Assembly: GCA_963422465.1 (NCBI GenBank)
Contig: OY730171.1
Span: forward strand, 5,228,202 to 5,292,201
Source: Lichina pygmaea
Taxonomy: Eukaryota > Ascomycota > Lichinomycetes > Lichinales > Lichinaceae
Length of the DNA stretch: 64,000 bases
Reading direction: 5' to 3'
Shown here: in pieces, positions 1 to 64,000 of the stretch
Layout of the letters: each line of letters begins with the position of its first letter
Position numbering within the stretch: position 1 is the stretch's first letter
Program-made: the position numbers and the translations under genes
Notes under the pieces: generated by a model
Databases searched by the model: none
Told to the model about the DNA's origin: nothing
Seen by the model: the letters and a program-made list of their open reading frames with translations, nothing else

Positions 1-2037
1 TCTGTTCATGAATTTGTCTTGCTGATGCTTGTCACATCCAGGCTTGAGGCAGTACTGCCAATTGTCAACGTAGCAGTTGTAGTTGTTGCCTTGCTGTAGG
101 AACATGAGGTGTTCATGCCAATCATGTGTGTGCCCAGGGAATGTGGTGTGTTGGTGTTTGTCCCAAAGATAGATCTCACACGCATCCTTCTTGCAATTGA
201 CCCAATGCTTGTGGCAGGTGGTGTGGTAGGGTGAATGTCCTCCGTACCTTTGTAGTTGTTCGTGGTAGGTGCAGTAGTGCTTTGTGCAAAACCTCCACTG
301 TAGTTCGCTGTGCTGTAGATTTCGTGAGTCCATACTGTAAGCATAGCTTCCTTGTGGTATTTCTTCTTTGATAGACATGGGTTCATCTCGGTCTCCATCA
401 GAGGTGGCTAAGGGCTCCTGTCCCTTGTCCTGACCTGTCTGTTCTGGTAGGTCCTTGCCTTCTGATGTTGCCAGTTGGTGGACTGCTTCCAATGTCTGAT
501 CGTAGTTGTCCTATTGTTCAAGGGATAGCTGAGCCTCTCCTGGTGGGTCCTCTGGCTTGATGACATTCCAGTCTCTGTCAAGCGTATTAAGTTGCTATCA
601 GTGCACCTTGTTCTTTGAACAACAGTCTTTCACCATGTGGCCTAGCTTGCCACAGGTATAGCACTTCAGTGCTTTCCTTTTTTTATTGTTCCTTCCCTTC
701 GTGAACCTTCCCTTGTGGTGGACTGCATCCAGTTCCATGGGTGCATAGCCATATGGGTCATGTGGTGGTGCCTTGTTAGGCAGCTTGTAGTGGTTGCTCA
801 CATGCTATGCGGGGTGGCTGTATCCTCCGTCGTGGTGTTTCTCTATCACTTGCTCAAATAGCTTGTCATCAATGTTGATTGCTTGTGCGATGAGTTTGTC
901 CAGTGTGTTGACTGCTCATCCGTCAAAGATGATTTCATCCTTCATGTTTTCCTTGAGTCCACGTCAGTACATGACCATCAGGGCGTTGTCATCCCAGTCA
1001 GTCAGTACTGAGTATTGTTTGAACTGCGTGGTGTACTCTGCGGCTGAGCGTTGTTGTTTGATGTGCTGGATCATTTGTATAGCCACTTTGTCTTTGTTAG
1101 ATAGTCCAAGGATCCTTTTGATCTTGTCCTTGAATCATGTCTATTTTGTCATCCATTCTGTTGTGCTGTTGTGGTCTCTGTTTCCTGAGAGATGTTTGTT
1201 AACATAGGGCTTGATCCATCAATAAGCATTACCTCTTATGTAAGTGGTTGCGAAGAGGGACCACTTCTCCTTAGGCAGCTTTGTCTCTGGTTGGAATTGA
1301 AAGTAGACTTGGAGTTGCATGAGCCAGTCGTTGACCTTGTTCTTTTCGCCGTAGAACAGGTCTGGCTTGGTGACACTAATCTTTCCATCTGGGAAGTTGG
1401 GGTTGGTTGCTCCTGAGGTACTCATCCTTGAGAGTCTTCAAAGTGTTGCAGTCTGTACTGTACTGTCCTATCCGAGTATAGGATTAGGGTGAGAGGTGGA
1501 AGGCAGGTTGGTTCTCACAGGAGAGGAGTGTCAAGGAGTGCGAAGGGATTTGGTGGAATGTGGTGGTGGTGACACCTGATCAACAGCTTCGTACAAAAGG
1601 ATTGTATTGAAGTACATCTAGTTGTCTGGATCACAACATGAGTTGAAGACAATTGTTCCATAGGGGAACTATTGCCAGACTATATAGTGCCCAGTTCATG
1701 AGCAGAGTGAGCTCTGCTCACTTTGCTCACTTTTCATGCATGCTGCAGTGAGCTGGGTGAGCTCTGCTCACTTTGCTCACTTTTCATGCACGCTGCAGTG
1801 AGCTGGGTGAGCTCTGCTCACTTTGCTCACTTTTCATACATGCTGCGGCAAGCTGGGTGAGCTCTGCTCACTTTGCTCACTTGTTTGTGTATATGCATAC
1901 TGCGGTGAGCACCCCCTGGTTTGTCTCGCCGGTCACGTGACCGGTTCCCGTGTCACGCTGTCTGGTACTTCTGTCCAGTATCCTGTCTGCTGCTTTCTGT
2001 GAGTATATAAGGACTGTGTTCCTCCTGGGTCGTAACA
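1..2037 (-). mobile_element. E1: family-1 chromovirus (Ty3/Gypsy), 5' part
   Basis: Fossil LTR retrotransposon reading right to left and cut by the window start. Its 5' LTR is 1444-2037. The Gag start lies at 1425, only 18 bp past the LTR. A CCHC zinc knuckle (CYTCGKLGHMVKDC) is near 615-660, and the Cys/His-rich linker domain lies at about 1-440. Protease, polymerase and integrase would be left of the window. It is broken, with several breaks in the part seen. The 5' LTR ends inside U5 of another family-1 LTR (2038 onward), so E1 appears to have inserted into the 3' LTR of E2. The matching left target duplication is outside the window. Confidence 0.85.
1444..2037 (-). repeat. 5' LTR of E1, U3 type A
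   Basis: 594 bp LTR. In element sense it starts TGTTACGACCCAGG and ends GCAACA. U3 has tandem copies of a 50 bp unit containing GTGAGC-AGA-GCTCAC, and a CCGG-TCACGTGA-CCGG palindrome near 1930-1946. The sense TATA is ACTATATAGT. A second TATA (GTATATAAGG) near the outer edge faces the opposite way. Confidence 0.9.
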
Positions 2038-2178
2038 AAGGATTGTATTGAAGTAGATCTAGTTGTCTGGATCACAACATAAGTTGAAGACAATTGTTCC
2101 ATAAGGGAACTATCACCAGACTATATAGTGCTCAGTTTGTGAGCACAGTGAGCTCTGCTCACTTTGCTCACAGTTCAT
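2038..2178 (-). repeat. Part of E2 3' LTR (R and start of U3)
   Basis: Matches the R region and the first U3 repeat of type-A LTRs, including ACTATATAGT and GTGAGC-AGA-GCTCAC. It begins inside U5, where E1 abuts it, and ends in the 12 bp target duplication of LINE1. Confidence 0.85.
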
Positions 2179-2351
2179 TTTTGATTTTTTTGATTTGATT
2201 CTTACACTGTTTGTAGCTTTACAGCCATGCAGATCTTCCAGCTAATAGTGAACTTCTTCAGAAAACCTTTAAAGGAATAAAAACTGAAGACAGGGAGGTG
2301 ACTAGAAAGTGTAGCAAAAGGAAATCTTGTAGTGTCTGGTAGGAAAAGCTT

Positions 2352-3755
2352 CTAGATGTTGGAGTGTGAATAGTGAAGTTTGAAAGCCAGATTAAATTGG
2401 TTTAGTCTTTTCAAAGACATAAACCAGTACAGAAACTTCTGTAGAAGCTCTGGGTTTGAAATAATAGTAGTGAAATCTTGGGGGTTAAAGAGAGCATCTT
2501 GTCTTTGACTTGAGTAGAGAGAGCATGAAGAGGTGATATGCTTTACTGTCTCTTCTGCTTGACCACACATGCATAGGGGGGTAGGAAAGTCAGGGACTCC
2601 AGCTCTGAAAAGAAAACTTGCTAGACCAATTCTCCCAGTTCTGGTTTGCAGTAGTAGACTTGCCTCAGCTTTCTGTAGCTCTTTGTAGAGCTTTAGGTTG
2701 TTGTAGTGAGGTTTTTGGCAAAACACCTGCCATCCAGCATAGCCTTTTCTTTTCTTCTCCTCCCATTGGTTTTCCCACTCTTTAGTAAAGAGTATTTGTA
2801 GTTCTTTCTTTGAACTAGCCTGGTTAGTAGTTATTTGACTTAACCAAGTGAACTTCCAATTAGGAGAGATAGTTGAGCATTTCTTTAAAGGTTTCCTCAG
2901 TGAAGAAGCATAGGAAGAAATAGTAGAAAAGGTACTGTCAAGAAAGTCTTTCAGAGAGGAGGTTTGGATAGAAGATAGAAAACAAGCTGTGCGAAATTTA
3001 AAATAGAGATCTAGAGGTAAAAGAAAAAGCTCACTCTCTAATAGAAAAGAAGGAGTGGCTTTGAAAGCACCCCCAATAAGTCTCAGACATTTGTTTTGGA
3101 ATATGATAAGAGAGGAAATATTAGAGGATTTTCTGAGTGGGTTGAACCAAATTCCCACTGCATAGCTCAGTACAGATCTGAGTATTGCAGTGTACACAAG
3201 GCGTGCTGTGAGAACTGGAAAGCCCCAGGTGGAGTAAGAGGTTCTAGAAAGAGAAGATAGTGCTTTTTGTGCTTTTTGAAGAATAATTCTCTGGTGTTTG
3301 TGCCAGTGGAGTTTGGCATCCAGGTACACTCCCAATACTCACACTTCTTCTTTTGGTTTTAGAATCACATTCCCAAGTCTAAGCTTGAGCTGCAGATTGT
3401 CTGATCTTCTTCTGGAAAAATGAAGTATTTCATATTTCTCAGGAGAGAAGACCATTCCATGTCTTGCAGCCCAAGATAGACATTTAAGATGTGTATTCTT
3501 CAACTTCAGAAGGTTGCTTTTAAGAGAGTGTCCAAATGCAAGCAGATTTGTATCATCTGCAAATCCCAGAGCAGAAACACCAGTAGTAGGAGAATGTACA
3601 GTCTCATGAAGTTCAGAAATATAGAATAGAAAAAGAATAGGAGACAAAGGGGAACCTTGGGGAACTCCACAGTGAATAGGAATAGAAGAGGACTCAGAGT
3701 CATCAAAAACTAGGGTGGTGGTACGTCTGGCCACAGTTGAGCTATGCCGAGGCAT
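2352..3755 (-). pseudogene. LINE1 reverse transcriptase, C-terminal half
   Basis: One frame from 3755 to 2352, interrupted by a single TGA at 3339-3341; the codons after it read straight on into LGVYLDAKLHWHKH. RT motifs GVPQGSPLSPILF and FADDTNLLAFG (the palm catalytic pair) are present, followed by thumb and connection (AILRSVLSYAVGIW). Near the C-terminus is a Cys-His motif, CMCGQAEETVKHITSSC, typical of the end of Tad- and I-type ORF2 proteins. No RNase H domain is seen. The N-terminal RT motifs and the endonuclease are absent from this copy. It is less decayed than LINE2. Confidence 0.85.
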
Positions 3756-4853
3756 AGCGCAGAGTCGACATCCCGTGCAGGGTCTCTGCCACGCTTCCCC
3801 GCAGTCCTGAGGTCTTTTGCGCTCCGCCGTGTACGCTCACCCCTAGGTCCTGCTTCGGAGCGCCGGGTTGCCAGCCCGGAGCCCACGCTCCAACTGCAGT
3901 TTGCTCCTTGAGCCCGTCATTTGCAGCCTGAGCCTGCACTCTGTACGGACCGGCATGCGCTTCCGTCCTCTCGAGCTATATAGACAGTCTCGTAGTAGGC
4001 CCAGACCCTACTGCCGTCACTGCCATTATATGCCACGCCCCGCAGCTCTCGCTGTTTCGTGTTATCTCTGTAGATCTCTCGTACAGAGGCCGACCATGCC
4101 TCGCAGGCTCTACGGACCCTGCAGGCTATGCCAGCACCTGCAGGACCGCCTTTCCAGCCCACTAACCAAGTAGGGAGAAGTCTCCGTCTGCCCGCTGTCG
4201 CCTGTGGGACCCCGGATGTACGTGGTGGCCCACTGGAGAACTTCCAGTGCCCTAGCCCCGGTCCATAGGTGGCCCGAAGAGAATCCGTGGCAAGACCTTA
4301 GGCAAAACCATCAAGCCAGCACTTTGACTATCACACAGCCCTTAGGTACTGGAGCGGCGGAAACCCTTCGTGCCACCTGCTCGCCTTCTTTAACACGTAG
4401 TCCCTGTTCGATTAACAACACCGCGGTACAGACATCACTCCCCTCCTAGAACAAGATCCTCGATGCATCAGCTGCTGGAGACTCTGCCAGAAGGGGGGTG
4501 TGCGATAGGAACTCCTCTTGTCTACTCCAGAGGTGCCCTGTCGGGTGTCTAGACTTCACATCCACCAGTTGCAAGGCTGGCTTCAGGCCGTAGTGTACAC
4601 GGTAGACATCTGTCGGGTGGTTTTCATAACCAGTTTGGTCGAAGTCCTCTGTTCTGCTGATGTCGCTTCACGGGAGTGTCCAGGGTGCCTGCACGACACC
4701 TCCGGTGGCCTGTCGCTCCACGGGCACCAGCAGCTCGACCGGTGACTCAATTAGCTCTCGGTGCAGCGACTACAAGCAGCTTGGGAGACTGCCTGCCATC
4801 GCTGCCCCGAGGTTCCCAGCCTGCACCGCGTGGAGGTTTGAGTCTTCGCAGGC
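3740..4853. other. GC-rich 5' segment of LINE1 of unknown origin
   Basis: About 1.1 kb with a sharp change to high GC and many CpG, unlike the LINE and LTR sequence around it. No reading frame longer than about 100 codons and no motif I recognise on either strand. It ends at the 5' target duplication of LINE1. Likely a transduced or template-switched host sequence. Its preserved CpG suggests it is, or was, single copy. Confidence 0.6.
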
Positions 4854-4865
4854 CTCACAGTTCAT

Positions 4866-5158
4866 GCACGCTGCGGTGAGCTGGGTGAGCTCTGCTCACT
4901 TTGCTCACTTGTTCATGCACACTGCGGCAAGCTGGGTGAGCTCTGCTCACTTTGCTCACTGTTCATGCACGCTGTGGCGAGCTGGGTGAGCTCTGCTCAC
5001 TCTGCTCATGTATATGCATGCTGTGGCGAGCACCCCCTGGTTTGTCTTGCCAGTCACGTGACTGGTTCCCGTGTCACACTGTCTGGTACTTCTGTCCAGT
5101 ATCCTGTCTGCTACTTTCTGTGAGTATATAAAGACTGTGTTCCTCCTGGGTCATAACA
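4866..5158 (-). repeat. Rest of E2 3' LTR (U3 type A)
   Basis: U3 with three or more 50 bp repeats, a CAGTCACGTGACTG palindrome and an edge TATA (GTATATAAAGACTG) facing the internal region. Its inner edge at 5158 abuts a purine-rich tract on the minus strand (about 5159-5176) that serves as polypurine tract. Confidence 0.85.
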
Positions 5159-5201
5159 CTATCCTTCTCTCCATCTTTCATCATCTTGATGAAATCTGGC
5201 C

Positions 5202-5516
5202 ATGCCTCCAAAGTCATGTGTGACTGTTAGCTGAACTCAGCTTACTGCTCAAATCTGCGATTGGGGTTTTGTTTCACGTACACCCTGTGACTTTTGTGTT
5301 CTCCATGGTTGTCTGTGCTTCCAGATGCCAGGAGAAGATGATAAGTTGAAATGTGCTGTGTGCACTCAGCGTGGAAGGTCTTGTGTCTCTGTGTCCTGGG
5401 AATCTCTGAACATGTCCTGGGACAACCTCTGTGAGAATGTGGCCACTGACAAGGCAACAGGCGACACACTTTTTGAACAACTTGCCACAGTGCAGGCTTA
5501 TCTATCTCAGAAGTGA
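5202..5516 (+). pseudogene. E2 antisense Zn2Cys6/coiled-coil gene, type A, broken
   Basis: Runs opposite to gag-pol, starting 44 bp inside the inner edge of the 3' LTR. It keeps six cysteines spaced 2-6-11-2-6, from CDFC to KCAVC and SC, and then a heptad-rich stretch (NVATDKATGDTLFEQLATVQ). The same gene in A-type copies lies at about 13555-13871 (E3) and 24405-24750 (E4). Broken copy of the gene that is open in E5. Confidence 0.7.
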
Positions 5517-8500
5517 AAGGTGTTGGAGGGTGCTAAGGTCTGTGCAAGGCAGAAGCTTCAGTGCTTGGTGAAAGAGATAGAGTCAGATAGTGAGGATTTG
5601 ACTTGATCAGTCATTGACACATCCCTCCTGCAGGCCAAGCTGTTCAGTCCTGCTCCTGCCGAAACTGTCGCAGAAGAAGCTGGCAGTTTGCGAGGTTCTT
5701 GAGTGGTTCCCAGGTATTCTCCAAGTCTGGGTATTCTTTCCACTTGACAAGATATTGCTGACCTTTCCTAGCCAGGATCTGTTCAACTTCAAACTCTTGT
5801 TCTTCTTCAGGTTGATAATGAAATGTTTCCTGCAAGGGTGTGCTCTGGTCGGCTGGTTCAATCATCAATATGTGAAAGTTTGGATGGACTCTGGCATCCC
5901 TTGGTAGTTGTATCTTGATGTTGACTGGTCCTGTTTTCTCTTCGACTGAAAATAGTCTGACCTTGATGTTGTCAAGTTTCTTTGTCTTTGGTTTTTTCAT
6001 TTTCCAATTTCTTGTGAGAAGGTAGACTTTATCCCCCTTCTTTAGCTGAGGTGCTATTTTTGATTTCTTATCTATTTGATGTTACATTCTTTCTGAGATC
6101 TCTTGAAGGTAGTGCCTTATCATTGTGTGTGTTTGTCGTAGAAGCTTGTCATGTTGGAGTGCTTTCTCCGTGTTTGGTGAAGCTCTGCTTGGTATCCTGA
6201 TGTTCACATATTGTCCAAAATTGGCAAAAAATAGCAATTCCTTTGTTGAGTCTGATCTGTGCTGATTGATTGCCAGCTGTGTCACCGGTAATAACTGTAC
6301 TCAATTGCTGTGGGTCTGGTTGATGTAATGCTGTAAGTAAGTCTCCAGAACTTGGTTTGCTCACTCTGTCTGGCTGTCAGTTTGTGGGTGATAGACTGTA
6401 GACATTTTGGGTTTTGTTCCCATGGCTGTACTGATTGTTTTCTAGTAGTTGGATGTGAAGAGTTTGTCTCTGTCTGTAATGATCATGATTGGAACTCTGT
6501 GGTCTCTGACCAATCTGTCCAGTAAGAGGTGTCCCAACTGTTCTGCTGTGTGGGTCTTCTTGAATAGTACTACTATTAGATATTTTGTGAATCTGTCCAC
6601 TATCACCATAATCAAGTTGTAGGTGATTCCTGTGACTGGGTCTTTGGACTTGGGTAGCTTTGTGATGAAGTCTATTGACACATCTTCCCACAGACCTCTC
6701 AGTATCATGTTCAGGTGTCCTTCTCCATATAGCTTGTGTCTTCTGTATTTGTTTTTCTGGCACAGTAGACATTTGCTGATGTAGCTTGTGACATGTTGTC
6801 AGAGGTTGATGACATTGTTCCCTGCCTGTTGGATAAGGTCTGTGGTCTTGGAGATTCCTGGGTGACCATGTGCTGGGTTATCATGGTAGTTTCTTATTAA
6901 TTCTTCAGTATCTTCTGCTGTGAGCTTATTGATCTGTGGTCAAGGTACCAGGTTTCCTTGCTGGTCCTGCTGTAAGATCATTCCTTGGTGTTCATCATCT
7001 TCCATGTGGTCTTTTTGTCAGCTTAGTGTGTCTGCTCTCCTGTTGTCTTGTCTGGGGGTATACAAGATCTTAAACTTGTGTTGCCCTAGGAGTTCAGCCC
7101 ATCTGACTTGCTGTCTGTTCAGCTTCTTGGTTGTCGTGAATGTTGTCAGATTCTTGTAGTCTGTGAGAACAGTGAGTTCAGAACTGCTTTCTGTGTACAC
7201 TCTCCAGTGTTCGAGTGCATTGACAACTGCCAGTAGCTCTTTGTTATGGATATCATAGTTCTGTTCCACTTGTATTATTTTTCATGAGTAGTAGGCAACT
7301 GGGTGCCACTTGTTGTCTGCCTGTTAGCATAAACATGCTCCCACTGCCTGATCTGAAGTGTCTGTCTTGATTTGTGTTGGTTGGCCTGTCTTGAAGTTGA
7401 GAAGAACTGGTTCCTTGATGCAAGTGTCCTTGAGCTGTTGGAATGCTTTTTGTTATCTCTCTGTCCACTGGTACTCCACGTTCTTCTTTGTGAGTTCTGT
7501 CAGTGGTGTTGCCATCTGTGAGTAGTTCTTAATAAACTGTTGGTTGAAGTTGGCAAATCCTAGGAAGGCTTGTACTTCCTTAACTGATATCAGTGTTGGC
7601 TATTGCTGAATCACTTTGACTTTCTCAGGGTTGATCTTGATTCCTTTGATTCCTATGATGTATCTGAGGAATTCAACTTCCAGTTTGTTGAACTCGCATT
7701 TCTTCAGTTTGAGCTTGAGCCCTACCTTTTGTAGACATCATAGAACATCCTTCACATGTTTGGTATGTTCCTGTTGCGTGTTCAAGTAGATAAGAATGTT
7801 GTCCAAGTAGGTGATAGCTGTTTAGTCCAGGTGTACTCTGATGATGTTGTTGATCAATGCTTAACATATTGCTGGTGTGTTTGTGAGTCTGAATAGCATA
7901 ACCAGATACTTGTAGTATCTGTATCAGGTTCTGAAGGCTGTCTTCCATTCTTCTCCTTCTTTCATATGTATCAGGTTGTATGCTCCTTTCAAGTCCAGCT
8001 TGGTAAAGATTATAGCTTGGCTGATCCTGTCTCGCAATTTGTTCACATTTAGCAACAGATATCAGTTTTTGATGGTAATGTTGTTGAGTTTCCTGTAATC
8101 CACACAAAGTCAAAGACTTCTGTCTTTCTTTGGTGCAAATAGTATCAGGTATCCTGCTGGCGATTGAGATTCTTGAATGAAACCCTTTTTCAGGTTTTCC
8201 TCCATGTACTCACAAAGTACTTGGAGCTCTTTCTCTGATAACTGGTAAATTGGTCCAAATTCTGGCTCCATCCCTGGTTGCAACTTGATCTCATAATCTC
8301 AAGGTTGGTGCTTAGACAATACTGCTGTTGTTGTCTCTTCCTGAAAGAGGTTATCATACCCAGGTCAGTACTCTTCAGGGATCTCCAGAGGGTTAACAAC
8401 TTCCTCTCTCTTCATCTCTGACTGTTTGGCCACCTGGTTCTGGAGTGTGCCTGTCAAGTTGGACCTCTTCTCTTGAGAGTTGTCTTTTCTGTCAGTGAGG

Positions 8501-10499
8501 TTCCACTGAGGATTCCTTCCCTTATCTGTCCACACCTTCTGTGGCTGGTAACAGGTCTGAGCTGTGTTGTTAGTGCAGTTCCTAAATGTAAGTACTCCTG
8601 TCCTCCAGTTAACAACTGGATTGTGCTTCTTTAGCCAAGGCATCCCCAAATAGATATCCTGAGTGGCTAACTTGACAATATCAAGGTGGATTCTTTCAGC
8701 ATGGTGTCTGGTAACTATTTCCATTGGCTGTGTCTCATGGCAGACTAGCTCTGTCTGTCCATTTGCTATCGTGAGCTGATAGGGCTGCTGCTTGCGTCTC
8801 CTTCCAGTGCTGAGAGTGTTGTAAAGTTGTCTTGAAATGTAGTTTCCACTGGCTCCAGAGTCAACAAGTGTGTATGTCCGTACTGGCGTGTTGGCGTGTA
8901 GTGACACAGGCAATCGCAGGTGCTTTACGTTGCTAGGGGTCATGTTGTTGAGCTCCTGATGTTGCCCCTTGACAAGGGAGTTCAGTCTTTTCCTGATTGA
9001 AGTGTTTTTCCACTGACTGGGCAATGAATCCAGCTATTCCCATCAGTTCTGAGGAATCTGTTCATGAATTTGTCTTGCTGATGTTGGTCACATCTGGGTT
9101 TGAGGCAGTACTGCCAATTGTTGACGTAGCAGTTGCAGTTGTTGCCTTGCTGTAGGAACATGAGGTGTTTGTGCCAATCATGTGTGTGCCCAGAGAATGT
9201 GGTGTGTTGGTGTTTGTCCCAGAGATGGATCTCACACACATCCTTCTTGCAATTGACCCAATGCTTGTGGCAGGTGGTGTGGTAGGGTGAATGTCCTCTG
9301 TACCTTTGTAGTTGTTTGTGGTAGGTGCAGTAGTGCTTTGTGCAAAACCTCCACTGTAGTTCGCTGTGCTGTAGGTTTTGTGGGTCCATGCTGTAAGCAT
9401 AGCTTCCTTGTGGTATTTCTTCTTTGATAGACATGGGTTTGTCTCAGTCCCCATCAGAGGTGGTTAAGGGCTTCTGTCCCTTGTCCTGACCTGTCTGTTC
9501 TGGTAGGTCCTTGCCTCCTGATGTTGCTAGTTGGTGGGCTACTTCCAATATCTGATTGTAGTTATCCTATTGTTCAAAGGATAGCTGAGCCTTTCCTGGT
9601 GGGTCCTCTGGCTTGATGACATTCCAGTCTCTGTCAAGTGTATTAAGTTGCTGTCAGTGCATCTTGTTCTTTGAACAATAGTCTTTCACCATGTGGCCTA
9701 GCTTACCACAGGTATAGCACTTCAGTGCTTTCCTTTTTTTGTTGTTTCTTCCTTTTGTGAACCTTCCCTTGTGGTGGACTGCATCCAGTTCTATGGGTGC
9801 ATAGCTATATGGGTCATGTGGTGGTGCCTTGTTAGGCAGCTTGTAGTGGTTGCTCACATACCATGTGGGGTGGCTGTATTCTCTGTTGTGGTGTTTCTCC
9901 ATCACTTGCTCAAATAGTTTGTCATTGATGTTGATTGCTTGTGTGATGAGCTTGTCCAGTATGTTGACTGCTTGTCTGTCAAAGGTGATTTCATCCTTCA
10001 TGTTTTCTTTGAGTCCACGTCAGTACATGACTATCAGAGTATTGTTGTCCCAGTCAGTCAGTACTGAGTATTGCTTGAACTGCGTGGTGTACTCTGCGGT
10101 TGAGCATTGTTGTTTGATGTGCTGGATTATTTGTATAGCCACTTTGTCTTTGTTAGATAGTCCAAGGATCCTTTTGATCTTGTCCTTGAATCATGTCTAT
10201 TTTGTCATCTATTCTGACATGCCATTGTGGTCTCTGTTTCCTGAGAGATGTTCGTTGACATAGGGCTTGATCCATCGATAAGTATTACCTCTTATGTAAG
10301 TGGTTACGAAGAGGGGCCACTTCTTCTTAGGCAGCTTTGTCTCTGGTTGGAATTAAAAGTAGACTTGGAGTTGTATAAGCCAGTTGTCAACCTTGTTTCT
10401 TTTGCTGTAGAACAGGTCTGGCTTGGTGACACTAATCTTTCCATCTGGGAAGTTGGGGTTGGTTGCTTCTGAGGTACTCATCCTTGAGGGTCTTCAAAG

Positions 10500-11099
10500 T
10501 GTTGCAGTCTGTACTGTGCTGTCCTAACTGAGTATAGAATTAAGGGTGAGATGCGGAAGGCAGGTTGGTTCTCGCAGGAGAGGAGTGTCAAGGAGTGCGA
10601 AGGGATTTGGTGGAACGTGGTGGTGGTGACACCTGATCAATGGCTTTGTACAAAAGGATTGTATTGAAGTAGATCTAGTTGTCTGGATCACAACATAAGT
10701 TGAAGACGATTGTTCTATAGGGGAACTATCATCAGACTATATAGTGCTGGCCTGTCAAGACAATCAAGATTGTCTTGACAGTCTTGATGTCAAGACAGGT
10801 AAGATTGTCTTGACAGTCCCACCATGTTATGCACCCTGCGTCAAGACTGGTGAGATTGTCTTGATACTTCATGCATCCTGCGTCAAGACTGGTGAGATTG
10901 TCTTAATGCTTCATGCATCCTGTGTCAAGACTGGTGAGATTGTCTTGATGCTTCATGCATCCTGCGTCAAGACTCCTGTGTGTCTCGACAGTCACGTGAC
11001 CCCTTGTTGGTTGGTCACTTGACTTCCATAGTGTCCTCTTGCCTGGCCTGTGGCCTGATTGCCTATAAATAAGTGGCTCCCATCCTATAGGTCATAACA
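10500..11099 (-). repeat. 5' LTR of E2, U3 type B
   Basis: 600 bp. Same R-U5 as type A, but U3 carries about 42 bp repeats built on GTCAAGAC and GATGCATGAAGCATC, plus an edge TATA (CCTATAAATAAG) facing outward and TCACGTGA about 100 bp inside. It joins LINE2 sequence at 11100. Confidence 0.88.
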
Positions 11100-12846
11100 C
11101 TAAACTTTTGCCAGAAATCCAGATAGACTTCAGAAAAGGAAGATCAACTGAATCAGCACTTTTCCTACTGACCTCCCAAGTGGAAAAAGTCTGGAAGGAA
11201 GGCATAGTTACATCTCTACTCTCTCTGGATATCTCAGAAGTCTATGATAAAGTTCTACCTAAGATTCTCTAACAAATCCTAGAGAGAAAAGAAATTCCTC
11301 TCTGGCTATTGTTACAATCTCTGGAAAGGGAAGCCACTTATTTATAGGCATCAGGCCTTGGGCCAGGAAAGAGACCACCGTGGAGTCAAGTGACCAACCA
11401 ACAGGGAGTCACGTGACTGTTGAGACAAACACAGGTGGCTTGACACAGCATGCATGAAGTATCAAGACAATCTCACCAGTCTTGATGCAGGATGCATGAA
11501 GCATCAAGACAATCTTGATTGTCTTGACAGACCAGCACTATATAGTCCAGTGATAGTTCCCTTATAGAACAATTGTCTTCAACTCATGTTGTGATCCAGA
11601 CAACTAGATCTACTTCAATACAATCTTGTACGAAGCCACTGATCAGGTGTCATCACCACCACGTTCCACCAAACCCCTTCACACTTCTTGACACTCCTCT
11701 CCTGCGAGAACCAACCCGCCTTCCACATCTCGCCCTAATCCTATACTCGGATAGGACAGTACGGTACAGACTGCAACAGCTATCTTCCTAGATTTTCTCT
11801 TTCTGCACCAGTCACTCTACCACTCTTGTGTTTGATAACTCTGAGTCTTCCTCTATTCCTATTCACTATAGAGTTCCCCAAGGTTCCTCTTTATCTTCTA
11901 TTCTTTTTCTATTTTATATTTCTGAACTACATGAAACTGTATATTCTTCTTCCACTAGTGCTTCTGCTCTGGGATTTGCAGATAATACAAATCTGCTTGC
12001 ATTTGGACACTCCCTAAAAAGCAACCTTCTCAAGTTGAAGAACACACACCTCAAATATCTATCATGGACTGCAAGACAGAATGGTTTTCTCTCCTGAGAA
12101 ATATAAAATACTTTATTTTTCCAGAAGAAGATCAGACAATCTTCAGCTTAAGCTTAGACTGGGGAATGTGATTCTAAGACTAAAAGAAGTGTGAGTATTA
12201 GTAGTGTACCTGGATGCAAAACTCCACTGGCATAAGCACCAGAGAATTATTCTTCAAAAAGTCCAGAAAGCACTCTCCTCTCTCTCCAGAACTTCATATT
12301 CTACTTGAGGTTTCCCAGTCCTCACATCATATCTTGTGTATACTGCAATACTCAGATCCTTACTGAGCTATGCAGTGAGGATCTGGTTCAATCCTCTAAG
12401 AAAATCTTCTAATATTTTCTCTCTTATCACATTCCAGAACAAATATCTGAGACTTATTGGAGGTGTCTTCAAAGCCACTCCATCTTTCTTATTAGAGAGT
12501 GAGCTTTTTCTTTTACCTCTAGATCTCTATTTCAAATTTCACACAGCCTGTTTCCTCTCTTCTATTCAAACCTCCTCTCTGAAATCACTTCTGGACAATA
12601 TTTTTCTAATATCTCCCACTATGCCTCTTCTCTGAAGAAATCTTTAAAGAAATCTCCAACTATCTCTCCCTACTAGAAGTTCACTTGGTTAAACTAAATA
12701 AATACTAACCAGGCTAGTTCAAAGAAAGAACTACAGAAGCTCTTTGTTAAAGAGTGGGAAGACCAATAGGAGGAGAAGAAAAGAAGAAGCTACTCTGGGT
12801 GGCAGGTGTTTTGCCAAAAGCCTCACCACAACAATCTGAAGCTCTA
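11100..12846 (+). mobile_element. LINE2: Tad-like LINE, first part
   Basis: Decayed reverse transcriptase of the same LINE family as LINE1. It opens at the early RT motif FRKGRSTESALFLLTSQ near 11130 and continues with RVPQGSSLSSILFLFY and GFADNTNLLAFG (about 11870-12030) and the thumb region (12336-12635). A solo LTR interrupts it at 11310-11778, and E3 splits it at 12847. Sense continues at 32977-33492. Many frameshifts and stops, so no usable ORF. The 5' part lies beyond E2, left of the window. Confidence 0.82.
11310..11778 (+). repeat. Solo LTR, type B, inside LINE2
   Basis: 469 bp, with fewer U3 repeats than other type-B LTRs, ending CTGCAACA. Exact target duplication GCTAT (11305-11309 and 11779-11783). 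No internal sequence, so the internal part was lost by LTR-LTR recombination. Confidence 0.88.
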
Positions 12847-13513
12847 TATTGCAGTCCGTACTGTACTGTCCTATCCGAGTATAGGATTAGGGTGAGAGGT
12901 GGAAGGCAGGTTGGTTCTCACAGGAGAGGAGTGTCAAGGAGTGCGAAGGGGTTTGGTGGAACATGGTGGTGGTGACACCTGATCAACAGCTTTGTACAAA
13001 AAGATTGTATTGAAGTAGATCTAGTTGTCTGGATCACAACATGAGTTGAAGATGATTGTTCCATAGGGGAACTATCACCGGACTATATAGTGCTCAGTTC
13101 GTGAGCACAGTGAGCTCTGCTCACTTTGCTCACTCGGTGAGATCAGTGAGCTCTGCTCACTTTGCTCACTCAGTGAGATCAGTGAGCTCTGCTCACTTTG
13201 CTCACAGTTCATGTATGCTGCAGCAAGATCAGTGAGCTCTGCTCACTTTGCTCACAGTTCATGCACGCTGTGGCGAGCTGGGTGAGCTCTGCTCACTTTG
13301 CTCACTTGTTCATGCACACTGCAGCGAGCTGGGTGAGCTCTGCTCACTTTGCTCACTTGTTCGTGCATATGCATGCTGCGGTGAGCACCCCCTGGTTTGT
13401 CTCACCAGTCACATGACTGGTTCCTGTGTCACGCTGCCTGGTACTTCTGTCCAGTATCCAGTCTGCTGCTTTCTGTGAGTATATAAAGACTGTATTCCTC
13501 CTGGGTTGTACCA
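12847..13513 (-). repeat. 3' LTR of E3, type A
   Basis: 667 bp. It has more U3 dyad repeats than the 5' LTR of the same element. A purine-rich tract follows at 13514. Confidence 0.88.
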
Positions 13514-16500
13514 CTATCCTCCTCTCCATCTTTCATCATCTTGATGAAATCTGGTCATACCTCCAAAGTCATGTGTGACTGTTAGCTGAACTCAGCTTGC
13601 TGCTCAAATCTGCAATCAGAGTTTTGTTTTGCGTACACCCTACGACTTTTGTGTTCTCTGTGGTTGTCTGTGCTTCTAGATGCTGGGAGAAGATGATAAG
13701 TTGAAATGTGCTGTGTGCACTTGGCGTGGAAGGTCTTGTGTCTCTGTGTCCTGGGAATCTCTGAACATGTCCCAGGACAACCTCCGTGAGGATGTGGCCA
13801 CTGACAAGGCAACATGCGATGTACTCTTTGAACAACTTGCCACAGTGCAGGCTTGTCTGTCTCAGAAGTGAAAGGTGTTGGAGGGTGCCAAGATCTATGT
13901 GAAGCAGAAGCTTCAGTGCTTGGTGAAAGAGATGGAGTCAGATGGCAAGGATTTGATTTGATCAGTTATTGACACATCCCTCTTGCAGGCTGAGCTGTTT
14001 GGTTCTGCTCCTGCTGAAACTATCACAGAAGAAGCTGGCAGTTTGTGAGGTTCTTGAGTGGTTCCCAGGTATTTTCCAAGTCTGGGTATTCTTTCCACTT
14101 GACAAGGTATTGCTGACTTTTTCTAGCCAGGATCTGTTCAACTTCAAACTCTTGTTCTTCTTCAGGTTGATAATAGAATGTTTCCTGCAAGGGTGTGCTC
14201 TGGTCGGCTGGTTCAATCATCAATATATGAAAGTTTGGATGGACTCTGGTATCCCTTGGTAGTCGTATCTTGATGTTGACTGGTCCTGTTTTCTCTTCGA
14301 CTGAAAATAGTCTGACCTTGATGTTGTCAAGTTTCTTTGTCTTTGGTTTTTTCATTTTCCAATTTCTTGTGAGGAGGTAGACTTTATCCCCCTTCTTTAG
14401 CTGAGGTGCTATTTTTGATTTCTTGTCTATTTGATGTTGCATTCTTTCTGAGGTCTCTTGAAGTTAGTGCCTCATCATTGTGTGTGTTTGTCGTAGGAGC
14501 TTGTCATGTTGGAGTGCTTTCTCCGTGTTTGGTGAAGCTCTGCTTGGCATCCTGATGTTTGCATGTTGTCCAAAATTGGCAAAAAATAGTGATTCCTTTG
14601 TTGAGTCTGATCTGTGCTGGTTGATTGCCAGCTGTGCCACCAGTAATAACTGTACCTAATTGCTGTGGGTCTGGTTGATGTAATACTGTAAGTAAGTCTC
14701 CAGGACTTGGTTTGCTTGCTCTGTCTGGCTGTCAGTTTGTGGGTGATAGGCTGTAGACATTTTGGGTTTTGTTCCCATGGCTGCACTAATTGTTTTCCAG
14801 TAGTTGGATGTGAAGAGTTTGTCTCTGTCTGTAATAATCATGATCAGAACTCCATGGTCTCTGACCAATCTATCCAGTAAGAGGTGTCCCAACTGTTCTG
14901 CTGTGTGGGTCTTCTTGAATAGTACTACTATTAGATATTTTGTGAATCTGTCCACTATCACCATAATCAAGTCATAGGTGATTCCTGTGACTGGGTCTTT
15001 GGACTTGGGTAGCTTTGTGATGAAGTCTATTGACATGTTTTCCCACAGGCCTCTTGGTATTGTGTTTGGGTGTCCTTCTCTGTATAGCTTATGTCTTCCA
15101 TGTTTGTTTTTCTGGCATAGTAGACACTTGCTGATGTAGTTTGTGACATGTTGTCAGAGGTTAATAACATTGTTCCCTGCCTGTTGGATAAGGTCTGTGG
15201 TCCTGGAGATTCCTGGGTGACTATGTGCTGGATTATCGTGGTAGTTCCTTATTAGTTCTTCAGTGTCTTCTACTGTGAGCTTGTTGATCTGCGGTTGAGG
15301 CACCAGGTTTCCTTGCTGGTCCTGCTGTAAGATTGTTCCTTGGTGTTCATCATCTTCCATGTGGTTTTTTCGTCAGCTTAGTGTGTCTACTCTCCCATTG
15401 TCTTGTCCAGAGGTGTACAAGATCTTGAACTTGTGTTGCCCTAGGAGTTCAGCCCATCTGACTTGCTGTCTGTTCAGCTTCTTGGTTGTTGTGAACGTTG
15501 TCAGATTCTTGTGGTCTGTGAGAACAGTGAGTTCACAACTGCTTTCCACGTACACTCTCCAGTGTTCGAGTGTGTTGACAACTGCCAGTAGCTCTTTATC
15601 ATGGATATCATAGTTTTGTTCCACTTGTGTTATTTTTTGTGAGTAGTAGCTGACTGGGTGCCACTTGCTGTCTGCCTGTTGGTATAGACATGCTCCCACT
15701 GCCTGATCTGAAGTGTCTGTCTTGATTTGTGTTGGTTGGCCTGTCTTGAAGTTGAGGAGAACTGGCTCCTTGGTGCAAGTGTCCTTGAGCTGTTGGAATG
15801 CTTTTTGTTGTCTCTCTGTCGACCAGTACTCCACATCCTTCTTTGTGAGTTCTGTCAGTAGTGTTGCCATCTGTGAGTAGTTCTTTATGAACTGTCAGTT
15901 GAAGTTGGCAAATCCTAGGAAGACTTGTACTTCCTTAACTGATGTCAGTGCTGGCTATTGCTGAATCACTTTGATTTTCTCAGGGTCAATCTTGATCCCT
16001 TTGATCCCTATAATGTATCTGAGGAATTCAACTTCTGGTTTGTTGAACTCGCATTTCTTTGGGTTGAGCTTGAGCCCTGCCTCTTGTAGGTATTGTAGAA
16101 CATCCTTCACATGTTTGGTATGTTCTTGTTGTGTGTTCAAGTATACAAGAATGTTGTCCAGGTAGGTGATAGCTGTTTGGTCCAGGTGTGCTCTGATGAT
16201 GTTATTGATCAATGCTTGACATGTTGCTGGTGTGTTCGTGAGTCTGAATGGCATCACCAGATACTTGTAGTGTCTGTATCAGGTTCTGAAGGCTGTCTTC
16301 CATTCTTCTTCTTCTTTCATGTGTATCAGGTTGTATGCTCCTTTCAAGTCCAGCTTGGTAAAGATTGTAGCTTGGCTGATCCTGTCTCGCAATTTGTTCA
16401 CATTTGGCAACAGATATCAGTTCTTGATGGTAATGTTGTTGAGTTTCCTGTAATCCACAGAAAGTCAAAGACTTCCATCTTTCTTTAGCGCAAATAGTAT

Positions 16501-17899
16501 CAGGTATCCTGCTGGCAATTGAGATTCTCAAATGAAACCCTTTTTCAGGTTTTCCTCCAGGTACTCGCAAAGTACTTGGAGCTCTTTCTCTGATAACTGG
16601 TAAATTAGTCCAAATCCTGGCTCCATCCCTGGTTGCAACTTGATCTCATGATCCCAAGGTTAGTGCTTAGACAACACTGCTGTTGTTGTCTCTTCCTGAA
16701 AGAGATTATCATACTCAGGTCAGTACTCTTCAGGGATCTCCAGAGAGTTAACAACTTCCTCTCTCTTCATCTCTGACTGTTTGGCCACCTGGTTCCGGGG
16801 TGTGCCTGTCAAGGCAGACCTCTTCTCTTGAGAGTTGTCCTTTCTGTCAGTGAGGTTCCACTGAAGACTTCTTCCCTCATCTGTCCACACCTTCTACGGC
16901 TGGTAACAGGTCTGAGCTGTGTTGTTAGTGCAGTTCCTAAATGTGAGTACTCCTGTCCTCCAGTTAACAACTGGGTTGTGCTTCTTTAGCCAAGGCATCC
17001 CCAAATAGATATCCTGAGTGGCCAACTTGACAATATCAAGGTGGATCCTTTTAGCATAATGTCTGGTAACTATTTCCATTGGCTGCATCTCATGGCAGAC
17101 TAGCTCTGTCTGTCCATTTGCCATCGTGAGCTGATAGAGCTGCTGCTTGCGTCTCCTTCCAGTGCTGAGGGTGTCGTAAAGTTGTCTCAAGATGTAGTTT
17201 CCACTGGCTCCAGAGTCAACAAGTGTGTATGTCTGTACTGGCGTGTTGGTGTGTAGTGACACAGGTAATCACAGGTGCTTTACATTGCTAGGGGTTATGT
17301 TGTTGAGCTCCTGATGTCACCCCTTGACAAGGGAGTTCAGTTTTTTCCTGATTGAAGTGTCTTTCCACTGACTGGGCAATAGGTCCAGCTATTCCCATCA
17401 GTTCTGAGGAATCTGTTCATGAATTTGTCTTGCTGATGCTTGTCACATCCAGGCTTGAGGCAGTACTGCCAATTGTTGATGTAGCAGTTGTGGTTGTTGC
17501 CTTGCTGTAGGAACATGAGGCATTCATGCCAATCATGTGTGTGCCCGGGGAATGCAGTGTGTTGGTGTTTGTCCCAAAGATAGATCTCACACGCATCCTT
17601 CTCGCAATTGACTCAATGCTTGTGGCAGGTGGTGTGGTAGGGTGAATGTCCTCTGTACCTTCGTAGTTGTTTGTGGTAGGTGCAGTAGTGCTTTGTGCAA
17701 AACCTCCACTGTAGTTCGCCGTGCCGTAGATTTCATGGGTCCATGCTGTAAGTATAGCTTCCTTGTGGTATTTCTTCTTTGATAGATGTGGGTTTGTCTC
17801 AGTCCCCATCAGAGGTGGTTAAGGACTCCTGTCTCTTGTCCTGACCTGTCTGTTCTGGTAGGTCCTTGCCTCCTGATGTTGCCAGTTGGTGGGCTGCTT

Positions 17900-18529
17900 T
17901 GTTACGACCCAGGAGGAACACGGTCTTTATATACTCACAGAAAGCAGCAGACAGGATACTGGACAGAAGTACCAGACAGCGTGACACGGGAACCGGTCAC
18001 GTGACCGGCGAGACAAACCAGGGGGTGCTCGCCGCAGCATGCATATGCACGAACAAGTGAGCAAAGTGAGCAGAGCTCACCCAGCTCGCCGCAGCGTGCA
18101 TGAAAAGTGAGCAAAGTGAGCAGAGCTCACCCAGCTCGCCGCAGCGTGCATGAAAAGTGAGCAAAGTGAGCAGAGCTCACCCAGCTCACTGCAGCGTGCA
18201 TGAAAAGTGAGCAAAGTGAGCAGAGCTCACTTATCTCACCGAGTGAGCAAAGTGAGCAGAGCTCACTCTGCTCACGAACTGGGCACTATATAGCCAGGCG
18301 ATAGTTCCCCTATGGAACGATCGTCTTCAACTCATGTTGTGATCCAGACAACTAGATCTACTTCAATACAATCCTTTTGTACGAAGCCGTTGATCAGGTG
18401 TCACCACCACCACGTTCCACCAAACCCCTTCGCGCTCCTTGACACTCCTCTCCTGCGAGAACCAACCCGCCTTCCACCTCTCGCCCTAATCCTATACTCG
18501 GATAGGACGGTACGGTACGGACCGCAACA
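17900..18529 (+). repeat. Solo LTR, type A, in gag of E3
   Basis: 630 bp with target duplication TGCTT (17895-17899 and 18530-18534). It is among the CpG-richest LTRs here. The palindrome CCGGTCACGTGACCGG is intact at 17993-18008. U3 shows a clear 50 bp period (GTGAGC starts at 18057, 18107, 18157 and 18207). Confidence 0.9.
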
Positions 18530-18863
18530 TGCTTCCAATATCTGATCGTAGTTATCCTATTGTTCAAGAGATAGCTGAGCCTCTCCTGGTGGGTCCTCTG
18601 GCTTGATGATATTCCAGTCTCTGTCAAGTGTATTAAGTTGCTGTCAGTGCACCTTGTTCTTTGAACAACAGTCTTTCACCATGTGGCCTAGCTTGCCACA
18701 GGCATAGCACTTCAGTGCTTTCCTCTTTTTGTTGTTCCTTCCCTTTGTGAACCTTCCCTTGTGGTGGACTGCATCCAGTTCCATGAGTGCATAGCCATAT
18801 GGGTCATGTGGTGGTGTCTTGTTAGGTAGCTTGTAGTGGTTGCTCACATGCCATGCGGGGTGG

Positions 18864-19457
18864 TGTTACGACCCAGGAGGAACACAGTCTTTATATACTC
18901 ACAGAAAGCAGCAGACAGGATACTGGATGGAAGTACCAGACAGCATGACACGGGAACTGGTCACGTGACCGGTGAGACAAACCAGGGGGTGCTCACCGCA
19001 GCATGCATATGCACGAACAAGTGAGCAAAGTGAGCAGAGCTCACCCAGCTTGCCGCAGTGTGCATGAAAAGTGAGCAAAGTGAGCAGAGCTCACCCAGCT
19101 CACCGCAGTATGCATGAAAAGTGAGCAAAGTGAGCAGAGCTCACCCAGCTCACTGCAGCGTGCATGAAAAGTGAGCAAAGTGAGCAGAGCTCACTCTGCT
19201 CACAAACTGGGCACTATATAGTCTGGTGATAGTTCCTCTATAGAATGATTGTCTTCAACTCATGTTGTGATCCAGATAACTAGATCTACTTCAATACAAT
19301 CCTTTTGTACAAAGCTGTTGATCAGGTGTCACCACCACCATGTTCCACCAAACCCCTTCGCACTCCTTGACACTCCTCTCCTGCGAGAACCAACCCACCT
19401 TCCACCTCTCGCCCTAATCCTATACTCAGATAGGACAGTACGGTACAGACTGCAACA
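18864..19457 (+). repeat. 5' LTR of E4, type A
   Basis: 594 bp. TCACGTGA at 18961-18968; edge TATA on the minus strand at 18890-18898; sense TATATA at 19215-19220. GTCTTCAA at 19251-19258 is complementary to the sequence just after the family-1 LTR. Confidence 0.9.
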
Positions 19458-22400
19458 CTTTGAAAACCCTCAAGGATGAGTACCTCAGGAGCAACCAACC
19501 CCAACTTCCCAGATAGAAAGATTAGCGTCACCAAGCCAGACCTGTTCTACAGTGAAAGGAACAAGGTTGACGACTGGCTTATGCAACTCCAAGTCTACTT
19601 TCAATTCCAACCAGAGACAAAGCTGCCTAAGGAGAAGTGGCCCCTCTTCGCAACCACTTACATGAGAGGCAATACTTATTGATGGATCAAGCTCTATGTC
19701 AACAAACATCTCTCAGGAAACAGAGACCACAACAGCACAACAGAATGGATGACAAAATAGACACAATTCAAGGACAAGATCAAAAGGATCCTTGGACTAT
19801 CTAACAAAGACAAAGTGGCTATACAAATAATCCAGCACATCAAACAACAACGCTCAGCTGCAGAGTACACCACGCAGTTCAAACAATACTCAGTACTGAC
19901 TGACTGGGACAACAACACCCTGATAGTCATGTACTGACATAGACTCAAGGAAAACATGAAGGATGAGATCACCTTTGATGGACAAGCAGTCAACACACTG
20001 GACAAACTCATCACACAAGCAATCAACATTGATGACAAGCTATTCAAGTGAGCAATAGAGAAACACCACGACAGAGGATACAGCCACCCTGCATGGCATG
20101 TGAGCAACCACTACAAGCTGCCTAACAAGGCACCACCACATGACCCATATGGCTATGCACCCATGGAACTGGATGCAGTCCACCACAAGGGAAGGTTCAC
20201 GAAGGGAAGGAACAACAAAAAGGGGAAAGCACTGAAGTGCTATGCCTGTGGCAAGCTAGGCCACATGGCGAAAGACTGTTGTTCAAAGAACAAGGTGCAC
20301 TGACAGCAACTTAATACGCTTGACGGAGACTGGAATGTCATTGAGCCAGAGGACCCACCAGGAGAGGCTCAGCTATCCCTTGAACAATAGGACAACTATG
20401 ATCAGACATTGGAAGCAGCCCACCAACTGGCAACATCAGGAGGCAAGAACCTACCAGAACAGACAGGTCAGGACAAGGGACAGAAGCCCTTAACCACCTC
20501 TGATAGGGACTGAGACAAACCCATGTCTATCAAAGAAGAAATACCACAAGGAAGCTATGCTTACAGCATGGACCCACAAAATCTACGGCATGGTGAACTA
20601 CAGTGGAGGTTTTGCACAAAGCACTACTGCACCTACCACGAACAACTACAAAGGTACAGAGGATATTCACCCTACCACGCCACCTGCCACAAGCATTGGG
20701 TCAATTGTGAGAAGGATGTGTGTGAGATCTATCTTTGGGACAAACACCAACACACCACATTCCCTGGGCACACACATGATTGGCATGAACACCTCATGTT
20801 CCTACAGCAAGGCAACAACTACAACTGCTACGTTGACAATTGGCAGTACTGCCTCAAGCCTGGATGTGACAAGCATCAGCAAGACAAATTCATGAACAGA
20901 TTCCTCAGAACTGATGGGAATGGCTGGACCCATTGCCCAGTCAGTGGTAAGACACTTCAATCAGGAAAAGACTGAACTCCCTTGTCAAGGGGTGACATCA
21001 GGAGCTCAACAACATGACCCCTAGCAACACAAAGCACCTGTGATTGCCTGTGTCACTACACACCAACATGCCAGTACGGACATACACACTTGTTGACTCT
21101 GGAGCCAGTGGAAACTACATCTTGAGACAACTTTACAATACCCTCATCACTGGAAGGAGACGCAAGCAGTAGTCCTATCAGCTCACGATAGCAAATGGAC
21201 AGACAGAGCTAGTCTGCCATGAGACACAGCCAATGGAAATAGTTACCAGACACTATGCTGAAAGGATCCACCTTGATATTGTCAAGTTGGCTACTCAGGA
21301 TATCTATTTAGGGATGCCTTGGCTAAAGAAGCATAACCCAGTTGTTAACTGGGAGACAGGAGTACTCACATTTAGGAACTGCACTAACAACACAGCTTGG
21401 ACCTGTTACCAGCCGTAGAAGGCGTGGACAGATGAGGGAAGGAGTCCTCAGTGGAACCTCACTAACAGAAAGGACAACTCTCAAGAGAAGAGGTCCACCT
21501 TGACAGGCACACCCCGGAACCAGGTGGCCAAACAGTTAGAGATGAAGAGAGAGGAAGTTGTTAACCCTCTGGAGATCCCTGAAGAGTACTGACCTGGGTA
21601 TGATAACCTCTTTCAGGAAGAGACAACAACAGCAGTGTTGCCTAAGCACCAACCTTGGGATCATGAGATCAAGTTGCAACCAGAGACAGAGCCAGGATTT
21701 GGACCAATTTACCAGTTATCAGAGAAAGAGCTCCAAGTACTTCGTGAGTACCTGGAGGAAAACCTGAAAAAGAGTTTCATTCGAGAATCTCAATCGGCAG
21801 CAGAATACCTGATACTATTTGCACCAAAGAAAGACAGAAGTCTTTGACTTTGTGTAGATTACAGGAAACTCAACAACATTACCATCAAGAACTGATATCT
21901 GTTGCCAAATGCGAACAAATTGCGAGACAGGATCAGCCAAGCTACAATCTTTACCAAGCTGGACTTGAAAGGAGCATACAACCTGATACGCATGAAAGAA
22001 GGAGAAGAATGGAAGACAGCCTTCAGAACCTGATACAGACACTACGAGTATCTGGTTATGCTATTCGGACTCACAAACACACCAGCAACATGTCAAGCAT
22101 TGATCAACAACATCATCAGAGCACACCTGGACCAAACAGCTATCACCTACCTGGACAATATTCTTGTCTACTCAAACACGCAACAGGAACATACCAAACA
22201 TGTGAAGAATGTTCTACGATACCTACAACAGGCAGGGCTCAAGCTCAACCCAAAGAAATGTGAGTTCAACAAACCAGAAGTTGAATTCCTTGGATATGTC
22301 ATAGGGATTGAAGAGATCAAGATTGACTCTGAGAAAATCAAAGTGATTCAGCAATGGCCAACACTGATGTCAGTTAAGGAAGTACAAGCCTTCCTAGGAT

Positions 22401-24798
22401 TTGCCAACTTCAACCAACAGTTCATTAAGAACTACTCACAGATGGCAACACCACTAACAGAACTCACAAAGAAGGACGTGGAGTACTGGTAGACAGAGAC
22501 ACAACAAAAAGTATTCCAACAGCTCAAGGACACTTGCGCCAAGAAACCAGTTCTCCTCAACTTCAAGACAGGCCAACCAACACAAATCAAGACAGACACT
22601 TCAGATCAGGCAGTGGGAGCATGTCTATGCCAACAGGCAGATAGCAAGTGGCACCCAGTTGCCTACTACTCACAAAAAATAACACAAGTGGAACAAAACT
22701 ATGATATCCACGATAAAGAGCTACTGGCAGTTGTCATCACACTTGAACACTGGAGAGTGTACGCGGAAAGCAGTTCTGAACTCACTGTTCTCACAGACCA
22801 CAAGAATCTGACAACATTCACGATAACCAAGAAGCTGAACAGACAGCAAGTCAGATAGGCTGAACTTCTAGGGCAACACAAGTTCAAGATCTTGTACACC
22901 CCTGGACAAGACAACAGGAGAGCAGATGTACTAAGCTGACGAAAAAACCACATGGAAGATGATGAACACCAAGGAACAATCTTACAGCAGGACCAGCAAG
23001 GAAACCTGGTACCTCAACCACAGATCAACAAGCTCACAGCAGAAGACACTGAAGAACTAATAAGGAACTACCACAATAATCCAGCACATGGTCACCCAGG
23101 AATCTCCAAGACCACAGACCTTATCCAACAGGCAGGGAACAATGTTATTAACCTCTGACAACATGTCACAAACTACATCAGCAAGTGTCTACTATGCCAG
23201 AAAAACAAACATGGAAGACATAAGCTATACAGAGAAGGACACCTGAACACAATGCTGAGAGGCCTGTGGGAAGACATGTCAATAGACTTCATCACAAAGC
23301 TACCCAAGTCCAAAGACCCAGTCACAGGAATCACCTACAACTTGATTATAGTGATAGTGGACAGATTCACAAAATATCTAATAGTGGTACCATTCAAGGA
23401 GACCCACACAGCAGAACAGTTGGGACACCTTTTACTAGACAGATTGGTCAGAGACCACAGAGTTCTGATCATGATCATTACAGACAGAGACAAACTCTTC
23501 ACATCCAACTACTGGAAGACAATCAGTGCAGCCATGGGAACAAAACCCAAAATGTCTACAGCCTATCACCCACGAACTGACAGCCAGACAGAGTGAGCAA
23601 ACCAAGTCCTGGAGACTTACTTACAGTATTACATCAACCAGACCCACAGCAATTGGGTACAGTTATTACTGGTGGCACAGCTGGCAATCAACCAGCACAG
23701 ATCAGACTCAACAAAGAAATCACTATTTTTTGCCAATTTTGGACAACATGCGAACATCGGGATACCAAGCAGAGCTTCACCAAACACGGAGAAAGCACTC
23801 CAACATAACAAGCTCCTACAACAAACGCACACAATGATGAGGCACTACCTTCAAGAGACCTCAGAAAGAATGCAATGTCAAATGGATAAGAAATCAAAAA
23901 TAGCACCTCAGCTAAAGAAGGGGGATAAAGTCTACCTCGTTACAAGAAATTGGAAAACAAAGAAACCAAAAACAAAGAAACTTGACAACATCAAGGTCAG
24001 ACTATTTTCAGTCAAAGAAAAAACAGGACCAGTCAACATCAAGATACAACTACCAAGGGATGCCAGAGTCCATCCAAACTTTCATATATCAATAATTGAA
24101 CCAGCCGACCAGAGCACACCCTTGCAGGAAACATTCCATTACCAACCTGAAGAAAAACAAGAGTTTGAGGTTGAACAGATCCTGGCTAGAAAAGGTCAGT
24201 AATACCTTGTCAAGTGGAAAGGATACCCAGACTCAGAAAATACCTGGGAACCACTCAAGAACCTCACAAACTGCTGGCTTCTTCTGTGACAGTTTCAGCA
24301 GGAGCAGGACTGAACAGCTTGGCCTGCAGGAGGGATGTGTCAATGACTGATCAAGTCAAATCCTTGCCATCCAACTCTATCTCTTTCACCAAGCACTGAA
24401 GCTTCTACCTCGCACAGACCTTGGCACCCTCCAACACCTTTCGCTTCTGAGACAGACAAGTCTGCACTGTGGCAAGTTGTTCAAAGAGTGCATTGTGTGT
24501 TGCCTTGTCAGTGGCAACATTCTCACAGAGGTTGTCCCGGGACATGTTCAAAGATTCCCAGAACACAGAGACACAAGACTTTCCATGCTGAGTACACACA
24601 GCACATTTCAACTTATTGTCTTCTCCCGGCATCTGGAAGTACAGACAACCACGGAGAACACAAAAGTCGCAGGGTGTACGTGAAACAAAACCCTGATCGC
24701 AGATTTGAGCAGCCAGCTGAGTTCGGCTAACAGTCGCACATGACTTTGGAGGTATGACCAGATTTCATCAAGATGATGAAAGATGGAGAGGAGGATAG

Positions 24799-25392
24799 TG
24801 TTACAACCCAGGAGGAACACAGTCTTTATATACTTACAGAAAGCAGCAGACAGGATACTGGACAGAAGTACCAGACAGCATGACACGGGAACCAGTCACA
24901 TGACCAGCAAGACAAACCAGGGGGTGCTCGCCGCAGCATGCATATGCATGAACAAGTGAGCAAAGTGAGCAGAGCTCACTCAGCTTGCCGCAGCGTGCAT
25001 GAAAAGTGAGCAAAGTGAGCAGAGCTCACCCAGCTCGCCACAGTGTGCATGAAAAGTGAGCAAAGTGAGCAGAGCTCACCCAGCTCACTGCAGCATGCAT
25101 GAAAAGTGAGCAAAGTGAGCAGAGCTCACTCTGCTCACAAACTGGGCACTATATAGTCTGGCGATAGTTCCCCTATGGAATGATCGTCTTCAACTCATGT
25201 TGTGATCCAGACAACTAGATCTACTTCAATACAATCCTTTTGTACGAAGCTGTTGATCAGGTGTCACCACCACCACATTCCACCAAACCCCTTCGCACTC
25301 CTTGACACTCCTCTCCTGTGAGAACCAACCCACCTTCCACCTCTCACCCTAATCCTATACTCAGATAGGACAGTACAGTACAGACCGCAACA
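24799..25392 (+). repeat. 3' LTR of E4, type A
   Basis: Same length as the 5' LTR. Preceded by a purine run (AGATGGAGAGGAGGATAG) that fits a polypurine tract. Confidence 0.9.
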
Positions 25393-25508
25393 GGTGGCTG
25401 TATCCTCTGTCATGGTGTTTCTCCATTGCTCACTCAAATAGTTTGTTATCAATGTTGATTGCTTGTGCGATGAGTTTGTCCAGTGTGTTGACCACTTGTC
25501 TGTCGAAG

Positions 25509-25901
25509 TGTTAAAGGCCAGTCCATGTTCACACAGAATATGGGTGGTCCTGTCTTCAACCGAGGAGGGCAGGGACTCAATAGATGAATAGCAAGTGGAG
25601 TAACTCTCTTGCTATTGTCGCTTGTAATGTGCGTTCAGCCTGGAGAGCTATTCTCTCCGGCTATCTGGGTTCTTATATACAGAAGCCTGAGGGGGGGGGG
25701 AGTCCTCCCAAGGGGTATCAGCTTTCTGCGTGGACAAGCTGGATGAGCTGGTTACACATCGTCCGCCTTGTCCACCGTGGACGAGCTGGACAAGCTGGTT
25801 ACACATTGTCCACCTTGTCCACCGGGTCAGGTGAACATTATTCTGTGTACCTCTGTACACTCGCTTCAGTCGGCTCAGCTGTTCCGGCCTGGGCCTTAAC
25901 A
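25509..25901 (-). repeat. 3' LTR of F2a
   Basis: 393 bp. In element sense it starts TGTTAAGGCCCAGG and ends CTTTAACA. U3 holds two 47 bp repeats with GTGGAC...GTCCAC dyads and a G run. Confidence 0.9.
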
Positions 25902-25953
25902 CCATCCCCTCCCTCCAAAGGTTCTGTCCCCAGATCCTCTCACTTCTCTTACC

Positions 25954-26484
25954 ATGACCCGGACATCTTGTGTTAATCGTCGTGGAGTCCTCAGTTCTTG
26001 TGTTGGCAAGATAGGCAAGATATCCAAAGTTTCATGCAGTGCATGTCGTCGTGACAATGCCAAGTGTGTCGTCAGTTCAGAGTCTACATTTTGCGGTCGG
26101 TGCCTTGAGAAGGGTCGCTGTTGTGATCTCCATCTCGCGGAGTCGGAGTGGGAGAAGATGGAGCTTAAGCGCACTCAGCTCAAGGCTCAACTGAAGGAGA
26201 TCAAGGAGCAGGAGTCCGTTCTCCTTCCTCGCAAACTTTGTCTCCATCGTCAGTTGGGTGTGTTGTCCAAGAAGGAGGGTGAGGCCATCAAGCGTGAGCT
26301 TGCTGCGATCAAGGATCAGGAGGATCTCAAGCAGGAGGCTACGTGTGTGGAGTCCCCGCCACCTTTGGAGGACTTCTTCTCTTCGGAGGCTTTGGCTTCT
26401 CTTGAGCCTTTGTCTCCATCAATCCTGGCTTCTGCGGGTTTTGTCGGTGGAAACTCTGCAGTTTCTCGTTCATCGCAGGGCTGA
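25954..26484 (+). CDS. F2a antisense gene: Zn2Cys6-like cluster plus coiled coil, open
   Basis: 176 residues, ATG (ACCATGA context) to TGA, on the strand opposite gag-pol. It starts 52 bp from the inner edge of the 3' LTR and its C-terminal end runs up to or into the end of pol, tail to tail. Residues 30-60 hold CSACRRDNAKC and FCGRCLEKGRCC: cysteines spaced 2-6-8-2-5/6, the fungal Zn(II)2Cys6 pattern. A charged coiled coil follows (WEKMELKRTQLKAQLKEI). The C-terminal part is acidic and serine-rich (EDFFSSEALASLEPLSP) and could be an activation or contact region. No membrane or signal sequence. The family is known as DNA-binding regulators that dimerise by the coiled coil; the role here is inferred. 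Codon use is GC-rich and CpG is kept, unlike nearby family-1 sequence. Confidence 0.72.
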   Translation: MTRTSCVNRRGVLSSCVGKIGKISKVSCSACRRDNAKCVVSSESTFCGRCLEKGRCCDLHLAESEWEKMELKRTQLKAQLKEIKEQESVLLPRKLCLHRQLGVLSKKEGEAIKRELAAIKDQEDLKQEATCVESPPPLEDFFSSEALASLEPLSPSILASAGFVGGNSAVSRSSQG

Positions 26485-29400
26485 AGTTTTCGGTGGGTTC
26501 CCACAAGTTCTCCTTATTGTCATACCCTAACCACTTGACCAGGTATTCAATTTTCCGTCCACTTCTCCAGCTGTCTAGAATTCTTTCGACATCATACTCT
26601 TCTTTGTTGTCCTTGAAGTACTATTCTGTTTTGATTGCTGTGTCGCTGGGTGCTGGCTCAAGCAGCAAGACATGGAATACTCGGTGTATCCATGCCTTTT
26701 TTGGCAGTCTCAGTCGGTAGTTGACTTCTCCAGTGCACTTCTCAATTTCAAACAGTCCGATTCGTACATGATCCAGCTTTTTGCTTGGTCACTTCAAGCG
26801 CAGGTTTTTTGTTGACAAATAGACCTTATCCCCCCTCTCCAGGGTTGGTCCCTTCAACCTTTTGCTGTTTAGGCAGTGGCTTGTTGTCTTTTGTGCAGAT
26901 TCAATTGCAGTCTTCATTTCCTCATGCATAGCAGTGAGTTTTTCGACGTTCGTTGAAGTGCCACTTCCAGCCGCCATCGCTTCCCAGTGGGGGTTTCTGC
27001 CGTAGTTCGCAAAGAACAGTGTCATGCCCGTCACACTGTGTTGCTGATTGTTGTACGCAAACTGAGCCATTGGTAGCAGTTCTACCCAATCGTCCTGTTG
27101 GTGGTTGACGTAGTGGCGTAGGTACTGTTCCATTGTCTGGTTTGTTCTCTCAGTTTGTCTGTCTGTTTGTGGATAGTAGGCAGTAGACATCCTCGTGTCT
27201 ATCCCTAGCTGTCTTGTCCACATGTTCCAGAATTTCAAGGTGAAGAGTTTGTCTTGATCTGAGATAATCTTTGTGGGTAGCCCTCGCTGGCTAACCAATT
27301 CTTTGAGCAGGACATTGGTGAGTTCGCTCGCTGTTCCTGTCTCTCGCCACAGGATCAGGTGAGCGTATTTGGTGAGTTTGTCAACAACCACCAAGATACT
27401 GTCATATTTCACCCTTGTTACTGGGTCCTCTGACCTCGGCAGCTTCACCACAAAATCCATTGTGATGGTATCCCAAGCCACTTCTGGGAGGTCCATTTGT
27501 TGACTCTCTCCATAGGGTTTGTGGTGTGACAGTTTGTTTTTCGCACACTCTTCGCAGTTGCGAATAAATTCCGTCACTTTCCACTTCATTCTGTTGAAGT
27601 GGTAACATCTCCGGATCTTTTCCAGGGTCTTGTCTTGCCCAGGATGTCTGTGTAGAGGTCTATCATGATGTTGTCGAATCACGTCCTCTTGTGCGCTCTC
27701 TGGCACTTCTTCCTTGTTCGTGGCCGCAACGTTGTGGCCTAGGGTCAGGAGTGCACCTATTTCTTCAGTTCTCACTAACTGAGGTTGAGCATAGACCAGA
27801 GTTTGTCCTTTTGTCACCAGGATTGGGTGCTCTTCTGTCGTGTTGTCTGTTGTCATATCAGGCTGCCTGCTAAGCGCGTCCGCTTGTGCGTTTTCTGATC
27901 CTTTTTGATAGAAGATCTGGAAGTCGTATGAAGCTAAAAGCTCTGCCCATCGGACTTGTTGTCTGTTTAGCTTCTTCGTCGTCATGAAGTAAGCCAAATT
28001 CTTGTGGTCTGAGTACATGTCCACTGTGTACTTTGCTCCTTCCAGGTAAGGTCTCCACTCCTGGAATGTGTCGACAATCGCTAACAACTCCTTGTCGTGA
28101 ACATCGTACCTGAGTTCTGGGCCAGAGAACTTTCTTGATCAGTATGCGACAGGGTGTAGGCAGTCTTCGGTGTCTGGTTGACACAAGCAAGATCCAAGTG
28201 CTTGGTCCAAGGCATCCGTCTCCATGATGATCTGCCGTCCGGGATCAAATGATGCCAGTATGGGTGTGGAGGTGAATTTCTCTTTCAGCTCCTGGAACAC
28301 TCTCTCTTGGCTGTTCCCCCAAGTGAAGGTTTCTTCCTTCTTTGTTAGTTCAGTCAAGGGTGCTGCTGTCCTCAAGTACTCCTTGATGAATTGTTGGTAG
28401 AAGTTCGCAAATCCCAGGAAGGATTGGACTTCTTTGAGGTTTTTGGGTGTTGGCCAGTCTCGTACTACCGTGATCTTTGTATCGTCCATACAGATTCCTT
28501 CCGTCATCAGAATCAATCCCAAATATTCCACTTCTTTCACGTGGAAGACACTTTTATCAAAGTGTAACCTCATTCCTGCTTCTTGGAGTGCATGTAGGAT
28601 CTTCTTGACATGCTGTCTGTGCTCCTCCAGGGTTCCATTGGTGTAAACCAAGACATCATCAATATAAGCGGTAACAAATATATCCAGGTATTGTCGGAGG
28701 ATAGCGTTAATGAGTGATTGGAACATCGCCGGTGCATTCGTAAGGCTGAATGGCATAACAGTATACTCGTAATGCCCGTACCTCGTACGAAAGGCTGTCT
28801 TCCATTCTTCGCCATCTTTCATCCTAACCAGGTTGAAAGCACCTTGGATATTGAACTTGGTAAACCACTTGGCTCCTTGGATTCAGTCCTGGATTTCCGA
28901 TATTAACGGTAGCGGGTAGTGATTCTTAATCATGATCACATTAAGCTGCCAGTAGTCAACGCACAGTCGTAATTTGCTGTCCTTCTTTGGCACAAACAAT
29001 ATCGGGTATCTGGCCGGTGATGTTGAAGGTCTTATGAACTCTTTCGCTAGGTTCTCGTCCAGGTAATCTCTTAAGGCCTCAAGCTCCTTTGCTGATAGAG
29101 TGTAAATAGGGCTGTGTGTGGGTTTCTTTCTGTCTTCCAGTGGAATTTTGTGATCCCACTCTTGGTGTTCTGGTAGCGTCACGACCGCTTCCTCACCAAA
29201 CATCTCCTGGTAGTCTTTATACTCACTTGGCAGCTGCGGTGCCTGAGTCTCGCCCACGGCGTCATGCGTGGTGCAAAGTTGATGGTTTCGGGGCTTCATC
29301 CAAGCCACATAGGCTCGCCCTCGCCGGTGGTGCTTCTTCCACCCTGCATATAAGATCTCTTTGATTCTCACTTTCTCTGGCTCTGCTCGAGTTGCCAGAC

Positions 29401-31433
29401 TCCTCTTCGGAAAGACTAGGTGCCTTCTTTTCCAGTTGATCCTTGGGTTTTGACTTTCCAACCACGGAAGACCCAATATAACTTCATGTGGTATCTGGAC
29501 CAAGTCAAATTCTTCTGATCTGATTGTTGTACTGTCAACACACAGTCGTAGGTTCTTGGTCTTCTTCATCACTTGTCCTTGGTCGTTGGAGAGTGGTGTC
29601 CCGTCCACTACCATTAGTTGGTATAGATTCCTCTTTTCCTGAGTCAGGATCTTGTGCTTCCTGGTGAAACTTTCTGACAGGAAGTTGCCAGTAGCTCCAG
29701 AGTTGATCATGGCATTTGTCAGATGCCTGTTGACTCTCATCTTGATGTGAAAATGCAGACTGCAGGCTGTCGTGTCAAGGCTCTGCTCAACCCCTTCTCT
29801 CCGGAGTGTTGTCTTGCCTGCTCTTCTGACTCCGGATTTGAAGAGCACTGCTAGTTTTTTGAACAACCAAGACCCTGAGCCTGGTGTTCTGCCGTGTGTC
29901 TTTCACATTTTTCGGTGAAGCATAGCTCCCATGCATCTTCTCCGCAATCATCGTGTTCTTTCCCTTGCTGGCTTAGCTGGTGCTTGATGCTCCAGGCTTT
30001 CTTGTGGCATTCTGGGCCAGGGAAGTAGTGCCTTCTCCTTTTCTCTAGGAGATGTTCCTTGCAGTGGTGGTCCTCGCATCCTTTCCAATAAGGATGTCTG
30101 CAGGCTGGTGTCGTAGCCTGGTGAAGGTCCACTTGCGCTGCGATGTCTCGGAGCTGTGAGATGCTGATGGTGTTGTCCACCCATCGCGTTACTCTTGCTT
30201 CGCTGTCCTCTGACAAGGTCGCATCCTGTCGTCAGAGTAGTGGTGTCTTGGGAACTGGTGGCATACCGGTTATGTCAATCTTGTAGTCTGTTATGTCAAA
30301 TTCAGAGATCAGGTCATCCTCCCAATAAACCTTATCGATCTGGTCTTGGGTTGTGTGCAGGTCCTCCAGTGACCTCTGCAGATTGTTCTCCAGTCTTTTG
30401 ATATGCTGTCTGAGATTGTCCTCCTGTCTGAGGAGTGTTGCTTCTGACCGGTTCATGGGTAGCGTGCCTCTGGGAGCTCTCGGTGGCTCCTGAATGCCCT
30501 TGCCTTTCCAGGCACCAGTGGCATTCAACTGCTTACCCTTGCCTTCTTTCTTCTTCTTGCTTTGGCAGTTGGCTGCGAGGTGTCCTACCTTCTGGCAATT
30601 GTAACACTTCTGTGTTTCTTTCTTCTTTGTTGCCTGTGGTGTTGTTGCATCAATCTCCATGGGTGTCAAGCTGTACTTGTCTTGTGCAGGCACTGTCTTT
30701 TTGCCCTATGGCCTTGCATGCTTGCCTCACTTCTCGAGTTCTTGTTCAAACTGTCAGTTGTCGATGTGTACCACTGTGTCAATCATATCCTCAAGGTCAG
30801 TGGGTCAGTCTCCTCGTGCGATGTCATCCTTGACTTGTTTCTTGAGAGCTTGGTAGAATAGTGCTGTCAAGGCACTGTCTCCCTATTGTGTCCTCACTGA
30901 CAACTGTTGGAACTTCACCGCAAAGTCTGATGCTGACCCTGTCTGCCGTAGTGCTTGGAGCTTTCATTCCACATCTTGTTCTTCATCAATGACCCCGAAG
31001 GTCTTCTTCATCTGGGTCTTGAAGGTAGAGAATCTCCCAATAATCTGCCGTGTCATGGTCTCCATGCTAGAGGGATCTTCCTTGTTGTTGAGGAAGTCTT
31101 GTAGGTAGACATTGAACCAGGCAAATGTCAGTCCGTCCAGGTAGGAAGCTGTGAACAGCACCTTCTCCTGTTCCGTAGGGAATTGTGCGGTGTTGAATCT
31201 GTAGTAAAGCTCAAGCTGAGAGAAGAATAGTTCCAATCCCCCTCGTGATCCATCGTACCTCTTCAGCGTACCTACCTTCAACAGCTTTGGAGGTAAGGTG
31301 AGGGTGGTAGGGACAGGTGGTTCCTGGGCTTGCGCCTGAGGCGCAGCCCAAGCTTGGCCTGCCTGCGAAGGGGTAGGGCTGTGTGGATCTGCCATCGTAT
31401 TGAGCCAGTGTCCTATGTGTTAGAGGCTGAAAC

Positions 31434-31825
31434 TGTTAAAGGCCAGTCCACGTTCACACAGAATGTGGGTGGTCCTGTCTTCAACCAAGGAGGGCAGGGA
31501 CTCAATAGATGAATAGCAAGTGGGGTAACTCTCTTGCTATTGTCGCTCGTAATGTGCGTTCAGCCTGGAGAGCTATTCTCTCCGGCTATCTGGGTTCTTA
31601 TATACAGGAGCCTGAGGGGGGGGGGGTCCTCCCGAGGGGTATCAGCTTTCTGCGTGGACAAGCTGGACAAGCTGGTTACACATCGTCCGCCTCGTCCACC
31701 GTGGACAAGCTGGACGAGCTGGTTACACATCATCCACCTTGTCCACCGGGTCAGGTGAACATTGTTCCATGTACCTCTGTACACTCGCTTCGGTCAGCTC
31801 AGCTGTTCCGGCCTGGGCCTTAACA
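31434..31825 (-). repeat. 5' LTR of F2a
   Basis: 392 bp. Sense TATATA at 31599-31604. Two 47 bp U3 repeats start at 31654 and 31701. The bases just past its end (31424-31431) are complementary to 31559-31566 in R. Confidence 0.9.
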
Positions 31826-32345
31826 CGAAGGTGATTTCATCCTTCATGTTTTCCTTGAGTCCACGTCAGTACATGACCATCAGGGTGTTGTCATCCCAGT
31901 CAGTCAGTACTGAGTATTGTTTGAACTACGTGGTGTACTCTGCGGCTGAGCGTTGTTGCTTGATGTGCTGGATCATCTGTATAGCCACTTTGTCTTTATT
32001 AGATAGTCCAAGGATTCTTTTGATCTTGTCCTTGAATCACGTCCATTTTGTCATCTATTCTGTTGTGCCATCATAGTCTCTGTTTCCTGAGAGATGTTTG
32101 TTAACGTAGGGCTTGATCTATCAATAAGTATTGCCTCTTATGTAAGTGGTTGCGAAGAGGGGTCACTTGTCCTTAGGCAGCTTTGTCTCTGGTTGGAATT
32201 GAAAGTAGACTTGGAGTTGCATGAGCCAGTCATCAACCTTGTTTCTTTCGCTGTAGAACAGGTCTGGCTTGGCGACACTAATCTTTCTATCTGGGAAGTT
32301 GGGGTTGGTTGCTCCTGAAGTACTCATCCTTGAGGGTCTTCAAAG

Positions 32346-32976
32346 TGTTGCAGTCTGTACTGTACTGTCCTATCTGAGTATAGGATTAGGGTGAGAGGTG
32401 GAAGGCGGGTTGGTTCTCACAGGAGAGGAGTGTCAAGGAACACAAAGGGGTTTGGTGGAATGTGGTAGTGGTGACACCTGATCAACAGCTTCGTACAAAA
32501 GGATTGTATTGAAGTAGATCTAGTTGTCTGGATCACAACATGAGTTGAAGACAATCATTCCATAGGGGAACTATCACTGGACTATATAGTGCTCAGTTTG
32601 TGAGCACAGTGAGCTCTGCTCACTTTGCTCACTCAGTGAGATTGGTGAGCTCTGCTCACTTTGCTTATGGTTCATGCACACTGTGGTGAGATCGGTGAGC
32701 TCTGCTCACTTTGCTCACAGTTCATGCACGCTGTGGCAAGCTGGGTGAGCTCTGCTCACTTTGCTCACTTGTTCATGCACGCTGCAGCGAGCTGGGTGAG
32801 CTCTGCTCACTTTGCTCACTTGTTCGTGCATATGCATACTGCGGCGAGCACCCCCTGGTTTGTCTTGCCAGTCACGTGACTGGTTCCCGTGTCACGCTGC
32901 CTGGTACTTCTGTCCAGTATCCAGTCTGCTGCTTTCTGTGAGTATATAAAGACTGTGTTCCTCCTGGGTTGTAACA
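32346..32976 (-). repeat. 5' LTR of E3, type A
   Basis: 631 bp, bounded by the CTCTA duplication at 32977. Same U3 dyad repeats as the 3' LTR but fewer copies. Confidence 0.88.
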
Positions 32977-33492
32977 CTCTACAAAGAGTTACAGAAAGCT
33001 AAGGCAAGCCTGCTACTACAAACCAGAACTGGGAGAATTGGCCTGGCAAGTTTTCTATTCAGAGCTGGAGTTCCAGATTTTCCTACTCCTTTATACATTT
33101 GTGGTCAAGCAGAAGAGATAGTGAAATATATCACCTCTTCATACTCTCTTTACTCAAGTCAAAGACAGCAAGCTCTTTTTAATTCTCAAGATTTCACTTC
33201 TATTATTTCAAAGCCAGAACTTCTACACAAGTTTCTATACTAGTTTATGTCTTTGAAAAGACTGAACCAGTTTAATCTGGCTTTCAAACTCCACTATTCA
33301 CACTCTAATATCTAGAAGTTTCCTTTCTACCAGTCACTACAAGATTTCCTTTTGCTGTATTCCCTAGTCACTCCCAGTCTTCAGTTTTTATTCCTTTAAA
33401 GGTTTTCTGAAGAGACTCACTCTTAGCTAGAAGATCTGCATGGCTGAAAAGCTACTATCAGTGTAAGAATCAAATAAAATAAAATAAAAAAA
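32977..33492 (+). mobile_element. LINE2, 3' end
   Basis: Resumes the LINE ORF after E3: the region matching ASLLLQTRTGRIGLASFLF and the Cys-His motif, then a 3' untranslated part ending in AATCAAATAAAATAAAATAAAAAAA at about 33465-33492. The sequence matches LINE1 closely except for transitions. Past the tail, 33493-33546 is a 54 bp host-like spacer. Confidence 0.85.
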
Positions 33493-33546
33493 CATTGGGT
33501 GCGTAGCAGTACACTTGCTACTATGTCTCGGTTGCATTCTGCGATT

Positions 33547-34145
33547 TGTTACGACCCAGGGAATAGGAGCCACTTATTTATAGGCAATCAGGCCGTGGGC
33601 CAGGCAAGAGGACACCATGGAAGTCAAGTGACCAACCAACAAGAGGTCATGTGACTGTCAAGACACACAGGAGTCTTGACACAGGATGCATGAAGCATCA
33701 AGACAATCTCACCAGTCTTGACACAGGATGCATGAAGCATCAAGACAATCTCACCAGTCTTGACGCAGGATGCATGAAGCATCAAGACAATCTCACCTGT
33801 CTTGACGCAGGGTGCATAACATGGTGGGACTGTCAAGACAATCTCACCTGTCTTGATGTCAAGACTGTTGAGACAATCTTGATCATCTTGACAGGCCAGC
33901 ACTATATAGTCAGGCGATAGTTCTCTTATAGAACAATCATCTTCAACTCATGTTGTGATCCAGACAACTAGATCTACTTCAATACAATCCTTTTGTACGA
34001 AGCCATTGATCAGGTGTCACCACCACCATGTTCCACCAAACCCCTTTGCGCTCCTTGACACTTCTCTCCTGTGAGAACCAACCTGCCTTCCACCTCTCAC
34101 CCTAATCCTATACTCAGATAGGACAGTACAGTACAGACTGCAACA
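33547..34145 (+). repeat. 5' LTR of E5, type B
   Basis: 599 bp, decayed: TG or CA stands at many places where the 3' LTR of the same element has CG. Confidence 0.9.
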
Positions 34146-37100
34146 CTTTGAAGACCCTCAAGGATGAGTACCTCAGGAGTAACCAACCCCAACTTCCCAG
34201 ATGGAAAGATTAGTGTCGCCAAGCCAGACCTGTTCTACAGTGAAAGAAACAAGGTTGATGACTGGCTCATGCAACTCCAAGTCTACTTTCAATTCCAACC
34301 AGAGACAAAGCTGCCTAAGGAAAAGTGGCCCCTCTTCCCAACCACTTACATGAGAGGTAATGCTTATTGATGGATCAAGCCCTACATCAAAAAACATCTC
34401 TCAGGAAACAGAGACCACGACAGCACAACAGAATAGATGACAAAATAGACGTGATTCAAGGACAAGATCAAAAGGATCCTTGGACTATCTAACAAAGACA
34501 AAGTGGCTATACGAATGATCCAGCACATCAAACAACAACCCTCAGCCGTAGAGTACACTACGCAGTTCAAACAATACTTAGTACTGACTGACTGGGACGA
34601 TGACGCTCTGATAGTCATGTACTGATGTGGACTCAAGGAAAACATGAAGGATGAAATCACCTTTGACAGACAAGTAGTCAACATACTGGACAAACTCATC
34701 ATACAAGCAATCAACATTGATAACAAACTATTTGAGTGAGTGATGGAGAAACACCATGACAGAGGATACAGCCACCCCGCATGGCATGTGAGCAACCACT
34801 ACAAGCTACCTAACAAGGCACCACCACATGACCCATATAGCTATGCACCCATGGAACTGGATACAGTCCACCACAAGGGAAGGTTCATAAAAGGAAGGAA
34901 CAACAAAAAGGGGAAAGCACTGAAGTGCTACGCCTGTGGCAAGCTAGGCCACATAGTGAAAGACTGTTATTCAAAGAACAAGGTGCACTGACAGTAACTT
35001 AATACACTCAACGGAGACTGGAATATCATCAAGCCAGAGGACCCACCAGGAGAGACTCAGCTATCCCTCAAACAATAGGATAACTATGATCAGACATTAG
35101 AAGCAGCCCACCAACTAGCAACATCAGAAGGCAAGGACCTACCAGAACTGACAGGTCAGGACAAGGGACAGGAGCCCTTGACCACCTCTGATGGGGACCA
35201 AGACAAACCCACATCTATCAAAGAAGAAATACCACAAGGAAGCTATGCTTACAGCATGGACCTGTGAAATCTACAGCATGGTGAACTACAGTGGAGGTTT
35301 TGCATAAAGCACTACTACACCTACCACGAACAACTACAAAAGTACAGAAGACATTCACCCTACCACGCCACCTGCCACAAGCATTGGGTCAATTGCGAGA
35401 AGGATGTGTGTGAGATCCATCTTTAGGACAAACACCAACACACTGCATTCCCCGGGCACACATATGATTAGCACGAACACTTTATATTCCTACAGTAAGG
35501 CAACAACCACAACTGCTACATCAACAATTGGCAGTACTGCCTCAAGCCTGGATGTGACAAGCATCAGCAAGACAAATTCATGAACAGATTCCTCAGGACT
35601 GATGGGAATGGCTGGACCCATTGCCCAGTCAGTGGAAAGACACTTCAATCAGGAAAAGACTGAACTCCCTTGTCAAGGGGTGACATCAGGAGCTCAACAA
35701 CATGACCTCTAGCAACGCAAAGCACCTGTGATTGCCTGTGTCACTACACATCAACACACCAGTACGGACATACACACTTGTTGATTCTGGAGCCAGTGGA
35801 AACTACATCTCAAGATAACTTTACGACACCCTCAGCACTGAAAGGAGACACAAGCAGCAGCCCTATCAGCTCACGATAGTAAATGGACAGACAGAGCTAG
35901 TCTGCCATAAGACGCAGCCAATGGAAATAGTTACCAGACACTATGCTAAAAGGATCCACCTTGATATTGTCAAGTTGGCCACTCAGAATATCTATTTGGG
36001 GATGCCTTGGCTAAAGAAGCACAACCCAGTTGTTAACTGGAGGACAGGAGTACTCATGTTTAGGAACTACACTAACAACACAGCTCAGACCTGTTACCAG
36101 CCGCAGAAGGCGTGGACAGATAAGGGAAGAAGTCCTCAGTGGAACCTCACTGACAGAAAGGACAACTCTCAAGAGAAGAGGTCCACCTTGACAGGCACAC
36201 CCCAGAACCAGGTGGCCAAACAGTCAGAGATGAAGAGAGAGGAAGTTGTTAACCCTCTGGAGATCCCTGAAGAGTACTGACCTGGGTATGATAATCTCTT
36301 TCAGGAAGAGACAACAACAGTAGTGTTGCCTAAGCACCAACCTTGGGATCATGAGATCAAGTTGCAACCAGGGACAGAGCCAGGATTTAGACCAATTTAC
36401 CAGTTATCAGAGAAAGAGCTCCAAGTACTTCGTGAGTACCTGGAGGAAAACCTGAAAAAAAGTTTCATTCAAGAACCTCAATCACCAGCAGGATACCCAA
36501 TACTATTTGCACCAAAGAAAGACAGAAGTCTTTGACTTTGTGTAGATTACAGGAAACTCAACAACATTACCATCAAGAACTGATATCTGTTGCCAAATGC
36601 AAACAAATTGCGAGACAGGATCAGCCAAGCTACAATCTTTACCAAGCTGGACTTGAAAGAAGTATACAACCTGATACGCATAAAAGAAGGAGAAGAATGG
36701 AAGACAGCCTTCAGAACCTGATACAGACACTACAAGTATCTGGTTATACTATTCGGACTCACGAACGCACCAGCAACATGTCAAGCATTGATCAACAACA
36801 TCATCAGAGCACACCTGGACCAAACAGCTATCACCTACCTGGATGACATTCTTGTCTACTTGAACACGTAACAGGAATATACCAAACATGTGAAGGATAT
36901 TCTACGATGCCTACAACAGGCAGGGCTTAAGCTCAACCTAAAGAAATGTGACTTCAACAAACCAGAAGTTGAATTCCTCAGATACATCATAGGGATCAAA
37001 GGGATCAAGATTGACCCTGAGAAAATCAAAGTGATTCAGCAATAGCCAACACCGACATCAGTTAAGGAAGTACAAGTCTTCCTAGGATTTGCCAACTTCA

Positions 37101-37489
37101 ACTGACAGTTCATTAAGAACTACTCACAGATGGCAACACCACTAACAGAACTCACAAAGAAGGACGTGGAGTACTGGTGGACAGAGAGATAATAAAAAGC
37201 ATTCCAACAGCTCAAGGACACTTGCGCCAAGAAACCAGTTCTCCTCAACTTCAAGACAGGCCAACCAACACAAATTGAGACAGACACTTCAGATCAGGCA
37301 GTAGGAGCATGTCTATGCCAACAGGCAGACAGCAAGTGGCACCCAGTTGCCTACTACTCACAAAAAATGACACAAGCAGAACAAAACTATGATATCCACG
37401 ACAAAGAGCTATTGGCAGTTGTCAACACACTTGAACACTGGAGAGTGTACGTGGAAAGCAGTTCTGAACTCACTGTTCTCACAGACCAC

Positions 37490-38090
37490 TGTTGCAGTCT
37501 GTACTGTACTGTCCTATCCGAGTATAGGATTAGGGTGAGAGGTGGAAGGTGGGTTGGTTCTTGCAGGGGAGGAGTGTCAAGGAGCACGAAGGGGTTTGGT
37601 GGAACATAGTGGTGGTGACACCTGATCAACAGCTTTGTACAAAAGGATTGTATTGAAGTAGATCTAGTTGTCTGGATCACAACATAAGTTGAAGACGATT
37701 GTTCCATAAGGGAACTATCACTGGACTATATAGTGCTGGCCTGTCAAGACAATTGAGATTGTCTTGACAGTCTTGACATCAAGACAGGTGAGATTGTCTT
37801 GACAGTCCTACCATGTTATGCACTCTGCGTTGAGACAGGTGAGATTGTCTTGATGCTTCATGCATCCTGCGTCAAGACTGGTGAGATTGTCTTGATGCTT
37901 CATGCATCCTGTGTCACGACTGGTGAGATTGTCTTGATGTTTCATGTATACTGTGTCAAGACTCCTGTGTGTGTCTCGACAGTCACGTGACCCCTTGTTG
38001 GTTGGTCACTTGACTTCCATGGTGTCCTCTTGCCTGGCCTGTGGCCTGATTGCCTATAAATAAGTGGCTCCCATCCCCTGGGTCGTAACA
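37490..38090 (-). repeat. 3' LTR of E6, type B
   Basis: 601 bp with U3 repeats of the GTCAAGAC/GATGCATGAAGCATC kind and an edge TATA (CCTATAAATAAG) facing the antisense gene. Confidence 0.9.
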
Positions 38091-41000
38091 CTACCCTCCT
38101 CTCCTTCATTCATCGTCCTGATGAATTCTTGAGTATGTCTGCAAAATCACGTGCCTCTGCTTACTGAAACCAACTGGCAGCCCAGATCTGTGATCATAAC
38201 TCTGTGTCGCTTGCTCCATGTGACTTCTGTGTTTTGAACCACAAGCCCTGCTTCCAAATGTCTGACGACAACGATAAATTGAAGTGCGCTGAATGCACTT
38301 GTCGTGGGAAGTCCTGTGTGTCACTTTCTTGGGAGTTGTTGAACATGACTTGAGATAACCTTCGTGAGGATTTGGCTGTTGATAAGGCCAAGCAGGATGC
38401 TCTTGTTGAGCAGCTTGCCGAGCTGCAGGCTTGTGTGTCCTGAAAGTGAAAGGTTCTTGAGGGTGCTGAGGGTTGAGTGAAGAAGAAGCTCCAGTGCCTT
38501 GTTGCTGAAATGGAGGCAGATAGTGAAGATTTGTCAGCGACAGTCATTGACACATCTGCGCTGTAGGCCAAGCTGTTCAGTCCTGCTTCTGCCGGAACTA
38601 CTGCAGGAGGAGCTGGCAGTTCGCAAGGTTCCTGAGTGGTTCCCAGGTATTTTCCAAGTCTGGGTAGTTTTTCCACTTGACAAGGTATCACTGACCTTTT
38701 CTCTTCAGAATCTGTTCGGCCTCAAATTCCTGTTCTTCTTCGGGTTGGTAATGGAATGTTTCCTGCAAGGGTGTGCTCTGGTCGGCTGGTTCAATCATTG
38801 ATATATGAAAGTTTGGATGGACTCTGGCATCCCTTGGTAGTCGTATCTTGATGTTGACTAGTCCTGTTTTTTCTTCAACTGAAAATAGTCTGACCTTGAT
38901 GTTGTCAAGTTTCTTTGTCTTTGGTTTCTTTGTTTTCCAATTTCTTGTAAGGAGGTAGACTTTATCCCCCTTCTTTAGCTGAGGTGCTATTTTTGATTTC
39001 TTGTCTATTTGATGTTGCATTCTTTCTGAAGTCTCTTGAAGGTAGTGCCTCATTATTGTGTGTGTTTGTTGTAGGAGCTTGTCATGTTGGAGTGCTTTCT
39101 CTATGTTTGGTGAAGCTCTGCTTGGCATCCTGATGTTTGCATGTTGTCCAAATTTGGCAAAAAATGGTGATTCCTTTGTTGAGTCTGATCTGTGCTGGTT
39201 GATTGCCAGCTGTGCCACCAGTAATAACTGTACCCAATTGCTGTGGGTCTGGTTGATGTAATGCTGTAAGTAAGTCTCCAGGACTTGGTTTGCTTGCTCT
39301 GTCTGGCTGTCAGTTTGTGGGTGATAGGCCGTAGACATTTTAGGTTTTGTTCCCATGGCTGCACTGATTGTCTTCCAGTAGTTGGATGTGAAGAGTTTAT
39401 CTCTGTCTGTAATGATCATGATCAGAACTCTGTGGTCTCTAACCAATCTGTCCAGTAAAAGGTGTCCCAACTGTTCTGCTGTGTGGGTCTTCTTGAATGG
39501 TACTGCTATTAGATATTTTGTGAATCTGTCCACTATCACCATAATCAAGTTGTAGGTGATTCCTGTGACTGGGTCTTTGGACTTGGGTAGCTTTGTGATG
39601 AAGTCCATTGACATGTCTTCCCACAGGCCTCTCAGTATTGTGTTTGGGTGTTCTTCTCTGTATGGCTTGTGTCTTCCATGTTTGTTTTTCTGGCATAGTA
39701 GACACTTGCTGATGTAGTTTGTGACATGTTGTCAGAGGTTAATGACATTGTTCCCTGCCTGTTGGATAAGGTCTGTGGTCTTGGAGATTCCTGGGTGACC
39801 ATGTACTGGATTGTCGTGGTAGTTCCTTATTAGTTCTTCAGTGTCTTCTGCTGTAAGCTTGTTGATCTGTGGTTGAGGCACCAGGTTTCCTTGCTGGTCC
39901 TACTGTAAGATTGTTCCTTGGTGTTCATCATCTTCTATGTGGTCTTTTTGTCAGCTTAGTGTGTCTGCTCTCCTGTTGTCTTGTCCAGGGGTGTACAAGA
40001 TCTTGAACTTGTGTTGCCCTAGGAGTTCAGCCCATCTGACTTGCTGTCTGTTCAGCTTCTTGGTTGTCGTGAATGTTGTCAGATTCTTGTGGTCTGTGAG
40101 AACAGTGAGTTCAGAACTGCTTTCCGCGTACACTCTCCAGTGTTCAAGTGTGTTGACAACTGCCAATAGCTCTTTGTCGTGGATATCATAGTTTTGTTCT
40201 GCTTGTGTCATTTTTTGTGAGTAGTAGGCAACTGGGTGCCACTTGCTGTCTGCCTGTTGGCATAGACATGCTCCTACTGCCTGATCTGAAGTGTCTGTCT
40301 CAATTCGTGTTGGTTGGCCTGTCTTGAAGTTGAGGAGAACTGGTTTCTTGGCGCAAGTGTCCTTGAGCTGTTGGAATGCTTTTTATTATCTCTCTGTCCA
40401 CCAGTACTCCACGTCCTTCTTTGTGAGTTCTGTTAGTGGTGTTGCCATCTGTGAGTAGTTCTTAATGAACTGTCAGTTGAAGTTGGCAAATCCTAGGAAG
40501 GCTTGTACTTCCTTAACTGACATCAGTGTTGGCCATTGCTGAATCACTTTGATTTTCTCAGAGTCAATCTTGATCTCTTCAATCCCTATGACATATCCAA
40601 GGAATTCAACTTCTGGTTTGTTGAACTTGTATTTCTTTGGGTTGAGCTTGAGCCCTGCCTGTTGTAGGTATCGTAGAACATCCTTCACATGTTTGGTATG
40701 TTCCTGTTGCGTGTTTGAGTAGACAAGAATATTGTCCAGGTAGGTGATAGCTGTTTAGTCCAGGTGTGCTCTGATGATGTTGTTGATCAATGCTTGACAT
40801 GTTGCTGGTGTGTTTGTGAGTCCGAATAGCATAACCAGATACTTGTAGTGTCTGTATCAGGTTCTGAAGGCTGTCTTCCATTCTTCTCCTTCTTTCATGC
40901 ATATCAGGTTGTATGCTTCTTTCAAGTCCAGCTTGGTAAAGATTGTAGCTTGGCTGATCCTGTCTTGTAATTTGTTCGCATTTGGCAACAGATATCAGTT

Positions 41001-43432
41001 CTTGATGGTAATGTTGTTGAGTTTCCTGTAATCCACACAAAGTTGAAGACTTCTGTCTTTCTTTGGTGCAAATAGTATCGGGTATCCTGCTGGCAATTGA
41101 GATTCTTGAATGAAACCCTTTTTCAGATTTTCCTCCAGGTACTCGTGAAGTACTTGGAGCTCTTTCTCTGATAACTGGTAAATTGGTCCAAATCCTGGCT
41201 CCATCCCTGGTTGCAACTTGATCTCATGATCCCAAGGTTGGTGCTTAGGCAACACTGCTGTTGTTGTCTCTTCCTGAAAGAGGTTATCATACCCAGGTCA
41301 GTACTCTTCAGGGATCTCCAGAGGGTTAACAACTTTCTCTCTCTTCATCTCTGACTGTTTGGCCACCTGGTTCTGGGGTGTGCCTGTTGAGGTGGACCTC
41401 TTCTCTTGAGAGTTGTCCTTTCTGTCAGTGAGGTTCCACTGAGGACTGCTTCCCTCATCTGTCCACGCCTTCTGCGGCTGGTAACAGGTCTGAGCTGTGT
41501 TGTTAGTGCAGTTCCTAAATGTGAGTACTTCTGTCTTCCAGTTAACAACTGGGTTGTGCTTCTTTAGCCAAGGCATCCCCAAATAGATATTCTGAGTGGC
41601 CAACTCAACAATATCAAGGTGGATCCTTTCAGCATAGTGTCCGGTAACTATTTCCATTGGCTGCGTCTCATGGCAGACTATCTCTGTCTGTCCATTTGCC
41701 ATCGCGAGCTGATAGGGCTGCTACTTGCGTCTCCTTCCAGTGCTGAGGGTATCATAAAGTTGTCTTGAGATGTAGTTTCCACTGGCTCCAGAGTCAACAA
41801 GTGTGTATATCTGTACTGGTGTGTTGGCGTGTAGTGACACAGGTAATCACAGGTGCTTTGTGTTGCTAGGGGTCATGTTGTTAAGCTTCTGATGTCACCC
41901 CTTGACAAGGGAGTTCAGTCTTTTCCTGATTGAAGTGTCTTTCCACTGACTAGGCAATAGGTCCAGCCACTTCTATCAGTTCTGAGGAATCTGTTCATGA
42001 ATTTGTCTTGCTGATGCTTGTCACATCCAGGCTTGAGGCAGTACTGCCAATTGTCAATGTAGCAGTTGTAGTTGTTGTCTTGCTGTAGGAACATGAGGCA
42101 TTCATGCCAATCATGTGTGTGCCCGGGGAATGCAGTGTGTTGGTGTTTGTCCCAAAGATAGATCTCACACGCATCCTTCTCGCAATTGACTCAATGCTTG
42201 TGGCAGGTGGTGTGGTAGGGTGAATGTCCTCTGTACCTTCATAGTTGTTTGTGGTAGGTGCAGTAGTGCTTTGTGCAAAACCTCCACTGTAGTTCACCAT
42301 GCTGTAGATTTCGTGGGTCCATGCTGTAAGCATAGCTTTCTTGTGGTATTTCTTCTTTGATAGACACAGGTTCATCTTGGTCCCCATCAGAGGTGGTTAA
42401 GGACTCCTGTCCCTTGTCCTCACCTGTCTGTTCTGGTAGGTCCTTGCCTCCTGATGTTGCCAGTTGGTGGGCTGCTTCCAATATCTGATCGTAGTTGTCC
42501 TATTGTTCAAGGGATAGCTGAGTCTCTCCTGGTGGGTCCTCTGGCTTGATGACATTCCAGTCTCTGTCAAGTGTATTAAGTTGCTGTCAGTGCACCTTGT
42601 TCTTTGAACAACAGTCTTTCGCCATGTGGTCTAGCTTGCCACAGGTATAGCACTTCAGTGCTTTCCCCTTTTTGTTGTTCCTTCCCTTTGTGAACCTTCC
42701 CTTGTGGTGGACTGCATCCAGTTCCATGGGTGCATAGCCATATAGGTCATGTGGTGGTGTCTTGTTAGGTGGCTTGTAGTGGTTGCTCACATGCCATGCA
42801 GGGTGGCTGTATCCTCTGTCGTGGTGTTTCTCCATCGCTCACTTGAATAGCTTGTCATTGATGTTGATTGCTTGTGCGATGAGTTTGTCCAGTGTGTCGA
42901 CTGCTTGTCTGTTGAAGGTGATTTCATCCTTCATGTTTTCCTTGAGTCCACGTTAGTACATGACCATCAGGGCATCATCATCCCAGTCAGTCAGTACTGA
43001 GTATTGTTTGAACTGCGTGGTGTACTCTGCGGCTGAGCGTTGTTGTTTGATGTGCTGGATCATTCGTATAGCCACTTTGTCTTTGTTAGATAGTCCAAGG
43101 ATCCTTTTGATCTTGTCCTTAAATTGTGTCTATTTTGTCATCCATTCTGTTGTGCTGTTGTGGTCTCTGTTTCCTGAGAGATGTTTGTTGACGTAGAGCT
43201 TGATCCATCAATAAGTATTACCTCTCATGTAAGTGGTTGCGAAGAGGGGCCACTTCTCCTTAGGCAGCTTTGTCTCTGGTTGGAATTGAAAGTAGACTTG
43301 GAGTTGCATAAGCCAGTCATCAACCTTGTTTCTTTCGCTGTAGAACAGGTCTGGCTTGGTGATGCTAATCTTTCCATCTGGGAAGTTGGGGTTGGTTGCT
43401 CCTGAGGTACTCATCCTTGAGGGTCTTCAAAG

Positions 43433-44033
43433 TGTTGCAGTCTGTACTGTACTGTCCTATCCGAGTATAGGATTAGGGCGAGAGGTGGAAGGTGGGTTGG
43501 TTCTTGCAGGAGAGGAGTGTCAAGGAGTGTGAAGGGGTTTGGTGGAATATGGTGGTGGTGACACCTGATCAACAGCTTCGTACAAAAGGATTGTATTGAA
43601 GTAGATCTAGTTGTCTGGATCACAACATGAGTTGAAGACGATTGTTCCATAAGGGAACTATCACTGGACTATATAGTGCTGGCCTGTCAAGACAATCAAG
43701 ATTGTCTTGACAGTCTTGACGTTGAGACAGGTGAGATTGTCTTGACAGTCCCACCATGTTATGCACCCTGCGTCAAGACGGGTGAGATTGTCTTGATGCT
43801 TCATGCATCCTGTGTCGAGACTGGTGAGATTGTCTCAATGCTTCATGCATCCTGCGTTGAGACTGGTGAGATTGTCTTGATGCTTCATGCATGCTGCGTC
43901 AAGACTCCTGTGTGTGTCTCGACAGTCATGTGACCCCTTGTTGGTTGGTCACTTGACTTCCATGGTGTCCTCTTGCCTGGCCCGCAGCCTGATTGCCTAT
44001 AAATAAGTGGCTCCCATCCCCTAGGTCGTAACA
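43433..44033 (-). repeat. 5' LTR of E6, type B
   Basis: 601 bp, same length as its partner. It ends at the ACCAC duplication. Confidence 0.9.
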
Positions 44034-45491
44034 ACCACAAGAATCTGACAACATTCACAACAACCAAGAAGCTGAACAGACAGCAAGTCAGATGGGCTGA
44101 ACTCCTAGGGCAACACAAGTTCAAGATCTTGTACACCCCTAGACAAGACAATAGGAGAGTAGACACACTAAGCTGACGAAAAGACTACATGGAAGATAAT
44201 GAACACCAAGGAACAATCTTACAGCAGGACCAGCAAGGAAACCTGGTGCCTCAACCACAGATCAACAACCTCACGGCAGAAGACACTGAAGAACTAATAA
44301 GGAACTACCACAATAATCCAGCACATAGTCACCCAGGAATCTCCAAGACCACAGACCTTATCCAACAGGCAGGGAACAATGTCATTAACCTCTGACAACA
44401 TGTCACAAGCTATATCAGCAAGTGTCTACTATGCCAGAAAAACAAACATGGAAGACATAAGCCATACAGAGAAGGACACCTCAACACAATACCGAGAGGC
44501 CTGTGGGAAGATGTGTCAATGGACTTCATCACAAAGCTACCCAAGTCCAAAGACCCAGTCACAGGAATCACCTACAACTTGATTATGGTGATAGTGGACA
44601 GATTCACAAAATATCTAATAGTGGTACTATTCAAGGAGACCCACACAGCAGAACAGTTGGGACACCTATTACTGGACAGATTAGTCAGAGACCACGGAGT
44701 TCTGATCATGATCATTACAGACAGAGACAAACTCTTCACATCCAACTACTGGAAGACAATCAGTGCAGCCATAGGAACAAAACCCAAAATGTCTACAGTC
44801 TATCACTCACGAACTGACAGCCAGACAGAGCGAGCAAACTAAGTCCTGGAGACTTACTTACAGCATTACATCAACCAGACCCACAGCAATTGGGTACAGT
44901 TATTACTGGTGGCACAGCTGGCAATCAACCAGCACAGATCAGACTCAACAAAGGAATTGCTATTTTTTGCCAATTTTGGACAACATGCGAACATCGGGAT
45001 ACCAAGCAGAGCTTCACCAAACACGGAGAAAGCACTCCAACATGACAAGCTCCTACGACAAACACACACGATGATGAGGCACTACCTTCAAGAGACCTCA
45101 GAAAGAATGCAACATCAAATAGACAAGAAATCGAAAATGGCACCTCAGCTGAAGAAGGGGGATAAAGTCTACCTCCTCACAAAAAATTGGAAAGTCAAGA
45201 AACCAAGAACAAAGAAACTGGACTATGTCAAGGTCAGACTATTTTCAGTCGAAGAAAAAACTGGACCAGTCAACGTCAGACTGCGACTACCGAGAGATGC
45301 TCAGGTACACCCAAACTTTCACATCTCAATGATTGAATTAGCTGACTAGAGCACACCCTTGCAGGAAACATTTCATTACCAACCAGAGGAAGAACAGGAA
45401 TTCAAGGTCGAACAGATCTTGAAGAGAAAAGGTCAGCGATACCTTGTCAAGTGGAAAAACTACCCAGACTCGGAAAATACCTGGGAACCAC

Positions 45492-45992
45492 TCAGGAACC
45501 TCGCGAACTGCCAGCTCCTCCTGCAGCAGTTCCGGCAGAGGCAGGACTGAACAGCTCAGCCTGCAGCGCAGATACGTCAATGACTGTCGCCGACAAGTCT
45601 TCACCATCCGCCTCCATTTTGGCAACAAGGCACTGGAGCTTCTTCTTTGCTCGACCTTCAGCACCTTCAAGAACCTTTTGCTTTCGGGACACACGAGCCT
45701 GCAGCTTGGCAAGCTGCTCAACAAGAGCATCCCGCTTGGCCTCATCAACAGCCAAATCCTCGCGAAGGTTATCCCGAGTCATGTTCAGTGACTCCCAAGA
45801 AAGTGACACACAGGACTTCCCATGATGAGTGCATTCAGCGCACTTCAACTTATCGTTGTTGTCAGACATTCGGAAGCAGGGCTTGTGGTTCAAAACACAG
45901 AAGTCACACGGAGCAAGCAACATGAAGTTATGATCACGGATCTGGGCTGCCAGTTGTTTTCGGTAAGCAGAGGCACGTGATTGTGCAGACAT
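45492..45992 (-). CDS. E5 antisense gene: Zn2Cys6-like cluster plus coiled coil, open
   Basis: 167 residues from the ATG at 45992 ([13 protein letters not shown]) to the stop at 45492. The frame is also open upstream into the LTR, but this Met lies 44 bp inside the LTR edge, as in the A-type copies. Cysteines [11 protein letters not shown], then [12 protein letters not shown], are spaced 2-6-11-2-6, within the fungal Zn2Cys6 range. A long coiled coil follows ([18 protein letters not shown]), then a Lys-rich stretch, an acidic stretch and an Ala/Gly/Ser tail. The last about 60 bp overlap the end of pol tail to tail. C-terminal wording resembles the family-2 protein (LFSPA...GSS), which suggests common descent. 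DNA binding is inferred from the motif only. Confidence 0.72.
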
Positions 45993-46065
45993 ACTCAAGA
46001 ATTCATCGGGACGATGAATGAAGGAGAGGAGGGTAGTGTTACGACCCAGGGAATGGGAGCCACTC

Positions 46066-46073
46066 ATTTATAG
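46066..46073 (-). promoter_or_regulatory. TATA box facing the antisense gene
   Basis: CTATAAAT on the minus strand, about 30 bp inside the LTR edge and about 75 bp before the antisense ATG at 45992. A TATA at this offset occurs in type-A and type-B LTRs although their U3 sequences differ. Confidence 0.6.
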
Positions 46074-46136
46074 GCAATCAGGCCGCGGGTCAGGCAAGAG
46101 GACACCATGGAAGTCAAGTGACCAACCAACAAGGGG

Positions 46137-46144
46137 TCACGTGA
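46137..46144. promoter_or_regulatory. TCACGTGA palindrome in U3
   Basis: E-box type palindrome about 100 bp from the LTR edge, at the same offset as in type-A LTRs (for example 18961-18968 and 17997-18004). Upstream of the antisense TATA. Possible activator site. Confidence 0.5.
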
Positions 46145-46390
46145 CTGTCGAGACACGGGAGTCTCGACGCAGGATGCATGAAGCATCGAGACAATCTCAC
46201 CAGTCTCGACGCAGGATGCATGAAGCATCGAGACAATCTCACCAGTCTCGACGCAGGATGCATGAAGCATCGAGACAATCTCACCCGTCTTGACGCAGGG
46301 TGCATAACATGGTGGGACTGTCGAGACAATCTCACCCGTCTCGATGTCGAGACTGTCGAGACAATCTCGATTGTCTCGACAGGCCAGCAC

Positions 46391-46396
46391 TATATA
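46391..46396 (+). promoter_or_regulatory. Sense TATA of E5 3' LTR, facing the kinase gene
   Basis: TATATA in CACTATATAGTC. The start site is expected near 46427, and the first host ATG downstream is at 46674. In family-1 LTRs this is the promoter of the element itself; here it reads out into host DNA. Confidence 0.6.
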
Positions 46397-46673
46397 GTCA
46401 GGCGATAGTTCCCTTATGGAACGATCGTCTTCAACTCATGTTGTGATCCAGACAACTAGATCTACTTCAATACAATCCTTTTGTACGAAGCCATTGATCA
46501 GGTGTCACCACCACCACGTTCCACCAAACCCCTTCGCGCTCCTTGACACTCCTCTCCTGCGAGAACCAACCCGCCTTCCACCTCTCGCCCTAATCCTATA
46601 CTCGGATAGGACGGTACGGTACAGACCGCAACACGATTCAAGCAGATGCTCACTCATTACATGTTCTAGATGA

Positions 46674-47610
46674 ATGCAGAAGACTCCGCAGACGGCATCG
46701 AGAACGCTCCCATCAAAGTTTACTCTTGCTGCTCACTGGAACCCTGACATAGTAGAGCAACTCCTGATTGACGGGAGCACCCACGTCGTCAAAGAGCTTC
46801 GGCCATACAAGCGGGGCAAGGTCTATCAGCTCTCCGAGTCGGCTGTTCTGAAGATAGGCTCCGACGTCACGACGGTGGAGGTGGAGACGATGCAGCTTCT
46901 CGCACGAGAAGGTGCCGGTGCCAGCGGTCCTGCACGCCCGCTGGGATGAAGAGAAGCGCAAGGGCTACATCATCATGACGAAGCTAGAGGGGGAGCCACT
47001 GAGCGAGCACTGGGCTGGCATGACGGACGCTGGGCGTGAGAGTATCGTTGGCCAGCTGGGCTCCTACGTACAACAGTGGCGCCAGATCCGAGGACGCTTC
47101 ATCGGCGCCGTCGACGGTGGCCCCTGTCACGACAGCATCTTTCTCCATTCGCACGGCATCGGAACACATCCCGACGCACGTTACGGCCCCTTCCACTCCC
47201 GTGCTCAGTATCTCGATGCCGCGGTGGAGGCCTTGCGCAACTCTCGGCCAGCCGGCCATCGTGATGGACTGGACGAGCAGACCGAGGCTCGAATTCTCGC
47301 CGACGGCCACGCAAGCCGGTTCGAGACGACAGAGAATGACGGCGACGGCGACGGCGACAGCGACATGGTCCTGACACATGGAGACTTGCATATGGGTAAC
47401 ATCCTCGTCAAGGACGGAGTTGTCACAGGGATCGTCGACTGGAGAGAGTCCGCATATAGCGTCCGGGAACGCGAATACTTCGAGGCGAAACGAGACATGC
47501 CCCCGTCGGCTTGGGAACGGGCCATCGATGCATTTCTCCCTGCCTATCCGGATCAGCTGGAACTCTGGCAGTATGTCACCAACGAGATGAGGGCCTATAC
47601 CGGAGTCTGA
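46674..47610 (+). pseudogene. APH-fold small-molecule kinase, frame offset by one base
   Basis: Phosphotransferase of the APH/choline-kinase-like fold, common in fungi; substrate unknown. The N-lobe runs from the ATG at 46674 with YKRGKVYQLSESAVLKIG (the Lys of the nucleotide site) and VEVETMQLLAR. The C-lobe from about 46912 has VPVPAVLHARW, then the catalytic loop HGDLHMGN (47377-47400) and the metal-binding IVDW (47431-47442). The two parts are in frames that differ by one base near 46910, with no room for an intron, so this is a frameshift or a sequence error. A GDGDGDSD run lies before the catalytic loop. About 312 residues in all, normal for the family. The retroelement LTR ends 41 bp before the start. 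Confidence 0.7.
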
Positions 47611-47671
47611 GAGGTCTAGGCTAGCCGTGCCAGTAGCAGAAATGGAGAAGACCGAGGGCTTTTCATCGTGT

Positions 47672-48163
47672 CTACACTTCCTTCTCCCTGTGAAGTTCCC
47701 ACGAAGCGCCGAGCGCCGACGCCACTTCCTTGGCCGACTTTCCTACCAGAGCTTCCCATCTCTCCGACGTGTCCGAGGGGACGAGCTCTTCAACCTCGAG
47801 CGAGATGAGCGTGCTCAAAACCCAGTCCTGGCACCGCCGTCTGCCGCCTTGTGGAGCAGGCTCGCTCCCGATGACCTCCACACCTTTCCGTCGCCGATCC
47901 GAGTCCCAGACGGCGAGAACACAACGACCCTCGCTTCCCGCAGACCTGACAGGAACGCCCGAGCGTATTTCGTACGTGTAGCGAAGACTGTTACGATCAA
48001 GCAAGGTGACGTGCAAGCGGTCGCCGGTATCGTGGTCTGCTTTGTCTGTGATTCGCGTCTTGGCCCGGGCCGTACACCCCGATCGACAGCTCGTAGCTGT
48101 CGATGCCGAGCACCAGAGCGGACGTTCCCGTATGGAGAGAAGTACACTGTGATTGATTGATCA
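47672..48163 (-). CDS. Possible small gene, unknown product
   Basis: Minus-strand coding signal, convergent with the kinase gene 61 bp away. An open stretch 47672-48016 (and open further upstream) reads RLHVTLLDRNSLRYTYEIRS, a central CVLAVWDSDRR and a C-terminal RCQDWVLSTLISLEVEEL. This vaguely recalls small uncharacterised fungal proteins with an RCQ-W motif. The most protein-like upstream sequence, LGIDSYELSIGVYGPG (48064-48106), is in another frame, so the gene may be frameshifted or only a remnant. No start codon is certain. A plus-strand frame over the same bases is Arg-rich and less convincing. Confidence 0.3.
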
Positions 48164-48915
48164 GAGTACGATGAACTCTCCCGCTTGGGATGTTGGAGTC
48201 GTGTTTTGCATAGGCGCTTGCCGTGTTGCCTGGCCAATCTCAGCGTCCACCAAGGCCAGTCGAGAAAAGCCAATCATCGTCAGAGGCTACTGTAGATTGA
48301 TTTTCTGGATACTGGAGTTGTCTTGATCGAGCTGGGTCGGTCAGTACGTATCGTACTGGCGTGGGGTGCGGTGGCGCGCCTGTGTGCGATGGACGTACGA
48401 TGGTACGCTGCCCTGCCGTGCCGTGCCGTGAGTGGCCGTGGTGCGGTAAGGTTGGGGGGAGGGGGCGCCATCTTCTGATACTGTAATACCCCCCTTCGGC
48501 ACCATTCTCCGTACGTACCCACGGTACCCTCAAGGTACTCTAGAGTACGCGGGAGTGGGGTGGCGGAGTCACGTGAGCATCCACCAAGGGCCCTTCACTA
48601 GCACCCCTTTTCAGCTCTTGTTGGGTCCAAGTAACCTTGATTTAGCGGAGGGATAGAGTTCCTGTCACCCTGCCAGTCGGTGCGTACCAGTACGTAAGCA
48701 GTTCTACCATACTCTTACGTAGGACATCCCATCAGGTATAAATACCAGTGCCCACTCCCACCCACGTCTTTGACCCCCTGCCATACTCTCGTTCACATCT
48801 CTTTCTCAACCAGCGTTTGCCTCAGTCCTATCCCGAGCCCTCTTCACCATCGTCCCAACACTACCACCATCAAAGCAGTTGCCAAGTGTTGGTTCGGAGA
48901 CGTTCGTTGGCAACG
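48164..48915. other. Intergenic region and promoter of the repeat-protein gene
   Basis: No convincing gene. Contains short CCGTG repeats (48410-48430) and many GTAC and TACGTAC words (48350-48720), then a TATA box and a C/T-rich leader before the ATG at 48916. Confidence 0.6.
48737..48744 (+). promoter_or_regulatory. TATA box of the repeat-protein gene
   Basis: TATAAATA, about 180 bp before the ATG. A pyrimidine-rich leader follows. Confidence 0.6.
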
Positions 48916-50455
48916 ATGAAGTTCCAGTCGTTCGCTGCCGCAACCTTGCTCGTGGCCGTCACCGGGGTCTTGGCTCAGGATCCCGGCCCCTCGCCAACCG
49001 AGTCGGTTGGCTGCGTCCCACACGACGATCACTGGTACGTGTTCGCGTGACCCCATAGGTTCATCTCGCTGGATGAGGCTCTGACGGCTTCGCGTAGGCA
49101 TTGCGACGGCCCCGCCCCAGCAGCTACCGCGACTCCTGCGTCGGACGATCATTCCGGCGAGGATCACGACGCAGGCAGCGTCGATCCTGGCCCTTCCCCC
49201 ACCGAGTCCATCGGCTGCGAGCCGCATGACGACCATTGGTACCGCCACTCCGTTGATTGCCCTGCACTCCGGCTTGCGCGACGGACCTTGCTGGCGTCTT
49301 GGTCGTGGTCATCGTCGTCATCGTGAGACGCTGCTGACGGACCTGTTTTGCGTAGGCACTGCGAGGGCCCCGCCCCGGCAGCTACCGCGACTCCTGCGTC
49401 GGACGATCATTCCGGCGAGGGCCATGATCACGACGATGGTCACTCCGGCGAGGCCGACCACGACGATGGTCACTCGGGCGAGGGCGATCACGACGAAGAG
49501 CACAGCGAAACCGATGCCGCAGGCGCCGTCGATCCTGGCCCCTCCCCCACCGAGTCCATCGGCTGCGAGCCGCATGACGACCATTGGTACTGCCACTCCG
49601 TTGATTGCCCTGCACTCCGGCTTGCGCGACGGACCTTGCTGGCGTCTTGGTCGTGGTCATCGTCGTCATCGTGAGACGCTGCTGACGGACCTGTTTTGCG
49701 TAGGCACTGCGAGGGCCCCGCCCCGGCAGCTACCGCGACTCCTGCGTCGGATGATCATTCCGGCGAGGGCCATGATCACGACGATGGTCACTCCGGCGAT
49801 GGCGACCACGACGAAGATCACAGCGAAACCGATGCCGCAGGCGCCGTCGATCCTGGCCCCTCCCCGACCGAGTCGACCGGCTGTGAGCCGCACGGTGACC
49901 ACTGGTACTGCCACTCCCCTTTCTTGCCTTGCACTCCAGCTCGCGCGACGGACCTCGCCACCGCCTTGAGTGTCGTCGTCATTGTCATCGTCGTGATTAC
50001 TCTGCTCACGAAACGACGCGGGTAGGCATTGCGAAGGTCCTGTGATGGCTACGGCCACTGCTGCCACCACCCACATGTCCGAGGGTCACGGCGCGGACTC
50101 GGCCGAGGCCGGCCCGAGCCCGACCGAGTCGTACGGTTGCGAGCCCCATGATGATCATTGGTGAGTGCCGCTGCTCATCGACGACCCGGTCAGTCCCATT
50201 AGCGGTCCAGCGACGATAACCTCTCGTGACAGGCATTGCGAGGGACCTCGCACCGACGGAGATGCCGTGCCCGTGACCACCGCAACCGAGGCCGACGTTA
50301 CGCCAGCAACGACTCTGGAGACTGTCGTGGACGGCGCGAACGCGACCGCGGACTCTCCTATCGCGACCTTTACTGGCGCAGCTGTCGCCGTCCGAGCTCA
50401 CCACGGCCTGTCGGTCGGGTTGATGGGCGTCGTCGCTCTTTTGGCCACACTCTGA
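48916..50455 (+). CDS. Secreted, probably GPI-anchored His-rich repeat protein, six exons
   Basis: Exons 48916-49034, 49098-49238, 49356-49586, 49704-49904, 50026-50160 and 50233-50455, joined by GT-AG introns of 63, 117, 117, 121 and 72 bp; 349 residues. Signal peptide MKFQSFAAATLLVAVTGVLA. Each unit reads HCEGPAPAATATPASDDHSG, then His/Asp-rich GHDHDDGHSGE stretches, then DPGPSPTESIGCEPHDDHW. All introns are phase 2 and split the Trp codon, so each of the five junctions makes CxPH(D/G)DHWHC, a motif seen in fungal surface proteins and likely to bind metal such as zinc or copper. The C-terminus has a hydrophobic tail (GLSVGLMGVVALLATL) after a Ser/Thr-rich stretch, fitting a GPI signal. Exon-intron units 3 and 4 repeat with a 348 bp period, and introns 2 and 3 are nearly identical. 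Wall or surface metal handling is inferred. Confidence 0.88.
49098..49904 (+). repeat. Tandem exon-intron repeat inside the gene
   Basis: Units of exon plus intron, with starts at 49356 and 49704 (348 bp apart) and a shorter one at 49098. The intron sequence is repeated as faithfully as the exon. Inner (GGCGAGG...CACGACGAT) minisatellite copies vary in number between units. Confidence 0.85.
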
Positions 50456-51352
50456 GGAGGCTTCCTCGGCGGAGGAGGAGTTGGGTGATGACGTCGATCT
50501 CCGGCCTATCCAATCTTGGCTAATCAGTGCCACATCCTCGTTCTTGGTTAGCTCTTACCAAAGCCGGCCCCCCCCCCCCCCCCCCCCCCCCCCCTCCCCG
50601 CCCCGGCTCGCCACCGAAGGACCAAACCCGTCATATGTCATCCCACAGCGTCAGCTCGTCACCGTCTCTCTTCATTGACCAAGAACTTGCTCGTTTCACG
50701 AGTTTAATGCAACCGGCGAGAGAATTAATGCCAAATTGCAAGCTGCGAAATTTCCTGTTGAGTGCGGCCATACGGCCACGTAACCAACCGACGGTTGCTG
50801 CGGTGCCCGTCTTTCTTGTTCCTATCGCACTACGTAACGGACTGTACTGTGTACCGTACTCGGTACCTATTACGCACAATGCTTCTCACGCCGTGGTATG
50901 TACCGTACTCGATGGTCATTCATACCTCAGCGTATCGCCACGTTACGCATCTACGTACGTATGTACATACGTACACACGTACCAGTACTTCAAAAACTGC
51001 TTCCCACCTTCTCAAAGTCAACCCCATCCGACTCCATTCCAACAATGTACTTATTAGAGCAGCAGCAGCAGCAAGGGCAGGAGTAGCGACCATCACACGC
51101 TGCAGCTTGTCGTAACAGACAATTACTGCCACACCCCCCTCTACGGAAGTACAAGCATCCAGATTTCCTGCTCCAGTACGTATGTACTTCTAATTTTGTA
51201 GCGATCCCGTGTAATAACAAGTACGTATTGCCACTAAACTTTTGGACCATCAGCCCCCCGACGGATGTGGTCGCACCGCTATCGGAGTCTCTATTCCCCC
51301 CCCCAAAAAGTGACATCTGACATCGAAACAGACACTAACGTAGGTTGGAGTA

Positions 51353-51822
51353 TCTTCCCCACGTATCCCCCCTTCCCTGGGATATACCCCTCTGAGCGCC
51401 ACACCCCATACGACTCTCGCGCCACTTGTGCCACCACAAGCCGTGTACCTACAACTTGCCCTGTCTTTGCACTGCACAGCAAGTACTCAACCTGCCGACT
51501 GCCTGCTGATGACTACCCTGCGCTCCACCGACTTCCTGTGACTGTCCGACTACCCTGACCAACCACCCACCCTCTCTGTACAAAGGACGAGGGGGTGGTA
51601 TGTTATGTATCTTTGTATGTACCCATACGTACCTCCCGTGCAAGGTACAAGGGTACTTCAGTACGTACTGCTTGATTCTCATTAGATACTTAGAATGTAG
51701 TGAGATGATAGGCGAAATCCGAGGTAGACACAGCTTGAACCTTCTTGGTGTGGCGCAAGTGGCACGGGCGAGTGGCGCTCAGCGGGGTATATCCTAGGGA
51801 AGGGGGGATACGTGGGGAGGAT
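51353..51822. repeat. Imperfect inverted repeat 1
   Basis: Arms of about 80 bp, 51353-51440 and 51745-51822. The best stretch is CCCCACGTATCCCCCCTTCCC with three mismatches in about 46 bp; the loop is about 300 bp. Could be a MITE-like remnant or an inverted duplication. No clear target duplication seen. Confidence 0.6.
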
Positions 51823-52069
51823 TTTGCATAACTGGGGTAGACTTGAGGAATTGTCTGATCTGAAGTAGCTTCCAAAAACTCGAGACTGGAAGCTACTTGC
51901 TGTGTGGTGTTGACAGAAATTATGGCGCTCGTCCACTGCTCAGCTTGGAGAGATATCTAGCTTTAGATGTGACAAGCCTTGCAAAGTGAATGTACCTACA
52001 GAGTACAGTACTTGAGTATCCAAGTGAGGGGGCCACCAAAGGAAGAGGGGGGCACCGGAGCATGGCAGT

Positions 52070-52592
52070 AATTAATTGTTCGGACAATCAATCCGATGCC
52101 CCCCTCTATGCAACTTTTCGCTTACCATGCCCCCCTTCTTACTTCAATGCGCCCGCCCCTTGGCTAAGGACACGTACTAGGGTACCTTAAAATTAGCGAA
52201 GATCCGTAGGGAGTGTAAGTACTCCAGAACTATTGACAAGTCTGCCCCGACCGCCTGACTTCACACAGCTGATGGAGTCTCCATACCGCCAAAAGTGCCA
52301 TGAATGACATCAAAATCAAGGTCTGACTGGAGTAACGTAGAGCTAGGCACTGGATGCGACAAGAGAAAAGATACGACCGAGAAATGTGTGTTGTGTGATA
52401 CCTTCAAGAGTTATGACACTTGTATCCTGGTCAACTTTGAAAAGTACTTAGGCTTACGTGGCCCGGCTGGGTGCAGTGTATGTATCCCTGTACGTACCCT
52501 TAGCCGAGGAGGGCATCGAAGTACGGAACGTAAGAAAGGGGGCATGGTAAGTGAAAAGTTGCATGGAGGGGGGCATCGCATTAATTGTCCGT
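52070..52592. repeat. Imperfect inverted repeat 2
   Basis: Arms of about 110 bp, 52070-52185 and 52483-52592, sharing GGACAAT, CGATGCCCCCCTC, ATGCAACTTTTC, CTTACCATGCCCCC and GGCTAAGG, with a loop of about 300 bp. Same overall size as inverted repeat 1 but no clear sequence kinship. Confidence 0.65.
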
Positions 52593-53212
52593 AAAAATCA
52601 GCAAGTTGTGCGGACAAGATCAAGCTACGTATGTACAGTATGCTTACTAACCACACCCCTCGAGAGCCCTCACGTGATACAGCACTGGCATAGCACTGCT
52701 GACAAATCCCAACTTCGTTAGAGTTTCGACCCGAAAATCAAATCCGCCTCGTCTTAGTAGTCATGATCGTGTATCCTGACGTGACTGATACTTCACCACG
52801 ACATCTTAAGTGGACACGTTCGCTAGGAGGGTGCTGTATCGGATAGACCCTCCTGATGATGGCTTGTTCGACGTCTGGCGGCATCAGTGTAGGCCGCATC
52901 CCGCAATCGAATGGAGTGGCATCATCTCTGAGCTGATTTCATAGTTCGTTCGTCCGGTCGCAGTGGAGGTGTTACCATGCTTTTCAGACATCGCGCAAGC
53001 CTCGTGTCGCAATACCGCTGCAAGCCTGGGCAGTCTCGGTGCGAAGACAAGACATCCTTTCAGGAGGGCAGAGGTTGAGCGTGGTATTTCGGTGGTATGT
53101 CGATCACTGAACTGGGCGGGCTCGTTCTAGACATCTAACTAGATGGCAGGCGTCGTCCCATGCAATCACACCGGGGTATTCAAAGAGTCTTCCTCCACCA
53201 CGGCTCTCATGT

Positions 53213-55569
53213 GTGGCGCCAGTACACTCTATAGGAAGCATCAATGGTCACCGTCCTCAAGTCGTATCAAGCGAACCTCTTGCCTGGGCCACCGCGAGAG
53301 CTAAACGGCGACCACAGCTCCCGACATACGGAACAAGCAGTCTCTCACCGCGGATAAGCTTCTTCTCCACTCTTCAGAACCCGGTCCCTCGTCGATATCC
53401 ATGGCCACCCTCTTCACTCGGCCGCAGCCTGACAGGAGGCCGAGGCTTGTTTGGACAGAGCGCGTTTCAGAGTGTCCTGGCGCATATGGAGCAGTCGGCA
53501 AGCAATAACCCACAGAACGCCACCGCGCAGAACGCCTTCTACCAGGCGCTTCTGCGGGCCGACATGCCCCACATCGTCGTCGAGAGATATCAGACCGGCA
53601 GATTCGCGACGAACGCTGCGATCGACTCGGCCTACGTTAGGGCGCTCGAGCGCGTTGGCCGTAACGAGAATGCCGGGGCTAGTGTTTCTGCGGCGAGTCC
53701 TGTTGAGCTCCAGAGCGGTTCTCTCAGTAACATGCAGCTGCAGGCCATCGCCCAGGCTGTTGCGGCTCAGACGCAGGGGCGCAATATATCCATCGGTACC
53801 GGGGCGAATGCTGGATCGGGGCTCGGTGGAAAAGACAAGCCGATCTACGTCGTCGCCAAAGACAGCATCGGTGGCGCACTATTCAAATGGACGAAGAGCC
53901 TCTTGTACTTTGGCCTTGTGGGCTACGTCGCCTTGATGCTTCTCACCATGTTCATCGAAAACGCAGCGGGTGGGCTGAAGAGGATCGGGGCGCCCGTCAA
54001 CAACGAGGCCCAGGCTCAGCACCAAACGGTACGCTTCACCGACGTGCATGGGTGTGACGAGGCGAAAGACGAGCTCCAGGAGCTGGTCGAGTTTCTCAGG
54101 GCGCCGGACCGATTCTCCTCCTTGGGCGGCAAGATGCCCAAGGGTGTCCTGCTGGTCGGGCCTCCCGGGACCGGCAAGACCCTTCTCGCTCGGGCCGTGG
54201 CAGGCGAGGCCGGAGTGCCATTCTTCTTCATGTCTGGCAGCGAGTTCGACGAGATCTACGTCGGCGTTGGCGCCAAGCGCGTGCGAGAGCTCTTCAACGC
54301 CGCGCGTCAAAAAGGGCCGGCCATAATCTTCATCGACGAGCTCGACGCCATCGGAGGGAAGCGCAACGACAGGGACGGGGCGCACGCGAAACAGACGCTC
54401 AATCAGCTCCTGACCGAGCTCGACGGCTTCTCTCAGAGCACCGGCGTCATCGTGCTTGCGGCGACCAACTTCCCGCGCCTACTCGACAAGGCTCTCACGC
54501 GGCCTGGCCGGTTTGACCGCCACGTCGTCGTCGACTTCCCGGACGTCCGTGGCCGTATCGCGATCCTCAACCACCATACGAAGAAGGTCCAGGTAGGCAC
54601 CGATGTCGACATGGCTGTCATCGCTAGAGGCACGCCTGGCTTCTCGGGGGCGCAGCTCGAGAATCTCGTGAATCAAGCCGCAGTCCGTGCGAGTCGGAAC
54701 AAGGCGGTGAAGGTGTCGATGAAGGATTTCGAGTGGGCCAAGGACAAGATCCTCATGGGCGCTGAGCGCCGAAGCTCGATCATCCAAGAGAAGGACAAGC
54801 TGATGACGGCGTATCACGAAGGAGGACACGCCCTCGTTGCCCTCTCGACCAAGGACGCGACCAGTCTGTACAAGGCAACCATCATGCCTCGCGGAGCCGC
54901 TCTCGGCGTCACCTTCTTTCTCCCGGAAATGGACAAGGTGTCGACGTCGAAAGCCGAGATGCTCGCCGAGATCGACACCTGCATGGGCGGCAAGGTCGCC
55001 GAGGAGCTAGTTTACGGGCCGGATCGGGTGACAAGCGGTGCCATCTCGGTAGATTTTGTCTCCTCTACCATTCCCGCCGACGTTTGGTCGCTCTTCTCCA
55101 CTAAACATCGCAACAGGATATCGAGAAGGCAACACACATCGCCTATGCGATGGTGACACAGCTGGGCATGTCAGACAAGGTCGGGAACGTCAACGTCGAC
55201 GTGCGGGGCGCTCCAGAGCGGCTGGCACCTGAGACACGACAGCTCATCGACAATGAGGTCCGACGAATCATCGAAGAAGGTTACGAGCGGGCCACGAGGA
55301 TTCTAAGCGGCCGGCGGGAAGATCTCGATGCGCTCGCCAAGGCTTTGGTCGAGTACGAGACCTTGAACAAGGATGAGATTGAGACGGTCATCAAAGGGGA
55401 GAAGCTTCCAGACCGGCTGAAGGCGGATTCCAAGGCTCCCATCAAGCTTCCCGACTCGCTGATGCTCCCCGGCTTCGGCGTCGACGCTGGTACCAGCACG
55501 CCTGAGGCTAACCGGACACGAAACGAGCCGCCGGCAGCCATGGAAGGCGGCGGCAGTGTCGCTTCGTGA
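53213..55569 (+). CDS. yme1: Mitochondrial i-AAA protease, YME1-like (FtsH family)
   Basis: ATP-dependent zinc metalloprotease of the mitochondrial inner membrane, active site toward the intermembrane space, degrading unassembled and regulatory proteins. Exons 53213-55048 and 55117-55569, with a 68 bp phase-0 intron (GTAGAT...CTAAAC...AACAG); about 762 residues. An Arg-rich N-terminus (about 30-80) looks like a targeting sequence. One membrane span at about 229-247, Walker A GPPGTGKT 316-323, pore loop YVG 349-351, Walker [10 protein letters not shown] 371-379, arginine-finger region TRPGRFDR, zinc site HEGGH 535-539, and third ligand Asp 613 as first residue of exon 2. The C-terminal helix part ends in [19 protein letters not shown], as in yeast Yme1. 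The start is unresolved: 53213 is GTG, no ATG lies in frame back to the stop at 53108, and the first in-frame ATG (53486) would lose the targeting part. An upstream exon from the ATG at 53143 is possible. Confidence 0.93.
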
Positions 55570-56060
55570 GCTATCGTAAAGTCGGTAAGTTTGACAGGGA
55601 TTCCGAGCCGCGATCCCATTCTCGGTTATTTGTTACCCACTTTCTTGCCAGACTAGCAGACACCGAGACGATTTGTTCAAGGATCAACCTACTGCCGGCT
55701 GACGTTCATCCAAAGCCTTATTGCTGCAGGACAACATCCTCAACCTTATAAATGTACTACCTTTTCTTGCTCGGGAAGTGTGTTGGGTGTGTTCAGGCTC
55801 TAGTGGAATAGAAGATGGAGTATAATATCTTACCACTTTGTGGCTGATACAGTATCATTTCCAGATCAGTCTATACTCAATTCTCAGAAGGAAACCAAGC
55901 TAGGTATGATTTTCACGGAGGCTCTAGACTGTCGGGAACATTCACACTAGATAGAGGAGAGGATACTCTCCGATTTGCGGATATCCTCACCAAAACAACA
56001 GGATCTTTGTTTGTCCAGGTTTATTGATGTGAAGTTGAGAATGAATCAAGTAAGTATTCC
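55570..56060. other. Intergenic region between convergent genes
   Basis: AT-richer 490 bp between the 3' ends of the protease gene and the unknown gene. No ORF or repeat of note; probably holds both 3' untranslated parts. Confidence 0.6.
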
Positions 56061-58388
56061 CTATGTTGCGAGCAGGCCTCTGGCTTCGGGAACACAGTTG
56101 CTTGGACAGGTGATGGTTGGAGAAGGTGGATCATGATCATCGTTGTCGTCATCATCGTCATCGTCATCATCATCATTATCATCGTTGTCGTCATCACCGC
56201 TGTTGTTGTTACTGCAGCTTCTGTTATACTTCCCCAAGCCCTCAATGATCCTGGTAGGACTTGGTTGCAGCGTGTTGTGATCAGGTGGGTAATGCGTGGC
56301 AACTGTGGTGCTGACCAAGAGGTTGGAAGTCGAGTATGCATGCGCATGTACACCAAGACAAGGCGCGCTCTGCAGACTCCCGCTGCTCCCACCCAAGGTG
56401 TTGTTTCGCAGCTTCTGGAGAGTCGCTAGAGAAAGGTCGTCTTGAGTGGTCAAGTCCACTGCGCCGGCGAGCTGTGCGAGACCTGTCCCCGACAAAGAAT
56501 GTGCCGATTGTCTGGTAGAGTAAGGAGGCCAGACGAAGGAGTTGCGTGTGCTATACTCGCTGCGCTCCGTGATGGGCGTGAGGTTGGGCTCTTCAAAGGC
56601 TCGATTTCCGCTGTGGCTCTTGCCGTGCAAACTAGGGTCTCGCAGGTTGAAGATGCCACCGAGAGCAGACGAATCATCGCTCGCACCGCCTCCGTAAGCG
56701 TAGAATCCAAATTCCTGGCCGTAAAGTCCCTCGGCATCATTCGCCAGGGCTTCGGCATTGGCGGCAGCGATGATTGGGTCGTTATCCAGGCCCAGGTCAT
56801 CTTCATCTTCGAGGCCATCGGTGGTGGCCGTGAACATGGAAGATCGATCGCCATTCCAATCGTAGACTCGAGCGTCGTTGATGACAGCGGAATCCTGCCG
56901 CCCTATCTCTGCGACACAGAAGTCGGGAGCTGACGGAATGACCAGCTGAATACCGGTGGCCAAAGAAGGAGAGGCGTTGTCGGGAACAGAGACATGGTCT
57001 CGCTGGCGAGGGTATGACAAAGGTTGGGAGATCTCGGAAGACGCGTCTGACAAATCGGGTAGCGTCAAGAGCCGAGCTGGTGTGTGCAATGGTGGTGTGT
57101 GCACATCAGGGACGTGGCTTCCCCGACTCGCATGTAGCTCGGTGGGAAGGGCGAGCGTCTCAAGTTGCAGGAGGGAGTCCACAGGGCCTTCCGGATACCG
57201 CGGCATGGGCGGTGTGGACTCTACGCGCCTTGGTGACTGGCTGAGATCTTTCTCGCCAACGCATGATGGGGATGTCATGCCAATGTCCGAGTTCCTCGTG
57301 CGACATGTCGACTCAGCGGTCATGGCTTCGGGGACTCCAACATCATCCACGGCAATCTCGGGCACCTCTTCCTCATAGCAAGCGGCAGTAGCAGCAGTAG
57401 CCGTAGCCGCAACCGCATTATCATCATCCAGAGAGTCGTCGAAACTGTTGAAACTGTCCGCTTCAGAGTCGTCTGAGGTGTCCAAGCCAGCGGCGTTGTA
57501 TGTTGTCGCTGGCAAGCTTTGAACGATCCTGCTCCCTATCAGTTTTCGGTGGTTGTCTTCCAGAAGCAACTCCTGCTTGGTAGACCCGACTTCCTCCATA
57601 TCAAAACTGAAGCGGGAAGTGGTGTCTCGCATGTTCTTCGACAGGTTTCCCCGCCGAGCGCCGCAGTCCTCGGACAATCTCTGCTCAAAGGGAACCACAT
57701 CCAGAAATGAATCATCTGTAGCCGGTGAGCTAGGAGCGGCGCCTTCACGACATGGAATGCCACACGCGGCAAGATTGTCATTGTTCCTCCGGTCGTCCAG
57801 GCTACGCCCCGAGAGTGAAATCCCGCGGCCAGAAAGCCAACGGGTCCGCGCTCGCGACCCGTTCCCACTTTCAGGGCTGCTCGCCAGATCAGCCTGATGC
57901 GGGGTCGAAGACGGCGTAGCACGATAGGTCGACGAGTCGTGCTGATACCGCGCCGCTGGAGCACGCGTAGAACAGTTTTCCTTGATCTGTATGGAGCGAT
58001 CATGCCGGATGGAGGTGGGGCTGTGGGCAGGCGGCGGCGTGGCAGCGCCTTCTCCATTGCTCGAATCCACGAGAAGATGGGGTACGTGGCCGCGACCGGG
58101 CAAGGCCGACCTGAGCTTCGGGGCGCTGAAGTCATGCACTCCGGGGCCGCGGATGCGCGGGTCAAAGTCGTCCGCCAACCGCACCACTGGGCCACCGGGA
58201 CCACGGCTGGCGTCCGAACCACGGTTTGCTCGACCTCGTCTCCTTAAGAAAAGTGACATAGGGTTTAGTCGATGTAGCATGTGTTTCTTGGGCTTGTTCG
58301 GCTGAGTTGTGGACAACGACACTGTTCCGTGCTGGGTCTCAGCTATCTTGGAAGACACCCAGTCTGTGGCCTGGTCACTGGGCTTCAT
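56061..58388 (-). CDS. Uncharacterised fungal protein, 775 residues
   Basis: Read from the ATG at 58388 to the stop at 56061; the frame stays open upstream but without ATG. Not recognised by name. Near the N-terminus are HRLNPMSLFLRRR (39-51) and DDFDPRIRGPGVHDFSAP (about 72-89). Near the C-terminus come EEPNLTPITERSEYSTRNSF, LAQLAGAV and DDLSLATLQKLRNNTLGGSS. I recall similar blocks in uncharacterised Pezizomycotina proteins, so it is probably conserved, but I know no function. The rest is low-complexity, Ser/Asp-rich and probably disordered. A run of Asp and Asn (DNA 56133-56205, GAT/GAC repeats) lies near the C-terminus. No membrane span or signal peptide seen. The gene is convergent with the protease gene, and E8 begins 355 bp before its start. 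Confidence 0.75.
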   Translation of the reverse strand: MKPSDQATDWVSSKIAETQHGTVSLSTTQPNKPKKHMLHRLNPMSLFLRRRGRANRGSDASRGPGGPVVRLADDFDPRIRGPGVHDFSAPKLRSALPGRGHVPHLLVDSSNGEGAATPPPAHSPTSIRHDRSIQIKENCSTRAPAARYQHDSSTYRATPSSTPHQADLASSPESGNGSRARTRWLSGRGISLSGRSLDDRRNNDNLAACGIPCREGAAPSSPATDDSFLDVVPFEQRLSEDCGARRGNLSKNMRDTTSRFSFDMEEVGSTKQELLLEDNHRKLIGSRIVQSLPATTYNAAGLDTSDDSEADSFNSFDDSLDDDNAVAATATAATAACYEEEVPEIAVDDVGVPEAMTAESTCRTRNSDIGMTSPSCVGEKDLSQSPRRVESTPPMPRYPEGPVDSLLQLETLALPTELHASRGSHVPDVHTPPLHTPARLLTLPDLSDASSEISQPLSYPRQRDHVSVPDNASPSLATGIQLVIPSAPDFCVAEIGRQDSAVINDARVYDWNGDRSSMFTATTDGLEDEDDLGLDNDPIIAAANAEALANDAEGLYGQEFGFYAYGGGASDDSSALGGIFNLRDPSLHGKSHSGNRAFEEPNLTPITERSEYSTRNSFVWPPYSTRQSAHSLSGTGLAQLAGAVDLTTQDDLSLATLQKLRNNTLGGSSGSLQSAPCLGVHAHAYSTSNLLVSTTVATHYPPDHNTLQPSPTRIIEGLGKYNRSCSNNNSGDDDNDDNDDDDDDDDDDNDDHDPPSPTITCPSNCVPEARGLLAT
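56133..56205. repeat. GAT/GAC triplet repeat coding poly-Asp
   Basis: Microsatellite of CAT/CGT triplets on the plus strand, coding a run rich in Asp on the minus strand. Length is likely variable between strains. Confidence 0.8.
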
Positions 58389-58742
58389 CTTGTTTGCTGG
58401 AGGCCAACTTGAAGCTATACACAACCCGCGCCATTGAGAGGCACGACATACTCGTGTCAAGACGGTACTACGTACGAATACGTTCTGTACGGTACTCCCC
58501 CACTTCCCTCACTCTTACGGTACGGTACCGGTAGTGTCTAAAAGTGTTGTGGCCGTTAGGCCGCAGGCCAGCTAGCCTAGTCAGTGGAAGTGGCTTAGTC
58601 AGCCAGGGCCATACTGTATTTGATCACGTGATGATCAATATCAGGTGATGAGCAGTTGACTGACCAAGGACCCTCTCAAGGATTTTTTTGAATAACTCAA
58701 CTTCTACCAGTCATAATCACCTCAGATTACTAGCAGCTGCCA
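58389..58742. other. Upstream region of the unknown gene
   Basis: Host DNA with GTAC/TACGTACG words (58465-58535) and a TGATCACGTGATGATCA palindromic stretch near 58620-58636. Ends where E8 begins. No gene seen. Confidence 0.55.
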
Positions 58743-59307
58743 TGTTACAACCCATGGGATGGGAGCCACTCATTTATAGGCAATCAGGCCACGGGCCAGG
58801 CAAGAGAACACTATGGAAGTCAAGTGACCAACCAACAAGGGGTCACGTGACTGTCGAGACACACGGAAGTCTTGACGCAGCATGCATGAAGCATCAAGAC
58901 AATCTCACCAGTCTTGACGCAGGATGCATGAAGCATCAAGACAATCTCACCAGTCTCAACACAGGATGCATGAAGCATTGAGACAATCTCACCAGTCTTG
59001 ACGCAGGGTGCATAACATGGTGGGACTGTCAAGACAATCTTGATTGTCTTGACAAGCCAGCACTATATAGTCTGGTGATAGTTCTCTTATGGAACAATCA
59101 TCTTCAACTCATGTTGTGATCCAGACAACTAGATCTACTTCAATACAATCCTTTTGTACAAAGCCATTGATCAGGTGTCACCACCACCATGTTCCACCAA
59201 ACCCCTTCACACTCCTTGACACTCCTCTCCTGCAAGAACCAATCCGCCTTCCATATCTTACCCTTAATCCTATACTCAGTTAGGATGGCATGGTACAGAC
59301 CGCAACA
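58743..59307 (+). repeat. 5' LTR of E8, type B
   Basis: 565 bp with GATGCATGAAGCATC-type U3 repeats. Its edge TATA (CCTATAAATG on the minus strand, near 58774) faces out of the element, toward the unknown gene that starts at 58388. Confidence 0.88.
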
Positions 59308-60902
59308 CTTTGAAGACTCTCAAGGATGAGTACCTCAGGAGTAACCAACCCCAACTTCCCAGATGGAAAGATTAGCGTCGCCAAGCCAGACCTGTTCTAC
59401 GGCGAAAGAAACAAGGTTGACGACTGGCTTATACAACTCCAAGTCTACTTTCAATTCTAACCAGAGACAAAGCTGCCTAAGGAAAAGTGGCCCCTCTTCA
59501 CAACCACTTACATGAGAGGTAATGCTTATTGATGGATCAAGCCCTACGTCAACAAACATCTCTCAGGAAACAGAGACCACGACAGCACAACAGAATGGAT
59601 GACGAAATAGACGTGATTCAAGGACAAGATCAAAAGGATCCTTGGACTATCTAACAAAGACAAAGTGGCTATACGAATGATCCAGCACATCAAACAACAA
59701 TGCTCTGCTGTAGAGTACACCACGCAGTTCAAGCAATACTCAGTACTGACTGACTGGGACAACAACACCCTGATAGTCATGTACTGATGTGGACTCAAAG
59801 AAAACATGAAGGACAAAATCATCTTCGACAGACAAGTGGTCAACACACTGGACAAGCTCATCACACAAGCAATCAATATCAATGACAAGCTATTCAAGCA
59901 AGTGATGGAGAAGTGCCACAACAGAGGATACAGCCACCCTGCATAGCATGTGAGCAACCACTACAAGCCACCTAACAAGGCACTGCCACATGACCTATAT
60001 AGCTATGCACCTATGGAACTGGATGCAGTCCACTACAAGAGAAGGTTTACGAAGGGAAGGAACAACAAAAAGAGGAAAGCACTGAAGTGCTATGCCTGTG
60101 GCAAGCTAGACCACATGGTGAAAGACTGTTGTTCAAAGAACAAGGTGCACTGACAGCAACTTAATACACTTGACAGAGACTGGAATATCATCAAGCCAGA
60201 GGACCTACCAGGAGAGGCTCAGCTATCCCTTGAACAATAGGACAACTACGATCAGACATTGGAAGCAGTCCACCAACTGGCAACATCAGGAGGTAAGAAC
60301 CTACCAGAACAGACAGGTCAGGACAAGGGACAGGAGCTCTTAACCACCTCTGATAGGGACCAAGACAAACCCACGTCTATCAAAGAAAAAATACCACAAG
60401 GAAGCTATGCTTACAGCATGGACCCACAAAACCTACAGTATAGTGAACTACAGTGGAGGTTTTGCACAAAACACTACTGCACCTACCACGAACAACTACA
60501 AAGGTACAGAGGACATTCACCCTACTGTGCCACCTGCCACAAGCATTGGGTCAATTGCAGGAAGGATACGTGTGAGATCCATCTTTGGGACAAACACCAA
60601 CACACCACATTCCCTGAGCACACACATGATTAGCACAAACACCTCATGTTCCTACAGCAAGGCAACAACCACAACTGCTACGTCAACAATTAGCAGTACT
60701 GCCTCAAGCCTGGATGTGACAAGCATCAGCAAGACAAATTCATGAACAGATTCCTCAGAACTGATGGGAATGGCTGGACCTATTGCCTAGTCAGTGGAAA
60801 GACACTTCAATCAGGAAAAGACTGAACTCCCTTGTCAAGGGGTGACATCAGGAGCTCAACAACATGACCCCTAGCAACGCAAAGCACCTGTGATTACCTG
60901 TG
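58743..60902 (+). mobile_element. E8: family-1 chromovirus, 5' part (LTR type B)
   Basis: Fossil element. The 5' LTR is 58743-59307, Gag starts at 59326, the CCHC knuckle is about 60090-60130 and the Cys/His linker domain about 60373-60745. F2b interrupts it at 60903, and the rest lies right of the window. Broken, with several breaks in the part seen. It marks the right edge of the host gene island. Confidence 0.88.
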
Positions 60903-61270
60903 TGTTAAAGGCCAGTCCACGTTCACACAGAATGTGGGTGGTCCTGTCTTCGACCGAGGAGGGCAGGGACTCAATAGATGAATAGCAAGTGGGGTAACTC
61001 TCTTGCTATTGTCGCTCGTAATGTGTGTTCAGCCTGGAGAGCTAATCTCTCCGGGCTCTTTGGGGGTCTTTATACAGATGCCCCAAGGGGGGGGTCTCCT
61101 CGAGGGGTATCATCCTTTTGTGTGGACGAGCTCCTCGCTTAGCTCCTGCTCGTCCACCGGACAAGCTCCTCGCTTAGCTCTTGCTCGTCCACCGGATCAG
61201 TCAGATGTTGTTCCGCATGACTAACACCTCTCCCTCGCTTACCTGGGCCATTCCGGCCTAGGCCTTAACA
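60903..61270 (-). repeat. 3' LTR of F2b
   Basis: 368 bp. R-U5 is almost the same as in F2a. U3 is different: two repeats (about 61120-61200) with GTGGACGAGC pairing GCTCGTCCAC, and TTTATACA in place of TATATA. Confidence 0.88.
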
Positions 61271-61331
61271 CTATCCCCTCCCTCCAAGGGTTCTGTCCCC
61301 AGATCCTTTTTGTTCCTGCTCCTCTTTTGCC

Positions 61332-61904
61332 ATGAACCAAAGCCAGACAACTCGAACTTGTCGTCGCGGTTTTCTTTCTTGTTGTGTTGGCAAAATGGGC
61401 AAGGAATCAAAAATCGCATGCGGTGCTTGTCGTCGCGACCACGCCAAGTGTGTCGTGAGTTCTGCATCGTCTTTTTGTCGTCGGTGCATCGAGAAGGGTT
61501 GTCGCTGTGACCTTCATCTCTCGGAATCAGAATGGAAGAAGATGGAGCTTGAGCGCGAGCAGCTCAAGGCTCAGCTGCGGGAGACTGATGACCAACTGTC
61601 AAAACTGCTTCCCCGGCAGATCCGCCTCCGCCGGCAGCTGGGTTGTCTCTCACAGAAGGAGGCCGATGCCATCCGTTGTGAGCTGTCGGCTATCGAGGAT
61701 CAAGAGTCCCTCGATGCTCAGGAACAAGAGGCCCTCCGCGTTATCCGCGAACAGGAGGCCTGTCAAGCTGGTGCTCCGCCGTCCTTTGAGGACGTCTTCT
61801 CTTCGGAGACTTTGGCTTCTCTCGAGCTGTTGTCTCCGTCAGACCTGGTCGCTGCAGATTTGCTTGGTGGTAATCCACCAGTTTCTGGTTCATCGCAGAG
61901 CTGA
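61332..61904 (+). CDS. F2b antisense gene: Zn2Cys6-like cluster plus coiled coil, open
   Basis: 190 residues, ATG to TGA, 61 bp inside the 3' LTR edge and opposite to gag-pol. The cluster CGACRRDHAKC...SFCRRCIEKGCRC has spacing 2-6-8-2-6. A long charged coiled coil follows (WKKMELEREQLKAQLRETDD and RLRRQLGCLSQKEADAI), then an acidic stretch and FEDVFSSETLASLELLSP. It overlaps the last 164 bp of pol tail to tail. By eye it is only about 60 percent identical to the F2a protein, with an extra internal segment, while the neighbouring pol DNA is nearly the same. Both copies stay open. Confidence 0.75.
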   Translation: MNQSQTTRTCRRGFLSCCVGKMGKESKIACGACRRDHAKCVVSSASSFCRRCIEKGCRCDLHLSESEWKKMELEREQLKAQLRETDDQLSKLLPRQIRLRRQLGCLSQKEADAIRCELSAIEDQESLDAQEQEALRVIREQEACQAGAPPSFEDVFSSETLASLELLSPSDLVAADLLGGNPPVSGSSQS

Positions 61905-64000
61905 AGTTCTCGGTTGGTTCCCACGAATTCTCCTCTTCGTCAAATCCTAACCACTTGACCAGGTATTTGATTTTCCGTCCGCTTTTCCAGCTGTCTAGGA
62001 TCCTTTCGACATCGTACTCTTCTTCGTTGTCCTCGAAGTGCCATTCTGTTTCGATTGCTGCGTCGCTGGGTGCTGGCTTGAGCAGCAAGACATGGAATAC
62101 TCGGTGTATCCGTGCCTTTTTTGGCAGTCTCAGTCGGTAGTTGACTTCTCCAGTGTGCTTCTCAATCTCAAACAGTCCGATTCGTACATGATCCAGCTTT
62201 TTGCTCGGTCACTTCGAGCGCAGGTTTTTTGTTGACAAATAGACCTTATCCCCCCTCTCCAGGGTTGGTCCCTTCAACCTTTTGCTGTTTAGGTGGTGGC
62301 TTGTTGTCTTTTGTGCGGATTCAATTGCAGTCTTCATTTCCTCATGCATAGCAGTGAGTTTTTCAATGTTCGTTGAAGTGCCACTTCCAGCCGCCATCGC
62401 TTCCCAGTGGGGGTTTCTGCCGTAGTTTGCAAAGAACAGCGTCGTGCCCGTCACGCTGTGTTGCTGATCATTGTACGCAAACTGAGCCATTGGTAGCAGT
62501 TCTACCCAATCGTCCTGTCGGTGGTTGACGTAGTGGCGTAGGTACTGTTCCATCGTCTGGTTTGTTCTCTCAGTTTGTCTGTCTGTTTGTGGATGGTAGG
62601 CAGTAGACATCCTTGTGTCTATCCCTAGCTGTCTTGTCCACGTGTTCCAGAATTTCGAGGTGAAGAGTTTGTCTCGATCCGAGATAATCTTCGTGGGTAG
62701 CCCTCACTGGCTGACCAATTCTTTGAGCAGGACATTGGCGAGTTCGCTCGCTGTTCCTGTCTCTCGCCACAGGATCAGGTGAGCGTATTTGGTGAGTTTG
62801 TCAACAACCACCAAGATACTGTCATATTTCACCTTTGTTACTGGGTCCTCTGACCTCGGCAGCTTCACCACAAAATCCATTGTGATGGTATCCCAAGCCG
62901 CTTCTGGGAGGTCTATTTGTTGACTCTCTCCATAGGGTTTGTGGCGTGACGGTTTGTTTTTCGCACACTCTTCGCAGTTGCGAATAAATTCTGTCACTTT
63001 CCGCTTCATTCCGTTGAAGTGGTAACGTCTCCGGATCTTTTCCAGGGTCTTGTCTCACCCAGGATGTCTGTGTAGAGGTCCATCATGATGTTGTCAAATC
63101 ATGTCCTCTTGTGCACTCTCTGGCACTTCTTCCTTGTTCGTGGCCGCAACGTTGTGGCCTAGGGTCAGGAGTGCACCCATTTCTTCAGTTTTTGCTAACT
63201 GAGGTTGAGCATAGACCAGAGTTTGTTCTTTTGTCACCAGGATTGGACGCTCTTCTGTCGTGTCGTCTGTCGTCATATCAGGCCGTCTGCTAAGCGCGTC
63301 CGCTCGTGCGTTTTCTGATCCTTTTCGATAGAAGATCTGGAAGTCGTATGAAGCTAAAAGCTCCGCCCATCAGACTTGTCGTCTGTTTAGCTTCTTCGTC
63401 GTTGTGAAGTAAGCCAAATTCTTGTGGTCTGAGTACACGTCCACTGTGTACTTTGCTCCTTCCAGGTAAGGTCTCCACTCCTGGAATGCGTCGACAATCG
63501 CTAACAACTCCTTGTCATGGACATCGTACCTGAGTTCTGGGCCAGAGAACTTTCTCGATCAGTATGCGACAGGGTGTAGGCGGTTTTCGGCGTCTGGTTG
63601 ACACAAGCAAGATCCAAGTGCTTGGTCTGAGGCATCTGTCTCCATGATGATCTGCCGTCTGGGATCAAATGATGCCAGTATGGGTGCGGAGGTGAACTTC
63701 TCTTTCAGCTCCTGGAATGCTCTTTCTTGGCTGTTCCCCCATGTGAAGGTTTCTTCCTTCTTTGTTAGTTCAGTCAAGGGTGCTGCTGTCCTCGAGTACT
63801 CCTTGATGAATTGTCGGTAGAAGTTCGCAAATCCCAGGAAGGATTGGACTTCTTTGAGGTTTTTGGGTGTTGGCCAGTCTCGTACTGCCGTGATCTTTGT
63901 ATCATCCATACAGATTCCTTCTGTCGTCAGGATTGATCCCAAATATTCCACTTCTTTCACGTGGAAGACGCTCTTATCAAGGCGCAACCTCATTCCTGCT

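Follow-up and report, generated by a model that had tools for sequence, protein, structure and literature searches.

The window analysed here, a 64,000-nucleotide stretch of contig OY730171.1 from the ascomycete Lichina pygmaea, contains LTR retrotransposons of two families, in which a small gene lies antisense to gag-pol. The family 2 element of type a is on the reverse strand, with its 5′ LTR at 31431–31826 and its 3′ LTR at 25506–25902 (94.7% identical to each other). Its pol gene is represented by a reverse transcriptase piece (28142–28882), a piece with the RNase H end and the integrase (26792–28138, used as the pol control), and a terminal chromodomain (26342–26620; PF00385, E = 1.1e-13), all on the reverse strand. 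The chromodomain at the end of pol identifies family 2 as a chromovirus. The pol end of family 1 is chromodomain-like by eye, and the family 1 pol pieces that were scanned gave no Pfam match to a chromodomain.

The antisense gene of the type a element (P0002, 176 amino acids) occupies 25954–26484 on the forward strand, and encodes a cysteine cluster followed by a long helix. Its ATG, at 25954, is located 51 bp inward of the 3′ LTR, the U3 end of which adjoins the gene. In this copy, the 3′ end of the gene is overlapped by the tail of the sense chromodomain at 26339–26484 only. The second type of family 2 gene, type b (P0003, 190 amino acids; 61332–61904, forward strand), starts about 60 bp from its 3′ LTR. 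The integrase piece of the type b element (62212–63558, reverse strand) has 4 stops and is 91.5% identical in amino acid sequence to that of the type a element.

Family 1 also has two types. The open gene of type A (P0001, 166 amino acids) is at 45492–45992 on the reverse strand, with the frame open upstream to 46067 (191 amino acids), and a type A copy with 6 stops is at 38135–38632 on the forward strand. The ATGs of these two copies, at 45992 and 38135, are each located 44 bp inside the 3′ LTRs of their elements (46037–46634, forward strand, and 37490–38090, reverse strand, the latter belonging to the element at 37490–44033). Three type B copies are found at 5202–5699 (forward strand, 3 stops), 13557–14054 (forward strand, 5 stops) and 24258–24755 (reverse strand, 3 stops). 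An initial annotation of this DNA had described the three open frames at these same places, with gag-pol on the opposite strand and with cysteine spacings of 2-6-8-2-6 in family 2 and 2-6-11-2-6 in family 1, and all of this is borne out. The broken copies that it had listed exist as well, but they are longer than the extents that it gave.

The antisense genes thus begin roughly 44–60 bp from the inner edge of the 3′ LTR and run inward on the strand opposite gag-pol, and this placement between pol and the 3′ LTR is the one that characterizes the antisense genes known as aORF-3R. Such genes are also expected to be present in many copies and to be conserved. In the 32.5-Mb genome (8 contigs), at least 150 copies of the antisense gene were scored for each family, out of 275 and 511 candidates, and dN/dS between lineages is low (see below). 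For the family 1 protein, 146 relatives were found at E ≤ 0.01, with identities of 39–91% among the best 120 of these 146. Those near 90% identity may come from the same species or from one near it, and relatives at 39–70% identity are present in other records. The only named source among them is Watsoniomyces obsoletus, an ascomycete. A search of IMG/VR for relatives confirmed none.

In both families, the antisense open reading frame codes for a protein that is subject to purifying selection. When type a (21 copies) and type b (24 copies) of family 2 are compared, the mean numbers of differences at the three codon positions are 47, 30 and 76, and dN/dS is 0.26, or 0.29 after the removal of CpG-type changes; the dS of the helix segment is saturated and is not taken as a number. 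A comparison between family 2 copies had been proposed as a check in the initial annotation, and its outcome is not neutral between these lineages. Among the six frames in family 2, only the antisense frame has hardly any stops, and its dN/dS is the lowest; a frame on the opposite strand with a dN/dS of 0.38 carries 5–6 stops per sequence. In family 1, the comparison of type A (6 copies) with type B (3 copies, all broken) gives a dN/dS of 0.19. The bias among codon positions and the low dN/dS between lineages place this open reading frame beyond chance.

The constraint is not uniform. The tail of the gene, which partly overlaps pol, is under weaker constraint (dN/dS of 0.42–0.52 in family 2 and 0.50 in family 1). 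Within type a, dN/dS is 0.61, and pN/pS over codons 1–128 is 0.86, as compared to 0.31–0.37 for the same codons between lineages (all pN/pS values are uncorrected ratios of means). Between the young and old lineages of type b, pN/pS is 0.31 for the antisense gene and 0.20 for the integrase piece, and the antisense gene is therefore the less constrained of the two. The within-lineage dN/dS, as well as the invariance of the cysteines described below, leans toward intact copies because the sampled copies were mostly open: all 20 fetched type b copies were free of stops, and the type a sample consisted mostly of the best-ranked copies, 2 of 20 having a stop. Duplicate loci (L001, L002, L003, L005, L007 and L009) and short or incidental matches in L004, L026, L033 and L041 were dropped before the counts, and the comparisons of pN/pS and of median dS leave out L004, L006 and L008.

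It had also been claimed that copies with a broken gag-pol retain an open antisense gene. As a count this is correct. The gene is open in 18 of 20 fetched copies of the P0002 type, and the integrase piece of the same copies in 4 of 20; among the matches listed, 53 of the 61 copies of this type at 86% identity or above are free of stops. The contrast is, however, mostly explained by codon make-up. CpG-type transitions account for 66% of the differences within type a, the stops in the integrase pieces of the 20 type a copies are all TGA, and CGA codons occur 6.9 times per copy in the integrase piece and not at all in the antisense frame. Most of the contrast therefore follows from CpG decay together with the lack of CGA codons in the antisense frame, and the openness of decayed copies was rejected as a signal of selection.

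The CpG-dominated differences in the young lineage are the result of decay after insertion. This type of decay dominates in the type a copies (L017–L036) and in the family 2 copies of the window. RIP usually gives a CpA pattern, unlike the one seen here. Copies with 58–68% identity to P0002, among the matches listed, are older relatives of type a with TAG and TAA stops, and may represent the donor lineage of the type a antisense gene.

The arrangement of the cysteines is that of fungal Zn(II)2Cys6 regulators, which have the pattern C-x2-C-x6-C-x5–12-C-x2-C-x6–8-C. The 2-6-8-2-6 spacing of family 2 is invariant in 19 of 19 proteins, a set chosen as intact. In the family 1 alignment, the spacing is 2-6-8 to 11-2-6 in the 12 rows, out of 18, that cover the whole cluster, and a Tyr replaces one of the cysteines in a further relative, P0101. 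PF00172 is the Pfam family that matches the most members in each set, with matches at E ≤ 1 for 6 of 19 family 2 members (best E = 7.5e-4) and 7 of 18 family 1 members (best E = 0.049), as compared to 0 of 9 shuffled sequences in which the cysteines were preserved. The cut-off of 21 bits for PF00172 is not reached by single proteins, P0003 (16.3 bits, E = 0.011) and L029 (15.7 bits) included. Single scans of P0001 and P0002 gave no match to this family; the best Pfam matches were a PHD-like finger for P0001 (17.4 bits, cut-off 27) and a coiled-coil family for P0002. In a genome-wide search, PF00172 matched 40 places, 34 of them over the cut-off, and the antisense genes of the window are absent from these.

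Comparisons with sequences in the Protein Data Bank point in the same direction, though none of the matches is significant. The family 2 profile listed nine entries, five of which are Zn(II)2Cys6 proteins (LEU3 twice, CYP1, HAP1 and LAC9) with LEU3 in first place, and GAL4 is fourth of 13 for the family 1 profile. The antisense proteins share with regulators such as LEU3, HAP1 and GAL4 the spacing of the six cysteines and a helix after the cluster, and family 2 has basic residues between Cys2 and Cys3, as in LEU3. They differ from these regulators in being small, in being encoded antisense in a retrotransposon, and in falling singly below the Pfam cut-off. The Zn(II)2Cys6 assignment of the initial annotation thus has the cysteine pattern and the weak but recurrent PF00172 matches on its side and the scores of the single proteins against it. 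On the strength of these sequence features, the product is probably a zinc-cluster DNA-binding protein.

The models from AlphaFold2 contain a long helix after the cluster in both families, as had been expected, at residues 65–146 in family 2 and 66–128 in family 1 (pLDDT mostly near or over 90). This predicted helix is likely to be a coiled coil, and it could mediate dimerization. The zinc part has a low pLDDT of about 40–63 in the models of both families. Common descent of the two families' proteins, which the initial annotation had proposed, is not supported: the hhalign probability is 2.3%, and only the position, the order and the spacing agree. The blastp E-values of 1e-5 that connect the proteins of the two families were discarded as meaningless, as the database contained three sequences.

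The U3 regions next to the antisense genes contain tandem arrays of inverted repeats. The array of type 2a (25729–25824) has a 47-bp unit with the half-site GGACGAG/CTCGTCC, which is CpG-decayed in this copy, and that of type b (61124–61196) has a 35-bp unit with GGACGAGC-N16-GCTCGTCC. The half-site is common to the two family 2 arrays, and its arrangement is different. In family 1, the array of type A (46160–46305) has a 42-bp unit with TCGAGAC-N10-GTCTCGA, and that of type B (24945–25136) has a 50-bp unit with GTGAGC-N3-GCTCAC. Seven-base dyads with a spacer of up to 20 number 11–19 in five of six U3s, as compared to means of 0.4–0.8 and maxima of 5–7 after shuffling, where the U3 counts are inflated by the tandem repetition and single units give P values of 0.016, 0.044, 0.070 and 0.006 (arm of 6). 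The sixth U3, from the old lineage L052, has one such dyad, and its unit has no 6-base dyad. The control stretches of pol have no such dyads in four cases from family 2, and 1 and 0 in two cases from family 1. Inspection by eye did not reveal the CGG pair that is canonical for Zn(II)2Cys6 sites.

The arrays are matched to the type of the gene. Among 57 copies, the 1A half-site is found in 0 of 48 copies that are not 1A, the 1B half-site in 0 of 54 that are not 1B, and the family 2 half-site in 0 of 12 from family 1; at least one 1A copy is without its own half-site. In family 2, the type of the array is that of the gene in 44 of 45 copies, with one unclassified, these copies being non-independent and descended from few modules. 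In two of the 45, L004 and L037, the TATA-side part of U3 does not agree with the rest: a type a TATA-side U3 is joined to a type b array and gene, the join being at the shared half-site. The young b group in these half-site and array counts (13 copies) takes in L004, L006 and L008, and the pol of L008 is of the old kind. The residues between Cys2 and Cys3 differ between 1A and 1B (P0001 compared to P0074, which is 1B-like by eye), where the half-sites differ, and are nearly the same in 2a and 2b, where the half-site is shared, a comparison that comprises two contrasts only.

Putative promoter elements flank the arrays. A TATAWA motif directed toward the antisense gene is present 75–80 bp before the ATG in 11 of 12 family 1 copies (8 of 9 1A and 3 of 3 1B); in the open 1A copy of the window it is at 46065–46072 on the reverse strand, 80 bp before the ATG. 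It was found in none of 45 family 2 copies. In the direction of gag-pol, all 45 family 2 copies and 9 of 12 family 1 copies (8 of 9 1A and 1 of 3 1B) have a TATAWA motif on the array's R side, some of these boxes being TATATA, which is identical on both strands.

The U3 and the antisense gene together form a 3′ module that has been exchanged relative to R-U5 and gag-pol in both families. Similarity profiles of the 3′ half of the elements, in 100-bp bins, break twice, on the U3 side within the LTR and where pol ends, with the same pattern in the two families. Between type a and young b (two pairs), pol is 91–100% and the R-U5 side 95–99% identical, and the U3, the PPT region and the antisense gene are 55–83% identical. 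The situation is reversed between young b and old b (three pairs), with 81–98% for the module, 65–89% for pol and 64–71% for R-U5. In family 1, types A and B (four pairs) have 78–100% identity in pol (mostly above 90%) and 49–79% in the module, and R-U5 is 92–96% identical in the two pairs that have it.

The same reversal is seen in the synonymous changes. The median dS between type a and young b is 1.10 for the antisense gene (codons 1–128, outside the overlap with pol) and 0.049 for the integrase piece (210 pairs each), and that between young b and old b is 0.30 and 1.19, respectively (110 pairs each). No common mutation rate can produce both of these opposite contrasts, which establishes the exchange in family 2. 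Branch lengths in trees of 42 copies are in agreement with it. A quick pol tree mixes types a and b, with 6 label changes, and repeated exchange was considered on this basis. The AU test finds a better tree in which all type b copies are together, and a single exchange is not rejected (p = 0.78 and 0.28). The dS reversal, and not the topology of the trees, is therefore used here.

In reverse transcription, the 3′ end of the RNA is the template for the new U3, and the 5′ end is that for R-U5. As a result, the observed mosaic would need no more than one template switch, located between pol and the antisense gene. A neighboring gene and U3 become linked through such a switch with or without an interaction between them, and this calls for caution in interpreting the linkage.

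A conserved antisense gene that is inherited and swapped together with the control region of its element suggests that these elements regulate themselves. The best reading of the data, which we rate slightly above an even chance, is that of a self-encoded regulator that binds the array in its own U3, as the initial annotation had in part envisaged. On the strand opposite gag-pol, just inward of the 3′ LTR, each element would carry the gene for a small and probably dimeric Zn(II)2Cys6-like DNA-binding protein, and the targets of this protein would be the tandem inverted repeats in the U3 of the element's own LTRs. Since the U3 of the 5′ LTR precedes gag-pol and that of the 3′ LTR precedes the antisense gene, one protein could control both genes through one array, on all nuclear copies. 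Sense transcription would be the likelier output. Activation appears somewhat likelier than repression, as the array has the position of a fungal UAS, behind the TATA box of gag-pol.

The gene and its array would constitute one 3′ module, and one switch of template, falling between pol and the antisense gene, could join the regulator with its operator to a different gag-pol backbone. A more far-reaching version, which is tentative and on balance rather doubtful, is that the protein recognizes lineage-specific U3 dyads and determines how active all the copies that share a U3 are, and that lineages escape or change this control by swapping the module through template switching. Such a portable regulator-operator module would explain why, in two families, one gag-pol backbone has had its U3 and antisense gene exchanged, and its logic would be comparable to that of a phage immunity region.

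The strongest rival to a self-encoded regulator is linkage by neighborhood. The protein could be a nuclear accessory factor, with a role in nuclear import, in integration or chromatin targeting, or as a nucleic-acid chaperone, and the U3 repeats could be enhancers for host factors. The gene and U3 would then stay together simply as neighbors, as expected from one template switch alone. In the plant element Grande, the antisense protein is located in the nucleus, and it has been proposed that proteins of this class act like retroviral accessory proteins (PMC7264820). On the other hand, the half-site types do not cross between 1A, 1B and family 2, and the array has stayed with the gene in the two copies that have a TATA-side U3 of the other type. 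Both observations weigh little against an accessory factor, as neighbors stay together anyway, and we regard this explanation as unlikely but serious. A regulator of host genes, or of the antisense promoter alone and not of gag-pol, is improbable in our view; the array has the antisense gene on one side and the gag-pol TATA box on the other, and could serve either promoter.

Other explanations dispense with the function of the protein, partly or entirely. The antisense transcript itself may matter, with double-stranded RNA silencing the element and the open reading frame being secondary. The retrotransposon Ty1 is under the control of an antisense RNA (PMC12786077), and 11 of the 12 family 1 copies have a TATA box directed toward the antisense gene; the low dN/dS of the antisense frame and the invariant cysteines call for a protein, however, which leaves this possibility with a small probability. 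The gene could also be a captured fragment of a host Zn(II)2Cys6 gene, a passive passenger that is open owing to CpG-specific decay. The lack of CGA codons does explain the openness of young copies, and the ratios within type a (dN/dS of 0.61 and pN/pS of 0.86 over codons 1–128) are those that such a fragment might have. It is already disfavored by the ratios between lineages (dN/dS of 0.26 and 0.19, and pN/pS of 0.31–0.37 over the same codons) and by the family 1 relatives at 39–70% identity in other records, and it is very improbable.

The proposed self-encoded regulator would work in a manner similar to HBZ of HTLV-1, an antisense regulator expressed from the 3′ LTR that acts on a U3 with repeated elements. 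HBZ is a bZIP protein of a retrovirus, and no common descent is claimed. The antisense promoter of HTLV lies inside the 3′ LTR (PMC7264820).

The kind of gene described here is already known, and its place and strand are as in brtn of Boty and in plant elements. A review (PMC7264820) lists fungal (brtn) and plant examples of antisense genes in this position, between pol and the 3′ LTR. The Boty-like Ty3/Gypsy elements of Botrytis cinerea carry brtn (Zhao et al. 2011, Virology 417:248, as cited in passages of PMC7264820, PMC8365987, PMC4227169 and PMC5987419). As in the elements studied here, this antisense gene belongs to an ascomycete Ty3/Gypsy element that has a chromodomain (PMC4227169). 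In contrast to the present case, the passages on brtn do not speak of a zinc cluster, an operator in U3 or an exchange of modules. The aORF-3R genes of the plant elements Grande (gene23), RIRE2, Retand and PvRetro13 also agree with ours in place, strand and presence in most copies, and gene23 of Grande has its own promoter and a nuclear location (PMC7264820). According to the review, they have no clear protein similarity save for an SMC domain in PvRetro13 and a transposase 28 domain in Retand. The portion of the review that was available calls the function of aORF-3R unknown, suggests a regulatory role as for retroviral accessory proteins, and contains no regulator-operator module (PMC7264820).

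In the literature searched on antisense genes, zinc clusters and U3 self-regulation in LTR elements, which lies mostly outside subscription papers, no proposal of a regulator-operator module was found. The zinc-cluster reading, the U3 dyads and the module exchange were likewise not met in the papers searched on antisense genes of LTR elements. New here is the U3 with the antisense gene as an exchanged 3′ module in both families. Antisense genes beside the 3′ LTR have been known for years in plants and fungi, with their function described as unknown (PMC7264820). The present elements add a candidate DNA-binding domain, a gene that is tied both physically and evolutionarily to the control region, and candidate sites that differ between lineages, and the old question becomes one of simple binding and reporter tests. 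Should such tests prove positive, they would show that LTR retrotransposons are able to swap their own control as one piece.

The family 2 element of type a looks to be nested inside a family 1 element, as its flanks (25393–25508 and 31828–32127) match adjoining parts of one family 1 element (813–928 and 926–1225). Between the elements of the window, a GC-rich gene region contains a 348-bp tandem duplication (49170–49821; 1.9 copies, 97% matches). Beside the repeat cluster is a host gene, an open reading frame of 647 amino acids at 53213–55156, which resembles, by eye, a mitochondrial AAA protease of the YME1/FtsH kind.
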